64,000 nucleotides of DNA. It comes from a virus. This document shows, one piece after another, positions 1-64,000 of the stretch. Position numbers and translations under genes: made by a program. The notes under the pieces were generated by a model that searched no databases, was not told the DNA's origin, and saw only the letters and a program-made list of their open reading frames with translations. The stretch's first letter is position 1. Every line of letters begins with the position of its first letter. The stretch is from IMG/VR virus record IMGVR_UViG_3300036770_008166, positions 51,247 through 115,246 of that record; one strand, given 5' to 3'.

Positions 1-86
1 ATCCACGCTATAACGAACGTAGCAAAACTGCCCGTGAACCGCCAGGTCAAGGCCTTCGCTATGCTACGACCACGTGTGTCATTCAA
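1..86 (-). CDS. DUF2061 membrane protein, N-terminal fragment (runs off window)
   Basis: Read on the minus strand from a TTG codon at 84-86, the frame stays open to the window edge and contains RSIAKALTWRFTGSFATFVI. This matches the N-terminal signature of DUF2061 proteins (RSxxKAxxWRxxGTxxTFxxA), small predicted membrane proteins of unknown role. The start overlaps the end of the upstream kinase-nucleotidyltransferase gene, so the two are probably translated together. DUF2061 is often found next to or fused with adenylylsulfate-kinase-like proteins, which fits this neighbour. Only about 28 residues are visible, so the second membrane segment and the C terminus are missing. The TTG start is a choice: there is no ATG in this frame. 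Confidence 0.6.
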   Translation of the reverse strand, partial: MNDTRGRSIAKALTWRFTGSFATFVIAW

Positions 87-912
87 GTCCCATCTCTTTT
101 CTTATCTTCGTGGCGGAAATAGCGTGTGTAGCATCGTCAAATCTTTCTTGCTCTATCCGGTAACCCACGTCTCTACCGTAAGTTATATTGACGATGTTGG
201 GCACTACCTGGATCTCATATTGTCCTTGATAGAGAGGGTCCAGGTCTCGCCTGATAGCGTCTTTTACTGTAGACCACGAAAAAGGATTTGACTGATTCCA
301 GCCCTGGCAATCACGGATCATGATACAGACTTGTCCGGTTTTCGCTATGGCTCGCTCAAACAATGCCCTGTGGCCGGCATGCCAAGGTTGCCAGCGACCC
401 AACATCTGTACAGTTTCTTTCTTCCAGTCAAACACCGGCCTGCGGCGCCGTTCCAGGATATGCTCGCCCACGAATTCTGCCCACTTCTCGGCACGCTGTT
501 CCGTGATGCGGAAGTCATACACTTCAGGTGGCACAAACATTCGGTTTGTGTCCACAAATCTGCCAGCATCAATGGTATCCATCCATATAGTCCAATCGGC
601 TTTGAAATTGTGACGCATCTCGGCCAAGGGTGCCACGAAGTCCACTACAACAAAATCGGCCCAACTTTTGCCTGCCAATTCACGCATGCGATGGCTCTGA
701 CGTATGCGACCGTCTTGGCTGAAATCCCAGTCATTGAATCTTTGCCGGACCTCGTCGGCATTGAACCGTTCCACTGTTGCTCGACTGTCAAATAGACTTT
801 CAGACTCGGAATGGTAAAAATCACTGTGAGCCTCGAGATATTGTTTGAGGTGGTCCGCAAAATAGGTTTTACCTGATCCTGGCAGACCCATTACTAGTAT
901 TTTTTGTGTCAT
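79..912 (-). CDS. Fusion of P-loop kinase (APS-kinase-like) and nucleotidyltransferase
   Basis: The 277-residue protein has two domains. Residues 1-160 form a P-loop kinase with Walker A GLPGSGKT at 9-16 and an FNADEVR segment at 50-56, in the place of the DGDxxR substrate motif of adenylylsulfate kinase. Residues 172-277 form a cytidylyltransferase-like nucleotidyltransferase: HAGH at 178-181 is the HxGH nucleotide-binding motif and ISATKIR at 265-271 corresponds to the ISSTxIR motif. NadR and similar proteins combine the two activities in the opposite order. The gene starts with ATG overlapping the carbamoyltransferase stop (ATGA), so it is the penultimate visible gene of the accessory operon. 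I infer phosphorylation followed by nucleotide activation of a small molecule. The substrate (sulfate, sugar or other) is unknown. Confidence 0.8.
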   Translation of the reverse strand: MTQKILVMGLPGSGKTYFADHLKQYLEAHSDFYHSESESLFDSRATVERFNADEVRQRFNDWDFSQDGRIRQSHRMRELAGKSWADFVVVDFVAPLAEMRHNFKADWTIWMDTIDAGRFVDTNRMFVPPEVYDFRITEQRAEKWAEFVGEHILERRRRPVFDWKKETVQMLGRWQPWHAGHRALFERAIAKTGQVCIMIRDCQGWNQSNPFSWSTVKDAIRRDLDPLYQGQYEIQVVPNIVNITYGRDVGYRIEQERFDDATHAISATKIRKEMGLE

Positions 913-2393
913 GAAAATACCTTTACGTTATAAAGTTGTTGAAATTTGTCAGCATCCTCGCGATCATTGACCATGGGTTCGCCACGGATGTTGAGGCTGG
1001 TGTTCAGCAGCATGGGACAACCAGTGAGCGCATACCAAGCTTCCAGCAGCCTTCGTATGCCAGATCCATCCTGCGGCACAGTCTGCACACGCGCTGTACC
1101 ATCCGCATGCGTAATTGCTGGGAATGATCGCGCGTCTCGTACCCGGGCCACGGTCTGCATGTATCTGCTGGTGGTAAAACCGCGTGGCATGTCAAAATAG
1201 TCCGTGACATGCTCTTCCAGGATGGCAGGAGCGAAAGGTCGGAACTTTTGCCTGCGTTTGATCTCGTTCACTCGATCTTTGATTTCCGGTCCTCTGGGGT
1301 CTGCGAGCAGACTGCGATTGCCCAATGCGCGCGGACCAAACTCAGCACGGCCGCTAGCCACACCAGCAATAGCATGGGCACAGAGATGATCAACAACAGC
1401 ACGCACAGGATAAGGCCCAGGGATATCATGGCCAAGATAAGCATGGCGCCACCTAAGTCTTCCGCCATGAGAAAGAGCCGCTGCGCCCAAGCTTGACCCT
1501 GCGTCTCCGGGGTTGGGCATGATCCAGATGTTTTCATAGATATCTCCTATTCTTGCGTTGGCCACACAGTTCAGGGCCACTCCGCCCATGTATACCAGAT
1601 TATCACTGCTCACAAGGCTGCGGGCCCGTATCATGACATTGCGTATCATCTGTTCCGTGAGATGTTGTGCAGCCGCGGCCAAATCTTCGGGCTTGTAGAA
1701 ATCAAGTTCGTACTCGTCAAATCCTATGTGCAGATTGCGTCGCATGGTCAGATCGATCATGCTTTCCACGCATTGATCTCGCAGCCAGGCAGTGCCGAGA
1801 CCATTGCCATAGGCTGCCATGCCCATGGTGATGTATTCTTCTTCCATGGGTTTAAGTCCCACAGCCCGGGTTATGGCGCTGTAAAACAATCCAATGCTGT
1901 GCGGATAACCTTGGCGCCACACGCGCCGATAATGTGCGCGACCACGCTCATCATACCAGGCTCGAAATATACTGATGGTGTCCATCTCTCCGATGGCATC
2001 TATGACCACTACCGCAGCATCTCGGAACGGCGAAGTTTGGAATCCTGCAGCGGCATGGCTGAGATGATGCGGCCACGAGCGTTCACGATTGGCCGCACGC
2101 TGATACCAGGCACCTAGATGCCGTCTGATGGCTTGACCGGTGGTCCAAGGACCATACTGTCTCTGGCCGCTGCGCCATTGTTGCCAGTTGTGCAACCATG
2201 GACGTTCATAGAATGCCACATCGTTTATGTCAAAATCGCAGCATTCACGCAAAAGGTCTGGATGTATGTTTGGATCATTCTTGATCTTGCTGTATCTCTC
2301 TGAATGGCCGGCAAATAGGATATCCCCTCGATCACTCAGCACAGTCACGGCAGCATCATGAAATCCTGCGCTGATGCCTAGTATGGTTTTCAT
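909..2393 (-). CDS. Carbamoyltransferase, NodU/CmcH/TobZ family
   Basis: This 494-residue protein belongs to the O-carbamoyltransferase family that transfers a carbamoyl group from carbamoyl phosphate, via carbamoyl-AMP, to a hydroxyl of a sugar or antibiotic. The N-terminal Kae1-like part has GISAGFHDAA at 6-15 and the metal-binding HHLSHAA motif at 109-115. The C-terminal carbamoyl-transfer part is recognisable from GRAEFGPRALGNRSLL. It is somewhat shorter than typical members (about 550-600 residues) but no key motif is missing. It sits in an operon with glycosyltransferase-like genes and an epimerase, so a sugar hydroxyl is the most likely acceptor (inference). ATG at 2391-2393 has only a weak upstream purine run. 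Its 5' end overlaps a small DUF1289-like frame. Confidence 0.9.
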   Translation of the reverse strand: MKTILGISAGFHDAAVTVLSDRGDILFAGHSERYSKIKNDPNIHPDLLRECCDFDINDVAFYERPWLHNWQQWRSGQRQYGPWTTGQAIRRHLGAWYQRAANRERSWPHHLSHAAAGFQTSPFRDAAVVVIDAIGEMDTISIFRAWYDERGRAHYRRVWRQGYPHSIGLFYSAITRAVGLKPMEEEYITMGMAAYGNGLGTAWLRDQCVESMIDLTMRRNLHIGFDEYELDFYKPEDLAAAAQHLTEQMIRNVMIRARSLVSSDNLVYMGGVALNCVANARIGDIYENIWIMPNPGDAGSSLGAAALSHGGRLRWRHAYLGHDIPGPYPVRAVVDHLCAHAIAGVASGRAEFGPRALGNRSLLADPRGPEIKDRVNEIKRRQKFRPFAPAILEEHVTDYFDMPRGFTTSRYMQTVARVRDARSFPAITHADGTARVQTVPQDGSGIRRLLEAWYALTGCPMLLNTSLNIRGEPMVNDREDADKFQQLYNVKVFS

Positions 2394-2520
2394 GTTGCAA
2401 TCTTTTCATGATATGCTGTCTTTCTTGATCGCTATAACTGGTCCACGATGCGATTTCTTGCAAGGTCTTTCCTCCACATCCGAGGCAACGATTGTTGGCA
2501 TTTGAAAGAGCTTGATACAC
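2356..2520 (-). CDS. Small DUF1289-like cysteine protein, probable GTG start
   Basis: A 54-residue frame contains CLGCGGKTLQEIASW followed by SDQERQHIMKRL. This matches the DUF1289 pattern (CxGCxRTxxEIxxW ... SDxERxxIxxRL), a small family of probable metal-binding proteins of unknown function. There is no ATG in frame: GTG at 2518-2520 is the best start, and its upstream sequence has no clear ribosome binding site. It begins 8 bases after the upstream 33-residue gene stops and its last 38 bases overlap the carbamoyltransferase start. The arginine normally following CxGC is replaced by GGK. Family match is good; the start is uncertain. Confidence 0.5.
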   Translation of the reverse strand: MYQALSNANNRCLGCGGKTLQEIASWTSYSDQERQHIMKRLQHENHTRHQRRIS

Positions 2521-2527
2521 GACGTGA

Positions 2528-2629
2528 TCATTTATAGATGAATGGATCTCGTTTGCGCAATTCCTTCAGTTTTTTGCGATACCGTATTTCAAGACGTATA
2601 CGATCTATGATTTTTTTGATCCAATTCAT
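2528..2629 (-). CDS. 33-residue basic protein (MNWIKKIIDRIR...)
   Basis: This very short gene encodes a 33-residue, highly basic, probably helical peptide ending in RKRDPFIYK. Its ATG overlaps the stop of the preceding gene as ATGA and has a strong AGGAGA ribosome binding site six bases upstream, which is better than that of most neighbours. The amphipathic lysine/arginine-rich helix could bind nucleic acid or membrane, but no function is known to me. From memory, small proteins ending in a similar RDPF(I)Y motif recur in marine T4-like phages. Reality of the gene rests on the ribosome binding site and the coupled start. Confidence 0.65.
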   Translation of the reverse strand: MNWIKKIIDRIRLEIRYRKKLKELRKRDPFIYK

Positions 2630-3711
2630 TTCTGTCTCCTCAGGGCCATTTCCTGTATTTGCCGATGCTGATAATCTCGATCACTCCAGTGATACGGATA
2701 CTCGTTTGACGCATCATTGGTACGGATAGCCAACACGTCTGTGTAGTTAGTCAACATTTGCACTATGGTTGCATGATCCTGGGTACCAAATGACGCTACA
2801 AGATCCACCTGGCCGATCTTGGGATGACCAATGGTGAGTTCTGGATCACCTGGATCAAAACCATTGTGACTCAGCCAAGATCTAAAGTTTTGCAGCTGGG
2901 TTTGGCGCCACTCAAATTTTTGTGGATTCCGGCCCCATTCGATATCAAAGTCACCCGCGGCTTCGGTCTGTCCACGCATGGTGGTACTGACCAATTCAGC
3001 AACGTTCCGTCCCTCATCACAGAAGACTTCCCAATGGTGTTTTCCAACAGCTTTGTTGACGCCAACATATACTGCTCCAGTATCGCGATTTAGGGTGCCA
3101 ATACCGAACAGTTCAAAATCCTGTGAGTCAAGCGCAAATCTGGGTGCTTCTAGCCAACACATCAGTTGGCTAGGGCATAACCAATCTGGAGCTTCGCGCT
3201 GTTTTCGATAGCTCAGTGCCCAGGATTCAAATTCGTGACACAACAAATTCAACTGTCTGATATGCCATCTGGTGTCATCGTTGGCACGTAGATAAAATTT
3301 GCTGGGATTGCCACTGATACCTTGTAGATCTTCGAAATATCGATGCAACCAGTTAAGACGATCTTGTATGACGTTTCTACCGCAGGCACGTCCGTACCTG
3401 GGATCATCACTTATGGTGTTGGCCAGTAAAAATTCATCATCAATGCGATACCCTATGTCAGCTTGGTTGATGGCCTGGATGCTCTGATTGATCCGGTCAC
3501 AGATGAACGCACCATTTCTATCACTGTCTGGGAACCCCATGAAGCAAAAATTTTTTTCAAGATGGAAATTATCTCGCAACAAATGATTCAAAGCCTGCAA
3601 CCATTTGCCGGCCAGAGAATTATCTGCAACATCTATGAAAATCGACAGTGGCACCGACTGCCTATTACGCAGCACCATTTCGATTCTATCTAATGTTTTG
3701 CCACCATCCAT
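2626..3711 (-). CDS. Unknown protein of the radical SAM operon
   Basis: I do not recognise this roughly 361-residue protein. I chose the ATG at 3709-3711, which has an AGGA box five bases upstream and overlaps the preceding radical SAM gene by 26 bases; a longer reading from 3759 would overlap by 74. The protein is soluble and rich in Trp, Asp and Arg, with scattered cysteines but no CxxxCxxC. The segment SIFIDVADNSLAGKW looks like an early beta-strand/loop of an alpha/beta fold. Its place at the end of a run of twitch radical SAM genes suggests a partner or substrate role, but this is only context. Confidence 0.75.
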   Translation of the reverse strand: MDGGKTLDRIEMVLRNRQSVPLSIFIDVADNSLAGKWLQALNHLLRDNFHLEKNFCFMGFPDSDRNGAFICDRINQSIQAINQADIGYRIDDEFLLANTISDDPRYGRACGRNVIQDRLNWLHRYFEDLQGISGNPSKFYLRANDDTRWHIRQLNLLCHEFESWALSYRKQREAPDWLCPSQLMCWLEAPRFALDSQDFELFGIGTLNRDTGAVYVGVNKAVGKHHWEVFCDEGRNVAELVSTTMRGQTEAAGDFDIEWGRNPQKFEWRQTQLQNFRSWLSHNGFDPGDPELTIGHPKIGQVDLVASFGTQDHATIVQMLTNYTDVLAIRTNDASNEYPYHWSDRDYQHRQIQEMALRRQK

Positions 3712-4981
3712 ATATGTCCTGATCTTGTTGTAAAATATCTTGCATGGTATATCGGTCATCGCGGATCGACTCTAGCCGCAAAATCCGGGCTTTGCCTCGA
3801 CGCAATGCCTGCTCATAATCATGGGGCCATTGTTCTGCGAAGGTAGGTCGTGTTTTCAATTGCTGTAGGGTATCACGCAGGGCACCCGTGACATAGGCCG
3901 ACAACGAATCTACTTTTTGATCCAGCACGGTCCTGGGCAAGGCCAACGGACTCAAGATGATGTCGGGTGAAAAACTGAATATGACCTTGCTTAACACATC
4001 AACACCAAACCGCTGAGCCAGTGCCTGTACGTTCCTGACTTCGAACAGACCTGGCAAAGTCAGGGTAAAATCGATCCTCATCTGCCGGGGGGATTTTTGT
4101 TGGTCCACGCCTCGTTGGAAATTCTCACACCAGTGCGCAAAATCAAGCCCTGTGCGTATATATTCACCTGTTGCTCCGGTTCCGTCGAGGCTGGCACAGA
4201 TCTGCCAGTCCCGTAAATGCGAGAGAATATCCTGGTAAAGATCCAGGCCGCGATAGCGCACACGGCTAAGATTAGTGTTGTAACGAGCATAAACATTGGC
4301 ACCATCCCCCAGTTCTATTATGCGGCGCATGTACCGCCAGTGCTGTTCATACATCAAGGGTTCGCCGCCTACCCAGTACACTTCTTCCACACGATGCTGT
4401 TCTACTGCTTCAGCAAATTCTTGTTCGACCTGTGTGTCTTGGAATTTGCTGATTTGGTCTCGCACTTCGGGCATCATCCAGGCATTCTTAGGATTGCTCC
4501 AGTCGATCATGTCATGCTGACGTTGTTCACTCTCCCAAGCGCTGCTCAACATGTCCCCGCACATGCGACATTTGAAATTACAAAGATTTGAGAAACGATA
4601 GTCCCAACTCACTGGCAACATGGTTGTATAACCATCTGGTTCGGTAGCTGCCATGGCATCATGATATTTGTGGTCGAACAGACGATTAAAATACGTGCGA
4701 TATACATCGGTATTGAGCAGTTTGTTGTTGCACACATCGCATTCGGGCAATGTTTCACCTGCCATCATGCGACGACGCACACTGCGCATATGATCGCTGT
4801 TCCAATGTTGCACGAGAGTCATGGGGTGATATCGACCCGTGCCAGATTCAGTATCAATGTATTGACGGAAATTCTGCGCTGGCTCACGACTGGCACAGCA
4901 CATTCTACGCTCGGTCTGGGGGCTGAGATAGGTATGTGTCCAGGGTGCCATGCACAGAGTTTCGGGTCTACTGGCTGTCAA
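3686..4981 (-). CDS. Twitch-domain radical SAM protein (paralog 1)
   Basis: Read from the TTG at 4979-4981, the protein is 431 residues. The N-terminal twitch-type region has C10 in a CMAPW motif, C28-C29 and C81/C84 (CDVC). The radical SAM cluster motif CxxxCxxC follows at C134, C138 and C141 (CNFKCRMC), with GGEP further on. Family members cleave SAM at a 4Fe-4S cluster to make a radical, and the extra cysteines probably bind an auxiliary cluster. The TTG start is preferred because related proteins begin about ten residues before the CxxPW motif; an ATG exists only at M11 (4951), and the longer frame to 5017 overlaps the neighbour by 50 bases. Overlap with the upstream gene is then 14 bases. 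The substrate is unknown. Confidence 0.9.
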   Translation of the reverse strand: MTASRPETLCMAPWTHTYLSPQTERRMCCASREPAQNFRQYIDTESGTGRYHPMTLVQHWNSDHMRSVRRRMMAGETLPECDVCNNKLLNTDVYRTYFNRLFDHKYHDAMAATEPDGYTTMLPVSWDYRFSNLCNFKCRMCGDMLSSAWESEQRQHDMIDWSNPKNAWMMPEVRDQISKFQDTQVEQEFAEAVEQHRVEEVYWVGGEPLMYEQHWRYMRRIIELGDGANVYARYNTNLSRVRYRGLDLYQDILSHLRDWQICASLDGTGATGEYIRTGLDFAHWCENFQRGVDQQKSPRQMRIDFTLTLPGLFEVRNVQALAQRFGVDVLSKVIFSFSPDIILSPLALPRTVLDQKVDSLSAYVTGALRDTLQQLKTRPTFAEQWPHDYEQALRRGKARILRLESIRDDRYTMQDILQQDQDIYGWWQNIR

Positions 4982-6188
4982 AGTCGTATCCGTATATCTT
5001 GGCCAGCTCGGGCTCAACTAGGGCCATGTTCTGATTCCGTTTGCGATCTAGATCGCGTATCTTCATGCGCAGCATGAAGCCATCGGTACTGGCACCGGCC
5101 TGCATGAAGTCTATCACACGATCAAATTCTGCTTTGAACTGTTCCGGTACAGCAGACGATCTAATTTTGTGTTCGATAAGTTTTTTAGCATGATCAGGTA
5201 ATGTAGCGATACTGAAATACCATGCATCATGCATCATGTTCCAGTGAACGAAATCAAACTGTTGCTGCTGTGCCCATTCGGCAAACTCCGGCAAATAAAA
5301 AACATTGAACACATTGATGGTGCAGCACGCCTGCAATGTAATGTTGTTTGATCGGGCCTTGAGTTCCTGAAACCGGTGTATGTTGTCGAGCACCACGGAC
5401 CACTCAGCATTGGTGCGTTGATATTCAAATCGCTTGCCGAGATCGTCAAGGCTGAATGCTATTTCTACCAGGCGGAAATGCGGCCAGATCTCTAGAGCTT
5501 GCTGGGGGAAATGTGTGCCATTGGTGTTGTAATGTATCTCGATGTTGCCGGCAACACCTTGGTCCACCAGGCTTTTCAACATGTCGAAATGTTCGGATAT
5601 CATGAAAGGCTCGCCACCGGTAAATTCGATGTATTTTATGTCCTTGGATATTCGTGCAATCTCGGGCCAAAAATCTGAATTCTCGCGCGGCCAGGCCCCG
5701 GCTCTGAGCATCTGATAAGCGAAGGATTTTTTCCTATCGGCATCTGGCGGCATATCATTGATTTCTTCTGCGGCAATCTGGCTGCTGCTCCATGAACCAC
5801 AGATGCGGCATTTGAGATTGCAGATATTGCCCAGTTTAAGATCAAGAAACATCAAGGGCTTGGCCTCGGTGCTCCACTCTTGATCAGTGATCATGTGCTT
5901 GAGTCTGTCCAGAGTGTGCATGCGCTTGCTGGTACGACCCGAGCGTTCTTCGTTCCAGCATTTTCGACAGGTCTGGGGGCGTTGGCCGGCCAAGAACTGC
6001 GATCTAAGATTTTGCATGTAGGCACTGTTGCGGATACGATCAAATTGAGTATTCTGCAGTTGGAACTTGTTGCCATCTTCGTCGGTGATTTCGTCATCGG
6101 TCAAACAGCAAGGCCTCACTGTGCCGATGGGGCTGGCCTCTAGGCTGACCCAGGGCAGAACACAGAATTTATCGTTGGGCAGTTTCAT
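4968..6188 (-). CDS. Twitch-domain radical SAM protein (paralog 2)
   Basis: This 406-residue radical SAM enzyme has the full N-terminal twitch cysteine set: C9 (CVLPW), C27-C28 (PCC) and C74/C77 (CRKC). The SAM cluster motif CNLKCRIC lies at C123/C127/C130 and GGEP at about residue 195. The order, N-terminal auxiliary cysteines followed by the SAM barrel, is that of the NCBI family called twitch domain-containing radical SAM protein. The ATG overlaps the stop of paralog 3 by four bases. It is about 30% shorter in the inter-domain linker than the AKW-type paralogs at 7431 and 9857. The target molecule cannot be deduced. Confidence 0.93.
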   Translation of the reverse strand: MKLPNDKFCVLPWVSLEASPIGTVRPCCLTDDEITDEDGNKFQLQNTQFDRIRNSAYMQNLRSQFLAGQRPQTCRKCWNEERSGRTSKRMHTLDRLKHMITDQEWSTEAKPLMFLDLKLGNICNLKCRICGSWSSSQIAAEEINDMPPDADRKKSFAYQMLRAGAWPRENSDFWPEIARISKDIKYIEFTGGEPFMISEHFDMLKSLVDQGVAGNIEIHYNTNGTHFPQQALEIWPHFRLVEIAFSLDDLGKRFEYQRTNAEWSVVLDNIHRFQELKARSNNITLQACCTINVFNVFYLPEFAEWAQQQQFDFVHWNMMHDAWYFSIATLPDHAKKLIEHKIRSSAVPEQFKAEFDRVIDFMQAGASTDGFMLRMKIRDLDRKRNQNMALVEPELAKIYGYDFDSQ

Positions 6189-7444
6189 AACAAGGCCTCT
6201 AGCTCCGGTACAGCATCACGCCAGTTTTCACGGCGTAGATTATCTAATTGATTGGTCTTTTTCCAAAATGTTTCCAGCAACCTGGTGTTATCTGTGGCCA
6301 TGAGAAAATTGATCGAGGATTCGAACCCCACAGTGGCACGAGTAAGTCGGTCCTGAGGTCTCAGCCATTCCAGATGCTCTTCAAATTTGACACGTAATCT
6401 CTGTTTGTATTTCATGGGTGCGATATCTATGCGATAATGCACCGGATCTTGCAAAAGATTCACATTGAGATCTTGTGCCCGTATCAATCCACGTTCTGTC
6501 CAAGCTCGATGAAAGTCCGGCAGGTGCCAAGCATTCATGATTGACAGCGTAGGAGAGATATAAAAATCTACGTTGGGGCACATATCCAGCATCCTGCGAC
6601 GATTATCCTCTACCACTACCCAGTCCGTACCCTTGCGGATGTATTCGGCTCTTGGTCCCATGGCGTCCAGACTGGCTCCAACTGCCACGCTGTGGAATTT
6701 CCGCCAGTAATCAAACACCGAACGCTCTTTGAGTTTCGTCTGTGTGAAGTTGGTATTGTAGATCAAGCGTACATCAAATCGTTCTCTGCGTTCCAGTTCT
6801 TCCAGGATGCGATAGTGCTCGTCCATCATGAGAGGTTCGCCGCCAGCGAAATAGATCTGTTCCACATAGTCAATGTGGGGCAACAACTGTTCCCACATGT
6901 CGGTCTCTGTCTGTCCGGCATAGTTCAAGGGAACATTGTTGCCGCGCCATTCTGGTCCGGCCAATCGTGCTTGATCCTGATACCACGAACTGGAAAAAAT
7001 ATGACCACAACTGCGACAACGTAGATTGCAGAGATTACTGAAGCGTATGTCCCAATAGGTCATCTCGAACGGAGTGGTAGACAATTTCTTGATGTGATGT
7101 CCATGATGCTTGTTGGCACTGCGTCGTCCGCTGAAGAAACCCGACTGCTCTTGTTCGTAGCATCTGGTGCAGGCAGCATTAGGCGTTTCTGATAGCATGT
7201 CCTGCCGCAACTTTTTCATGGCGTCGCCATGCCATATCTCCTCCAATGTGTTTTCTTTGCAGTGTCCTACTGGGTATGCCATTTCGGCGTGGCAACAAGG
7301 ATAGGCTTCCCCAGTGGGATAGGCATGAAGGTGTATCCAGGGATAGATACAGAATGTTTTGGATTTTTTTAGCAGGAACTCTTCGCGTTCGGTGAGTTCT
7401 ATGGGTTTCACTAAATCACTGCTGTTGTAATTATAAGCTATCAT
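6185..7444 (-). CDS. Twitch-domain radical SAM protein (paralog 3)
   Basis: This 419-residue paralog has C32 in CIYPW, C50-C51 (PCC), C92/C95 (CTRC) and the radical SAM motif at C139/C143/C146 (CNLRCRSC), followed by FAGGEPLM near residue 200. It is closest in layout to the protein at 3686: both have SNLCN before the cluster and DxLSS or HxFSS after it. The start ATG at 7442-7444 overlaps the upstream gene by 14 bases. A roughly 25-residue N-terminal extension precedes the cysteine region and is not seen in paralog 2. Function is inferred only at the level of SAM radical chemistry. Confidence 0.93.
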   Translation of the reverse strand: MIAYNYNSSDLVKPIELTEREEFLLKKSKTFCIYPWIHLHAYPTGEAYPCCHAEMAYPVGHCKENTLEEIWHGDAMKKLRQDMLSETPNAACTRCYEQEQSGFFSGRRSANKHHGHHIKKLSTTPFEMTYWDIRFSNLCNLRCRSCGHIFSSSWYQDQARLAGPEWRGNNVPLNYAGQTETDMWEQLLPHIDYVEQIYFAGGEPLMMDEHYRILEELERRERFDVRLIYNTNFTQTKLKERSVFDYWRKFHSVAVGASLDAMGPRAEYIRKGTDWVVVEDNRRRMLDMCPNVDFYISPTLSIMNAWHLPDFHRAWTERGLIRAQDLNVNLLQDPVHYRIDIAPMKYKQRLRVKFEEHLEWLRPQDRLTRATVGFESSINFLMATDNTRLLETFWKKTNQLDNLRRENWRDAVPELEALL

Positions 7445-8771
7445 ACCATTCTTTCAGTCGGGGAAACGTAGACGTGAAATCTTTGTCTCTGCGATTGTCA
7501 TACTGCTGATAGAACTCCCTGAAATCATTATGCAGTTTCGGCATTTCAAACGCGTCCGAATGTGGAGTTTTCACAGTGTCAAGATAGTCTATCAAACGTT
7601 GCACATGATTGATCTCGTGCTCCTGTAATACAGGATCATCGCGATTGAGCTCCAGCCAGGTTATGAGATTGATACGATGACGATCTCGTATCTCTCTTGG
7701 CAGCACCAACGGGCTCTGGAAGCTGGGAAAACGCAGGATGTTCAAGGTAAAGTTCACCCGATTCCGGCCGTAGATTTTTTTCAACAGCAACAGGTGGTCG
7801 AGATATTCGGGGAGGCTTTCCAAACACAGCGCATTGATGGTACACATGCTGTGTACTGCCCGCACAGGTGAATCCTCTGCCATGAGGATGTTCTGCACAT
7901 TGTGATTCCAGGTCTGCCAATCCAGACCATCTCGGATGTATTCGGCCTGATCACCTACAGCTTCATTAGAGGTGTAGATATCTAGTTCGATTCCCTGGCA
8001 GCTGTCCAGGAGCCTCTGCACTGTGCTCCAATCCAGGCTGAGATTACTATTGATAGCAAGACGCGTCTTGCTTCGGCCAGGATTCGCGCGGAACCAGTCC
8101 AGGAGCTGCCAGGTGTAGCCAGACATGAGAGGTTCCCCACCGGTGATACGCAGTTCCTCCAGCGTGCGATGAAGATCGGTTTCCCACCACGCAAAGAAAG
8201 CATCCACGTACGGATTAGGTTCTCCAAAACGAAAAAGTTGAGCACTATCATGACTGTGAGTGAAATGGTTTCGGCCATCAGAAATGAGATTCTGGTAGGG
8301 TCCACGGTTCCTGATGTCCTTAACCCATGTGCTAGAAAAAGCAGGATTACAGTAAGAGCAAGCGAGCTGGCAAGTGCGATCAAAGCTGATCTCCAGGGTC
8401 TTGAGATCGATATCCTGATCTGCTGGCGTGCCAGCAGCCTCGCGTAGGTCATGTATTTCATAGATCTTTGATTTATATATGCGATCGCTCACAGCATCGC
8501 GGCCCATGTCTTCGATCTTCCAGCAGTATTCGCAACCAGCAGGTCTACGCCCGGCCTGCATGTCCGCTCGATCCTGTTTCTTTTGTGGTGTATTGTGCAG
8601 CAGTCGAGGATTGGTTTTCACTGCTTCGAGGTCCACCTGGTGTGCCGGTGGATGATGGCAGCTGGTGGTCTGACCAGAACCCAGCCAGATAGTGGCATTG
8701 TACCATTTGGCTGCGCAGAAACTGGCGGAGATAGGATCCAGCACCTGCTGGCGGAATTCAATGTCTTGCAT
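7431..8771 (-). CDS. Radical SAM protein, variant AKW/HHPP N-terminal region
   Basis: The 446-residue protein has the radical SAM motif CQLACSYC at C134/C138/C141 and GGEP near 240. Its N-terminal cysteine region deviates from the CxxPW paralogs: C19 is in CAAKW, the usual double cysteine is a single C38 followed by HHPP, and C80/C83 (CEYC) completes it. The protein at 9857 has the same variant, so the two form a subfamily. Histidines next to C38 could replace a missing ligand (inference). ATG at 8769-8771 overlaps the preceding gene by 14 bases. Confidence 0.9.
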   Translation of the reverse strand: MQDIEFRQQVLDPISASFCAAKWYNATIWLGSGQTTSCHHPPAHQVDLEAVKTNPRLLHNTPQKKQDRADMQAGRRPAGCEYCWKIEDMGRDAVSDRIYKSKIYEIHDLREAAGTPADQDIDLKTLEISFDRTCQLACSYCNPAFSSTWVKDIRNRGPYQNLISDGRNHFTHSHDSAQLFRFGEPNPYVDAFFAWWETDLHRTLEELRITGGEPLMSGYTWQLLDWFRANPGRSKTRLAINSNLSLDWSTVQRLLDSCQGIELDIYTSNEAVGDQAEYIRDGLDWQTWNHNVQNILMAEDSPVRAVHSMCTINALCLESLPEYLDHLLLLKKIYGRNRVNFTLNILRFPSFQSPLVLPREIRDRHRINLITWLELNRDDPVLQEHEINHVQRLIDYLDTVKTPHSDAFEMPKLHNDFREFYQQYDNRRDKDFTSTFPRLKEWYDSL

Positions 8772-9867
8772 CTAGGAAATCAATGATTGTTTGGGGTAAA
8801 ATTGCGCGCTCTCTTTGATTGTGATAGCGCAAGTGCTGTTGGTTATATTTACAGGTTTCCTCAGTAGCGTCCAAAAAACTGGCAGCACCATTGGACACGA
8901 TGTCTTTGATCACTTTCACAATGTCTTGCATACGCTGCTCTGGATCTGTGACAGAATCGAAACTTTCGTCAATCAGATGTCCAAATGTGCGAAATCCTGC
9001 ACGGTGCAGATCGCGATAATATCCGGCATTGGCCGCTACCACAAAGGGATGCGCCATAATCATGGGTTTCCAGATTTTTTCGGTGCGAAATGTGTAAGGA
9101 TAATCGTAAATGGTTTCCGTGACTACACTGAAATAGGTATCGGTATAAGCCTGCGGATTGATTATGGCATCACCCCATGTGTTATTGAACAGTTGGTGCT
9201 TGACAAATCCACCATCTAGTAGATTTGCAGTGAGATTAGGGCGAGCTCGTTCTATTTCGTATTCAGGCGGGAGCAAACGTATTGGTTCGAGTTTTGTAGT
9301 TTGCAATGTGCTGGTAAATTGCATCTCTACACGACTGCCAAGATTGGTCCACAGCGCTCGCTGCAAGAGTCCCTGATCTCGTAGCACATCGATGAGATAT
9401 TTCCTGTGTGGGCGCAAACGACCATTAAGAAACAGGAAATCATAAGGTCGGCCATGGCCGTGACGAACATCCTGTTGTGCAGCCGCGAGATTTTCTGTGT
9501 ACTCACAAATATTGCTGAAATAACAATCGGTTTTGATGTAGTCAAATTCGCATGCCATGTCTCCCGATGTTAACAGCAAGATCTGCCCCGCACGCACCAG
9601 ATTTTCTATCCTTAGTCGCTGGAGTTGCAAAAGCACAGTTTCGCTTCCTTCGGCAGGATTACAAAACACGATGCGTCCTGGATATCGCTCTGCGAGCTCA
9701 CACACTCGATACCAATTTTCTTTGATTTGTACGCGACCTAGTATGGTCACGCTATCAGCATCGAATTCCAGTTCAGAAAACCGCCAAAATTCAACATCGG
9801 CGTAGTGTTTGAGTAAATCGTAGACTTCACTCCATTGATCTAACACAATGCGATGATTACCTAGCAT
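8758..9867 (-). CDS. Glycosyltransferase-like protein, TEK-motif family (copy 1)
   Basis: This roughly 369-residue protein is one of four in the operon sharing a C-terminal block: RTEKIWKPMIMAHPFVV, then a loop, then AGFRTF and an acidic stretch. Acid-rich S/TEK-W motifs followed by a glycine or proline loop occur in the donor-binding half of fucosyltransferase-like (GT10) enzymes, so a sugar-transfer role is plausible but not proven. The ATG at 9865-9867 was preferred over 9915 because it reduces overlap with the preceding radical SAM gene to 11 bases. It lies between the two AKW-type radical SAM genes, which suggests that they act on the same product. No signal peptide or membrane segment is seen. 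Confidence 0.75.
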   Translation of the reverse strand: MLGNHRIVLDQWSEVYDLLKHYADVEFWRFSELEFDADSVTILGRVQIKENWYRVCELAERYPGRIVFCNPAEGSETVLLQLQRLRIENLVRAGQILLLTSGDMACEFDYIKTDCYFSNICEYTENLAAAQQDVRHGHGRPYDFLFLNGRLRPHRKYLIDVLRDQGLLQRALWTNLGSRVEMQFTSTLQTTKLEPIRLLPPEYEIERARPNLTANLLDGGFVKHQLFNNTWGDAIINPQAYTDTYFSVVTETIYDYPYTFRTEKIWKPMIMAHPFVVAANAGYYRDLHRAGFRTFGHLIDESFDSVTDPEQRMQDIVKVIKDIVSNGAASFLDATEETCKYNQQHLRYHNQRERAILPQTIIDFLDARH

Positions 9868-11260
9868 GATACTCACATTGTTGCCACCAGTCGCGCATTT
9901 CTGGAAACGTGGCAAGAAAATCTGTATTACGACGCCTATCGTGCTCAGAGAAAAATCTGTAGAAATCGGCTCGGCACCGTTTGAGATATTGTGCGTCTAG
10001 TTTTGCTCCATCTCTCATCCAGGCAATGTCTCGTTCTAATCTTTGTATCTCGAAATCTTTGAATCCTTGAAACGGGGCGTCAGGCCGTTCATGTTGACGT
10101 ATCATCCAAGCCCAAAGGTGGTCCAGCCGATCTGCATAACTTTCTGGCAAGATCTGTAGGCTCTGCCATTCGGGCTTCCTCAGTACCGGAGTATCAAACC
10201 ACACACGTTGATATGTTTGATTATAGGTGCGGCGGAGTCCTAGTATACCGGCAAACAGTTTGTCTAGGCTGGTCACAGATAGATTGTTCATGGTCACGAT
10301 AAAGGTCAGGCTATTTCTGTATGGTATCTCATTGAGAAACTGATTCACTCGATCCCATAAAAGTTCAAAATCCAAACCGTGCCGCATATACTCGGCTTGC
10401 AGGGCCCATCCGTCGATGCTGACATACTGCATAAAATGTTCAAGAATCGGTTGGTCACACAATCGCTTCACGTAGTCTTTGTAGCGTTGCCACAATTTCT
10501 CTTCCACAGAGAAATTGCTGGTCACACAGAGATGCAGATCAAGTTTAGGATTGGCCAGCACATAATCAAACACACGGTAGGTATTGCGATCCATGAGTGG
10601 TTCTCCGCCTGTCATGCGAAAGTGTGTTAGTTCAGGATACAGGTCGGGCCACCAATCCCAGAAAGCTTCGACCCAGGGATTATGTTCACGAGCAGGAATA
10701 GGACGGCGGTCGCCTAGAAAATGATCTGGATGATTGTGCGGGGTGCTGGTAGGATAAGCACCTAGGCGTTGAATTTCGTCTTGCCAGGTGGATGAAAATT
10801 GTGGACTACAATAGCTGCACCGGAGATTGCAAACATGATTGAAGTTGACTTCTACATAGCTGGGTGTCACATCATTCTCATCTCCGGTGAAAGCAATGAT
10901 CCGATCAAAATCTCGACTCGCCCAGGGTTCTCCTGATCTGTAATGACGATCACTCATCTGTCCAAGATCTTCCATGTTCCAACAGTATTGGCATTCAGCA
11001 GGACGCTGGCCCTCTAGCATCATCTTTCGCTGTAGTTTCTTGTGTGTGGTATTGTGCAAAGCGCTGGGACGACGCCCGATTTCGGTCACGGGTATACGGT
11101 GCAGAGGCGGATGATAGCAGGAATTGTTAAGACCGGTTGGGAGATGGAGACTGACCTGCTTCCATTTGGCTAAACATAACGCAGATCCTAGTTTCTCTTT
11201 CATTACATGTGCAGCAGATAGAAAATCACTGGATTTTGTTGGCGAAGCAAGATCAGACAT
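9857..11260 (-). CDS. Radical SAM protein, variant AKW/HHPP-like N-terminal region (copy 2)
   Basis: This 467-residue enzyme is the longest radical SAM protein here. Its N-terminal region has C29 in CLAKW, C48 followed by YHPP, a conserved LHNT segment, and C90/C93 (CQYC). The SAM cluster motif CNLRCSYC is at C144/C148/C151 and GGEP near 240. It shares the CxxKW, HPP and LHNT blocks with the protein at 7431, so the two arose by duplication. It starts with ATG overlapping the preceding gene by 8 bases. Substrate unknown. Confidence 0.9.
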   Translation of the reverse strand: MSDLASPTKSSDFLSAAHVMKEKLGSALCLAKWKQVSLHLPTGLNNSCYHPPLHRIPVTEIGRRPSALHNTTHKKLQRKMMLEGQRPAECQYCWNMEDLGQMSDRHYRSGEPWASRDFDRIIAFTGDENDVTPSYVEVNFNHVCNLRCSYCSPQFSSTWQDEIQRLGAYPTSTPHNHPDHFLGDRRPIPAREHNPWVEAFWDWWPDLYPELTHFRMTGGEPLMDRNTYRVFDYVLANPKLDLHLCVTSNFSVEEKLWQRYKDYVKRLCDQPILEHFMQYVSIDGWALQAEYMRHGLDFELLWDRVNQFLNEIPYRNSLTFIVTMNNLSVTSLDKLFAGILGLRRTYNQTYQRVWFDTPVLRKPEWQSLQILPESYADRLDHLWAWMIRQHERPDAPFQGFKDFEIQRLERDIAWMRDGAKLDAQYLKRCRADFYRFFSEHDRRRNTDFLATFPEMRDWWQQCEYHAR

Positions 11261-12434
11261 AGGCTTTACCCATCTCTTGATTTATTAAAGCATTCCATGT
11301 TCGGTAGATTTGGTTAGGTATTTGTTTGCATATTTCATCCATTTTCAGACAATTGTTTGCAAATCTGTCTTTTTTTGCTTGCCACAATTTGTCAAGATCT
11401 GTGGAACCATCCAGCAAGTGCAAGTTATCATCCAACGCCTTCAATAACCTAACGCCCGGATCCTTGATTCGATCGTACTCATGATTGATCACATCATCAA
11501 ACGTATCTATTCCGAGATCCCGCAAATATTGCACCGTCCCTGTGCAGTTAATATGGATTAAAAAATTACATCCATAAACGGCCTGCAATTCTTTTTCCGT
11601 GACAAACAACCCCGGTTCACCAAACAGCGTGCCTGTCACTATTTCTAATCTGGTTTGCTGTCGGATCGGCGCTAAATGTTTTTCTCCGTTGATTCTAACG
11701 GCATCGGTCAATCGAATGTTGTCGAAGATTGCAGAATCCCCAAACGGTGGAAGTCGTGACCTGTTGAACGAATTTTGAATCAAACGCTGATACCCTTGAT
11801 CTAGATATTCATAGACATCTCGGTCCCATGTGTATGTGAGAAAATTATATATGTGTTCGAATTGTTGGCATCTTTTTACGAAGACATCGCTGGCGGTAAT
11901 AAAAGCCATACGGTCCAGTTGTCTGGCTAACAAATATGATAAAACTCCTACACGATGCCACCAGATGTCGTTGTTGCACATCACATAGGAATATTGATTT
12001 GGCATTTTGTCGCAGGCGTACATAGGTACGGACTTTCTTGCAAGGCCATTCCACCAATAAGGGCCTGCTACTACCTTGAGATTATTGACATCAACCATGG
12101 CCTGCGTGATGAGATGTTCCGTAAGCAGCAAAAAAGTTTTATCCGGATTCGCGCTACAGATCTTTTCAAGTTCCAAAAGACCGAGAGGTTTTGAATCCTG
12201 ATACCAATTATATTCACGATCGATACACAATGCATCACTGGTGATAAGGATCACGATTGGTTTGCAGAAAGCCTGTCTGCACAAATTCGGCCAGACATCT
12301 GTGCCTGGACCGTGATGCACAGCATAACACTCAGCTTTTGTCCAGTCTACCCCTGCCAGCAATAAGTCAATGTCCAATGAGTCCTCGATCGTGGACATCA
12401 CCGCACTATCAATATAAGTGCAATCTATTTTCAT
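11253..12434 (-). CDS. Glycosyltransferase-like protein, TEK-motif family (divergent copy 2)
   Basis: A 393-residue protein with a C-terminal block related to its operon paralogs: FVTEKELQAVYGCNFLIHI, then YLRDLGIDTFDD and HEYDRIKDPGVRLLKAL. The W and P after TEK are lost, so this is the most divergent of the four copies and may have a different acceptor or be catalytically altered. The N-terminal half has alternating beta-strands such as PIVILITSDAL and TFLLLTEHLI, as in a Rossmann-like domain. The gene is more AT-rich than its neighbours. One base separates it from the upstream copy at 12436. Confidence 0.7.
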   Translation of the reverse strand: MKIDCTYIDSAVMSTIEDSLDIDLLLAGVDWTKAECYAVHHGPGTDVWPNLCRQAFCKPIVILITSDALCIDREYNWYQDSKPLGLLELEKICSANPDKTFLLLTEHLITQAMVDVNNLKVVAGPYWWNGLARKSVPMYACDKMPNQYSYVMCNNDIWWHRVGVLSYLLARQLDRMAFITASDVFVKRCQQFEHIYNFLTYTWDRDVYEYLDQGYQRLIQNSFNRSRLPPFGDSAIFDNIRLTDAVRINGEKHLAPIRQQTRLEIVTGTLFGEPGLFVTEKELQAVYGCNFLIHINCTGTVQYLRDLGIDTFDDVINHEYDRIKDPGVRLLKALDDNLHLLDGSTDLDKLWQAKKDRFANNCLKMDEICKQIPNQIYRTWNALINQEMGKAYV

Positions 12435-12435
12435 A

Positions 12436-13476
12436 TCAACAAAAAATCTCTCTTAGTTTTTCATACCTCAATTGCATAAAAATCTCATAATTATGCTCCA
12501 GCACAGATTGCATATCATTTAAAATGACACGACATTTTTCATGATTCCAATCTGCAATTTCATCCAAGAGCTCAACTATCATCTTGATCCTGGTTTGATC
12601 CGTCTGTCCATCATAATCTTCAGACCACCACCGACCAAAAGTCTGGAATCCCAATTTTCGTAAATGATACAAATAACTACCTGTACCTAGCACTATGAAA
12701 GGACGACGCGCAATGATGCAGCGCCAGAGTTTTTCTGTGACTAAAAAATTATTGCCAGAAACATTGGGTTCAGTCACTATATCCACAAAAATATCGTAAT
12801 AGAAATTGATCAGATTTAGATTGGCCGGTACCTGTATTGGATAATAACTACCGGGATGTTGGAAAATAGATTGGCTGGTGTCTGCATGCTTGAGAAAATC
12901 TAGATCGATGGTGCGAGGACAGTTTGTCAAAAACGCAGCGCATTCTGGTATTATATCACAATCACGTTGAAAAAGATCATCTAACCCCACATATCCGTTG
13001 CGGTTGTAGTTTTCTCTTTGCCTATCGTAATGATATGTCTGCAAGGTGCGATCTCGATGTCGCAGATCGAGATAGGTAGCAATCCATAATCGAGCCCAGG
13101 TGGTGCGACTCACGAAACAACCAAAATGTCGTGTAGGATTGTCGCCTGTGTCTACACTGTTGGAGCGATGCCAATCCTGCACTTGTTGGACTTCATACCA
13201 GTAGTCTGGACATCGCACTACACGATAATCGGAATGAGCTTCTAGCATGTTGGCGGTTTGTATCGTCACGCGAGTCCGGTCAAAAGCCAGTCGGTCACAA
13301 AATTCGTCCAACATCCTGTAAAGGCCAAGTTGTTCTGCACAGCTGCCTTCGGGATAAAAATCTATCACAACGTCACGATCCTCTTGGGCAGCTTGACACA
13401 ATGTAGCAGTCAATCTATCTTTGCGATAAATTTTGCGGTCTTGTGTTTGAACAGATATCGTCAATGGCTTATTCAT
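12436..13476 (-). CDS. Glycosyltransferase-like protein, TEK-motif family (copy 3)
   Basis: A 346-residue protein with LVTEKLWRCIIARRPFIVLG near residue 250, then LRKLGFQTFGRWWSEDYDG and a helical tail. It matches copy 4 at 15339 along its length, including an N-terminal segment about a named molecule-sized pocket (DFYPEGSCAEQLGLYRML versus IVNPEAHCLRASGFYDIL), so these two are the closest pair. The fold is probably a two-domain glycosyltransferase (inference). Its ATG overlaps the stop of the upstream radical SAM gene (ATGA). Confidence 0.75.
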   Translation of the reverse strand: MNKPLTISVQTQDRKIYRKDRLTATLCQAAQEDRDVVIDFYPEGSCAEQLGLYRMLDEFCDRLAFDRTRVTIQTANMLEAHSDYRVVRCPDYWYEVQQVQDWHRSNSVDTGDNPTRHFGCFVSRTTWARLWIATYLDLRHRDRTLQTYHYDRQRENYNRNGYVGLDDLFQRDCDIIPECAAFLTNCPRTIDLDFLKHADTSQSIFQHPGSYYPIQVPANLNLINFYYDIFVDIVTEPNVSGNNFLVTEKLWRCIIARRPFIVLGTGSYLYHLRKLGFQTFGRWWSEDYDGQTDQTRIKMIVELLDEIADWNHEKCRVILNDMQSVLEHNYEIFMQLRYEKLREIFC

Positions 13477-14324
13477 ATTTTGGTCTTTTGTCGTTTGACA
13501 TTGGCCAGATGTTGAATTCGCGACGCGAGGTCTCGACTACTGGGACACTGTCTGCATACAGCATCAGGGCGACCGAAATTGCTCAGGAATTGATCTAGAT
13601 CTTGATCACTGCAATCCGGAGCGATGCCATCTCTGAGAAAAGGCTGCCACAGTTCCGCATTGGGCATGCCAAATTTGATCAATATGTCTTTCAATAGTCC
13701 CACGGTGCTACATTTGTACACACGACCTTGATAGAGCAAAGGACAAGTTTGCTGGCAACATACCTCAAACGCGGCTTTGGGCTCGTTGTCATGTGGTCGC
13801 ATGTTGATATAAGAACCTTGGAAAGTCTTCCAAAATACATCAGGCCTGCTGACCTGGAATCTGAATCTATTGCCAGTTTCGAACCTATCGATACCGTATT
13901 CTTTGACAGGCCGCCAGTTGAACCTGTTCATGATGTACTGGATGGTGTTTTCTAAGGCCTGGTCATTGACATGAACACCGATCTTGAACACTATGTTGCC
14001 CACATCTGCTGCCAAATCCACAATGTCGAGATTGCGTTCTAAAAGCAATCCATTGGTTGTGAAACGTATCTGAGCTGTTGGCATCAAAGACCGGATTCCC
14101 TGTATCCACTGTCGGATTTCGGGATTGAGCAAGGGTTCGCCACCCAAGATACCAAAATCTGGTATGTCTACTCTGACCAACCAGGCCTGTATCTCTTTCT
14201 GGGCTTGTGACCATGGAATCCATCCTTTGTGCGCCACATCGCTGTAGTTGGTACAACCTGAGCATGCAAGATTACAAGACTGGGTAGCCATCATTTCTAC
14301 AAATGGCAGCAAGGGTAGATTCAT
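13473..14324 (-). CDS. Radical SAM protein with C-terminal SPASM-like cysteines
   Basis: A 283-residue radical SAM protein of a different type from the twitch paralogs. The cluster motif CNLACSGC is at C17/C21/C24, right at the N terminus, and GGEP is at 60-63. About seven cysteines lie in the C-terminal third: a CC pair and CP near 190, YKCS near 205, and CRQC near 260. That arrangement resembles SPASM or twitch regions that bind extra 4Fe-4S clusters, as in enzymes that modify peptides or dehydrogenate alcohol groups. It lies between the epimerase and TEK-family copy 3, so an action on a sugar intermediate is possible (inference). Confidence 0.88.
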   Translation of the reverse strand: MNLPLLPFVEMMATQSCNLACSGCTNYSDVAHKGWIPWSQAQKEIQAWLVRVDIPDFGILGGEPLLNPEIRQWIQGIRSLMPTAQIRFTTNGLLLERNLDIVDLAADVGNIVFKIGVHVNDQALENTIQYIMNRFNWRPVKEYGIDRFETGNRFRFQVSRPDVFWKTFQGSYINMRPHDNEPKAAFEVCCQQTCPLLYQGRVYKCSTVGLLKDILIKFGMPNAELWQPFLRDGIAPDCSDQDLDQFLSNFGRPDAVCRQCPSSRDLASRIQHLANVKRQKTKI

Positions 14325-14331
14325 CTCGAGC

Positions 14332-15342
14332 TCAAAACAATTGTTGGGTCCATGCCGCCGGAGTTTTATTTGATCTGATTTCTATCGGCAAATGATACAC
14401 AAAAGGTTTGCTCCCTTTTTTCTTGATATAATCTACCAACTTTATTAATGAATTACGAATCGGCACAGTTTCCTTATAGCCAAAATACTGTCTAATTTTG
14501 TCGGAAGAACATACCGCATGTTTTACTTCCTGGGGGCGTGGTGCTACAAAAATGGGATCCAGGTCGATTCCGATAATTTCCGCCAACAGGGTTGCCAAGT
14601 CCATTATGGTGATAGGATCTCTGTCTGGACCAATGTTAAAAGTCTGGTTGATAGACATTTCATCAGTCGCCAATCGCCCCAGACAATCTACGGCGTCTGC
14701 TATGTCAGTAAAACATCTGGTTTGCGATCCATCGCCATAGATTATGGGTTGGCGACCTTGCAACATGAGATTGGTCATTATGCTGGCCACATTGCGGAAA
14801 GGATCATCATATTTTTGCCTGGGACCAATGATGTTGTGCGGTACTGCGATCACCAGATCAAGACCGTGTATGGTTGATAGATTTTGTAACAAAAGTTCAG
14901 AGCTGTATTTGGCTATACCATATGGATCTTGCGGACGACACATCATGTGTTCTTGAAAAGGCTGGCCATCAAAGTTGCCATATCTAGCCATGCTGGAACA
15001 ATGCACGAACCTTGTCACTCCGGCCATGATCGCAGCAGTAAAAGCATTCACCGAAATTTGCACTGTATTTTCCACGATCAAACTAGGTGAAAACACAGAC
15101 AATCCTTCGTACGCTGTACACGCAGTATGATAGACAATGTCACAGTCATGCATCAACTTATCGAGACCTGACAGAGATCTGAGATCGTGGTCATAAAATT
15201 CCACGTCATCGCTTACATTAGATCTATATCCGCCCAGCAGGTTATCACAACCGGTTACCTGATGTCCTTGTTGCAAAAAGTGATCCGCAAGATGACTGCC
15301 TACAAATCCGGCTACACCCGTAATAAAAATTTTCTTGGTCAT
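14332..15342 (-). CDS. NAD-dependent epimerase/dehydratase (extended SDR)
   Basis: This 336-residue protein is an extended short-chain dehydrogenase that acts on nucleotide sugars. The NAD-binding GxxGxxG is at G9/G12/G15, CDNLLGG at 32-38 follows strand beta-2, the active-site serines are at 116-117 and the catalytic YxxxK is Y141/K145. The length is normal for UDP-glucose 4-epimerase or GDP-mannose dehydratase relatives; the exact substrate cannot be fixed. It supports a sugar pathway in the operon. The start overlaps neither neighbour: 7 bases separate it from the radical SAM gene downstream, and its ATG overlaps the stop of the TEK-family gene upstream. Confidence 0.92.
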   Translation of the reverse strand: MTKKIFITGVAGFVGSHLADHFLQQGHQVTGCDNLLGGYRSNVSDDVEFYDHDLRSLSGLDKLMHDCDIVYHTACTAYEGLSVFSPSLIVENTVQISVNAFTAAIMAGVTRFVHCSSMARYGNFDGQPFQEHMMCRPQDPYGIAKYSSELLLQNLSTIHGLDLVIAVPHNIIGPRQKYDDPFRNVASIMTNLMLQGRQPIIYGDGSQTRCFTDIADAVDCLGRLATDEMSINQTFNIGPDRDPITIMDLATLLAEIIGIDLDPIFVAPRPQEVKHAVCSSDKIRQYFGYKETVPIRNSLIKLVDYIKKKGSKPFVYHLPIEIRSNKTPAAWTQQLF

Positions 15343-16295
15343 GTACCTATTTCTAAGATCTGTAAGTTGTAGTCAAAGTTCTTGGCTACCATGTAGTTAT
15401 GTTCCAACTGGAATCGCATGCACATATACAATTCTTCCAGTTCTTCACGAGATTTCGAGGCCAACCAATCTATCAAATTTAGGATTTTGATATATCTGTC
15501 GCCTTCTGCAAATCCATCATAGTCTTCGTTCCAAAATTCATTGAATGTATAAAATCCCAACTGTCTTACATATTCTAGATAATTTTCCGAAGCCATCGCT
15601 ATAAACGGTTTTTTCATCAGAATAGGTCGCACCAATTTTTCGGTAGGAAAAAACGTTCGCCCCTTGATATTGGGTTCGCTAATGATGTCAACAAAAATGT
15701 TGGCATACAATTGTAAAAGACCTTTATCGTAGGTAAAGAGATGTCCGTGAGGTTGATAACCTAGATTTTTTGGTTCGTGCATGTCGATCCAGTTAGCTAG
15801 ATAGGTCAAGCTGTCGGGGTCATATACAAACAATTTATTGACTTCGCATAGCGCACGCTGATCTGGATCGCGGAAATCTACAGGAAATATTATTTCAGAA
15901 TCGGCTCTATATTGATTGCACAGATAGGCTGCAATGCCTAATCTGTTGGCCGTTGGGCGGCCAAAAAAAGCTCCAAATATCTTGGTTTGATTCCATACAC
16001 CCGACGTGTTGAGATCGTATTTTTCAATGTCCAGAAAAAATCTACCTACATTGACTTTTGATATACCATATCGATCATGCGCTTCCAATTGATTATGTGT
16101 CATGATTTGCACTGAGGTGAAGTTGAATTTATCAAGTATGTCATAGAATCCTGACGCTCTAAGACAGTGTGCTTCTGGGTTGACTATGATACAGATATCA
16201 CTGCCTTGATTGTCATTCAAGAACGCAATCAGATCTGGGATGTTCCACAGCATATCATTGGTTACTGTGACAGTGAATTCTTTGTGATCTACCAC
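15339..16295 (-). CDS. Glycosyltransferase-like protein, TEK-motif family (copy 4)
   Basis: A 318-residue protein with FPTEKLVRPILMKKPFIAM near residue 220, then YVRQLGFYTFNEFWNEDYDG. It is the shortest family member in the operon and closest to copy 3. The middle contains IISEPNIKG, matching IVTEPNVSG in copy 3 just before the TEK motif, so SEPN/TEPN is a second family signature. Copy 1 has VVTET at the same place. The role in sugar transfer is inferred from motif style and context. Confidence 0.75.
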   Translation of the reverse strand: MVDHKEFTVTVTNDMLWNIPDLIAFLNDNQGSDICIIVNPEAHCLRASGFYDILDKFNFTSVQIMTHNQLEAHDRYGISKVNVGRFFLDIEKYDLNTSGVWNQTKIFGAFFGRPTANRLGIAAYLCNQYRADSEIIFPVDFRDPDQRALCEVNKLFVYDPDSLTYLANWIDMHEPKNLGYQPHGHLFTYDKGLLQLYANIFVDIISEPNIKGRTFFPTEKLVRPILMKKPFIAMASENYLEYVRQLGFYTFNEFWNEDYDGFAEGDRYIKILNLIDWLASKSREELEELYMCMRFQLEHNYMVAKNFDYNLQILEIGT

Positions 16296-17215
16296 CCCTC
16301 TTGTCTCCGTATCACATCAATCTCTCTTACCATGATACCTTGATTTTGCCAGTTTGAGCGATAGTGGCGCTTGAAAAAAGCACTCTGTTCGGCCTCCAAC
16401 ATGGCTACTGGAAGGTCCAGCTGATCATGCAATTCGACGCCGATCTTGCCGGCCATGACTCTGGGGTCCGACGTTTCCACCGTGGTCCATAGAGCCTGCA
16501 AAGAATCAAAATCCTGCACTTCACGATGATCCCAATTGGTCAACATGGTCATGTAGGTACCTTGACGAGCTCCGGCTATGGCCCAGATGCCATGCTCCAC
16601 GTCAGTACCTACGTTATGCCATATGGTGAGATGATCAAGATTGCGTTGGTGCACGCGGTCTCGGAATTCTGCTGCAGAAGGTCGTCGACCTTGGTCTAGG
16701 CACATCTTGACACCCTCTCGGAATCCGGCACGCCAGGCCTGGAAGGCGGATCCATTGGGATAAGTCACTGACCAACAGTCGTGCATGGCCCAATAAAGCG
16801 GATCGAAACAGAATTCTACCTGTGTGGCATCCGATCCGTCCGTGTTTTCGTGGGTGGTCATGTTGGCAACAAAGGTACGAGTCCATGAGCTGAGGCCGCC
16901 ATTGCCATACATGAGGCCATTGATGGTGTTGTAAGCTCTCCAACGCAGCACAGCAGATTCCCAGGTCACATCTGGAAACTCTAGCACCTGATTGAAAAAC
17001 ACCGGATCTGGCAGGTTGTCCCCATCAATCAAGATAAAACGCTCTGTGGCACTGGCCTCGCCGGCTGCCTTGTGTGCTGCATCTGATCCTTTGATGCCAT
17101 GCACTCTCTGAGCCCAAGGTACCATGTTCCGGATGGTGATCCAGAACTCTTCACACTGAGGCTCATCATAGGTCAGATAGATACAGTCTAAATCTGCCAC
17201 GTCAATCTTGGTCAT
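16289..17215 (-). CDS. GT-A-like glycosyltransferase candidate with DGD motif
   Basis: A 308-residue protein whose first 100 residues look like a GT-A nucleotide-sugar binding fold: CIYLTYDEPQ at the first strand and FILIDGDNLPDP near 60-72, where DGD fits the metal-binding DxD motif. YGNGGLSSW follows. The C-terminal half is helical and rich in Trp and His. It resembles predicted glycosyltransferases common in marine T4-like phages. Its ATG overlaps the stop of the upstream small gene by 14 bases. The sugar donor and acceptor are unknown. Confidence 0.7.
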   Translation of the reverse strand: MTKIDVADLDCIYLTYDEPQCEEFWITIRNMVPWAQRVHGIKGSDAAHKAAGEASATERFILIDGDNLPDPVFFNQVLEFPDVTWESAVLRWRAYNTINGLMYGNGGLSSWTRTFVANMTTHENTDGSDATQVEFCFDPLYWAMHDCWSVTYPNGSAFQAWRAGFREGVKMCLDQGRRPSAAEFRDRVHQRNLDHLTIWHNVGTDVEHGIWAIAGARQGTYMTMLTNWDHREVQDFDSLQALWTTVETSDPRVMAGKIGVELHDQLDLPVAMLEAEQSAFFKRHYRSNWQNQGIMVREIDVIRRQEGW

Positions 17216-17537
17216 AGGTTTTCATGCTCCACTTTTGTACGTCGCCATGCGATCTCACGATCATGACATCGTAAACATCACAACTTGTGCCCTGTTCGCT
17301 TGGCACCAGTTTGGCGGGTTGTAGCCAAGGATGATACTGGTGCAGCCGTCCGTCTCTTACTCGAATCCATTTGCTGCCACGTGCATAGGTGGCTTGATCG
17401 ATGTCTATGTATGTACCAGGCAGATCCTCCATGCTGTAGCATATGAGTCGACCACGGTCATCGTGATACAATCGATAAAACACAGGCTGAGCCGTGGGTG
17501 CTGCATGCAGGATCTGCCAAAATTCTTCGGGGGTCAT
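17202..17537 (-). CDS. Small conserved-looking unknown protein (about 111 residues)
   Basis: The start is placed at ATG 17535-17537, giving MTPEEFWQIL, because this ATG overlaps the upstream stop exactly as ATGA; a longer frame begins at 17576. The protein has a helical N terminus, then beta-rich sequence with LICYSMEDLPGTYIDID and ends near KTYDQD. I do not recognise a domain. Its setting between two glycosyltransferase candidates is the only hint of function. Confidence 0.7.
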   Translation of the reverse strand: MTPEEFWQILHAAPTAQPVFYRLYHDDRGRLICYSMEDLPGTYIDIDQATYARGSKWIRVRDGRLHQYHPWLQPAKLVPSEQGTSCDVYDVMIVRSHGDVQKWSMKTYDQD

Positions 17538-18298
17538 GGTAGCCAGTTCTTTTCGTGGTAGTGAAAAGCGCCCCATTGCACCACGGTATCAATGCGCAGT
17601 CGTCCGTTATCATGTTCCCATACCAGATTTTTTGACCAAGGTCCCACGGTACCAGCAGTGCGAGGTTTCATATGCACTATCTGCGGATACGAAGCAAAAG
17701 GCATGGTCACACGTTCCGGACCCATGACAGCTGCAGCTATGGCGTAGACCAGGTCGGTGCTGGCCTGATCTTCCGCGAATCGCAGGAGTTGTTTTACCTG
17801 TGGCCAAGTCTGGAATATCTGCCGTACCAGATCAAAAAATTCTTTGGCTGTGGCAGACAGGCGCCAATAGGTCACAGCATTGTACACATCTGGCAAGTGG
17901 TTTTCACGGAAACATCTACGATACGGAGAATTCGTTACTAGCTGATCGTGCCAATCTCGGCATCCTGTGCTGATCACTAGATCACGATGCCGGAGCATGT
18001 TCCACCAATGATCTATGGCGCTGACAATCAGCATGTCAGCTTCCAGCTTGATGGTCTCGCGGAAAGGTGTGTGTCGGAATACAGCAGCATCATTGGCATA
18101 GGCCGTGGCGGCTGGATCTATCAGGCGCACATGATCAAATTCAGGCGCCGACACTATCTGGTCTGTGATCAGACAGGTCCGGGCTGCTGGGTGCCACGAT
18201 TTCAAACTGGCAAACAGGCGCTGTGCCATGGACACATAGTCCGCGGTGTCGGTGTTCACTGCCACACACACATATCCCTGCTCTTCAATGGGCCGCAA
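17534..18298 (-). CDS. GT-A/GT8-like glycosyltransferase candidate, TTG start
   Basis: Read from TTG at 18296-18298, which has GGGAGA five bases upstream and overlaps the preceding gene by 14 bases, the protein is about 254 residues. It parallels the next upstream gene at 18285: an N-terminal strand (YVCVAVNTDTADYVSMA versus VIFAVGAGALDYVAMA), then RTCLITDQ, and EADMLIV in the place of the DAD metal motif. This EAD variant may weaken metal binding. The two are probably tandem duplicates. GT8-like enzymes transfer sugars from nucleotide sugars. A longer frame to 18439 is unlikely since it would overlap 155 bases of coding sequence. Confidence 0.72.
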   Translation of the reverse strand: MRPIEEQGYVCVAVNTDTADYVSMAQRLFASLKSWHPAARTCLITDQIVSAPEFDHVRLIDPAATAYANDAAVFRHTPFRETIKLEADMLIVSAIDHWWNMLRHRDLVISTGCRDWHDQLVTNSPYRRCFRENHLPDVYNAVTYWRLSATAKEFFDLVRQIFQTWPQVKQLLRFAEDQASTDLVYAIAAAVMGPERVTMPFASYPQIVHMKPRTAGTVGPWSKNLVWEHDNGRLRIDTVVQWGAFHYHEKNWLP

Positions 18299-19070
18299 CG
18301 ATGTCTCCCAGCTGGCGCTTGCACATGGCATGGAAATCTTGATCCTGCAGCGAGCATCGGCGCGGACGGTCCGCTGGACCATATTGCACAATAAATTGGT
18401 CCTGATCTTGTTGCACGAGTTTGTGTTCAGGCAACACATTTATCATGGCACACACTCGAGGCATCACAGGATCTACATGCCCGTTGACCAAAGGCAGTGC
18501 CATGCTGAGTGCATAATCATTTCGATACAGGGGCGAGTCTACGTGGAAAAGATCTCGATAGTGCTGCCAGTTATCGCGTATCATGCGCATGCTGTCAAAT
18601 ATGAATCGAGCTTGATTGTCACGATTGAACGCTACCACCGTGGCCCAGTATTGGGGGTGGTGATGCCGGCCAAATGTGTTCCAACTGTGAGAACCACCTG
18701 CAGCGATGGCATGTCGGAAACACCACAATCTGTCATGATCCATGATGACTCTCAGTGCATCGCTGGCGATAACATAGTCAGCATCCAACAACAGTGTACG
18801 ATCATAAGGAGAAAGATCAAACGCATCACAGCGATCACGATTGTGCCAGGGCACTGTATGACCTAGATCTTCGAACCATCTGTCACGATGGCCCGACGGC
18901 GCTGCTATCTTGATTACCCGATCAAATACTGCGTCATTGACATCTTGATCGGTAATCAGCGTGGTAGGCAGATCCAAGTGCCTGAGGATGCGCTGTGCGC
19001 TCCAGGCCGCCATGGCCACATAGTCCAAGGCGCCGGCTCCTACAGCGAAAATCACTGCGCCCTGTGTCAT
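18285..19070 (-). CDS. GT-A/GT8-like glycosyltransferase candidate
   Basis: A 261-residue protein with GT-A features: strand AVIFAVGAGALDYVAM, LPTTLITDQ, and the metal-binding DxD motif inside TLLLDADYVIAS near residues 93-104. A C-terminal VLPEHKLV segment may close the active site. It is the first gene of the accessory operon after the virion module; its ATG overlaps the stop of the conserved 101-residue gene at 19067. Its tandem relative lies directly downstream. Confidence 0.75.
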   Translation of the reverse strand: MTQGAVIFAVGAGALDYVAMAAWSAQRILRHLDLPTTLITDQDVNDAVFDRVIKIAAPSGHRDRWFEDLGHTVPWHNRDRCDAFDLSPYDRTLLLDADYVIASDALRVIMDHDRLWCFRHAIAAGGSHSWNTFGRHHHPQYWATVVAFNRDNQARFIFDSMRMIRDNWQHYRDLFHVDSPLYRNDYALSMALPLVNGHVDPVMPRVCAMINVLPEHKLVQQDQDQFIVQYGPADRPRRCSLQDQDFHAMCKRQLGDIVAAH

Positions 19071-19372
19071 CGTTGACTACGCAGGCCTTCTGATTCAGTC
19101 AACCAGGCTGCCAGTTGTTCTTGCCAGCGCTGTTGGCTCAGCTGCATAAGTTCTGTCACTGTCACACGCACAGGATTTTGGTATAGATCCAGCAGCACTG
19201 CCTCTGTATCAGGACAGGTCAGCAGCGTGGTCTGCAGTTCGGGTCCAGCTCGCCACATACCTCCGGCATGGGCGAACAGCATCTTGGCTTCGTATTTTTC
19301 TCGCAGGATGCGTTTCTGGCTTTCATGATCGAATCGGCTGCGGATGTGTTGGGTCAAGGCATCAGTATCCAT
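19067..19372 (-). CDS. Conserved phage protein of unknown function (101 residues)
   Basis: A small helical protein with the segment ILREKYEAKMLFAHAGGMWRAGPEL and a C-terminal helix SQQRWQEQLAAWL. Similar short proteins (AGGMWRAGPEL) occur among structural genes in T4-like marine phages, as far as I recall, but the role is not known to me. It is the last gene of the virion block and overlaps the first glycosyltransferase gene (ATGA). The 34 bases upstream contain an AT-rich stretch (TATATAATAAGG) that could serve as a weak promoter or ribosome binding site. Confidence 0.75.
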   Translation of the reverse strand: MDTDALTQHIRSRFDHESQKRILREKYEAKMLFAHAGGMWRAGPELQTTLLTCPDTEAVLLDLYQNPVRVTVTELMQLSQQRWQEQLAAWLTESEGLRSQR

Positions 19373-19406
19373 GCCTTATTATATATGGTTTTTTTGGCTA
19401 GGTCAA

Positions 19407-20372
19407 CTAGACTGTGGTGGCTGCCACAGTGGGCGTGCCCCAGGTATTGCTGAGATAGGTGGTACTGGGTGGGAAATAGGTAACGATGGTACAGGGCGCT
19501 GTGCCCGGAGTGGCACCAGATGCGGCTGTTCCACCCGAGATAGCATCTCCGTCTGATGCAGACCAAAGCGTGGTTATCACCAGCTCAGTGGATGCTGCGT
19601 TTTTGGCCAGGCTATGCTGGATGAAGTTTGCGGTATAAGGTGCTGTGTCCGCAAACTGCTTATACACTATGGTGGCCGCAGCACCCGCGGTAAGATCAAA
19701 CCAGCCAGTGGTAGTCAGCAGGATATCAGGTGTGCCAGTACCGCCGATCTTGGTGGTTCCGGTGTAAGTTGTACCTGCGATGGTCTGGCTGTAGTCGCCA
19801 CCGGTGATGTAGATGTCACCACAGAGAGTGTTGGCCAGATCGTTCCATTCAGGATCTCCGACGTCACCAGTGGCTGTTTTGCTCACGTCGATCTTGATGG
19901 TGCCGCCGGCGTTGAAGAAATAACGGGCGGCATCGGCTGAAGCAAAAGTCACGGTGTTGGTAAAAGTGATGGTCCAAGTGGCGCCTGAAGTGGCAGTGGT
20001 CTTGGAGTTGGTACCGGTATAACCAGTGAATTGGCTGCCCTGAGCAGCAGCATTTCCACGATTGTTGTAGCAGTTGGTGATGTCTGTGTTCACAGCAGCC
20101 AGTATGGTTATTGTATCACCTGTGATCGGGGCAGAACGACTGGTGATGGTGGTTCCCTGATGATTAGCCATGGCAGCCACGGTGTTGACCAAGCTGGCCC
20201 ACTGTGTGGCAGTGACTGTGCCTCCGGCAGACACAGTGGCAAGAGCAGTCTGGCCATAGCCTGCGCTGGTGGTGCCGGTGCTCCAGGTAGCATTGATATT
20301 TGCCCCTACCGTGGTACTCACAAAGCCGTTGTAGTCGGTGGCTTCGATTAGGCTGCCTGAAGTGTATGTCAT
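19407..20372 (-). CDS. Probable virion or tail-fibre structural protein
   Basis: A 321-residue protein of beta-rich, Thr/Ser/Ala/Gly-dominated sequence, for example SGTTYTGTTKIGGTGTPDI-type repeats, without enzymatic motifs. N-terminal MTYTSGSLIEATDYNGF resembles the start of phage appendage proteins that begin with a short domain needed for attachment. Its neighbours are other virion genes. The ribosome binding site is a short AGAG about nine bases upstream of the ATG. A fibre or virion decoration role is inferred. Confidence 0.7.
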   Translation of the reverse strand: MTYTSGSLIEATDYNGFVSTTVGANINATWSTGTTSAGYGQTALATVSAGGTVTATQWASLVNTVAAMANHQGTTITSRSAPITGDTITILAAVNTDITNCYNNRGNAAAQGSQFTGYTGTNSKTTATSGATWTITFTNTVTFASADAARYFFNAGGTIKIDVSKTATGDVGDPEWNDLANTLCGDIYITGGDYSQTIAGTTYTGTTKIGGTGTPDILLTTTGWFDLTAGAAATIVYKQFADTAPYTANFIQHSLAKNAASTELVITTLWSASDGDAISGGTAASGATPGTAPCTIVTYFPPSTTYLSNTWGTPTVAATTV

Positions 20373-20381
20373 GAGTCGCTC

Positions 20382-22184
20382 TTACTTGATAGTTACCACG
20401 GCTTCTACCGGACCCACATCTTCTGCGTGCTTGGATTCCAGTGCTCGACCGATCACGTTGAAAGGAGTGGCTTCGCCTGGTCGTGCAGCACGTGCTATAC
20501 CATCTCCGGCGGAGACCAATCTATCACCTTTGGCAACTGTACCAATGACCTTGACCGGAACCCGGCCTGTCATGGCCACTGGAGGATGCGTATCATCCGC
20601 ACCGGCACCACCATTCATGAGATAGGCAGCCCGGGTGCTGATCACACCAAACACTTCATCGCTGAGTTCTCGGCGGGCACGTGTGATTTCTTGTGTGCCG
20701 CCCAGTTCTACCACTGTGCCTGGCTCCAGATACTCGTCCGCAGCGAAGCGTTCAGCCACGTCAGCGTACAAGGCAGATGTAGAAGTGGCGAATACCCTGT
20801 TGAAATAGTTAGAGGCCGATCCAATGTTGCCCACTGCATTGGCGCCGGTCTTGTCGATGCCGGCCACGGTGACATTGCCCACACTGAACACTGGTCCTGT
20901 TTGAGTGAACACAGCCACGTTTGATACGCCACCGATGGTGATATTGGCGTTGCCACCGGGTGCACCAATGTTGCCTTCTGATGTACCATTGGAGAATTTG
21001 GTCACTGATACAGCAGCACTGAGTCCGGTGAGCTGGCTGCCGTTGCCAATGAAGAAAAACCCTGACCCTGCGGTGATGTTGCCTGCACTGGCTGTTATAC
21101 TACCAGCGGCAGATACGAGTCCAGCTGTGCGTATGTTTCCGCCCTGCACATTGCCAGTGGCACTGATCACGGTGCCGTTAACAGTGGCACCGGTCACATT
21201 AGCCGCTGAGGTAATAGCGCCTGTGGCAGTGACCTGACCGGCCGTGATGATGTTGCCGCCGGTGATGTTGCCTGTGACTCCCAGTGTGGTACCCACTGTG
21301 GCAGCATTGCCTACAGCAAAGGTGCCGTTGCTGCCCAGGGCTTGGGCCACATTGTGTACGGTTCCGCCTACATTGGCTCGGAATACAAGATTGCCGCCGG
21401 ATATGTTGGCCCCAACCAAGGCATCATTGCTGCTCTGAGATACGCTGACTGCATTGGTTGCACCCACAAACAGGCCGGAATTGTTCAACACACTCAACAC
21501 GCCCGTGGTGCTGGTGGTAGTATCGCTGCGCATGAATTGGCTGCTGGCCAGGCTGTTCAAGAACGAAGCGTTGTTGGCAGTGCCTTCGTAGCGTGCACCA
21601 GACACCGAAGAACTCAACGTGATGCCGGGATAAATGGTTGGGAATGCGGCCAGCAGGCTGACCTGTGGTACGAATTGCGCTTCTTTGGAAACCATGCCCA
21701 CTCTGATGTTGTCCACATAGAGGCTGGTCACTTCCTTGTCGGCTCCAACTGAGTCTTGTATGGTCTCGGGTATAGCACCGCTGACGCCTTGGCTGGCACT
21801 GTAGGCAGGGCCAATCACTATGAATGCGGCTCCGGTCCAGGCCTTGAGCTGTTGATTGGTGGTGTCATACCAAAGATCACCTGTGACGTTGGATGTGGGC
21901 GCTGATGCTGACGCTGTAGCAGCTGAAATTGTCTTGAATGTGGAACCGTTGTAGACTTTGAGCAGACCATTGGCCTTGTCCCACCAGAGCTGGCCGGTCA
22001 AGGGTGCGGGCGGTGCTGTGTTGTTGGAGCTGTTTTCCAGCAGATGTATGAAGTTGGTATCAAGGAAGTCACCATAACCTGCGTAGTTTTTACCTATCAA
22101 GGTCATGGAACTGCTGGTGTTGACAGTGCCATCTGCCACAGTAGCAAAAACTGTGCCGTCGGTCAGTGTGATCGTATATGCCAT
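20382..22184 (-). CDS. Tail-fibre-like structural protein
   Basis: A 600-residue protein. Residues 1-130 contain NFIHLLENSSNNTAPP and two GQLWWD/GDLWYD repeats, a pattern common at the base of marine phage fibres. The middle is a long run of short Gly/Thr/Val/Asn repeats (for example VTGNITGGNI and ATGAITSAANVTGATV) that should form a fibrous beta-structure. The last 150 residues, from YADVAERF through EYLEPGTVVELGG, are a compact domain seen at the tips of such fibres. This suggests host receptor binding. A perfect TATAAATA late promoter lies 27 bases upstream of the start. Confidence 0.85.
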   Translation of the reverse strand: MAYTITLTDGTVFATVADGTVNTSSSMTLIGKNYAGYGDFLDTNFIHLLENSSNNTAPPAPLTGQLWWDKANGLLKVYNGSTFKTISAATASASAPTSNVTGDLWYDTTNQQLKAWTGAAFIVIGPAYSASQGVSGAIPETIQDSVGADKEVTSLYVDNIRVGMVSKEAQFVPQVSLLAAFPTIYPGITLSSSVSGARYEGTANNASFLNSLASSQFMRSDTTTSTTGVLSVLNNSGLFVGATNAVSVSQSSNDALVGANISGGNLVFRANVGGTVHNVAQALGSNGTFAVGNAATVGTTLGVTGNITGGNIITAGQVTATGAITSAANVTGATVNGTVISATGNVQGGNIRTAGLVSAAGSITASAGNITAGSGFFFIGNGSQLTGLSAAVSVTKFSNGTSEGNIGAPGGNANITIGGVSNVAVFTQTGPVFSVGNVTVAGIDKTGANAVGNIGSASNYFNRVFATSTSALYADVAERFAADEYLEPGTVVELGGTQEITRARRELSDEVFGVISTRAAYLMNGGAGADDTHPPVAMTGRVPVKVIGTVAKGDRLVSAGDGIARAARPGEATPFNVIGRALESKHAEDVGPVEAVVTIK

Positions 22185-22210
22185 ATCGGTTTACCTATTC
22201 CTGTGTTGCG

Positions 22211-22218
22211 TATTTATA
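22211..22218 (-). promoter_or_regulatory. T4-type late promoter TATAAATA
   Basis: Minus-strand TATAAATA, identical to the T4 late promoter core used with gp55. It overlaps the TAA stop of the gene at 22214 and lies 27 bases upstream of the fibre gene start, the correct distance for a short leader. gp55 is encoded in this window, so the match is functionally coherent. Confidence 0.7.
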
Positions 22219-22819
22219 CAGCATTGATGTTGCTCAGCGTTTGGATGCGCAGAGTGTAGTCAATCTGTATCTGCCTGTTGAGGCTCTTTTGTACCGGGTG
22301 GAAGATCACATGTGTGATCAGGCGCAGATCTGTGACGCTGCCGTTCCAGGCCTTTAGGCCCAGCTCGTCAAACACAAATTCACCGTTGAAATTGGTTGAA
22401 TTGTCAAAGGCCTGCTGCTGCGGAGGTTCTCCGTAGTCCAACAGGCACTGCACCAGGATGTCAGTGTAGACTGTGCCCGATGTGTGCAGCACAGTCATTT
22501 TATTGTTGAGCGGATCTGTGTCTGCGGCCGAATTATCGTTGACCACTTTGGCATAGGTTTCGTTGTAGAGATCCGCGTTCTGACCAGTGGTATTGGGTGG
22601 CAGATACGTGATCACACCAGTGGGATCAACCGAACTTCCGCCGTTGCCGAACGCCATTTCGTAGATGTAGCCCACATTGCGATCGCCGAGAGTCTGTGCC
22701 AGCGCGATGCTCATGTTTTCGTAGTGTATGGCATTTTTTTTGTCTACCAGCACTTCACCGGTGTTTGGGTCGTGGATGCGCACGAAACCCTCTATCTTGC
22801 ACAGTCCTGGCAGGATCAT
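22214..22819 (-). CDS. Virion structural protein (about 201 residues)
   Basis: A 201-residue protein with GFVRIHDPNTGEVLVDKKNA at the N terminus and a beta-rich body containing AFGNGGSSVDP. Similar openings (G.V.I.DP.TGEVL..K.NAI) are found in structural proteins of marine T4-like phages near fibre genes. It starts with ATG overlapping the upstream 49-residue gene as ATGA. That small gene has FRIFDPKTQRTIV, a fragment-like parallel of the same motif. Exact virion position unknown. Confidence 0.75.
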   Translation of the reverse strand: MILPGLCKIEGFVRIHDPNTGEVLVDKKNAIHYENMSIALAQTLGDRNVGYIYEMAFGNGGSSVDPTGVITYLPPNTTGQNADLYNETYAKVVNDNSAADTDPLNNKMTVLHTSGTVYTDILVQCLLDYGEPPQQQAFDNSTNFNGEFVFDELGLKAWNGSVTDLRLITHVIFHPVQKSLNRQIQIDYTLRIQTLSNINAV

Positions 22820-22965
22820 GCCCGACCCTCCACGATGGTGCGCTGGGTCTTGGGGTCAAAAATGCGGAAATGCGCTTGCACAGCGATCACACCCGCGTCG
22901 TTGGGGCGTGCCTGTGGTGACCCGGCCGGGCTGTTAGGGTGTTGACTAGGTTGTTGATGTGCCAT
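22816..22965 (-). CDS. Small 49-residue protein with DPKT motif
   Basis: A short frame begins with ATG at 22963-22965 and ends with a stop overlapping the next gene's ATG. The first half is low complexity (Gln, Pro, Ser, Ala). The second half, VQAHFRIFDPKTQRTIVEG, parallels the IHDPNTGEVLVDK segment at the start of the next protein. It could be a split-off N-terminal arm or a tiny structural protein. Upstream is GATAAATA, a near match to the late promoter, but it lies only 8 bases from the ATG. Confidence 0.6.
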   Translation of the reverse strand: MAHQQPSQHPNSPAGSPQARPNDAGVIAVQAHFRIFDPKTQRTIVEGRA

Positions 22966-22985
22966 GATCGTTTATTTATCCTGCG

Positions 22986-25900
22986 TTATCTGTCGGTCAA
23001 GAACCTGGCTGCTGCGCTTGGATTTTCTTGCAAGGCCTGCTCTCGTTCAGCCTGGGTCCTGATATCATACCACCAAAGGCCGCGGCGCTGCAATATGGTG
23101 ACTTCCACTCCCGATGGTGGAGCCAAATCTGGATCCACTGGGCTGTCATCTGTGATGAATTCCACAGCCAGCGGCCCAAAATCTGTCACGATCCAGGGGT
23201 ATTCGCTCACAGTGCCGGAACCGAATCTGTACTGTCTCACACCACCCACAAATACCTCGATGCTGTCTACATAGGTAGTGCTGCTGTCTCCGTAGTCAGT
23301 GATATCAATGCTGGGCGCATAGAATATGGTGGTGCTGCCATCGCCCACAGATGCGTCGCTAACGACCTGATCTTGATATGCACCATTCAAGAGATTGCCG
23401 TTGCCGATGTTGTACACCGTGGAGCCTGTGGCATGGTCCGCGATGGCAGTTCCAGATGCTCCCCTGCGCAGGCCAGACAGCGTGTTGGTTGCCTGGTCTC
23501 GCACACGATAGGTTATGCGTTCTGCACCAATGGTGATCTGACCGAACACGCCCACACTCAGCTGTGGTTCGGTCATGCCTAACACGGACACAACATGGAT
23601 CACATCATCTGAGATGCTCAAAGGTTGTGTGAGCTGGGTAGTGGTGGCCGCTGTCATACGATAAGTGGCCTGTAGGCCTCGCATGTCCTGGAATATACGG
23701 AAAGCAGCTGCCTCGGGCACTATGGAAGGGGTAAATTCTGTCACCACCAAGATCTGATCGCTGGCGATGGCACCAGAGGCCAACACCAGCTCTGTGCCTA
23801 CCACGGTGAAATCCTGGCCTTCATACTTTCGCAAACCATCCAACGTGACCAACAAGCGGTTGGCCGTGATGTCAGATCTGCCTAGATCGAATCGATTTTG
23901 TGTGGTGACAGTTGCGGTACTGAAGTCAAAAGAGCCCGGCGTGTTGTTGGTGTTGGCCGCATCAAAAGGCTGGCTGTCGTAGGGTTCCACGATGGGGAAA
24001 GAAGTCTGCACCGGCCCGTAGAACACCAAGGTCACGATGTCTTGCTCTGCGGTGTCGTTCCAAGTGGTCACTGCGTAAAGATCACCCAGATTGGGTCGAG
24101 TCACCAATACCAAATCATTGCCCACGATGTTGTAGTCGGCTTCGGTAGACACTGTGATCAAGATACGGGCACCCGGCGTGGGAGGTTCGGTGAACACAAC
24201 CTGGCGTCCAGGTGTATTGCTGCCCGTCCAAGGTGTCACGCTGTAATCGCCGATAAATGCTCCAATGCTCTGGGTCTGCAGCACATCATCCACCCAGACC
24301 TGGATGTCGGTTATGGCATTGATCGAGCTCTGCAAGAAGGATTCACCAAGACGCTGGGGTAATCCATATGAAACATTGAGGGTGCTGTCGTCCTGAGGTT
24401 CATCGTCTGCCCGCCACTGTATGCCTGCCGGAGGTGTCAGTCTCTCGCCATTGCGTGTGACGATCATGTTGGCAGGATTGGTGCCGCCGATGTAGTTTGA
24501 CAGTTCAAAACCAAAGTTGGTCACAGTGGCAGCAGTGGCCACATGATACTGGCGCTGCGGTGTGCTCCAAGAGTAGACACTGGTGGCTGTGCCAGATCCC
24601 GAACCGGGTCCAGTGGCCACAAATGATTCGCCCACTGTGTTGGTAGCAGCGCCTACAGCAGTAAAATCTGTGTTGCCCAAGCTCTCTATGGTGTAACTGC
24701 GTCCGGTGACGAAATCTCCCGCGGTAGTGGTCTGGGCACCCAACACTACCACAGCGATGCCATCTGTGGCTGCAGGCGGCAGCGCCATGATCACTTCGCT
24801 CTGTAAGGTGGGCACAAAGTTCAGCCAATAGGCCGTGTCTGTGATGACTTCTCCGGCGGGCACGGCCTGGACGGATCTGTAATACTGACCTGCGTTGTTG
24901 ACCACGGTGTTGCGTGGATAGGCCACCAAGATATTCCAGGCCACAGAATCGATGTAAGGCTGCCAGGTAGCCGGGGTGATCACTTCTTCACCGTTCTGCA
25001 GTATGGCCACTGACTGTATCTGTTCGGCATCCACGGGTACCAGGAACCTACCTGTGGGTATTTGGCTGCCCACGTAGTTGGCACGGTACAGCTGGCTTCC
25101 ACCGCCTAACTCGAACGCTATCACATTCACCAGATCGCCATCCAGAACACCGGCTCCAGCGATGATGTCCACGGTCTGCGCTGTCCAGTCTATGGTATAG
25201 TCTACATCCAAGGCCAAGGCCAGGCCAGTGGTCTGATTGCTGACCAAGACCTGTGCTGGAAATTCCACCAGATTGGCAAAACTGATGGATGACGCCAAGA
25301 TAGCATCATACACTGCGTTCACCGCTGACAGCTGGAATCCGTGACCATCCAACTGCCAGTCTGAACCTGGTCTGGTAAACACGCGTATGTCTACAGTGTC
25401 GTATTCGCTGCCGTTGACCAGTTCTTCGGGTGCATGCCCTTCATAGGGTCCGATGAATTCGCCTCCGTTCACGTTGATGTCAGACACCCTGGTGCCCAAC
25501 AGTTGATCAGTGAAGCTGCTGCGATAGTCTGCATCCAACAACAGATCATAGTAGTAGATCTGCCAGTATTCCTGATCGGTGGGCAGGCGTGCCGGTGGTA
25601 CTTCGCGCAGACTGAGATAGTACGAACCCAGATACAGCACTATGGCACGCGCAGGATAGCTGTTGGCCGGATCGTAAGCGGGTGCATTAATGGGAGCGAA
25701 ATGACGGCCAAAGACCTGTACTCCAGGATAATCCACGCCGGTGATCAGTTGTGCCAGCTCCAGGCCTGGTGAATTCACACCTGGCTGATACAGTCCCATG
25801 GTGCGATCTGGGCCTGTGATATAAGGAGTTATGGGCAGGCCTGTGTCAGGATTGATGGCCAATTCATAGTAGTTTTCCTGTGCATTGAAAGCCAATACCA

Positions 25901-28900
25901 GCTGAGCCGGGTCTACCAAGGTCCAATCCTCTAGGCTGAATTCCGGACCGATCACAGCGCTGCTGCCGTCCGCACTGTCGGCGCGCCAGATCTGATCTAG
26001 ATAACGGGCCAAGGTGCCATTGATATAGAGCTGATCTGGACTCCATTCCTGTATCAAGGACAGATACTGTATGCGATCGTAGCGCATAGTGGTGCGGAAT
26101 TGTCGGATCACTGCATTGCTGAGACGCGCATAGGCGGCTGCACCCGAGCCGTTGCCGCCCGTGAACGTTATCACAGGGCTGTCACGATAGCCAGATCCTG
26201 TGGATGTCACGTTGACCGCTATCACTTGACCACTGCTGTTGATCACGGCCACTGCCGTGGCCGGTACCGTGGCGTCGCCGGTGATCGAAACCACCGGCGC
26301 TTCGGTATAGCCCGATCCACCGCTGGTCACGGCTATGGTATCTAGATCCAGCAGATAGTTGTTGAACCACTGGGTATAGGGCCAGGTCTGCCATACTGAG
26401 GATGTGGCAGGTGTGTCGCTGAGGTTGTTGCTGACCTGTGCAGTGCCGGCCTCATAGGGCAGCAAGATAGGGCTGGTAAACTGCGGTACCGTGAGACTGG
26501 TATTGAAATAGGCCGGCACATCAAAGTCAGTGACATCGCCTTGATACTGGTCAAATCCAAAATATTTGAGATTGAATTCACGAATCTGTACATGATAGGG
26601 CTTGACTTCCTGGATGTAGTCCAGCACGAATTCTTGGTTGTCTCTCACGAAATTCTGGAACGGAAACAGTTCACGTATGCGATGGTCAACGTCTATCAAG
26701 CTGGTTTTTACCAACCATTCTGGCGCAGCAAATTCTGTGAGCACATAATTGAAAGTCAGGGTCAGCAGGCGATTGCGTTCTATCAACAGGTCATCGATAA
26801 AGATCTCCTGATTGAGAGCCTGCAGTATGCGACGCGTTTCTGTGGTGGGTTCTGCATCAAAATACTGCAGATCAAACACTTCGGTGTCAAAACCAAACAC
26901 GTTGGTACCGTTGCCGCCAAAACTGTAGTCGTAGATCACGGGCGATATCTCGATGGTACCTTGTTCCAATCCTACCCTTTGCCAACCAGTGTCGGTGCGC
27001 AGATAGATTTCAAACCGGCCCTGCGCGTTGGCCGTGACCTTGACGCTGCTGCCGGTGGGCACAGTGATGGTTTCCAGGCTGGCAACATTGGGCACTTCCA
27101 GCACAGGTTTGATCGATGAGTTGTAGCCGGGTTGATACCAGTCAATGAAGTCCCAATAAAACGGTGTATAGTAGTTCTGCACCTTGGTCAGCGTGAGCAC
27201 ACGATTGCCGGGCACAGAGCCGGAATCCACAGTGTAGATGGTCCACAGTCCACGCTGGCTGCTGTCCGACTCTACCAGATAACGATAGCCCAGCGGCACG
27301 GCATAGATGTCCTGGAAACCCAGGATCTCGAGATTGGCCACCCTTTGGTTCCATTCGCCCGAGCTGGCAGTGGGTTCAGGATCGGTGCTGTTCAACAAGG
27401 CCAGAGAACGCGTCTCAGTGATGGGATAGCGTCGCATCACTTCGTTGGCCCTGGTGATATAGTTGCGCAAGGCAGCAAATCGATCAGTGAACATGCTCTG
27501 GCGAGGCCGGAACTGCACCCCATATCTTTCAGCCGGACTCAGACCAAGATCAGGCACTCGGTTGCCCGCGGTGTCGAATCCAGTGAAACTGTCCAGCAGC
27601 TTGCGATAGAGATTGTCACTGAGGAATCCGTCGGCGCGATCCTGCGGTATCAGTTCGTATTCCACATGCACATTGTCGCTGTTGAGTTCGCGATCAAATT
27701 CTATGTGCAGCACAGTGTCCTGTGCTTCGATCAAGGTCTCGCAGTTGTAGATGGCCACAGTGCTGGCGTTCAATGGAGCCAGGTAAGCGATACCGGTGGA
27801 TCTTGGATCTTGGATGTAGCGAGCCACAGTGTCCACGCTGAGGGTTTTTCCTTGCCGGGTTGCCACGGTGGTGAGACCTCGCACCCAGAAGAAATATCTG
27901 GTCAGGAACGTGCCCTCTTGGCTCAGCAGGGTTTTGACACTGAAACTTACGGTGCTGAAAGGCGTTCCGGGACCGGTGTATTCTGCCGGAGATTGATCGC
28001 TTTCGATCCACTGGTACACATCTATGCTGCTGCCGGGGAACACCTGGCCCCAGCGTCGCGCTGTATAGGTGATGTTGTCTTGATTGGGATCAATGAACCG
28101 CACACTGGAAGTATCCCACCAGACTTGTCCAACATTTGTTTCGGACCAGGTAGTGCCCAACAACCTGGCGGGTCCTGCGTTGTATGAAGCAGGATCTACG
28201 CTGCCGATGTAGTCAATGTTCTGGCGCGCAGCGCCCAGGATCTTGCCCTGCAGCGGATTGAAAAAGTCCAGGAATTCTGTCGTGGCCGAGGTCACACGAT
28301 CGTACAAGAAAACAGAATTCAGCAGCCGTATGTCCACTGTGTCCTGCTGTACATAGATAGGCACCCAGGCCGCTGACCTAGACGCATTCTCGAAAATGTA
28401 TACCTGGCCAAAATCTGCCTGTTGCGAATCACCGATGTCGCTGCCCGGCGCACCCACCCACAGCAGACCATCTCGGTAGTCTAGCGCGGTGCCAAATTCT
28501 GCGAGATAATCCACGCTGTTCACGAAGATCTGCTGCGCGAAAACCAGCTGTGCTGGATTGGTAATACCTGGTGCCACACTGCCGGCGAGATTGAACACAT
28601 AGACCACGCCGCTCTGATCTATGTCAGTAAAGAATTCTGTGGCGCCCAGATCGAAAACAGTGGTGCCGTCGTCGAAGATCTGGATGATGTACATGGTGCC
28701 GGCGGGCGTTCCCACTGCCAGTTCGCTGGCATCCGAGGACACCGAAAGGCTTGAACCAAAAGCCGCATATTCTCTGGCATAGGGACTCTGCACAGTCTGT
28801 GTGAAATAGTAAACTTCAAAGCCGAGATCGTAGAATGCGGTGCCTTGGCTGCCGGGCAGTACCTGCAGTTTGTTGAAAGGCTCAGCGGCTGACACATTGG

Positions 28901-31900
28901 TCACGCTGAGCTGCAGGAGACCGTCGATCACGCTGGCAGTCACATTGGGCACATCTTCGTTGATCACGGCGGCCAGGCCAGCCACAGTATTCGATGGCGC
29001 AGCGGGCACTGCTACATCAATATCATTGATGCGTATGGTATCGCCTGCGCCAAGACTGGACACCGACACAGTGGAACGGATCACACCGTACAGCCTGGCT
29101 TGATTGACATGCCTTTCGATCACACCACCTTTGTAGATCTGGAGACTGCTCTGCGGCGCTGCGATGTAGAGGCTGCAGTTATTGGGGCAGATCTCCAAGG
29201 CCTGTCCAAAGTTGCTAAATTCAGCTGGCACGTCCTGCTCTATGGTCTGGATCGGTCTGAACTGATTGGTTTCGATCTCGATCACGTCACCGATCGAGAG
29301 ATCGGTGTTCAAGGTCACGATGTTGCCATTTACACTGAATGTTTCCGGAGCATTAATCAAACTGTCCTGTTCGTTCACCAGGAATCTGCTGTTCACGGAC
29401 ACAGACACCGGCTCAGTCACGGAACCTAGCACAGTGAACTGCACTGAGCTGTCGGAATTGGGATGCTGACCATACACGAATTTCTGCACATTCCTGTCAA
29501 ACACATACACTGTACCGGCTTCTGTCTCACCGTTGACTATGCGATTCGGTGTGCCAATCATGACCTGGCGACCATCAGTAGTGCAGCTCACCATGGTACC
29601 AAAGGCAGCATCACTGGCCAGACCTGCCACTGTTATGTCGGTGACCTGCTGCCAATATGCCTGGGCGCGCACCAAGATCTCAGAACCGATGGGCGGAACC
29701 GTGATAAAAGTGAGATCTTGTCCCACCGAAGAATCGTCCGCATTGAAATCGTAATCGATATTGGGCCTGTAGAGTTCGCCGTCGACCACTACAGAAAAAC
29801 TGTCAATGGATCCCAAGGTAAAGAAATATTCATTGAGAGACCAAGTGTTGATCAAGGGCGGTGGATCGTACAGCACAGAAGCGCCTAATATTCCTGATAT
29901 CACGCCGGTCGTGGCCGTGACGTCAAATACCAAATCATTGGCAGGAGTGGTGCCATTGGGCCATATGTCATCACCTGCTATGGTCAGCGTTTCGCCGTTG
30001 ACATAACCAGTACCGCCGGCCTGCACTTCCACAGACACTGTGCCGCGCCGGCGTGTCACAGTAAACAGTGCACCTGTTCCAGATCCTCCTGTGGCCGTGA
30101 CGTCCAAATAGATTTCACTGTCTAGATTGACCTGCTTGATGCGCTGAATGATCACAGCCGATGCTGCTGCAGGTGCCGACACAAAAGTCACGGTTCCAAA
30201 ACTGCTGTCCACAGTGTAATCCGTGCCCAATGTCTGCAGTTGTCCATCCACAGTCACCGATATCTGCGTGGCTTCGTCAATCTGTATGCTGTTGTTGATC
30301 ACGAACTGGGTAGTAATACCGTCTCCGGTGGCTTGGACCACTTGATCTTCATAATTCACCCGACCATAGGCGTAGACCCGGTTGGCTCCTGGTGCACCCA
30401 CGTACAACCATCTTTCGTCTTCGCTCATGGCTACACTGCGACCAAATTCAGCAGCACCTGCTGTGACTCCTCCAGGATTGGTCAGCAGCTGCCAGTTGCT
30501 GTAAGGATTGGTGTTGGGTAGGTAGCTGGCAGTGTCTCGGTAAATCACTGACACATAACCTGTGCTGCTGTTGGTGTCTATGCCCAGTGCAGTGCCCGAC
30601 CCAGTGCCTGGGCCCGACGCTGTGAATTGCACACCCACCTCCATGCCAAATATGGTCGTGCTTCCTACAGTCTGGCTGGGATAGACATGATATGTTCCGG
30701 TGAGACCTGTGCCTGACACAAATTTGGTAATATAGGTTCCTGCTGTGACTCCTGACCCCGACAGCACTGTGCCCAGCGACAACGATCCTGATGTGATACC
30801 AGTGACTGTGAGCGTGGAGCTCGCGATGGAACCAGTAACTTCTGCTGTGGGTGCAGCTCCTATGGCTGCAAAGTCAGTGGTGCCCACTGACTGTACGATG
30901 TAATCGGCACCGGGCACAAAATTGCCGGCGAAAGTGACACCCAGACTGAAATCCGCACCTGCCGCAGCCCAGTCTTGATAACCAAAGGTCACGGCATTAC
31001 CAAAGTTCCTGGTGCCCAGATTTGCCAGTTTCAGGATGGCATCTGCTTGATTTACAGGGCTCACAGGATCATATTGCTGTGTGTCTGATCGAACATAGGT
31101 GTACACCGCTCCCTGTCTCACAGGCTCAGTGTCACGGAAATAGCTGGGACTGCCTACCAAGGCTGCAAATCTATTGGCAGCTTGTGCTACGCTGCTACCA
31201 AAGGTCTGGGTAGCATCAGGATCTCTGGGTTCTAAGGTCAGCAGCGCATCGTACACGGCCTGTTTTTCCAGCACCGTCCATCTGCCATCACCGCGATCGT
31301 CGATCCAGACTCTGGCACCGGGGCCCAGCTGATTGGCATAAGGCAGATCAACGATGTCGCTGAACTGGGCCACACGCATGGTTTCCAGCGTAAGACCAAT
31401 GCCCACACCATTGGCCACGGTTCGATCACCGCTAAAACTGAATGCGATGGTGACCTTGGTCAGAGAAGGAACAGTAAGCACTTCATACACTCCGTTCACT
31501 TCCGAATCAAAACCCTTGATGATCAACTTGTCGCCTGCAGACAATCCATGCTGTTGGGTGAAAATCACCAGGCTGGTGCCGTTGAGGTTGTCGCAAACAT
31601 GATTGATGAATCCTGGCACAGCATCTGCACGGTATATGTTCCAGTCATATTCATTGACTCTGGCAGCCCAAATAGTGGTGTCCACTTCAATGTCGTCTAT
31701 GACATCGTTGAGAACGCCGGGTTCGTTGATGTCAAACACCGTGACGTCAGCGTCTTCTATGTTCACATAACCCGCGGTAGGCAAAGAAATGTCTGTGGGC
31801 AGTTCATTGGTCACAGGCAGTATGTCTGGCGAATTGATGCGGAAACTTTCGCGCCAGATATCACTGACCAACACTGTCTGATCTGCCTGGCTGGTCTGCT

Positions 31901-34900
31901 GCGGAACCACGACCTGTACGGTGCTGGGATTGGCATCCAGCAGCGCACGATTGAGACGCAGTTCAAAAAAGCTGCGGTTGGCATTGGCACCGTAAACTGC
32001 GCGTTGTACCGCCCAGTTTTCGTAGATGTCGTATTCTGCGGCCTCCTTGCCAAGATCGGCCTGGCTAAACACACGCGCACTCTGGATGGTGCCTTTGTCG
32101 CCCAGGAACTGTCGGTACACATTGACCTGGCTCACATCGTCGAGATTGAGCGATGTCATGTACTGGCGAGGCCGGAAACCAATGAGACCATAGCTCAAGA
32201 GATCGTTGTCTGTTTCCAGATTCAAAGAATTGATGTCATAGCTATTGGTCAGCTGGTTGGCCTTGGTGGCCAGATTGGGCAACAGACCCAGCTGTATCTT
32301 GGTGTAGTCGCTCTGTATCCAGGCGTTGTAGTTGAATTCCACCGACGGCTGCACGATGGTAGCAGCGCTCCAGTAGTTGCCTTTGTAGAGCACAATCTCG
32401 CCCTTGGCATAGCTGCGATTGCCATCCCATTCCTGGATGTTGTCTTGATTGAGGATGAATCCTTGGGCATCAATGCTGCCATTCCATTCCGTGGTGGTAA
32501 AGGCCACTAGATCCAATCGGCTCTGCCGCGCACCGGTCACAGGATCGTAGATAAGATCGCCAAACACACTGCTGTTATCCAACACGATGATGTGTTCAAA
32601 CGCAGTGTACTTGAGATCTATGAAACTGAGGGTCTGATCAGTGGCCGGTTCTACTGTGAATGTGTTGTCTAGGCGCGTGATGTTGAGATTGCGCGCCGGC
32701 AACTCTCTGCGATTTTGATCCAGCAACACATTTTCGCTGGTCTGCACGTCGATGCTGTCCACCACGGCCTGCGGTCTAGTCACAGACAGACGGAACGCCA
32801 AAGGATTCAGTGCTATGATGGCCTGTTCGTCCCATCCCTGTTGGCTCCAGTACAGGAACTCATTGGCCATCTGTGTCCAGTCCAACACAATTCCGTTGTC
32901 GGTATTGGTAAAGATCAAACCTTGGGTGTCAAGGAATTGGCCATAGCTCAGCAGGAAGTCAGCCACAGCAGTTTCGTTGGACAACACAGTGCCATAGGGT
33001 ATCTGCAGCACCCTGTCAGTGTAGGCTGTGGGCACCTGCACCGTGATACCGGGCACTGAAATGGTCTGCAGCCGGCCGCCTGCCTGGCTCTGCAGCGTGT
33101 TAAAATAGGGCTGGTATGTGCTGTAGCCAAACACTGCATACCCGCCGGCGGTTTTTTGTACCAACACAGCGCTATAACTAGCTCTGGCAAAAGGTTGGTT
33201 TTTGTACAGCAAGAGATCGTAGCTCTCGTCGGGGATCAAGAACGAAGTGTTGGTGCTGCGTGGGCTGGTCTTGTCTGTGAAAATCTTGATGTACTGTTTG
33301 TCGCTGTACGAAGCCATGCGATAGGCCAATCTCACATCCAGGCTTCCCAGATTGTCCTGCAGATCCTGGGTGCTGTCTTGTCCACTTTCGCGGTTGTAGT
33401 CCACAATCCAGTTAATAAAGCTGGCCTTGCTCACACCATTGCCATAGACCACCACACCATCTGCGTCTAGACGATACCTGTCGTCCAGCAGATACTGTTG
33501 GAACTCGGTGTTGAAACGATATCGATCTCGGTCGGCAAACAAGGAAAAGAACTGCGCTGGTCTGGTCACGGCCAGCAGCCTCATCACGGCAAAAGGATAA
33601 GAACTGGAATTCCACCAGGACGCTTCCACTGGGCCACCATCACCGATGCTCCATGACCGACGGAACGAATTGTTGGCGAAGGTACCTACCACAGAGTTCA
33701 GCGGACTCAACAGATCTCCTTGAGGCCCTACTGGCAGTACCCGAGTCAGGCCCGGACGTGCAAATTCGGGTAGCACGTATGCGCCCAGAGGATCTCTCAC
33801 GATGCCGGCTTCTAGATCATCCCACAGCACCAGGTTGCCGTCAGTGTATGGTGCGGTACCATAGGTGTCTTCCCACCACAGTGGCGGTTCAGTGAAGCCC
33901 AGCATCTCCCAGGGTGTCAGTTGAGGTTGTTGGGTATCAAAAAAGTAGCGATTGATACCGCGCCAAGCACCCAGTAGATTTTGGTTGTCCAGTCGATTAG
34001 TGGATCGGCTGTAGTTGTAGGTGAACTCGTTGGCCGCACTGAAATCCTGGGTGCGATAGTCCAATTTGTTCCAGGCCACATAGGCCAAGAAATCCTGCGC
34101 CAGGATGGAAGTGATTTCCTGGAAACTGTATCCAGTGGATCTGAACTGGCCGGGCAGCACATCATACACAGTCAATGGCACAGGATTGCCGTCCAGTTTG
34201 AGATTGTTGTATATGCGTGTTTCAAATTCCAACAACACTTCGTCTCGGATGTCTCCAAACACCGGCGTAAGGCTGCCATCGTGCCCTTGCACAAACTGCT
34301 GCGTGCCAGTGGTAGTGGCTTCAGTGATCAAACCAGGCCTCCAGGCCGGATAGAGACCCAGTTTGGTAGGTGTGTTTGGAATGAAACTGCCTACCGTGGT
34401 GGTGTATTCTCGTATGGTCACTGTGTTGCCTGGAACCAGCGACACCAGCACAGTGATCCTGGGTCCATCAGTGGCTACCACATAATCTCTGCCTCGTGTG
34501 AGTATAGAGCCATTGACATAAACGTTCATGCCCAGATAGTTTGCGGATTCGTAATCATAGACCTGCACAGTGTCAAAGGTCTGGCCTGTGGTCACGCTAA
34601 CTGTGTAGGTGTTCTCTATGTAGACTGCGCCCGAAGGCAGCATGTCGCTCCAGTAAAACGGCTGTGTTTCTCCGCGACCCTGCGTGAGAGTGTCTATAGC
34701 AGTGTCCAGTATGGCAGCAGCGGTCTGGAAATTTATGGTCTGCTTGGTGACATCATCCAGGATGAGATTCTTGATCTTGGTGTATTCTCTGCTATTGAAT
34801 GTCAGGCTGTTGAACACATTGTACTGCTCGCTGCGCATGAAATAGCCGGCCAGGGTCAGGGGAGCGCTCTGTTGTAGGATGGTCAATCCATAGGGCACGA

Positions 34901-37900
34901 TGTTGCCAAGATCTCGGGTGTTATTGGCACCGTTGATCGTGCCCTGAAGTGCGGGCAGATTTTCACAGATACTCTGATAGTGTTGGCGCATGGTGCCCAG
35001 CGTGAATTCGCTGCTGTTCACATTGAATGGGTTGTTTTCAAGATTGATTGGCACCTGATAGAAAGCCACGCGACTGGTCTGGTCGCTTAGGGCTAACACC
35101 TCAATCACCTGGCCTGCGGCCGTGGCGGTTGACAAAGTTATGGTGGTAGAATCTGTGCCAATTTCGTATGTGTAGCTTCCGGGATCCTGGAACACTGATC
35201 CCACGTAGACCTTGACACTGGGCACTGTGCGCTGCCCAGACACTGCCACATCCAGCACCAGCGGAGCACCGTCGTACTGGAATTTGAACTGTTGATATAC
35301 CTGCGCCGCAGTGACAGCAGTTTGCCAACCCAGTAAGCGGCTGAATTGTGTGCGCGATCTGTACTGTCTTGGAGTGCCGTTGCTGATAGATTCAGTGGTG
35401 CTGGCATTCTCACGCGTGTACACGAATTGATCTGTGTAAAGGTAGTTGTCAAACACGATATCGCCGATGTTGGCAATGTTGAGATATTCAAGAGGAATCT
35501 GCAGCACCGAGTCGATCACACCGGCATCATTGACCGCATATCCAAACAGCCGGCTTCCCCGGAAATCTGTGCTGGGGTACTTGGTGGGGTCGCCGAAACT
35601 GACTCCGTCACTGTCATACACATTGAACAGCGGTGCCTGTTGCACACTGGTTTTTTGTTGAGCCAGCAGCCATGCACTGCCATCGAACCAGAAAGTTTTA
35701 CCAGCATTCTCGTCACCAAACAGGCACACAGTGGCCTGATCGGCCAAGACCACACCGTCGGAGGCCAAGGTCAGATTGATGATGGGTTGACCAGTGAACG
35801 GCGGATCTATAGGCGGGTCTGAATCCGGAATCACAAATTCTACCTGCCATATTTTGTTGGCCACATCTGGATCTTCATCAGCGGCAAAGATCACTCGAGT
35901 TCCGTTGACAAAACTGTAGCCATCCACAGAATAGCTGGTACTGCCTTGGATGTCACTGAAGGCATCCGTGGCCGAAAAATCAATGATATCCACTGGCTGT
36001 TTGCCCTGGGTGCCCATGTCATAGAGTCGTAGACCGGCACGGAACTGTACAATGGGCCGTTTGGCACGGAAACGATTGTCCAGCACCGGTACAGTTTCGT
36101 TGTAGTCAGCAGTTGCGTTGATCACATCAATATGGAACCATCGATTGCTGCGGCTCCAGGCATTGAGATCTTGACCAGCTCTATCGATAGTGATATAGTC
36201 AGGATCAGCCGGTTCAGACGCCACGGCGCTGTCATCCTCATCAACCACATAGGCTTCTGGAGTGATGAAATCAGTGACCGGCAACAGCTGGATGGCTGTG
36301 CCAACTCCGGCCACGTAGTATTCGCGATAGTTTATGGCAGTGGCCGACATGGTGCCCAGACCATTCTGCAACGACACGGCCGAGCCCGAAGGTGTAAGAC
36401 TCACAGTGAACTGGAATCCATTCACAATGGTTTGAACGTAGTAGTCTGTGCCGGCCGTGAGACCCCCCAGCGTAGGAGCAGCGAACACGATGCGCTGTCC
36501 CACGTAGAGATCTTCCGTGGTAAAGGTCGTTATAGTATCGAACTCGCTGTCGGTCTGGGTGCAGTCGAATGAAAAATTTCCAGAACCAAAACTGGCAGGT
36601 ACCACATCACCTTCAAATATCACTTTTAGGCCGTTGGTGAATACCACTCCGTTGGGCGATGTGTAGTTGGTGCTGTTCAGGATGTCTTCAACAAAAATCG
36701 TTTCGCTGTCAGAAGGCTCAATGATCTTGAACACGCCGAAGATTTCTGGATCTGTGCCGTCCTGATAATACAAGGTATCCAAATTGGCGGTCAGCAAGGG
36801 AATCTGTTGGAACTGGTCTTGATCGGTCTTGAACCATCCGGTGTTGCTGAACTGATTGCCGTATCTAATGGTGAACTTGTTCAGCACCGGGATTGTGGCC
36901 ACAGACGAAAGATTGATATAGGTTATGCCATTTATCACTGGCAGAGTGATCTGCCACAGCTGACGGCGCTGGTCCAGGGGTATTTCAGTGACTTGGTCAA
37001 ACAGCGTGGTATCATAGCTGCCGATTTGGCCATTGTTGGCTGTGATCTGTGCCAAGGGATCAAAAAAGGTGGTTCTCAACCAACCGCCGGCCACGGCATC
37101 ATCCACGGGCACATCAAACACCAAGGTTCGGTTGGCCAGGTAGGTTATGCCATCTATGCCTCCGTACTGGGCGATAAAAGTATCCAGGCGCTGATTGTTG
37201 ATCTGATCAAATTTTAAATTGGTTATGAGATCGACCGGAGTCGCGAATTCTGCGAGATCGAAATAGAACTGCTGCGCTGTCTTGGTTGGTACATCGAAGG
37301 TGACTGTGCCAAGATCTGTGCCGTTGTTGATCACACCAAACACGTCTCGGCTGCTGATATTGGGTGTGGTAGGAATGCGTCCGCTGATGCCAGGATTGGT
37401 CTGGATCCAGAATCCTGGCCCTGTGCCGCTGTCTCCGTCCACTATGTTCAATATGCCTTGCATGTTGCTTTGATTTTGGCTCACATAGTACAGGGTGTCT
37501 GGAGCGTCTTGGGGTACCACGAAAGTGACCAGCCCTGTGATGCTGCCGTTGCGCGTGACTCCTACTGAGTAGGCATCCTGTGTGCCCAGTGTGGGCGCTG
37601 TCTTGATCCAGAATGGGAAATCACCGCGCAGGGTGAGATTGAACACATAGGTATTGCCGCGCGCCAAGGTCAAGGTAGGATTGGGCTGTGCATCTATGAG
37701 ATAGGCCGCGGTCTGTTGATTGGTCACACGGTAGTTTACAGTCTCCTTGGCATTCTGTGCCACGGAAAATGTGTAGGTTCCTCCGCGCACCAGTTCGATC
37801 TGAGGATTTTCTCCGGGAACACCACTGAAGGTGTACACACCATTGGCCCTGGTCACTGTAAAGTTGTCAGTGATGGGCACCCCTGTTGAGCGCACAGACA

Positions 37901-38327
37901 CTGCATCCGGCCCGCCTGGCAGCCAAAAATACTGACTGTAGTTGATCAAGGTATCAAAATCAACCATGGGATCCCAGGCATAATATTCACTGGTGAACAG
38001 TCGGTCTGGTCTTGTCTGGGTGCCGCCTTGATAGCCAATGGCATCCAGCAAACCGGGATAGGTGATGAGATCCTGCACATCATCGGTATCAGGTTTGAGA
38101 CTGATCACTGCCGGCTCAAGCTGATAATCGGCGCGTGTTTTGTCAGGCTCTACGATGTAGCGATCATCTGGATCAACGCCTGGTCCCACCGAGCGTCCAA
38201 TGTAGCCTTCACTTTTGCGGAACCTGGGTTCTTGTATCAGTGTGTCCAGAGTGGCAGCCAGGAACTGTCTGTTGGCCGGTGTCTGGAAAATCTCTGGCAG
38301 GAAATCTACTGAACGGGTGCGAGCCAT
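22986..38327 (-). CDS. Giant 5,113-residue baseplate/tail structural protein (gp7 position)
   Basis: A single uninterrupted reading frame of 5,113 residues directly downstream of gp6, the place held by gp7 in T4. The N terminus ([19 protein letters not shown], then a roughly 100-residue YYAWDP region) matches large structural proteins of marine T4-like phages. Within it are repeats of several types: short Ig-like beta units with VDGxxxxxxxDY, a set of FG-GAP-like blades at about residues 2,370-3,315, [15 protein letters not shown]-type units near 4,010 and TDFTAVGAA-type units near 4,560 and 2,500. The C terminus (RRGLWWYDI to ARFLTDR) matches the end motif of fibre proteins in such phages. 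T4 gp7 has about 1,030 residues. I see no enzymatic motif. Confidence 0.85.
28390..31205 (-). repeat. FG-GAP-like repeat block within the giant protein
   Basis: At least six units of the pattern FGxxVxxxxDxxxLxVGxPxxxxxxxGxVYVF occur in order: [75 protein letters not shown] and [15 protein letters not shown]. Such units form beta-propellers in integrin alpha subunits and in bacterial adhesins. Ig-like domains are inserted between some blades, spreading the block over roughly 950 residues. Confidence 0.65.
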
Positions 38328-41300
38328 TAAATCACTCCACTGCCGGGCGCAGTGCGTAGATTGGTGCTAGTCAAGGCCTCTATCACATCAATGTTATCAA
38401 CCGTAGCTCCATTGGCGAAAATCTCGTTGGGTTGGCTGCGTATCTCGTAAAGGTCTCCAAAGGATTTCTGCGGATCCAGAGGCACCAGCACCACCGATGA
38501 GATGATGCTGCCCAGCACGCGATGCAGATAGCCAGCCAGCTCTGAAAAGTAAAAAGTATCCCCAAAGTTCCACTTGTCTATGCTGAAATAACTGTTCATT
38601 TCTGCCAACACTGAACTCTTGATCTCTGAAGAACTGGCTGTGGAGTTCTGGGCTCGGATGACCTTGATGGTGGCCCGCAGCTCCGGTGACGCCTTGGCGC
38701 CGAACAGGGGCTTGAAATTCACAGAGTTCAATACCACATTGTCCGAAATCATCTTAAAGTCCTGCAGTCCTTGATAGGCTGTGGTCAGTTCCGAGATGGT
38801 TGGTTGTTGGGGCTGAGGCACAGTGCCCGTGGTATCTCGCAGCCAGTTCTGATACGCTGTGTAATATTGCTGTGTGACCACGTAGATATCGATGATGTTG
38901 GTAGTGCCTGGATCGATGCGATTGGTCAAGGGAGCATTGTGTCGATACTGATAGTAGAGAGCCTGGCGACCAGTGCGTGCGATCCAGCCTGTGACCGGTA
39001 TCACGTTGAGGTCGCCTGTGACTGCCAATTCCAGTTCATAGAATGCTGCTTCGTCATAGGCATAGAATACCTGGCCCGGAGTCCATTCTGATTTTACCAG
39101 TTCAATTTCGTCCAAGGTAGCATAGTCACTGGTCACGCGACCAGGTTCGGCCAATAGATAGCGTTGGAGATTGTCAAAGTCTACTGTCTGCTCCAGGAAG
39201 ATCAGTTTTTGATTTGGGTTGACATCCGGTGCCACGATTTCTTCAAAGAAATCGGGATCATCCGGTATGCCGTCACGATCCACATCTCTGTAGCTGACCA
39301 AGACTTGGAAATCATCCACATAGCCGTCGCTTTCCACTGGCTGGCCAATGATGTTCATCACGATATCGCTGGGCAAGTTTTGTGTGCTGTCGGGCTGTGT
39401 GTTCACGGCCAACACATTGATGAAATCCTTGATAACAGTGGCAGTGCGACTGTCGTAGATCAATTGCCCATCATAGAAGAAAAAGCGTGTCTGCAACACG
39501 CTGCCAAAATAATAGGTCAGGCCACGGAAGGTGATGGTGTAGTTTTGATTCTGCACCGTGAACTGCACCATCCAACTGGCGTCAAGGTTAGCGCCAGATT
39601 GGTTGCCGGCGTACTGCTGACTCCAAGGCGCATCTTGATCTAGATTGTTGCTGTTGATCAAGTACCAGGTGTAGGGTGTACCGGTGATAGCGCCATCGTT
39701 GTCGTAGCCCAGTCCAAAACTGCGGAACAGCACTATCTGCTCGCTCATCTGCTGGATCACCGACAAGGGCAAATCCGTTATGAACAAGGGTATGATGCTG
39801 TCCACTATGGCACCAGTGGGCACGAAGTTGTTGAGACTCACCGGTCCAACACCAGTGCTGAGATTGCCTATGCCACCGTTGCTGCCATCTCCTGTGACAC
39901 TGAGCGGTGAAGCCCATATCGTGAGTTTTTCGTCGGCTCGGGTAGGAGCACCGAGCTGCAAGCGATTGTTGGCATCGAAAAAATATCCAGCTGGTGCCAC
40001 AAATTTTATCAAGGCTCCGACCACTGCATACTGGAATACCGAAGTGGTGGATGTGCCCACAGCGATGGGAGCACCCAGGCTGTTGCGGAAATAGCCCGTG
40101 GTTTCGTTGGTCAGCGTGGTGCTCTGATTCCAGGTGGTGTTGTAGGTGGCCAGATTGGCCGTGGCCTGCATGGTACCAGATGCGCTGGTCAGTGTCACGG
40201 CTGCTCCGTTGGGAGCAGTGCTCACAGAAAACTGCGAGTTCACGGAATCTAGGCTGACCACGTAATAGGGCAGACCTGCTATCAGCCCACCAATCACATC
40301 CGAAAACACGATCTGTTGTCCCAGGAACGCAGTGGCAAAAAACTCTGAGCTGGCTGTGGTGATCAAGTTCACAGTGGCTGTGGTGGCTGTGCAAACGAAC
40401 TCCAGCTGGTTGGCCAGCTGGCGAGGAAAGTTGGCATAGTAAAACTGTCGCACCGTGGCGTCAGCGATCTGTGGTTGCACCTGATTGGTGATCACATCCG
40501 CGATTTCGTTGCGATTGGTCCAGCTGAACAGTATGGTGGGCAAGACATTTTCTCGCCAGAGTCCACCATCACTGCCAAAGGTATTGGTGCTGGAATACTT
40601 GCCGGTGTTGTCCACGAGATCGAGATAGCGGCTGGTACCGATGCTGGCACGGTTCAGTGCCTTGCTCTTGATGATGCTGTTGTAAGTGGTAAATGGAAAG
40701 AGATTGTAGTCCTCGCCGTTGACCATCCTGTTCTGGGTATAATAGCGTGCAGGTGCGCGCTGTTTGATGGCTTCTATGGGTTCACGGCTCTGGGCGTTGC
40801 TCACAGGTCGGGTGATACCGCAGGTAAACGTGATAGTTTCAAGATTGCCGTTGCGGCTGATGTAGCTGATGGGCAGCACCACGTTCTGCATCTCTTCCGG
40901 ATTGATGATGTACTGCAGGCCATTGGATGCGCGCACATAGGCGCGAAAAGTGCCCACCGGAATCTCCGAAAACACCCCGTCGCCAAACACCATGGTGATC
41001 TGGTCATTGGCACGGCTGGTAGTGGTATAGATAGCACGCAGGCCGGGTTCTTGTTCGGCTGCTGCGGCATAGATATTCTCCACATAGTCCCATTCGCGAG
41101 CCACTGTGCCCACATCGTCCAGCTGAAACAGCCAACGATCTTCGTTGTTGATGCCCTCGATGTTGATGTTCACTGTGCGATTGGCGATGCGTTCGGCCAA
41201 GTTGAAGTCCTGGTTCTGCAGGCTACCCTGTTTGAACAGGAAAAAATATCCTGTATCGGCACTGTTGAACCCCAGCTGATCGTTGCGGAACAGCACATTG

Positions 41301-42007
41301 AAACTGGTGCTTGGCACCGGTGCCGGTTCGTAGATGTAGTCCTCAGCCACGGTGGTGCTGGTCACAGCTTCAAACGGCATGTTGATGCCATCCACTGTGG
41401 CTGTGTAAGGGATCACAGGCAGGAATCCTGGCACCAGATTGATGGCGTATTCGTCGGTGCGCACACCCAGGATGGTCTGCCTGTTGCCAGGACGTCCGAT
41501 CTTTTGGCTGTCTACCAAGGCAGCATTCAAGATTGCAGTGAACTGTTCTTGCCAATCAGGGTTGGTAGGGTCTGCCCAGTCCACAGTGACATTGGAGAGA
41601 TTTACGCCTTGGTAGTCCACTACATTTTCTGTGGTGGTCACATTGAATACCTTGAGCAGGCCCTGGGCTGCTGTGTTGCGCTTGGCAGTGTAGCTCACCA
41701 AGTTGGCCAAGCGCACCACTGAATCTCGGCGCTCGGCGGTGTCGATGTAGTTTTCTCTCGTGTTAAGGTCGGTACGGAACGCCAGGCTCTGGCCCATGAA
41801 TGCGATCACGTCCAGGAGTGCGATGAATTCTGACGATTCTATGTAGTCGTTGAATGTTTCCGGGTAGTACAGGCGGAGATAGTCCACAAAACTCTTGCGC
41901 AGCGTTTCAAAATCGTAGCTTTGGAAATCCGCTTCGCGATAGGTTTGGTAGATCTGTTTCCAGTCTTCTACGCCAAATATCGCGGTCTGTCTTGTGGTGT
42001 TTGCCAT
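38327..42007 (-). CDS. 6: Baseplate wedge subunit gp6
   Basis: A 1,226-residue protein. The N terminus ([22 protein letters not shown], then [19 protein letters not shown] and [18 protein letters not shown]) is diagnostic of T4-type gp6, the dimeric baseplate wedge protein that forms the inner ring and triggers sheath contraction. T4 gp6 has 660 residues; this one is nearly twice as long because of additional beta-domains. One of these, residues about 535-615, recurs in the giant protein next door. The gene ends with TAATG, sharing one base with the next start. A near-consensus late promoter (AATAAATA) lies 23 bases upstream. Confidence 0.92.
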
Positions 42008-42029
42008 GCGTCTGAGCCTCTGTGTGTTT

Positions 42030-42037
42030 TATTTATT
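42030..42037 (-). promoter_or_regulatory. T4-type late promoter, AATAAATA (one mismatch)
   Basis: Minus-strand AATAAATA differs from TATAAATA only in the first base and lies 23 bases upstream of the gp6 ATG in the 49-base gap between gp25 and gp6. Spacing equals that of the other late sites in this window. Confidence 0.45.
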
Positions 42038-42056
42038 TGCTGCGAAAACGGCTCAG

Positions 42057-42431
42057 TTATACGTAGGTAGCGCGTCGCTGCTGCAGGTCAAAAAAGATAG
42101 CCAATCGTTCAGCGTTGGTAGATGGTACCACGGTGATCTGCAGTTGCAACAAGATGCCATTTTCCTGCGGGTAGGCCTGCACATTGCTGATGGAGATGCG
42201 AGGATCGCCGCCGGCCACACGTTGCACTTCGTTTTCTATGGCGGTCTGCAATTGCTCCACTTGGTTTTCAAACAGTAGATCCCACAGTATGGTACCATAA
42301 CCTGGGCGACCCGGCAAGGTACCCTGGCGTATGTTGAAAGCATTCAGGAGATCGCGCTGGATCAATGCAAAATCAGTGAGCGTGAACTTTTTGAATCTAC
42401 CAATGGTGCTGAAGCCGATGAACGTGGTCAT
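42057..42431 (-). CDS. 25: Baseplate wedge subunit gp25
   Basis: A 124-residue protein of the gp25/TssE family, which starts assembly of the sheath at the baseplate. FTLTDFALIQRDLLNAFNIRQGTLPGRPGYGT is the typical N-terminal half: helix plus the RPGxGT turn. The EPR-like core motif is represented by NEVQRVAGGDPRI. Length agrees with T4 gp25 (about 132). It lies directly upstream of gp6, as expected. Despite historical names it has no lysozyme catalytic residues. Confidence 0.9.
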   Translation of the reverse strand: MTTFIGFSTIGRFKKFTLTDFALIQRDLLNAFNIRQGTLPGRPGYGTILWDLLFENQVEQLQTAIENEVQRVAGGDPRISISNVQAYPQENGILLQLQITVVPSTNAERLAIFFDLQQRRATYV

Positions 42432-42438
42432 GCTGTAT

Positions 42439-44010
42439 TTATTGGTTCACTGCTTCCACACCGCGGCGCTTCAAGCCATCGATGGCTCCTTCATAGGCCT
42501 TGATCAATCTGGCCACAAAAGTCCTGGCTTTTTCTATACGAGCAGCCAGCGATGTGTCTGGCGGCTCTAGATTTTCCGCGCGTCTGATCAGACCCTGCAT
42601 GGTGGTGTCCAGCACTTCAAGATCGCCGATGAGATAGGATATAGCTACGATACCTTCAGCGATGAGATCAGGATCTTTGGTATTGATCAAGGGTTGAGAT
42701 AAGGCCTTGAATTTGTCCGCGATGGCACCAAAAGTATCGGCTGCCTGATTGAAAGCTTCTTCGATTTCTGCGGATGAAACAGCAGGCACAGCATTGGAAT
42801 AGCTGACTGCAGGAATCTTCTCGTCGCCTACCACGCGCGAACTGGCCGCATCCACGGTCTGCCGATCAACCGTGTCTTGCACCGGCTCGCCAGGAGCAGT
42901 CTGTGTCATGGCATCGGACAGCTTGGTATCGGATAGATTCACCGCGAACGCTGCGTCGCGAGACACTGCGTCCAGTGCTCCTTTGACGCCGCTGGGCAGC
43001 GGCAGGCCTTGGGCCCATGACAGCGCATCAGCTGGCGATTTGGCCGCGTTCAGCAGGGCTCCGCTGAGACTGCTGGCGCTGAGAGAATCAACAGGTACAC
43101 CAAACTCTTTCAGCGTAGACAGCCCCTTGCTCATGAGATCCTGCTGTATTAGGTCCTGCTTGGGTGCCGATGCCAACAAATCTGTCACACCAGACACACC
43201 ATTTTTGCCGGTCCACACCGCCGGACTCTGCAGCACAGAAGTGACAGAATTAGCGGCCTGACCAAGATAAGCGGCTGCTGTGCCGGGCTTGACATAGCCG
43301 GCACGTTCCAGTTGCGTGGTATCTAGGCCATACTTGCCTAGGCCCTTGGTGTCTGACAACACAGCAGCACCTTGGCTGACCAGTTTGGCGGCCTGACCGG
43401 CAGCGGCTCTGACCTGGGTGGTGTCCAGATTGCCGATGTCTTTGACAGCAGGTATCTGCTTGGCAAAGTCTGCGATGTTGATACCGTCGGTCACTGGCAG
43501 ATTCTGTGTGAGATTTGACAGTCGCGCGCCCACAGAAGACAGTCCAGATCCCAGCTGATCTCCGATACCGGCGATGTTGGTACCAAATCCTGCACCAATG
43601 TCCGGCAATTGTAAGCCTTGTCCCAACTGTGCCAGAGCACCAGGCACTCCGTCGCGAGCCTGTGTGAGACTTGATATGGTGGCACCGGGCTTGAGGCCTA
43701 CCAGGCTGCCGGCCTTTTGCTGTTGTTGAAAAATTTCAAAGGCCTGTTCGCGCGTGAGGCCAGGAGGTCCTTCCACAGTGAATTCTTGGCTGCTGCCAGC
43801 AGTGGACACATCGGCAGTTTCTTCTGGAGGCCTCGGAAATCCCAGCGTGGTAAGGCTGTCCAGACCTCGACGCACACGCTCGCTGTTCACACGGTCCCAC
43901 ACGATGGAATCATCTCCGGTGTAGGTCAGTTGATCGTCGGGTGTGTTAGAGTAAACAGACCGATCTATCAAAGAACCAGTGCTGGCCAACGAAAAAGTGA
44001 ACTTGCTCAT
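42439..44010 (-). CDS. Virion structural protein, Ala/Gly/Leu-rich (523 residues)
   Basis: A 523-residue protein with an N-terminal FTFSLASTGSLIDRSVYSNTPDDQL, a middle with many Ala/Gly/Ser residues and repeated QLGxGLxxxGA segments, and a C-terminal helical region with FNQAADTFGAIADKFKAL and IEKARTFVARLIKAYEGA. No enzyme motif is visible. Position between gp5 and gp25 suggests a baseplate or hub component. Similar helical spacer-type proteins exist in this place in marine T4-like phages. Not recognised to a named T4 gene. Confidence 0.75.
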   Translation of the reverse strand: MSKFTFSLASTGSLIDRSVYSNTPDDQLTYTGDDSIVWDRVNSERVRRGLDSLTTLGFPRPPEETADVSTAGSSQEFTVEGPPGLTREQAFEIFQQQQKAGSLVGLKPGATISSLTQARDGVPGALAQLGQGLQLPDIGAGFGTNIAGIGDQLGSGLSSVGARLSNLTQNLPVTDGINIADFAKQIPAVKDIGNLDTTQVRAAAGQAAKLVSQGAAVLSDTKGLGKYGLDTTQLERAGYVKPGTAAAYLGQAANSVTSVLQSPAVWTGKNGVSGVTDLLASAPKQDLIQQDLMSKGLSTLKEFGVPVDSLSASSLSGALLNAAKSPADALSWAQGLPLPSGVKGALDAVSRDAAFAVNLSDTKLSDAMTQTAPGEPVQDTVDRQTVDAASSRVVGDEKIPAVSYSNAVPAVSSAEIEEAFNQAADTFGAIADKFKALSQPLINTKDPDLIAEGIVAISYLIGDLEVLDTTMQGLIRRAENLEPPDTSLAARIEKARTFVARLIKAYEGAIDGLKRRGVEAVNQ

Positions 44011-44012
44011 GA

Positions 44013-45515
44013 TCAGTTGGCCCTGATCTGCACACCAGCCGGTATCACTGGTGCGCCTGGCGGAGATGATGTGGGGCCGGGTTCAAAGTTTACCTTGACA
44101 TCCACGCCCTTGTTGTGATACGGATAAGGTTCGTGGGTAGGAGCACGACTAACGATGCTCGTCAGCGCATCTTTTTGCACTTGCCAACCAGTGCTGGTGT
44201 TGAAAGTGGTATCGTCGCTGACTATTTTTTCTATGGGCTGCGGAGCAGCCACTGAGGCAGCAGCAGGACCATTGAGATCGATGCCACCTGCAGTGGCCAC
44301 TAGACTGGAACCTGCGTTCCAAGAACCTGAAGAGCTCTGTATGGCCAAGCTGCCATCGGCCTTGACACCTATGGTGTTTTTGCTGTAGATGGCCAAATTC
44401 TGTTGAGCCGTGACTGAAAAATCCACATCAGCTTCTATGGCGATGTTGTTGCTGGCCTTCATCTTGATGTCGCGTCCAGCAAACATGTTGATGTCACGGT
44501 CAGCGTGCAGATTGATGTCGCCCTGGGTACGGATGTTCACACTGTTGGTGCTGAATATGTCTACTGTGCCTTCTGCGCCAAATTCTATCCAGACCTGGCC
44601 GTTGGCATGGATCATGTAGAAGAAGTTTTCGCTGTCGTTCATCATGATCTGATGGCCTTTGGCCGTGCGCAGGCGGAACAAGGCATTGCGGCCGTCAATG
44701 TCGCCGTCGTCCATGACCAGGCTATGGCCGCCCATGCGGCCTATAACCTTGACGTCCTGGGGTCGTACCGTGCCACTGTTGAGCCTACGGCGCGTGTCGC
44801 GTGGGCTGAGTCCGCCTTGATAGATGGGTACGCCCGGAGTCAAGATGCCAAAACAGGAAGAAGGACTTTCTCGCTGGCTGGAACTGCGTATGGGTCCACG
44901 CTCGGTATCTTTAGCCAGGCCCTGTTGGAACAAGGAAGCTGCCACCACGCTCTGGATGGGTTTGGCAGTGTCAAAGAATCGGCCTGCGTTGTCTATGCGT
45001 TCGTTGTTGGCATTGATCTCTGTGACCGGCATCAAGGCAGCATTTTCAAAGTAGGCTTCTTGATTGGCGTTGGTAGGAATGTAATTGGGTTCAGCGCCCA
45101 CAGCCGGTATCATGTGTGTGATGCCGTTCTGAGGTACAGCGCTGATGTAGTAGCCTTGGCTGCGGTCTCCGTCCACGAACCAGCACACCACAGTGACTCC
45201 GATGTCGGGCGGGGTGAACCACATACCGTAGCTGGTCTGATTGCCGGGATAAGCACCAGGTCCTGTGTCCGCGGCTCCGGCTATCTGGGTGGCACCATAG
45301 AACGGAGGTAGGTAATTCACAGTGGTCCACTTGGTGTCGTCATCCATGCTGCCGTCAGCAAAGGCTTCGATATAGACCTGCAGGCGACCGCTGCGCGTGG
45401 GGTCAACATTGTTCATGACCACGCCAAAATAGGGGCCGTATTCAGAAGGCACCCCACCGCGATCTTGGCGGTAATTTGATGGTCTACCTCGGCTTCTTTG
45501 TATCTCTTCTGCCAT
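44013..45515 (-). CDS. 5: Baseplate hub/central spike protein gp5-like (VgrG-type)
   Basis: A 500-residue protein with an OB-fold opening YGPYFGVVMNNVDPTRSGRLQVYIE and a middle that reads TPPDIGVTVVCWFVDGD, as in gp5/VgrG spike proteins that pierce the host envelope. The C-terminal third consists of beta-helix repeats with alternating polar residues (GDINLHADRDINMFAGRDIKM). The T4 protein carries a lysozyme domain between these parts; none is visible here, where the segment instead holds RLRTAKGHQIMMND. A separate hydrolase may replace it, possibly the M15 domain of the tape measure protein at 60320 (inference). Confidence 0.85.
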   Translation of the reverse strand: MAEEIQRSRGRPSNYRQDRGGVPSEYGPYFGVVMNNVDPTRSGRLQVYIEAFADGSMDDDTKWTTVNYLPPFYGATQIAGAADTGPGAYPGNQTSYGMWFTPPDIGVTVVCWFVDGDRSQGYYISAVPQNGITHMIPAVGAEPNYIPTNANQEAYFENAALMPVTEINANNERIDNAGRFFDTAKPIQSVVAASLFQQGLAKDTERGPIRSSSQRESPSSCFGILTPGVPIYQGGLSPRDTRRRLNSGTVRPQDVKVIGRMGGHSLVMDDGDIDGRNALFRLRTAKGHQIMMNDSENFFYMIHANGQVWIEFGAEGTVDIFSTNSVNIRTQGDINLHADRDINMFAGRDIKMKASNNIAIEADVDFSVTAQQNLAIYSKNTIGVKADGSLAIQSSSGSWNAGSSLVATAGGIDLNGPAAASVAAPQPIEKIVSDDTTFNTSTGWQVQKDALTSIVSRAPTHEPYPYHNKGVDVKVNFEPGPTSSPPGAPVIPAGVQIRAN

Positions 45516-45520
45516 GTCAG

Positions 45521-48500
45521 TTATGTATCTTTGGCCATGAGCTGGGCTTCGTTCTCTACGCCGCGGTTGGGCAGCTTGGGCACACCAAACACACCTGTGA
45601 GCGCACTGTTGAGCCTGCGATTGCTGGCTACCTGTTCGGCAGTGATGGCTGATTCATCACCGGATTCTCGCTGTATGCGCTGGGCTTCGGCGATGTCGCG
45701 ATCTGTGACACCCACAGCTGAGCCATCGCTGGTGGGAGCAGCGGGCGGAGCAGCAGCAGAGATCTGATCGCTGGCCGTGGGTATCAGGCTCACAAATTGG
45801 CCAGATGCGGCACCTGGGTTCAACAACGGTCCTGGTGGCACTACTCGGGCACCACCGGTCATGGCCGTGCTCATCCTGGCAGCATCGATCCTGCCGTTGA
45901 CGTCTGCCACAACTCCCGTGGTGCCCAGTGCGTCGGCGCGCAGGCCAGTGCCCGAGGGTCGCTCCAGTCTGAGGCCTTGTCCAGATTCACGGCCCTGCGC
46001 ATCTGCAGATTCGGCTGGAGCTGCTGTTGTCGCTGTGTTGGTTCCTTCGGGTATGGGGAAATTGTACAGGGTACCATCCAAGACCTGTTCAAATCGTCCG
46101 CCGCGGAACTCGCTCACTATGGTGCGTGCCCGATATACCACGCTCTGCAGGGGTTGACGCTCACCAAAGGTTTTTTGGGTGCGCGAGTAGGGATCGGCCA
46201 CACCGGTCTCGAGATTGTAGTCTTCGGGCCGTTGCCACACGATCTCAAACAACACATCATTGGTGTCAAAGTTGATGCAGCCGTCAGGTTCAAATGGTGC
46301 ATAGCTGAGGCTGCGTGCATTCACACCACCTGTGACACTGCCCTGTTGGATCCAGGCCGGATCACCGATGATGCGTACCTTGGCATTGGCATTGTCACTG
46401 GGATTGTAGAGATACTCAGCGGCATTGGCTGCCAGTTCGTTGGCCTTGGTACCAGCACCCTGGCTGCTCTCGGTACTGCGAGTCTGGTACTGCAGATAAG
46501 CTATGTCTCGCATGCTGGAGGTCTGCAGCTGGCGTTGCTTGGCCAAGGCACTGTCATCCAGAGAACTGCCGCTCACAGTCAGACTGTACAGTTTGTTGAA
46601 CGTGGCAGTGTAGTCCAGCACCGCGATATTTTCTCCGGTGAACCACCAGGGATAACGCTTGTGTACACCACGGAACTGGGTGGGGCCAAAATACAGGCTT
46701 TCGAAGTCAACGGTGGTATAGGGTGCGATGATGTATTTCACACGGTAGGCAAAATCGTTACGCTTGGGATCATAGGCCAACTGTGTGGCCTGCAGCATGA
46801 TGGTGAACCAGCGGAATCCCTTGCTGTTGCTCTTGGGATTGGGCTCCAGTTGGCCGGTAGTTTCGTTGATCACAACATTGGCCTGGTCAGTGATGTAGTT
46901 GCTGTTGCGTATGATGAGATCTATGACCTGCACCATCTGCATGCCGGCGCTGACTCCAAAATTGCGTGACGTCACATCCATGCTGTTCTTGTCAGGGCTG
47001 CTGAGAGATGGGTTCTGGCTGGGTGCCTGTGCCATGGGTGTGGCGGATTTGTTGGTCTTGCGCCCAGGTTTGGTCACGGTAGCATCTCGTATGGATTCTG
47101 CGCCCGATGCGAATTCAATCTCGTAAACATCGGCCACAGAATAGATGCCGTCTTTGACCAGGCGCTGCTGCTCTTCGTTCATGGCCGCGATCAAGCCCTG
47201 TCTCAGGGTTTTTTTGTTGGTGGGCGCTGCCGTGGCCTTGGCCGGAGCAGGCTGTGTGCCAGGTTGCGCGTATCGATTGAGCCTGGCTGTTTCGGCCGCG
47301 GATTGATCTGCTGAGGCTGTTGTGGCTGCACCTGGTGTGGCTGCGGCTGGCTGAGAAGAACTGTAGATCACGTCTCCGGCCAGCATGTCTTTGACCGTGG
47401 CGCCCGACAGTTCTACATCGGCCGGAATCGATCCACGGCGTGTGCCGCCAGCGATCATCTGACCGATAGGTGCACAGTCAAATTCATAGGTGACCAATTT
47501 GCTGCTCACAGACCAATTGATATAGCGTATGCGGAATGGTATGAATTTTTCTACCACGGCATTGGGATCGGTAAGTCCTGTTTCTCCGTCAGCAGGGCCT
47601 ACTTTTTGGATCACACCGTTGGCATCATAGCCGTAAAACCTGATTATCATGAGATACACCGCAGCAGCATAGTTCACAGCACCGTCTGCGCCGCGAGGAG
47701 CCATGTCCTGTACAGCACGATACATGCAGTCCAACAGCGTGATGTTGGCAGGCTCGATTACAGTAAACTTGAGTTCCGCCACGGAGTGTGCAGCCATGGT
47801 GGCCTTGCCTTGCAGCCGATTTTCAAAGGTTATGGTATCAATGTAAAAGTCATTGGGGAAAAACGGATTGCGGCCATCCTGTATGAAACGATTCGAGTCG
47901 TTGAGACTGACCGTGGTATCCGGGCTTTCGCCCACGTCAGCCACACCGGCCTGTGGTGTGATGTCTTGACCGGTGCCTTGAGGACCAAACTGATTGATAG
48001 GTGCGCCGCCGCTCTGGAACAGGAGATTGTAGCCGTTGACGTTCTTGCGTTGCTGGGTCTGGAACGCTTCAAACTGCGCCGGTGTCAGCAGATACACTCC
48101 GGCCGACCAGGTATAGGATGAAAAACGATCCAAGACATTGGGCTGTGGTTCGATCTTGGCGTCGCTGTACAAGGTATTGGCAGCATCACCTTGCGCATCT
48201 GTGGCAGCCTGTGTTTGTGTGGCATTGGGTGTGCCCGCATCATCGTCGGCTCCCACACCAGGATCGGTGACCACCTGTGTCGAAACCTCTTCCGCTGCTA
48301 CCGAGTCTGCGGGCAACAGCTCTCCGGTGTCAGGATCGTATACGAAACCTGGGTCCTGCTTGGGTGTACCAGACTGTTGGGCCTGATATTGGTCAGTGGC
48401 CTGTGTCTGTTCCAGAGGTTTAACGGGCGGGTCTGTGTTTTCATCCGCGGCAGCATCTGCCTGTGTGATCGGCGTCTCGGCCGTGGTAGGTCCGGTGTTG

Positions 48501-48898
48501 GTAGGCGTGGTCACGGTACCTGCAGCATCCACAGTCTGTACCGGCGGTGCGGTAGGTCCTTGGGCCTGTTGGGCTATGGCCTGTTGGGAAGGTGTCTGGG
48601 CTGGCTGAGGCTGTGGTGTCAGCTGTGATTGCAGGCGCAACAGTTCGCGATTGATGCGGGCTTGTTCTGCATCAATCTGCTCGCGTTCAGCAAACAAGGC
48701 ATCTCGCCGCGCTCTCAGTGATTCCTGCTGCTGGGCCAGGGCCTGCGCTGTGGCGGCGTCCCCGCTGGTGCTGGCCAGAATGCGCTGGCGATTCAGCCGA
48801 AAAAGTTCGCTGCGGATGGTATCTACTTCCGCATCGAGTTGATCTTTGCGCGCGGCCAGCTGGGCCAGTTGATTTTCAAGTTCGGCTACTGTGGCCAT
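45521..48898 (-). CDS. Large baseplate hub-type structural protein (1,125 residues)
   Basis: A 1,125-residue protein. Residues 1-95 form a charged coiled coil (ELENQLAQLAARKDQLDAEV and repeats). Residues 95-250 are Gln/Thr/Pro/Ala-rich and disordered. The remaining sequence has NVLDRFSSYTWSAGVYLLTPAQF, FYIDTITFENRLQGKATMAA and FTVIEPANITLLDCMYRAV, features I associate with large structural proteins next to gp53 in marine T4-like phages. A gp27-like hub role is possible by position, between gp5 and gp53. It starts two bases after gp53 ends. Confidence 0.75.
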   Translation of the reverse strand: MATVAELENQLAQLAARKDQLDAEVDTIRSELFRLNRQRILASTSGDAATAQALAQQQESLRARRDALFAEREQIDAEQARINRELLRLQSQLTPQPQPAQTPSQQAIAQQAQGPTAPPVQTVDAAGTVTTPTNTGPTTAETPITQADAAADENTDPPVKPLEQTQATDQYQAQQSGTPKQDPGFVYDPDTGELLPADSVAAEEVSTQVVTDPGVGADDDAGTPNATQTQAATDAQGDAANTLYSDAKIEPQPNVLDRFSSYTWSAGVYLLTPAQFEAFQTQQRKNVNGYNLLFQSGGAPINQFGPQGTGQDITPQAGVADVGESPDTTVSLNDSNRFIQDGRNPFFPNDFYIDTITFENRLQGKATMAAHSVAELKFTVIEPANITLLDCMYRAVQDMAPRGADGAVNYAAAVYLMIIRFYGYDANGVIQKVGPADGETGLTDPNAVVEKFIPFRIRYINWSVSSKLVTYEFDCAPIGQMIAGGTRRGSIPADVELSGATVKDMLAGDVIYSSSQPAAATPGAATTASADQSAAETARLNRYAQPGTQPAPAKATAAPTNKKTLRQGLIAAMNEEQQRLVKDGIYSVADVYEIEFASGAESIRDATVTKPGRKTNKSATPMAQAPSQNPSLSSPDKNSMDVTSRNFGVSAGMQMVQVIDLIIRNSNYITDQANVVINETTGQLEPNPKSNSKGFRWFTIMLQATQLAYDPKRNDFAYRVKYIIAPYTTVDFESLYFGPTQFRGVHKRYPWWFTGENIAVLDYTATFNKLYSLTVSGSSLDDSALAKQRQLQTSSMRDIAYLQYQTRSTESSQGAGTKANELAANAAEYLYNPSDNANAKVRIIGDPAWIQQGSVTGGVNARSLSYAPFEPDGCINFDTNDVLFEIVWQRPEDYNLETGVADPYSRTQKTFGERQPLQSVVYRARTIVSEFRGGRFEQVLDGTLYNFPIPEGTNTATTAAPAESADAQGRESGQGLRLERPSGTGLRADALGTTGVVADVNGRIDAARMSTAMTGGARVVPPGPLLNPGAASGQFVSLIPTASDQISAAAPPAAPTSDGSAVGVTDRDIAEAQRIQRESGDESAITAEQVASNRRLNSALTGVFGVPKLPNRGVENEAQLMAKDT

Positions 48899-48899
48899 G

Positions 48900-49199
48900 T
48901 CAATATCCCAGCGTGGATTTTAGGGTGCTCTCTTTGGGCAGATATATCCTGGTGCCTGTGCGGAAGTCCAAGGGCGGAGCAGTGAGTGTGTTGGGATTGC
49001 GCTGATAGAACACCCACCACAGCGCACCGGTGCCATAGAGGTCAAAGGCCAAGAGATCCGGCCGGTACTGATAGGTGAGATTGATCACGAATGGCAAGTC
49101 ATCGCTTTCTTTGGGTATGGGCCGGTTGACCATGACATCCAAGAAAAACTGGCTGTAGGGCGTGGTGTAGTAGGGGCTGGTGGCATCATAGTTGGCCAT
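48900..49199 (-). CDS. 53: Baseplate wedge subunit gp53
   Basis: A 99-residue protein matching the gp53 family: YSQFFLDVMVNRPI, the central RPDLLAFDLYGTGALWWVF block and the C-terminal LysM-like FRTGTRIYLPKES. gp53 joins baseplate wedges during assembly. T4 gp53 has about 196 residues; marine phage versions are often short as here. The stop and start with the neighbour at 49199 share one base (TAATG). Confidence 0.85.
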   Translation of the reverse strand: MANYDATSPYYTTPYSQFFLDVMVNRPIPKESDDLPFVINLTYQYRPDLLAFDLYGTGALWWVFYQRNPNTLTAPPLDFRTGTRIYLPKESTLKSTLGY

Positions 49200-50590
49200 T
49201 ACCAGAATCCTCCTCTCAAGAGATTGCCATTGGCAAATTCTCGTAGGCTGAACAGCTGGCTGACCTGCTCGCGTGCCGTGGTGGGCAGCAGCACTATGGT
49301 AAGTTCGATCCGGGTAGGCACATAGGTGGTCTGTCCGGTACCGTCCACGGTCTGGGCCACAGTGCCAAGGTCCACAGGAGATCCTGTAGCGCCGCGCGGC
49401 AGGCCTGCATTGGCCAAGCGATTGATCACGCTGCTGACCGTGGGCACAGCACTGCGCGAGCTCAGTGACTGACGAGGAGTGAGATTGAGTCCTTGGTTGT
49501 TGGGATTCACGCGGATATAGTCCACATTGTTGGGCAGATTATAGGTGAACTGGCTGACCAGGCAGGGATGATTGTTGAACTGATACTGTCCCAGCCCGCT
49601 GAGTTCTACCAAGGGAGGAGGCGTGCCGCGTTCAGGGTCTTGTCCGTAGAACATCTTGGTCACGCTGCGGAAGAAGTGTATCACTGCCAGGAGATATTCG
49701 GCCTCACGGGTATCTTGCGCGGTAAATGTGCCAGTGATGGCCACTTCGTTGACCAGGCTGTTCTTGTAGAAATAACCACGATAGTTGCTGTGGGTGAGAT
49801 CGTACCGATCATACATCGCAGAATAACTGGTGTTGATGGTGGGCATGTAGGGGAAAATCACTCCACCGGCTGCGGCCAAGGGTTTCAAGATGCCAGGATT
49901 TTCACTGGCATAGAGATAGTTGGCTCCGGGTGCCAAGCGGAGGCGCACACGCCAGTCGCCCTGGGTGGTCTGATTGTAGCGTTGCTGTAGGGTGGCCTGG
50001 GATCGAGCCTGGTTGGCCTTGGCCAGGGTATCGGCCTGGGCCTGTGCCGCAGCCTGCGCTTCCACCTGATCCGGCAGCAGCCCAGTATCGCCTCCGGCCG
50101 TGATTTCGGCCAGTGTCTGGGTGGGATAGCCACCGGTGTCAGTGACATCATCTGGCCCAAAGCTGCGGGGTTCTTCGGGGTCATCTTCTTCACCAAAGGG
50201 GCTGATGCCATCAACCGGTCCAGTGATGCCCACGCGATCGTCCGGTTCAAAAGGGTCATCTTCTTCGCCATAGCCAGGATTGGTGGCAGAATCTACCGGC
50301 TCAGCCGAGAATGTGGTTGCCGATGGAGGCGGAGGAGGAGGCGGAGGAGGTGCGGGTACCGGTTGGGGTGCAGGGGCTGCTACTCTGAAGTTTGATGACG
50401 ACTCGATGCGGCCAAAATTGGGATTGTCGGCTGGTGTGCCAACTTCATCCACTGTGTAAAAGGCCGCATCATCAGCAGGTATGCCCAGCTGATCAAAGGC
50501 CTGTTCAGGGGTCAGGCCTTGGGCTATGAGCTGATTGAGCGCGTTGGCAGTTGCTTGAGAATAGGCCATGCGTGTATTTACCGCGGTCAT
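49199..50590 (-). CDS. Baseplate/tail structural protein with polyproline linker
   Basis: A 463-residue protein. Residues 1-70 contain a UBA-like helix region (LNQLIAQGLTPEQAFDQLGI). A polyproline run (nine prolines in a row) and an acidic Glu/Asp/Pro repeat region (GEEDDPFEPDD, GEEDDPEEP) follow. From about 205 the ordered part starts with DWRVRLRLAPGANYLYA and includes YLLAVIHFFRSVTKMFYGQD, typical of marine T4-like phage baseplate/tail proteins; correspondence to T4 gp48 or gp54 is possible by position but unproved. ATG at 50588-50590 has no clear ribosome site; ATG at 50567-50569 (residue 8) is an alternative. Confidence 0.75.
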   Translation of the reverse strand: MTAVNTRMAYSQATANALNQLIAQGLTPEQAFDQLGIPADDAAFYTVDEVGTPADNPNFGRIESSSNFRVAAPAPQPVPAPPPPPPPPPSATTFSAEPVDSATNPGYGEEDDPFEPDDRVGITGPVDGISPFGEEDDPEEPRSFGPDDVTDTGGYPTQTLAEITAGGDTGLLPDQVEAQAAAQAQADTLAKANQARSQATLQQRYNQTTQGDWRVRLRLAPGANYLYASENPGILKPLAAAGGVIFPYMPTINTSYSAMYDRYDLTHSNYRGYFYKNSLVNEVAITGTFTAQDTREAEYLLAVIHFFRSVTKMFYGQDPERGTPPPLVELSGLGQYQFNNHPCLVSQFTYNLPNNVDYIRVNPNNQGLNLTPRQSLSSRSAVPTVSSVINRLANAGLPRGATGSPVDLGTVAQTVDGTGQTTYVPTRIELTIVLLPTTAREQVSQLFSLREFANGNLLRGGFW

Positions 50591-50613
50591 AAACGGCTGT
50601 TTTTAAGCCAAGG

Positions 50614-50641
50614 TTGACACTGTGTCAAAGACTGTTATAAT
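50614..50641 (+). promoter_or_regulatory. Consensus sigma-70 promoter upstream of gp55
   Basis: TTGACA at 50614-50619 and TATAAT at 50636-50641 are both perfect, separated by 16 bases (optimum 17). The -35 box lies in a 15-base perfect palindrome (TTGACAC-T-GTGTCAA, 50614-50628), which could be an operator. Only about 18 bases separate the expected transcription start from the TTG start codon of gp55. An AATAAATA late-type site (50639-50646) overlaps the -10 box. It fits early transcription by the host polymerase. Confidence 0.75.
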
Positions 50642-50665
50642 AAATACTCTTCTTGGGAGAAAAGT

Positions 50666-51556
50666 TTGACCATTCCATCATCGACTGCCAAAGTCAACTA
50701 TCTAAACAATCGCGACATCCTCAAAGAAATACACCTCAGCAAAAACACCTACTGCACATTCCTGGACCCTGTGCAGGATCATCAGTACGACATAATCTTG
50801 CCTTCAGTGTCAAAGATCAATCAGCGCACCATCGCTGAAGCACGCAGGAACCGTGCTGCGCGTCTCACTCGCGAAACCGGCGAGGCCGTTAACGAAAAAC
50901 GTATTCCACACACCGATCTGGTGTTCCGTATAACCTGCTGGGATCACATACCGCAGGCGCCCAAAAAACAGCCCAAAGTGGCCGCCAAAAAACGTACCTT
51001 GGACGTCATCCTAGAGTTTGAAGATGCGGAAGATGACATCGCTGATCCTGCCCTAGACGAGCCCATGCTGGATCCTGTGCATGTGCGCGTAAACTTTCCT
51101 CCGTTCTGGCACTATCGCTTGGATGACAACAAGGTACCCTATGTGGTGGGCAAGAGTCATTGGCAAGGCGATCTTGAGTCGGGATCATACAGCCGTGATC
51201 ATGGCAACATGACTCGCCGACTGGCCCAGATGTTCATGAAACTGTGCGAACGCTATGCTACCAGATCCAACTGGCGCGGCTATACCTACAACGAAGAAAT
51301 GCGAGGGCAGGCGCTGTTGCAACTGAGCCAGATTGGTCTGCAGTTTGACGAGTCAAAGAGCCAGAATCCTTTTGCCTACTACACAGCAGCCATCACTAAC
51401 TCATTCACCCGTATACTCAACATCGAAAAGAAAAATCAAAACATCCGAGATGACATCCTGGAGATGAACGGTCTCAATCCTTCATGGACACGGCAATATT
51501 CACAGAGCGCGGTCATGATGTCCGGACCGGTCGTGAACGTCACGGAAGATCAGTAA
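50666..51556 (+). CDS. 55: Late transcription sigma factor gp55
   Basis: A 296-residue homologue of T4 gp55, the sigma factor that directs host RNA polymerase to late TATAAATA promoters. The diagnostic core is near residues 175-275: GNMTRRLAQMFMKLCERYA, then NWRGYTYNEEMRGQALLQL and NPFAYYTAAITNSFTRILNIEKKNQNIRDD, corresponding to sigma region 2. T4 gp55 has 185 residues, so the N-terminal part is extended, including an acidic segment (LEFEDAEDDIADP) of unknown role. The start is TTG at 50666-50668 with GGGAGA six bases upstream. It is the first gene of the plus-strand operon. Confidence 0.93.
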   Translation: MTIPSSTAKVNYLNNRDILKEIHLSKNTYCTFLDPVQDHQYDIILPSVSKINQRTIAEARRNRAARLTRETGEAVNEKRIPHTDLVFRITCWDHIPQAPKKQPKVAAKKRTLDVILEFEDAEDDIADPALDEPMLDPVHVRVNFPPFWHYRLDDNKVPYVVGKSHWQGDLESGSYSRDHGNMTRRLAQMFMKLCERYATRSNWRGYTYNEEMRGQALLQLSQIGLQFDESKSQNPFAYYTAAITNSFTRILNIEKKNQNIRDDILEMNGLNPSWTRQYSQSAVMMSGPVVNVTEDQ

Positions 51557-51565
51557 ACTACCCAG

Positions 51566-52582
51566 ATGGCCAATTTATTCCGCAAGGCAGCAGTATTCAC
51601 CGACATCCACTTTGGACTGAAAAGCAACAGCCTCTTGCACAATCAGGACTGTGAACGATTTATTGATTGGTTCATCGCCACTGCCAAGGAGCAAGGTTGC
51701 GAGACCGGCATGTTCCTGGGAGACTGGAGCCATCATAGAGCGTCTATCAACATGCAGACTCTTCAGTACAGTCTCAGAGCCCTAGAGAAACTGTCTGCAG
51801 CATTTGATCGATTCTATTTCATTCCCGGCAATCATGATCTCTATTATCGCGATCGGCGCGACATCTACAGCACTGAGTGGGCACGACACATTCCAAACAT
51901 CGTGATTGTCAACGACTGGTTTCAAGAAGGTGATGTGATCATCGCACCTTGGCTGGTAGGCGATGATCACAAGCGCATCGCAAAAATGTCCAGCAAATAC
52001 ATGTTCGGGCACTTTGAATTACCGCACTTCAAGATGAATGCCATGGTGGAGATGCCGGATCACGGTGAGATCCAGACTGAGCATTTTGGTGGCTTTGACC
52101 GGGTGTTCTCGGGACATTTCCATCTCAGGCAGAACAAGCGCAACATCAACTATATTGGCAATGCGTTCCCACACAACTTTGCTGATGCCGGCGACGACCG
52201 TCGTGGTGCCATGATACTAAAGTGGGGATCAGAGCCCGAATACCATGCTTGGCCCGATCAACCTCTTTATAACGTCTGGGATCTTAGCCATGTGATGGAT
52301 CATGCCGAAAGCATACTGCGGCCCAACATGCATGTGAGGGTGCAGCTGGATATCGAGATAAGTTACGAAGAAGCCAACTACATCAAAGAAACTTACATCG
52401 CCAAGCACGGGCTGAGAGAAATGGCCTTGATACCCAACAAGCGATCGGTTCTAGAAGAAGACATGGCACCCGGGGATGTTCGATTTGAGTCAGTGGACCA
52501 AATTGTGACGGATCAGATCATCAAAATTGAGTCTGAATTCTACGATCCTAAACTGCTGTTAGAAATATATCAGACACTATGA
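51566..52582 (+). CDS. 47: Recombination nuclease subunit gp47 (Mre11/SbcD-like)
   Basis: A 338-residue metallophosphoesterase. Catalytic motifs in order: FTDIHFG (D13, H15), LGDWSHH, PGNHD and GHFHLRQ. Together with gp46 it forms the double-strand-break processing nuclease used for recombination-dependent replication. Length equals T4 gp47 (339). It starts nine bases after gp55 stops, and its stop overlaps the start of the SDR gene (ATGA). In T4 gp47 and gp46 are separated by one or two small genes; here they are separated by an SDR and a radical SAM gene. Confidence 0.95.
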   Translation: MANLFRKAAVFTDIHFGLKSNSLLHNQDCERFIDWFIATAKEQGCETGMFLGDWSHHRASINMQTLQYSLRALEKLSAAFDRFYFIPGNHDLYYRDRRDIYSTEWARHIPNIVIVNDWFQEGDVIIAPWLVGDDHKRIAKMSSKYMFGHFELPHFKMNAMVEMPDHGEIQTEHFGGFDRVFSGHFHLRQNKRNINYIGNAFPHNFADAGDDRRGAMILKWGSEPEYHAWPDQPLYNVWDLSHVMDHAESILRPNMHVRVQLDIEISYEEANYIKETYIAKHGLREMALIPNKRSVLEEDMAPGDVRFESVDQIVTDQIIKIESEFYDPKLLLEIYQTL

Positions 52583-53034
52583 GCACAGTGGCCTTGACTG
52601 GACACACACGCGGGTTGGGATTTCTAATCAACAACGCACTGACGTCGCGCGATCATATCATAGTAGGATTTAGCAGATCTACTGGATGCGATATCAGAGA
52701 TTACACCCAGGTTGGAAGAATGATTGAAACCGTAAAAAACTTTGATTGGTTTATCAATTGTGCTCATCCAGATTATTGTCAATCTCAAATAGCCTATCGG
52801 CTGATGAGTAATGGATTTCGCGGAAAAATTTTGAACATTGGAAGCCCTGCGGTGCACGATCCACCTTTGTGGACTGATCTATCGTTGTTAGAGTACTTAA
52901 CACAGAAAACTGCTCTTTATCATGCACATCAGGTCTTAGTCAAGCTATATCCAGATCAATTATTGATCTGGGAACCCGATCATACAGATGATCAAAAATA
53001 CGTAATCGAAAATTTAACCCGCATCGGATTATGA
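52579..53034 (+). CDS. Minimal short-chain dehydrogenase (151 residues)
   Basis: A very short SDR-fold protein. The NAD-binding TGxxxGxG is TGHTRGLG at 7-14, DWFINCAH follows at strand beta-4, NIGSP supplies the catalytic serine region and YLTQK the catalytic YxxxK. Common SDR enzymes have about 250 residues, so the substrate-binding C-terminal portion is reduced or missing. Both ends overlap neighbours as ATGA. This gene and the next are more AT-rich than gp47 and gp46 on either side, suggesting a later insertion. It may work with the radical SAM protein encoded directly downstream (inference). Confidence 0.8.
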   Translation: MSTVALTGHTRGLGFLINNALTSRDHIIVGFSRSTGCDIRDYTQVGRMIETVKNFDWFINCAHPDYCQSQIAYRLMSNGFRGKILNIGSPAVHDPPLWTDLSLLEYLTQKTALYHAHQVLVKLYPDQLLIWEPDHTDDQKYVIENLTRIGL

Positions 53035-54233
53035 CACCGGAAGACTTTACCAAACATCCTGCCTTGTGTGCTTTACCTTGGCACGGCATTTACATCAATC
53101 CCGACGGCGCTGTGAAAAACTGCGCTATCAGCGCACAGACTCTTGGTAATATACACGATTCACAGTTGCCCGATATCATGAACAATGTCCATAATCGTGA
53201 GATCCGACAAGACATGTTGTCAAAGATCAAGCATGCTCGATGCGATAGCTGTTATCAAGTCGAACATAATTCAGGCAGTGACAATGAAAACGAAAGTAAT
53301 CGATCTTGGTATAAAAAAGTCACGTTAAAGCACGAGTCAGATTTCGATTTTTTTGATCGAGTTGACAATTTTGTGCCTGTGGTCTTGGATTTGAGATGGC
53401 GTAACACCTGCAATCAGGCATGCGTGTATTGCGGCCCAGATCTCAGCAGCCTTTGGGCCGAGAAGGTCAATCACCCGTTTAGAATCAACGACCAGATTTT
53501 GACACAGTCTAAAGAATGGATTTTTTCTAATTTAAAATCTGTAAAACATGTTTATCTTGCAGGGGGTGAACCGCTGTTGATCAAAGAAAATCAACGATTA
53601 CTGGAAAAATTATTAGAAGAAGTTCCAGATGTAGACATACGCATCAATACCAATCTTAGTAGCATCGACAATCCAATTTTCCGGTTATTAAAAAAATTTG
53701 CGAATGTCAAATGGACAGTAAGTGTAGATTCTAAAGAAGAACTATTTGAATACATGCGCTGGCCAGGTCACTGGAAAACATTTCTCTACAATCTTAAGGT
53801 ACTGCAGAGCATCGTGGGGGATCAAATCAACTTTAACATGGTCTGGTGTATACTCAATGACATAGACATCATTGACACAATAGATTGTCTTATTGATCAA
53901 GGTTACCATGAAAACATGTTTGTAGTCCAATGTCTAACAGATCCTTCGCCTTTGAGCATACTTCATTTACCGATATCACAAAAGAAAGACTTACAGCAAC
54001 AAATACTAGATCGCCAAAATCGTTGCAATCAAGATTGGTGGCTTTACAAAAGCCTTTGTTCAATGTATAATTTCTTAGATCGAGATTTGAAAGAACCTAG
54101 AAACATCTCGTTCCAGGGGCAACAACCTCTGTCCAGTGGGCTACAAGGAACTTTTGAATATCTGAAATACATAGACAAGATACAGAATAAAGACAGTCGC
54201 AATATTTTTCCAAGATTATACCAACATCAATGA
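53031..54233 (+). CDS. Twitch-domain radical SAM protein inserted between gp47 and gp46
   Basis: A 400-residue protein with the same architecture as the operon proteins at 3686-7444. The N-terminal cysteine set is C13 (CALPW), a single C31 (NCA) and C71/C74 (CDSC). The SAM cluster motif CNQACVYC is at C127/C131/C134 and AGGEPLL near 178. Only one cysteine stands where paralogs have a pair, so the auxiliary cluster may lack one ligand. The start and stop overlap the neighbours as ATGA, coupling its translation to gp47 and gp46. The gene is AT-rich. Confidence 0.92.
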   Translation: MTPEDFTKHPALCALPWHGIYINPDGAVKNCAISAQTLGNIHDSQLPDIMNNVHNREIRQDMLSKIKHARCDSCYQVEHNSGSDNENESNRSWYKKVTLKHESDFDFFDRVDNFVPVVLDLRWRNTCNQACVYCGPDLSSLWAEKVNHPFRINDQILTQSKEWIFSNLKSVKHVYLAGGEPLLIKENQRLLEKLLEEVPDVDIRINTNLSSIDNPIFRLLKKFANVKWTVSVDSKEELFEYMRWPGHWKTFLYNLKVLQSIVGDQINFNMVWCILNDIDIIDTIDCLIDQGYHENMFVVQCLTDPSPLSILHLPISQKKDLQQQILDRQNRCNQDWWLYKSLCSMYNFLDRDLKEPRNISFQGQQPLSSGLQGTFEYLKYIDKIQNKDSRNIFPRLYQHQ

Positions 54234-55993
54234 TACAGATCCAAGATCTCACAGTCCGAAACTTCATGAGCGTGGGCAATGCTACACAGGCTATCAACTT
54301 TGATCGCAGAGATCTCACGCTGGTGTTGGGCGAGAATCTCGATCTCGGCGGAGACGGATCTAGGAACGGTACAGGCAAAACCACCATCATCAATGCTCTC
54401 AGTTACGCGTTGTATGGTCAAGCACTCACAAACATCCGCCGAGACAATCTCATCAACAAGACCAACGCCAAGAACATGTTGGTCAGTCTGGACTTCTCCG
54501 TGAATGGGCGAGATTACCGGGTAGAGCGAGGTCGCAAGCCCAATGTGTTGCGTCTCTATGTCAACAACGAAGAACAACAGGCCATAGACGATGCACAGGG
54601 CGACAGCCGCGAAACACAGGAGGCCATAGAATCTGTGCTGGGCATGACACACGATATGTTCCGACATATCCTGGCGTTAAACACCTACACTGAACCGTTC
54701 TTGAGCCTCAAGGCCAATGACCAACGTGCTATCATTGAGCAACTGCTGGGCATCACACTACTAAGTGAACGTGCTGAGAAGATCAAAGAACTCAACCGTG
54801 CTACCAAAGATGCTATCAGCCAAGAAGAGATGCGCATCCGTGCTGTGCAGGAAGCCAACAAACGCATCGAAGAGCAGATCGCCAGTCTCGAAAAGCGTCG
54901 CACCTTGTGGCTCAACAAGCAGGCCGAAGATGTCAAAGGATTTGCAGATGCTATCTCTGCATTGGAACACATCGACATCGAGGCCGAAGTGCAAGCGCAC
55001 AGAGATCTCGAACTCTACCACGGACAAAAGAAGCAGATCGACGAGCATCACAAGTGGATACGGCAGATCGATCAAGACAACTCAAAATTAGAAAAAGACA
55101 GTGCCAAACTCAAACGCGACATCGATGCGCTAAAAGAACATCGATGCCATGCCTGTGGTCAAGAACTGCACGATTCAAAGCAAGACGAGATCCTGGCAGA
55201 GAAGCAAAAGAATCTTCAAGAGATTGGCCTGCAACTCTTGGCCAACGACACACAGCGGCATGAGCACCTCAATGAGATCGACGATCTTGGCGAATTGGGT
55301 ACTGCACCCACGGTGTTCTATGACGATCTCGAGCAGGCGCTCAACCACAAGAACAGCCTAGATGGATTGCGCCGAGACCTTGCTAATCGTTCTGCGGAAA
55401 CAGATCCTTATACCGAACAGATTGATGACATGCGTGGGCAAGCCCTCCAGGAAGTCACATACGACACTGTCAACGAACTTACCCGTGTGTTCGAGCATCA
55501 GGACTTCTTATTGAAACTGTTGACCAACAAAGATTCATTCGTTCGCAAGAAGATCATCGAACAGAACTTGAGTTATCTCAATCAGCGTCTCACACACTAT
55601 CTAGACAGGATCGGATTGCCACATCAGGTGATCTTCCAAAACGATCTCACGGTGGAAATTACCGAGTTGGGTAGAGATCTAGACTTTGATAATCTTAGCA
55701 GAGGTGAACGCAATAGATTGATACTATCAATGAGCTGGGCGTTCCGCGATGTATGGGAGAGCCTGTATCATCCTATCAATGTATTGTTTATCGACGAATT
55801 GGTAGATTCTGGGATGGATACACAGGGTGTAGAAAACAGTCTAGCCTTGTTGAAGAAAATGAGCAGGGAACGCAACAAGAGCATTTGGCTTGTTTCGCAC
55901 AGAGATGAGCTGGCTGGGCGTGTAGAAAACATCCTGCGTGTGGTCAAAGAGAATGGATTCACTTCATATAATACGGATATCGATATCGCGTGA
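54230..55993 (+). CDS. 46: Recombination nuclease subunit gp46 (Rad50/SbcC-like)
   Basis: A 587-residue SMC-like ATPase. Walker A is near residues 43-52 (GSRNGTGKTT), a long coiled coil follows, the zinc hook is CHAC near 305-308, the ABC signature is LSRGER near 490 and Walker B is LFIDELVDSG near 520. It pairs with gp47 to resect DNA ends. T4 gp46 has 560 residues. Start ATG overlaps the radical SAM stop; the stop overlaps the GTG start of the next gene (GTGA). Confidence 0.95.
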   Translation: MIQIQDLTVRNFMSVGNATQAINFDRRDLTLVLGENLDLGGDGSRNGTGKTTIINALSYALYGQALTNIRRDNLINKTNAKNMLVSLDFSVNGRDYRVERGRKPNVLRLYVNNEEQQAIDDAQGDSRETQEAIESVLGMTHDMFRHILALNTYTEPFLSLKANDQRAIIEQLLGITLLSERAEKIKELNRATKDAISQEEMRIRAVQEANKRIEEQIASLEKRRTLWLNKQAEDVKGFADAISALEHIDIEAEVQAHRDLELYHGQKKQIDEHHKWIRQIDQDNSKLEKDSAKLKRDIDALKEHRCHACGQELHDSKQDEILAEKQKNLQEIGLQLLANDTQRHEHLNEIDDLGELGTAPTVFYDDLEQALNHKNSLDGLRRDLANRSAETDPYTEQIDDMRGQALQEVTYDTVNELTRVFEHQDFLLKLLTNKDSFVRKKIIEQNLSYLNQRLTHYLDRIGLPHQVIFQNDLTVEITELGRDLDFDNLSRGERNRLILSMSWAFRDVWESLYHPINVLFIDELVDSGMDTQGVENSLALLKKMSRERNKSIWLVSHRDELAGRVENILRVVKENGFTSYNTDIDIA

Positions 55994-57018
55994 TAGTCTG
56001 GGACCATTGGCACATCGAACCATCAAGCATCTGTACACTGAAATGTCCTAGATGCCCTAGAGCCGAAGTACCCGAGAGCCTGCTGAATCGACAACTGACT
56101 CTAAAATTTTTTCAAGATCAGATTGGAGCCGACGTCGTGAGTAAAATACGCAAGATCACGTTTTGTGGCAACGATGGTGATCCCATCTACTGTAAAGAAT
56201 TACTGGAAATATGTGTTTGGCTCAAGACCGTGAATCCCGATATCCATCTCGTCATAATCACCAATGGCAGTTATAAAACAACCGAATGGTGGCGTGCGTT
56301 GGGTCGCGTGCTGGATCATCGAGACGAAGTCAACTGGAGTATAGACGGTTGGGATCAAACCAGTAATGAACAGTATCGTGCGAACTGCAATTGGGATTCG
56401 ACCCTGTCAGGCATGCAAGCATTCTGCAAAGTCAATCAGTCTACCTACCGCGTATGGGCCGCTATCGCTTTCCGCTTCAATCAAGATCGATTAGGGGATA
56501 TGCAGGTCATGGCACAAGCATTAGGCATGGATCTGTTCCAGATCACTAAGAGCACCAAGTTTGGTAGCCACTATCCTGAGACCTACGGAGTATCGGATCC
56601 TTTGTGCCCAGATCGTGCGGATCTGGTGAGTTCTACCCATAGATTTGAAAGAGTACTGGAGCCCATAACTGATCGTGCTCGCCCAGGAGAACTGCTCAAA
56701 GAAATTTTCTGGAGCCGAGCACAAGATCTAGATAAACACAAGCAGTATTCAGGTATCTGTCTCATAGGCAACAAAGGTGTATTTCTCAACAGTCAAGGCG
56801 AATTCTATCCCTGTTGTTGGACAGCCAATCGCTACCCTCACAATAGCCGATGGCATGAACAGGCCAAAGAACGTTTCAATCTTTGGTACAGGAATTTCTC
56901 AGACATAATAGCAGATAATTTTTGGCGGACAGAATTTTTGGCGTTTAACAGTCAAGAGTGTGCAACGAAATGCACATCCGACAGATTAAAAGATAGAGAG
57001 CATGTAACAGAATGGTAA
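55990..57018 (+). CDS. Radical SAM protein with GNDGDP motif, downstream of gp46
   Basis: A 342-residue radical SAM enzyme with CTLKCPRC at C15/C19/C22, close to the N terminus. The usual GGEP is replaced by CGNDGDP near residue 55. The C terminus has further cysteines: GICL, a PCCW segment near 271 and CATKC near 320, a SPASM-like set. It therefore differs from the twitch paralogs and is nearer to peptide- or sugar-modifying SPASM enzymes in layout. The GTG start overlaps the gp46 stop (GTGA). The presence of two radical SAM genes in the gp47/gp46 operon suggests a coordinated role during DNA replication or the middle phase. Confidence 0.88.
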   Translation: MIVWDHWHIEPSSICTLKCPRCPRAEVPESLLNRQLTLKFFQDQIGADVVSKIRKITFCGNDGDPIYCKELLEICVWLKTVNPDIHLVIITNGSYKTTEWWRALGRVLDHRDEVNWSIDGWDQTSNEQYRANCNWDSTLSGMQAFCKVNQSTYRVWAAIAFRFNQDRLGDMQVMAQALGMDLFQITKSTKFGSHYPETYGVSDPLCPDRADLVSSTHRFERVLEPITDRARPGELLKEIFWSRAQDLDKHKQYSGICLIGNKGVFLNSQGEFYPCCWTANRYPHNSRWHEQAKERFNLWYRNFSDIIADNFWRTEFLAFNSQECATKCTSDRLKDREHVTEW

Positions 57019-57027
57019 TTACACAGC

Positions 57028-57468
57028 ATGACATGGCTGTACGAATCCAACGAAATCACAGCGATACCGGAAGAATATGCCGGGTTTGTGTATCTCATAA
57101 CCAATACACAGACTGGCAGGATGTACATTGGCAAAAAATTATCAAAGTTTAGCAAGACCACATACCGCACAGAGAAACTCAAGAACGGCAAGAAACGACG
57201 CAGAAAAATCAAGGGCAAGATCGAAAGTGACTGGCAGACCTACTATGGATCCAGTCCAGAACTCACCAGAGACGTACAAGCATTAGGCACAGAAAATTTC
57301 CGACGCGAGATATTGTATTACTGCCGAAGCAAGGCTGAATGCAGTTATATAGAGGCTCGAGAACAATTCCGCCGCAGGGTACTTGAATCAGACGAATACT
57401 ACAATGGTCACATACAGGTTCGAGTGCATGGCTCACACATCAAAGGCAAACTAGGCACTAACGGCTAA
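57028..57468 (+). CDS. GIY-YIG-type nuclease-like protein (146 residues)
   Basis: The segment GFVYLITNTQTGRMYIGKK (residues 19-37) matches the GIY-YIG motif block of Seg-type endonucleases, followed by a basic KNGKKRRRKIKGK stretch and the conserved tyrosine/asparagine helix DWQTYYGSS. A similar small protein occurs near gp46 in many marine T4-like phages, where it is stable rather than mobile, so a repair or genome-degradation role is as likely as homing. It is the last gene of the plus-strand operon. Confidence 0.8.
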   Translation: MTWLYESNEITAIPEEYAGFVYLITNTQTGRMYIGKKLSKFSKTTYRTEKLKNGKKRRRKIKGKIESDWQTYYGSSPELTRDVQALGTENFRREILYYCRSKAECSYIEAREQFRRRVLESDEYYNGHIQVRVHGSHIKGKLGTNG

Positions 57469-57740
57469 CACCGGCCAACATCGGGTGTCCTAGACCTGGA
57501 TCTCAGATCACAGGGACGGAAGCCTCGCCGCGCCAGCGAGCACTCAACCACTACCCCCCGGGATGACGACGTCTTTAAGACCTGACGTTTGGTTGTTGGA
57601 AAAGGATAACAGGCAAAATGAGAGGAGAAAAACCTCAGGCACTCAATCTGTGATAGCGTATGGATTGTGTGTTGCCGTTGTGATAAGACGGAACGAGCAG
57701 GTACCGGACAACCGCCTGCGATTGCACAAAAAAAATGTGT
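57469..57740. other. Non-coding, hairpin-rich convergent intergenic region
   Basis: There is no convincing frame in these 272 bases on either strand. I find several possible stems: CTCGC/GCGAG (57524-57540), a nested stem CAACCA/TGGTTG (57545-57595) enclosing ACGTC/GACGT, CAATC/GATTG (57644-57667) and GCAGG/CCTGC (57697-57719) with an inner CGG/CCG. This density of inverted repeats is compatible with a structured RNA, possibly a 3' UTR or a small RNA. I match it to no known RNA family and see no tRNA cloverleaf. Confidence 0.45.
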
Positions 57741-57780
57741 GGCTAGCCAAAATATTTGGGCTAGTTTGTATAGATTTTTG
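57741..57780. terminator. Possible bidirectional terminator
   Basis: CTAGCC (57743-57748) and GGCTAG (57759-57764) form a 6-bp stem that continues with A/T pairs. The plus strand continues into a T-rich tail (TTTGTATAGATTTTTG). The minus strand has eight T's seven bases after the stem. It lies where the plus operon ending at 57468 and the minus operon ending near 57792 meet, so it can stop both. Confidence 0.4.
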
Positions 57781-57791
57781 TGTGAATAGTT

Positions 57792-57950
57792 CTAACGCTG
57801 TGTGACTGCGCCACTCGGATGATGCAGAATATCTTGGCCCGTTCGCGGGCTAAGTGTGACCACTTGATCTGGATGATACTGCATACTCGCTTCGCTCGTT
57901 TGATTAATATCATCGATGAACGAAGTGACATCGATAGACTTGCGCAGCAA
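57792..57950 (-). CDS. Possible small protein (52 residues), TTG start
   Basis: The frame from TTG at 57948-57950 is preceded by AGGAG and begins just after the DUF6614-like gene stops. It encodes a 52-residue peptide without a recognisable domain. Against it: the first 60 bases contain two perfect hairpins (AGACTTGC/GCAAGTCT and ATCGATG/CATCGAT) and a third, GCCCG/CGGGC, lies further on. These look like RNA structure more than codons. A longer frame from ATG 57983 would overlap the neighbour. I hold it as tentative. Confidence 0.3.
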   Translation of the reverse strand: MLRKSIDVTSFIDDINQTSEASMQYHPDQVVTLSPRTGQDILHHPSGAVTQR

Positions 57951-57955
57951 GTCTC

Positions 57956-58288
57956 CTAGAACTGATCGGGCCAGTCTCTCCAAAGTGCGTGTTGAATGTT
58001 TCCTGCAACGAACTGATTGAAACTTTTGTGTTTTTCTTCAAGTTCGCCTTCTAATGGAGCGACACGACGGAATGCCTCGTCCATCTGTGCCATGTCACGG
58101 AACTCCATAATAATAAGCCATTCTGGCATGTCCGCGATGCTGCGGAATCCCATCTTGCAACGCGTGATCCTGTAGCTTTGCATCTTGCCTTCTGAGATCA
58201 AGTGATCAAAGAATTGTTTCATTCCATTGACCCAGTCAATGTCAGAAATGTCGCCTTGTTTGTCAGCCCATATAGTGTAAAGATCCAT
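57956..58288 (-). CDS. DUF6614-like protein
   Basis: A 110-residue protein whose sequence MDLYTIWADKQGDISDIDW, then SYRITRCKMGF, LIIMEFRDMAQMDEAF and ALWRDWPDQF matches the DUF6614 pattern as I remember it, a probable dimeric alpha/beta-barrel fold of unknown function. The ATG follows the stop of the upstream gene directly, with AGGAAGG upstream. It has no apparent link to tail assembly despite its position. Confidence 0.7.
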   Translation of the reverse strand: MDLYTIWADKQGDISDIDWVNGMKQFFDHLISEGKMQSYRITRCKMGFRSIADMPEWLIIMEFRDMAQMDEAFRRVAPLEGELEEKHKSFNQFVAGNIQHALWRDWPDQF

Positions 58289-58723
58289 CTATTTCATCCT
58301 TCCTAAAAGTTCAAAACCTTCGAGATCCAACATGTAAGGTTCTACTGACTCAAAATACATCCAACGGAATCCTCGGTCTCGATATATTGCACATTCGGTT
58401 TCAATGCTGCGGATGCCTAGGCGCAGGCGCGGATCTCGATAATCCCATGCAAAATGATCGCTGAGAATGTTGTCCTTGTCCCAGATCCGGTACATGCTCC
58501 ACGCCACCAAGCGGCCATGATCATGGTAGCCTATGATTTCTGTAGCAGCATCCGTGAGTCGACCTGGTATCATGGGTATCACGCTCTGGAAATGCTTGTG
58601 CAGGCAGTAGTCGCGATAGACACGGAGCACATCATTCACCGGCACCGGCTGCAACAGTTGCCATTCAAGGTCAATCTGATATTGGGTGCGTTCGAGATCT
58701 ATGCGCCCAAATTGCCAACTCAT
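58289..58723 (-). CDS. GNAT-fold protein, possibly arginyltransferase-like
   Basis: A 144-residue protein. The sequence VYRDYCLHKHF, GRLVAWSMYRIWD, FAWDYRDPRLRLGIRSIETECAIYR and FRWMYFE resembles the C-terminal GNAT half of leucyl/arginyl-tRNA-protein transferases (Bpt/Ate), where a DP...LG..s...EI segment precedes a KY.Y strand. No N-terminal cysteine region is present. Function is uncertain. The ATG overlaps the stop of the upstream gene as ATGA. Confidence 0.6.
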   Translation of the reverse strand: MSWQFGRIDLERTQYQIDLEWQLLQPVPVNDVLRVYRDYCLHKHFQSVIPMIPGRLTDAATEIIGYHDHGRLVAWSMYRIWDKDNILSDHFAWDYRDPRLRLGIRSIETECAIYRDRGFRWMYFESVEPYMLDLEGFELLGRMK

Positions 58724-59217
58724 GATCTTGGATCCGTACGATTTTCAAACAAGATTTTCAAGTAGCTTTCGGGCCAGTCTTGATAGTACCCTTTTTCGGC
58801 CAGCATGCGAGCATGGCTGTCCAACTTGCTCAAGGACTGCACAAACGCTATGGCCCAACGGCCCTGGTTCATGATCACTCCGTTTATCACCTCTGGATCA
58901 TCAGGGTGGTCGGCCAGAGCTATGAGATTCCTGGGCCTAAGAAAACCAGTGTTCACTGTGCGCACTTCGTGATTGAAATCTGCACTGTCAAAATCAGCAG
59001 CATCATACACAAAGGCCAGCACATCAAGATCGCCAATGTCGACGTGCATGAGATCTATGTAAGGTCCAAGTCGTCCGGCCTGGATCTCTAGTTTGTTGTC
59101 TAGGCGTGCCCGACGGGCATAAGGGCACGGTGCCCAACCCGTGAGTTTAGGATGCGGCTGCTCCACGAACGTGGTCAGCCATGTCATAATGTCCTGTCTG
59201 GCCTGTTCGATGTCCAT
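58720..59217 (-). CDS. Unknown protein with CPYARxAR motif (165 residues)
   Basis: A 165-residue protein with GWAPCPYARRARLDNKLEI near residues 27-45 and a beta-alpha pattern afterwards. The WxPCPYAxxA motif resembles small conserved hypothetical proteins of marine T4-like phages and bacteria; no function is assigned by me. The single cysteine in the motif may be functional. It is transcribed with the GNAT-like and DUF6614-like genes downstream. Confidence 0.7.
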   Translation of the reverse strand: MDIEQARQDIMTWLTTFVEQPHPKLTGWAPCPYARRARLDNKLEIQAGRLGPYIDLMHVDIGDLDVLAFVYDAADFDSADFNHEVRTVNTGFLRPRNLIALADHPDDPEVINGVIMNQGRWAIAFVQSLSKLDSHARMLAEKGYYQDWPESYLKILFENRTDPRS

Positions 59218-59220
59218 ACT

Positions 59221-59439
59221 CTAGAACCAAGGTAAGTTGGTTTTCTTTGTTGTGTCTATGTTTTCTTTGGCAAGATCTGATATCATCTTGCGTTCTGCGA
59301 CACTAAGTTGCATAACCTGTTCGTAGGTGATGCCACCGCGCATGTACCAGGCTAATCTTAGACTGTCGCTGCGTATGTTGTTGGCCTCCTGATCCATGCC
59401 GGTGAGATATTCTTCTATGGCTTCTGCGGACAGGCTCAG
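59221..59439 (-). CDS. gp51-like small protein, possible CTG start
   Basis: A 72-residue frame contains SDSLRLAWYMRGGITYEQVMQLS, AERKMISDLAKENIDTTKKTNLPWF. This matches a small protein found downstream of gp26 in marine T4-like phages, commonly regarded as a baseplate hub assembly protein related to gp51. No ATG exists before residue 15 (59397). A CTG at 59437-59439 overlaps the gp26 stop exactly as an ATGA junction would (CTGA), so a CTG start by translational coupling is possible; otherwise the protein begins at 59397 with 58 residues. Confidence 0.65.
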   Translation of the reverse strand: MSLSAEAIEEYLTGMDQEANNIRSDSLRLAWYMRGGITYEQVMQLSVAERKMISDLAKENIDTTKKTNLPWF

Positions 59440-60278
59440 GAGGCGGGTCCGAAAAAACTTGCGGTGTCAAGATTGATCTGCTGTTCATACTGATGTGAGC
59501 AGCCTTGGCAGGTGATCTGCAAGGGCCGTATTTCGGTCTCCTGTCTCAACTTCACAGCCGTGTCACGGATCTGATCAAACACCTGGCGATCGCAGTTGTT
59601 GAGAAACTCGTCGATGAATTCTGGTTCGGATACTATCGCATCAGGTGTGCGTATGCTGGCCACGCTGTATTTCAGCGCTTCCACAGTGAGCCTCGTGATG
59701 TTTTTCATGACCTGGGCCATCTGATTCAGCTTTTCTTGATCCTCTAGATCTGATTCTGGTATGAGATTGATCATGCGCTGGTTTTCGAACTGCTGCACAT
59801 TGATGCGATTCTGTTGCTCGTAGTCCATGCTGCGGAACACGATTTCCAGATCTCCGTAGTTGACTTTTTGATTGTAGTCTGGACATTTTAGCTGATCAAT
59901 CACGCTCCTGAGATCCAGAGAGTAGTCGTCGGTGTTCTGGCAGGCTGGACAGGTCACACCAACATCGATGTTGTGGCCATAGCTGGCGATGCGTATGGCC
60001 ACGAAAACCGCTGTAAGATCCACTGTGGGTATCGACCAGGCATTCTTGATGGCCGGAATGCAGCTCTGGATCACATCTATCACGGCCTGGCCACTGAACA
60101 AGGCATCTGGCGTGCGATAGGTTATTTCGTCCACTGCGGTCATGGGATACACCGGCAGTTCACGATTTTGCGGCATTTCCAGCGCGCCATCTTTCCAGAA
60201 ACGCCCATCGCTGGGCAGTCTGAGATAGATCGCAGGCTGTCGGAAATAGCGCTGCAGAGGGTTGATGTTCTGGGTCAT
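59436..60278 (-). CDS. 26: Baseplate hub subunit gp26-like with zinc ribbon
   Basis: A 280-residue protein. NPLQRYFRQPAIYLRLPSDG is the N-terminal signature of the T4 gp26-type baseplate hub protein in marine phages, and two CxxC pairs (CPAC near 122, CQGC near 261) form a split zinc ribbon. A central DLRSVIDQLKC and ITRLTVEALKYSVASI are typical. Start ATG at 60276-60278 lies 23 bases from a TATAAGTA late-type promoter. It is transcribed divergently from the tape measure gene. Confidence 0.82.
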   Translation of the reverse strand: MTQNINPLQRYFRQPAIYLRLPSDGRFWKDGALEMPQNRELPVYPMTAVDEITYRTPDALFSGQAVIDVIQSCIPAIKNAWSIPTVDLTAVFVAIRIASYGHNIDVGVTCPACQNTDDYSLDLRSVIDQLKCPDYNQKVNYGDLEIVFRSMDYEQQNRINVQQFENQRMINLIPESDLEDQEKLNQMAQVMKNITRLTVEALKYSVASIRTPDAIVSEPEFIDEFLNNCDRQVFDQIRDTAVKLRQETEIRPLQITCQGCSHQYEQQINLDTASFFGPAS

Positions 60279-60281
60279 AGT

Positions 60282-60313
60282 GCACCTATAAATATAATTC
60301 TACTTATAGGTGC
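60282..60313. promoter_or_regulatory. Palindromic divergent late promoter pair
   Basis: Two 10-base arms GCACCTATAA (60282-60291) and TTATAGGTGC (60304-60313) form a perfect inverted repeat with a 12-base spacer. The plus strand carries TATAAATA (60287-60294) and the minus strand TATAAGTA (60308-60301), facing the tape measure and gp26 genes 25 and 22 bases away. Thus a single 32-base palindrome drives both directions. Confidence 0.75.
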
Positions 60314-60319
60314 GTTTAC

Positions 60320-63300
60320 ATGGCAGATTTAAATGATCAAGCACAAGAACTAGCAGAACTGCTGGAACGGGTGAACTATGAGATGCGCCGGTTTGGCCGC
60401 ATCAGTGAAGAAACCGCCGAAGAGCTCGCAGCCGGCGGCACCAAACGCGCCAAAGAACTCAAACAGGCAGCTGCGTCGTCGGTGCAGGCCCTGACCAGTC
60501 TGGCCGGGGCAGCCACAGCATCTGGTCGAGCCATGCTGGAAGGCCAGAAAGGTGCCACGGCATTCAATTCTGCCTTGGGCGAACTGAGCACGGCAGCTAC
60601 CGCGGCCGGCGTAGCTCTCACCTTCCTGATACCAGGTGGCCCTGCTGTCAAGGCCTTGATCGCGGCAGTCACTGTAGCCACCGGCAGCCTGTTGAAGTAT
60701 ACCCAGGCCGCCAACAAGCTCGCAGACGATCTTTACAAGGGCTATTCTGGACTGGCCAAGTCCGGTGCCGCAGCCGCCGATGGCATGACCGGCCTGTTCG
60801 AAGACGCCAAGAAACTGGGCCTCTCCATGGGCGAGCTGGGCGATCTGGTCAACATCATTGGAGCCAACAGCAAGGACATGGCGCTGTTTGGGCAAGGTGT
60901 GTTCGCAGCACGGCGCAGGCTGGCAGATGTGGGACGAGAACTGGAGTTCAATCGTGACCAGTTCATCCGCATGGGTCTGTCCATGCAGGATGTCACGGAA
61001 GCCACCATAGGCTACATGAAGCAGCAGCGCGTGGCTGGCAATCTCAATGCCCAGACCGCTGGCCAGCTGGCGGATGGCGCTCGTAGATATCTCATCGAAC
61101 AGGATGCGCTGACCAAGCTCACGGGCATGAGCGTGAAAGAGCAAGAAGCAGCCCAGGAAGCCATACGCAGCCAGGAACGTTTTGCTGCCAAGCTGGAAGA
61201 ACTTCGGCAGCAGGGACGCACCAAAGAAGCACGAGAACTGGAAAAGACCTACCTGATCTTGCAGAGCCAGAACAAAGAAGCTGCACAAGGCTTTGCTGAT
61301 ATCTCCACCAACAATGTGCAGACCGAAGCTGCGCAGAAGTCGCTCATGGGCACCCAGGGCGAGAGCATGCGTGTGGCACAGCGCATCTCCGCCGGCCAGA
61401 TGGCCGCAGCAGAAGGTGCGCAGCGAGTGGCTCGAGCGCACGGCGAAACTGCGACCCGGCTCGGCACCACCATGGGACAGATTGGCACCTACAACGAGAC
61501 CTTTGGTGACCTGGCCGGAGACCTTCGTCTACGTGGTCTGGCCGAAAAAGACATCGCAGAGGTCCTGGCCAAGATCGAAGAAGATCGCAAACGCCAGGCC
61601 GGCGATGGTGCCAAGGTCCAGGACAAGATCTTGGACAAACAAGGCACCCTGATTGCCACGCAGATCAAGGCCAACGAAGCGCTGGAGCGTTTTGTGTTTG
61701 CTGGCGTGGGCCCGGCACAGGCTGCCATGATCAAGCTGGCCGAAGCTACCCTGGGTGGCGCCAATGCGCTCAACAAGCTGTTTGGTATCACGCCTCCCTC
61801 AGAAGCCGTGGCTGGCACCAGGGGCGGAGAACGCAGTCGCACACGCCGCAGGCAACAGGCCGAAGAACGTGCAGCCCTAGAACAGGCACCGGTGCGATCC
61901 AGAGGTGGTGCACGCGAACAACAAGCCCGGCGACAGGCCGCAGCAGCAGATCAAGCGCTGGAACAGGCTCCGGTGCGATCGCGCAATGCTCGCCGACCCC
62001 AACCTCAGGTCACGGTACCTGCTGCATCGCAGGCTCCTGCTGCTCCTGCTGCTGCACCATTGGGTCCAGGCCCAGGTGCCCCTGCCGGCGCCGATGACTA
62101 TGTGATTTTTGGATCCAATACCGGCAGTCGCGAGCACTTTGGCAAACTGTTGCCATCGGTGCAGCAGGCGTTCCTGGCCATGGCCAGAGACTACAATGCG
62201 CTGAATCCAGGACAGAAACTGCGGGTAAATTCTGCCTATCGCAGTCCGCAAGAACAGGCCGGAGTGGAAGCCACCGGTGGAGCGCCCAAAGCAGCTCCGG
62301 GGCGCAGTCTGCATCAGCAAGGACGCGCTATCGACACGCAGAGCGAACAGGCCTCGCAGTTGGCACGCTCAGGTCTTTTGGCTCAGTACGGATTCAAATG
62401 GGGTCAGTCTTTTGGTGATCCGCAGCACATACACATGCGAGATGGCGGTGTGATACCAGCCACTCCAGGTGGTGTCACTGTGACAGCGGCCGAGGCTGGC
62501 AAGAACGAGGCTTTTGTGCCCTTGCCCGACGGCAAAACCATACCAGTATCGCTGCAAGGCATGGATACTGAACGCCTGATCAGCACCATAGCCACCCTTA
62601 GTGCCAAGCTCAAGATGATCCAAGGTGACGAACTGATCGATATCGCGCGCAACACCAGCGAATCTGCGCAACGCGAAATTGACAGAATGGCCAACACCGT
62701 GGCCCAGGCCACCCAAGAAGCTCTCAGCCGAGGAGTGGATGTGGTGGCCGCCACTCAGATCAAACCTCTAGAAGCCATGCAGGATCTTGCCCGCAACATG
62801 ATGGCCAAAGGTGGCATCACACAAGGTCCCAGCATCGCAGGCGAAGCGGGTCCTGAAGCCGTGGTTCCTTTGCCTGACGGCAAAACCATACCGGTCCGGA
62901 TCGATCTCAATGATCCTCAGCAGACTGGACCAACTTTTGCAGGCATGAACGAATACAAGGGCTACAACATGGGTGCCATGACCACTGATCTGGCAGCTCT
63001 CAAAGACATAGCCGGTCAGCTGGGTGCTTTTGATCAAGCCACTCAAACCATCACCAATCCTGAAACCTGGAAGAAAATATTGAACAGCGGCATGCTCACG
63101 AACTATGACATGGGCACCATGACCGTGGGCAGCAAGATGGGCGGCCCAGAGATTGGCATAGAAATCGGAGAACGCATCAAAGAAGTCATGGTCACGGAAA
63201 AAACCGATGTAGATTCTGCCCTCAAACAGGTCACACAAGAATTCCGTGATTCCATGACCAAGGTCATTGAGTCTGTGCGGGCATCGTCGCCGGAACAGCA

Positions 63301-63394
63301 GGGTGAAATGATAGAGCTACTGCGCCGCATCGCGTCGGGTACAAACAGGACCGCAGATGCCAACCAGCGTTTGGCAGCAGTGGCCACCAACTAG
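60320..63394 (+). CDS. Tape measure protein with M15/VanY peptidase domain
   Basis: A 1,024-residue protein with helical tape-measure architecture. Residues 1-60 are coiled coil, about 90-125 is hydrophobic, and helices run to about 480, followed by Arg/Gln/Pro-rich disorder. Residues about 592-707 form a D-Ala-D-Ala carboxypeptidase-type (M15) domain with the zinc motif SLHQQGRAID and a downstream DPQHIHM histidine. Two copies of GEAGPEA..PLPDGKTIPV-type sequence (about 720 and 850) are typical of tape measure tails. It sets tail length and probably helps open peptidoglycan at injection. Late promoter TATAAATA lies 25 bases upstream. Confidence 0.85.
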   Translation: MADLNDQAQELAELLERVNYEMRRFGRISEETAEELAAGGTKRAKELKQAAASSVQALTSLAGAATASGRAMLEGQKGATAFNSALGELSTAATAAGVALTFLIPGGPAVKALIAAVTVATGSLLKYTQAANKLADDLYKGYSGLAKSGAAAADGMTGLFEDAKKLGLSMGELGDLVNIIGANSKDMALFGQGVFAARRRLADVGRELEFNRDQFIRMGLSMQDVTEATIGYMKQQRVAGNLNAQTAGQLADGARRYLIEQDALTKLTGMSVKEQEAAQEAIRSQERFAAKLEELRQQGRTKEARELEKTYLILQSQNKEAAQGFADISTNNVQTEAAQKSLMGTQGESMRVAQRISAGQMAAAEGAQRVARAHGETATRLGTTMGQIGTYNETFGDLAGDLRLRGLAEKDIAEVLAKIEEDRKRQAGDGAKVQDKILDKQGTLIATQIKANEALERFVFAGVGPAQAAMIKLAEATLGGANALNKLFGITPPSEAVAGTRGGERSRTRRRQQAEERAALEQAPVRSRGGAREQQARRQAAAADQALEQAPVRSRNARRPQPQVTVPAASQAPAAPAAAPLGPGPGAPAGADDYVIFGSNTGSREHFGKLLPSVQQAFLAMARDYNALNPGQKLRVNSAYRSPQEQAGVEATGGAPKAAPGRSLHQQGRAIDTQSEQASQLARSGLLAQYGFKWGQSFGDPQHIHMRDGGVIPATPGGVTVTAAEAGKNEAFVPLPDGKTIPVSLQGMDTERLISTIATLSAKLKMIQGDELIDIARNTSESAQREIDRMANTVAQATQEALSRGVDVVAATQIKPLEAMQDLARNMMAKGGITQGPSIAGEAGPEAVVPLPDGKTIPVRIDLNDPQQTGPTFAGMNEYKGYNMGAMTTDLAALKDIAGQLGAFDQATQTITNPETWKKILNSGMLTNYDMGTMTVGSKMGGPEIGIEIGERIKEVMVTEKTDVDSALKQVTQEFRDSMTKVIESVRASSPEQQGEMIELLRRIASGTNRTADANQRLAAVATN

Positions 63395-63410
63395 GGTTAA
63401 ATAACAGATC

Positions 63411-63926
63411 ATGGCAGAACACGATTCTCGCATATTCTATGTGTATCAATATGTAAATGAAGGCGGTCAACCGTACTACATTGGAAAAGGATCTGGCAGA
63501 CGGTTACATCGACTGCACACACGAACCCAATTACCTCCTGTTGAACGCAGGGTAATTATTCAGGACGGATTAACAAACGATGAGGCAAAAAAACTTGAGG
63601 GCGAGTTAATTTCGAAGTATAAAAGAAAAATTGATGGCGGTCTGTTAGATAATATCAAAATCAATCAATGGGCGTGCGCAGTTGGTTGGAAGCATTCTGA
63701 AGAAACCAAAAGAAAGATTTCCGAAGGCAATAAAGGAAAAAAACGAACCCCTGAGCAGTTAAAGAATTATAAAGGAACTGTGACTGCAGAGCACAGAGAA
63801 AAAGTCAGACTAGCCAATCTTGGAAGACCGTACGATCCAGTTCGAGCCAAAAAAATTTCTGACACATTAAAAAAATATTTTGCCGCAAAAAAAGCAGCAA
63901 AATTGATGGAGCAGGACAATGGCTAA
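63411..63926 (+). CDS. GIY-YIG homing endonuclease with NUMOD3 repeats
   Basis: A 171-residue Seg-like endonuclease. The catalytic part begins IFYVYQYV...PYYIGKGSGRR (GIY-YIG), with a helix LEGELISKYKRK. Two NUMOD3-type DNA-binding repeats follow: HSEETKRKISEGNKGKK and TAEHREKVRLANLGRP. This is the standard layout of mobile free-standing endonucleases. It is much more AT-rich than the tape measure gene before it, consistent with recent transfer. Its 3' end overlaps the next gene's start by 8 bases. Confidence 0.9.
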   Translation: MAEHDSRIFYVYQYVNEGGQPYYIGKGSGRRLHRLHTRTQLPPVERRVIIQDGLTNDEAKKLEGELISKYKRKIDGGLLDNIKINQWACAVGWKHSEETKRKISEGNKGKKRTPEQLKNYKGTVTAEHREKVRLANLGRPYDPVRAKKISDTLKKYFAAKKAAKLMEQDNG

Positions 63927-64000
63927 GCAAGAAAATCAATCCAAATCGTGGCGTAAGTATTTCAAGGTAGCAGACACTTCGGGCGTGATGAGTCCCATAT
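63919..64000 (+). CDS. Probable portal protein gp20, N-terminal fragment
   Basis: A frame begins with ATG at 63919-63921 after AGGA and runs off the window. The visible 27 residues include SKSWRKYFKVADTSG, similar to the opening of portal proteins of marine T4-like phages (SWRKYFK..). Position after the tape measure gene also fits, but the fragment is too short for certainty. Confidence 0.5.
   Translation, partial: MAKQENQSKSWRKYFKVADTSGVMSPI

What the first reader, a model, noticed from the sequence alone, without database searches (positions are those of the whole stretch)
52579..57018. SDR and two radical SAM genes built into the gp47-gp46 replication operon
Between and after the conserved gp47 and gp46 genes lie a minimal SDR, a twitch radical SAM protein and a second, unlike radical SAM protein. 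All junctions are exact ATGA or GTGA overlaps, so translation is coupled. The two inserted genes between gp47 and gp46 are clearly more AT-rich than the flanks. The SDR-radical SAM pair may be an independent functional unit expressed with replication functions.
Basis: partly seen in the sequence, partly recalled or inferred. Interest (0 to 1): 0.75.

Follow-up and report, generated by a model that had tools for sequence, protein, structure and literature searches.

The report
Swappable SDR–radical-SAM cassette in phage operon
A large T4-like phage carries a two-enzyme set (a small short-chain dehydrogenase and a radical SAM enzyme) in a junction between two essential DNA-recombination genes; relatives swap the contents of that junction very quickly, and they keep these two enzyme types together, in one branch even fused into one protein, so the pair looks like a real working unit of unknown product.

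Summary
In detail: gp47 | SDR | N-twitch radical SAM (rSAM1) | gp46 | rSAM2, joined by exact 4-bp ATGA/ATGA/ATGA/GTGA overlaps, with SDR and rSAM1 AT-rich (GC3 0.39/0.40 versus 0.57 in gp47 and gp46). It is not a one-off. In about 120 related loci the gp47–gp46 junction is a fast-exchange cargo slot: empty in 36, filled in 85, against 3/48 and 4/53 at two control junctions. Contents match in only 35% of pairs whose gp46 is 95–100% identical. The SDR–rSAM1 pair sits at this junction in nine other phages, and in 28 further distinct loci beside uvsX, in the gp32–uvsX junction, a second recombination operon of the same jumbo-phage clade. With rSAM1 as bait, 36 of 39 assessable genes have the SDR upstream; with the SDR as bait, about 80% lie next to a radical SAM gene. 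A sister SDR is always beside, or fused to, another radical SAM family (22 fused, 17 adjacent). So SDR plus radical SAM is a functional unit. Most likely chemistry: radical oxidation or dehydration by rSAM1, then NAD(P)H reduction by the SDR; the substrate, probably a sugar, is inferred. rSAM2 belongs to a separate slot after gp46.

The parts
50666..51556 (+). gp55-like late sigma factor, first gene of the operon (TTG start uncertain)
   Evidence: phrog_12791 sigma factor for late transcription 7.9e-77
51566..52582 (+). gp47 (SbcD/Mre11-like nuclease subunit), upstream border of slot A
   Evidence: PF00149 30.7 bits, phrog_100 7.5e-57
52579..52582 (+). ATGA overlap gp47/SDR, same register as the empty-site gp47/gp46 ATGA of relatives
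   Evidence: the first cargo gene overlaps gp47 by 4 bp in 51 filled loci
52579..53034 (+). minimal SDR, 151 aa: TGxxxGxG, Asn60, YxxxK (Tyr106, Lys110), no C-terminal substrate lobe
   Evidence: A4 alignment of 25; AF2 pLDDT 93.8; Foldseek best match 3ucf small-chain dehydrogenase, TM 0.63-0.78
53031..53034 (+). ATGA overlap SDR/rSAM1
53031..54233 (+). rSAM1, N-terminal-twitch radical SAM enzyme: C127xxxC131xxC134 plus twitch cysteines C13, C31, C71, C74
   Evidence: NF033640 246.7 bits; all seven Cys invariant in 27 sequences; twitch aligns with BtrN including its four Cys; AF2 pLDDT 89.9
54230..54233 (+). ATGA overlap rSAM1/gp46
54230..55993 (+). gp46 (SbcC/Rad50-like ATPase subunit), border between slots A and B
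   Evidence: phrog_77 5.3e-97; 50% identical to Pseudomonas phage PA5oct gp46
55990..57018 (+). rSAM2, radical SAM with C-terminal SPASM-like cysteines (C15xxxC19xxC22; C257, C275, C276, C324, C328 invariant), GTGA overlap with gp46; occupant of slot B
   Evidence: PF04055; A8 alignment of 13; orthologues downstream of gp46 in many loci
57028..57468 (+). SegE-like GIY-YIG protein, downstream border of slot B, conserved in the clade
   Evidence: PF19835 116 bits; found downstream of gp46 in most loci

Best explanation
The gp47-gp46 junction of this jumbo T4-like phage clade is a fast-exchange cargo slot inside a recombination operon. Cargo genes enter seamlessly at the ATGA stop/start overlap, so the flanking genes stay intact and translation probably stays coupled. 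In this phage the slot holds a two-enzyme cassette, SDR plus N-twitch radical SAM (rSAM1), that is a genuine functional unit: the two genes are kept adjacent in fixed order and diverge together. SHOWN by sequence: the slot, its turnover, the pairing, fusions of the sister pair, intact catalytic motifs in both enzymes. INFERRED: rSAM1 uses a 5'-deoxyadenosyl radical and a BtrN-type four-cysteine auxiliary cluster to oxidise (or dehydrate) a carbinol carbon of a small polyhydroxylated substrate, and the SDR reduces the resulting ketone with NAD(P)H, giving net epimerisation or deoxygenation, comparable in logic to AprD4/AprD3. INFERRED with less support: the substrate is a sugar or glycan precursor used to alter the host surface or a virion glycan.
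For: Slot: 85/121 loci filled against 3/48 and 4/53 at control junctions; same content in only 35% of pairs at gp46 95-100% identity, 18% at 90-95%, about 10% below about 80%; cargo AT-rich in 81/84; gp47/first-cargo spacing is exactly -4 in 51 loci. Unit: rSAM1-baited, SDR upstream in 36/39; SDR-baited, SDRa next to a radical SAM gene in 49/61 and SDRc in 44/44; 22 fused and 17 adjacent rSAMc-SDRc; subfamily-specific pairing in 86 distinct SDR genes; Mantel r = 0.905. Two operons: gp47-gp46 in ten phages including this one and gp32-uvsX in 28 distinct loci, 20 with both flanks seen. Chemistry: conserved motifs and folds; BtrN cysteine match, BtrN oxidises an inosamine alcohol to a ketone and its cluster has four Cys ligands where MoaA's has three (PMC9012708); AprD4/AprD3 precedent (PMC5461906). 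Sugar: cargo of the same slot includes amidinotransferase-like, sulfotransferase, DegT and epimerase proteins; the genome also carries two epimerases, a DegT aminotransferase, a cytidylyltransferase and a carbamoyltransferase.
Against: No substrate, product or host is known. BtrN-like twitch is a weak profile match (0.00014 for the whole sequence, 0.013 for the stretch) and the domain order is permuted. Foldseek matches for rSAM1 have TM of only about 0.4 and include peptide maturases (SkfB, SuiB), so a peptide or protein substrate is not excluded. About 16-20% of SDRa genes have no radical SAM neighbour. SGNH-like labels were read by eye or rest on DUF6071.
Confidence: 0.62

Rival explanations
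1. The cassette makes a modified nucleotide or DNA base (hypermodification) and is placed in recombination/replication operons for that reason.
For: The pair sits in two different recombination operons. Phage thymidine hypermodification pathways with radical SAM enzymes are known (own knowledge, not tested here). rSAM1 and rSAM2 show weak similarity to viperin-type nucleotide enzymes.
Against: Neighbouring cargo in the same slots looks like sugar or small-molecule chemistry; the slot content turns over far faster than a DNA-modification pathway should; viperin membership fails its cut-off (28 of 180 bits).
Confidence: 0.15
2. The pair modifies a peptide or virion protein, as twitch/SPASM maturases do.
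For: Best fold matches are SkfB and SuiB; a conserved array of five twitch radical SAM genes lies beside the tail-fibre genes.
Against: No small precursor-peptide gene lies in the cassette; an SDR partner is not typical of peptide maturases (own knowledge).
Confidence: 0.15
3. Chance neighbours: radical SAM genes are so common in these slots that any SDR ends up beside one.
For: CL0, the radical SAM cluster, makes up 151 of 375 cargo genes.
Against: Subfamily-specific pairing and fixed order (SDRa followed by rSAM1 in 38 of 40; SDRc only with rSAMc), 22 fused ORFs, and the same pair in a second operon.
Confidence: 0.03
4. The slot is filled by a homing mechanism driven by the SegE-like GIY-YIG gene just downstream, and the cargo is carried along without selection.
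For: SegE-like gene at the border in most loci; GIY-YIG-like genes also occur in slot U (read by eye); turnover is high. This explains exchange, not function, and is compatible with the best explanation.
Against: The cargo keeps intact catalytic residues and the pair is maintained, so it is under selection.
Confidence: 0.2

Closest known systems
AprD4/AprD3 (apramycin pathway)
   Same: Radical SAM enzyme with a dedicated NADPH-dependent reductase partner, joint C3 deoxygenation (PMC5461906)
   Different: No homology test against AprD4/AprD3 was made; here the genes are phage cargo, a sister pair is fused, and the substrate is unknown
BtrN (2-deoxy-scyllo-inosamine dehydrogenase)
   Same: Twitch domain with four conserved Cys aligned with all four BtrN twitch Cys
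   Different: Twitch is N-terminal here and C-terminal in BtrN (permutation); similarity outside the twitch is low
NCBIfam NF033640 twitch domain-containing radical SAM proteins
   Same: rSAM1 is a clear member (246.7 bits, cut-off 170)
   Different: Family function is not known; the SDR partnership and junction slot are added here
Plastic regions of T4-like phages (cyanophage hot spots; host recognition cluster of pelagimyophages)
   Different: Here the slot is inside the gp47-gp46 overlap of an operon and swaps at very short distances; not found described in the held papers

Membership tests
NF033640 N_Twi_rSAM | Score above the curated cut-off | tested here: met
   246.7 bits, cut-off 170, residues 11-398
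NF033640 N_Twi_rSAM | CxxxCxxC and N-terminal twitch cysteines | tested here: met
   C13, C31, C71, C74, C127, C131, C134 invariant in 27 sequences
Classical SDR | TGxxxGxG, Asn and YxxxK, Rossmann fold | tested here: met
Classical SDR | Pfam adh_short gathering score | tested here: not met
   15.1 bits, cut-off 26.6; the protein is short
BtrN-type twitch dehydrogenase | Four-Cys auxiliary cluster | tested here: met
   alignment of four Cys; metal not tested
BtrN-type twitch dehydrogenase | Domain order: radical SAM core then twitch | tested here: not met
   twitch is N-terminal
AprD4/AprD3-type radical SAM plus reductase pair | Radical SAM gene kept with a reductase gene | tested here: met
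AprD4/AprD3-type radical SAM plus reductase pair | Dehydration of a diol followed by ketone reduction | not testable with these tools
   needs enzymes and substrate
Viperin (pVip / NF038283) | Score above the curated cut-off | tested here: not met
   28.2 bits, cut-off 180; PADLOC pVip hit covers the radical SAM core only

The most novel reading that the evidence does not exclude
A two-enzyme radical SAM/SDR redox-editing cassette, not found in cellular genomes by the scans made here, that phages exchange among translationally coupled junctions of their recombination operons (gp47-gp46, gp32-uvsX), alongside a conserved array of five twitch radical SAM enzymes, and that makes a phage-specific sugar or nucleotide of unknown structure.
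Probability: 0.35. Interest if true: 0.8.

Novelty: new variant of a known kind. Interest (0 to 1): 0.6.

Why it matters
It turns a one-genome curiosity into a testable system: a defined slot with empty and filled relatives, two matched enzyme families, and a natural fusion protein ready for expression. Finding the product would say what radical chemistry large phages bring to infection, and the slot gives a clean natural case of very fast gene exchange inside a core operon without breaking it.

Tried and rejected
One-off insertion: rejected, pair found in nine other phages at this site. Random neighbours: rejected by subfamily-specific pairing and fusions. Acquisition of the pair from a sampled bacterium: a genome scan with rSAM1 found no relative; a scan with the fusion found three weak or partial loci, none with gp46 or another phage marker in the stretch tested, so the source is open. 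Viperin: below cut-off. Named phages: no match to SDR or rSAM1 by tblastn; megablast of the region found nothing. Literature searches for radical SAM with gp46/gp47 and for SDR-radical SAM fusions in phages gave nothing relevant. PDB search for cargo family CL3 gave nothing. In the first SDR labelling, five loci (L181, L193, L214, L216, L223) were left out of the Mantel test because of uncertain starts or labels.

Full report
What is there. The window is part of a 115,246-base IMG/VR virus record (window = 51247-115246). The finding is exact: gp47 51566-52582, SDR 52579-53034, rSAM1 53031-54233, gp46 54230-55993, rSAM2 55990-57018, all overlapping by four bases. A gp55-like sigma gene precedes and a SegE-like GIY-YIG gene follows. 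GC3 of SDR and rSAM1 is 0.39 and 0.40, of gp47 and gp46 0.57. The closest named gp46 proteins are those of Pseudomonas phage PA5oct and allied phages, Sinorhizobium phage Phosso and Agrobacterium phage Atu_ph07, all jumbo phages. In PA5oct gp47 and gp46 touch directly; Phosso and Atu_ph07 carry other, unrelated genes there.

The junction is a cargo slot. I used gp46, rSAM1, SDR and rSAM2 as separate baits in IMG/VR and compared the intervals. After removing duplicates, slot A (gp47-gp46) is empty in 36 of 121 loci and filled in 85, with one to five genes and up to 4345 bp; slot B (gp46-SegE) is filled in 97 of 111; slot U (sigma-gp47) in 30 of 98. Two control junctions a few kb away have inserts in 3 of 48 and 4 of 53 loci. 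The set mixes baits, so these are frequencies in this sample, not in nature. Empty sites keep the ATGA overlap of gp47 and gp46. In filled sites the first cargo gene overlaps gp47 by exactly four bases in 51 loci and the last overlaps gp46 by four in 34. Cargo is lower in GC than core genes in 81 of 84 slot A loci (mean -5.9 points) and 80 of 92 slot B loci.

Turnover. Slot A content is the same in 35% of pairs with gp46 95-100% identical, in 18% at 90-95%, and in about 10% below about 80%. The nearest relatives of this phage carry other cargo or none: L013 (gp46 95%) a CL1 pair, L015 (89%) three other genes, L016, L017 and L099 (83%) an empty junction. L174 (84%) carries the same SDR-rSAM1 pair. 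Cargo families include radical SAM proteins (151 of 375 genes in all slots), an amidinotransferase-like family (matches AGAT, SxtG and inosamine-phosphate amidinotransferase in the PDB), sulfotransferase, DegT fragments, AMP-binding protein with a TctC partner, DUF6071 proteins and several unknown families.

The pair. None of the 80 gp46-baited loci carries it, so it is a rare cargo. An alignment of four rSAM1 proteins found 60 loci. Complete gp47-SDR-rSAM1-gp46 order, or the same with one further gene beside gp47, is seen in the window and nine other phages (L093, L095, L096, L174, L176, L178, L179, L191, L201), with partial copies in others. Of 45 distinct rSAM1 genes, 36 of 39 with a readable upstream gene have the SDR there. 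A second setting was unexpected: 28 of 32 distinct other loci lie beside uvsX, 20 of them with gp32 also visible, and gp32, UvsX and UvsY were identified by PHROGs. Six of ten large records of the gp46 clade also hold this UvsX, and one 230-kb record holds both the gp47-gp46 and the gp32-uvsX slot (L137 and L200), so both junctions belong to one phage clade.

Sister pairs and fusions. A different radical SAM family, rSAMc, sits in slot B. All 39 assessable genes have an SDR: 22 as one open reading frame (rSAM first, SDR last, 501-595 aa) and 17 as neighbours. Two more SDR groups precede rSAM2-like genes. In 86 distinct SDR genes the pairing is specific by subfamily. Because radical SAM genes are common in these slots, adjacency alone is weak evidence; subfamily specificity, fixed order and fusion are the strong part. 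To remove bait bias I searched with the SDRs alone: SDRa lies beside a radical SAM gene in 49 of 61 assessable cases, with two more one gene away, and SDRc in 44 of 44. So a minority of SDRa genes stand alone. SDR and rSAM1 distances correlate (Mantel r = 0.905, 25 pairs). In the eight gp47-gp46 cases with a complete gp46, rSAM1 also correlates with gp46 (r = 0.77), so the pair partly follows phage descent.

Chemistry. The SDR keeps TGxxxGxG, Asn60, Tyr106 and Lys110, is predicted with pLDDT 93.8 and matches small-chain dehydrogenases. rSAM1 keeps seven invariant cysteines in 27 proteins and is predicted with pLDDT 89.9. Its N-terminal twitch aligns with the C-terminal twitch of BtrN, with all four cysteines in register. 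BtrN performs a two-electron oxidation of an inosamine alcohol and its cluster has four cysteine ligands, unlike MoaA's three (PMC9012708). AprD4/AprD3 shows that a radical SAM enzyme and an NADPH-dependent reductase can work as one deoxygenation step (PMC5461906). I therefore think the pair oxidises or dehydrates a carbinol carbon and reduces the ketone, most likely on a sugar-like molecule. That is inference; fold matches also include peptide maturases, and the BtrN match is weak.

rSAM2. Its identity to relatives falls along with that of gp46 (for example gp46 82/rSAM2 80, 76/71, 65/58, 58/49), and it is often the last gene before SegE. It behaves as a frequently inherited occupant of slot B. 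In the window it has no SDR neighbour, while related proteins at 34-40% identity do.

Verdict. Hot spots and radical SAM cassettes in T4-like phages are known (PMC3037559, PMC7029224), so I rate it a new variant of a known kind, interest 0.6.

Noticed in passing
window 3686-11260 (minus strand), with 909-2393 and 16289-19070: Array of five twitch radical SAM genes (with one gene between two of them) with a carbamoyltransferase beside the tail-fibre genes. Seven of seven stretches taken from large relatives (L284-L290) keep it, mostly 44-76% identical per protein.
   Followed up: partly
L032, L073, L079, L083 slot A: Recurrent pair of an AMP-binding protein and a TctC-type periplasmic receptor as cargo between gp47 and gp46.
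   Followed up: no
L013, L065, L063, L108 slot A (cluster CL1): Unknown pair of about 180 aa proteins, found as two genes in some loci and as one ORF of about 380 aa in others; slot A only.
   Followed up: no
L007:5742-7751 and L009:10101-11129 (same genome): B12-binding radical SAM protein; and a protein that looks by eye like the amidinotransferase-like cargo family (no Pfam match).
   Followed up: no
L205:2152-2718 and equivalents: A roughly 188-aa protein of unknown family and a second twitch radical SAM gene precede SDR-rSAM1 in most gp32-uvsX loci, forming a four-gene set.
   Followed up: partly
L311, L342, L345, L356: SDRa genes without a radical SAM neighbour; in some the upstream gene is an unidentified protein of about 190 aa.
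   Followed up: no
window 63411-63926: AT-rich gene (GC 0.40) that reads like a GIY-YIG endonuclease; not searched.
   Followed up: no
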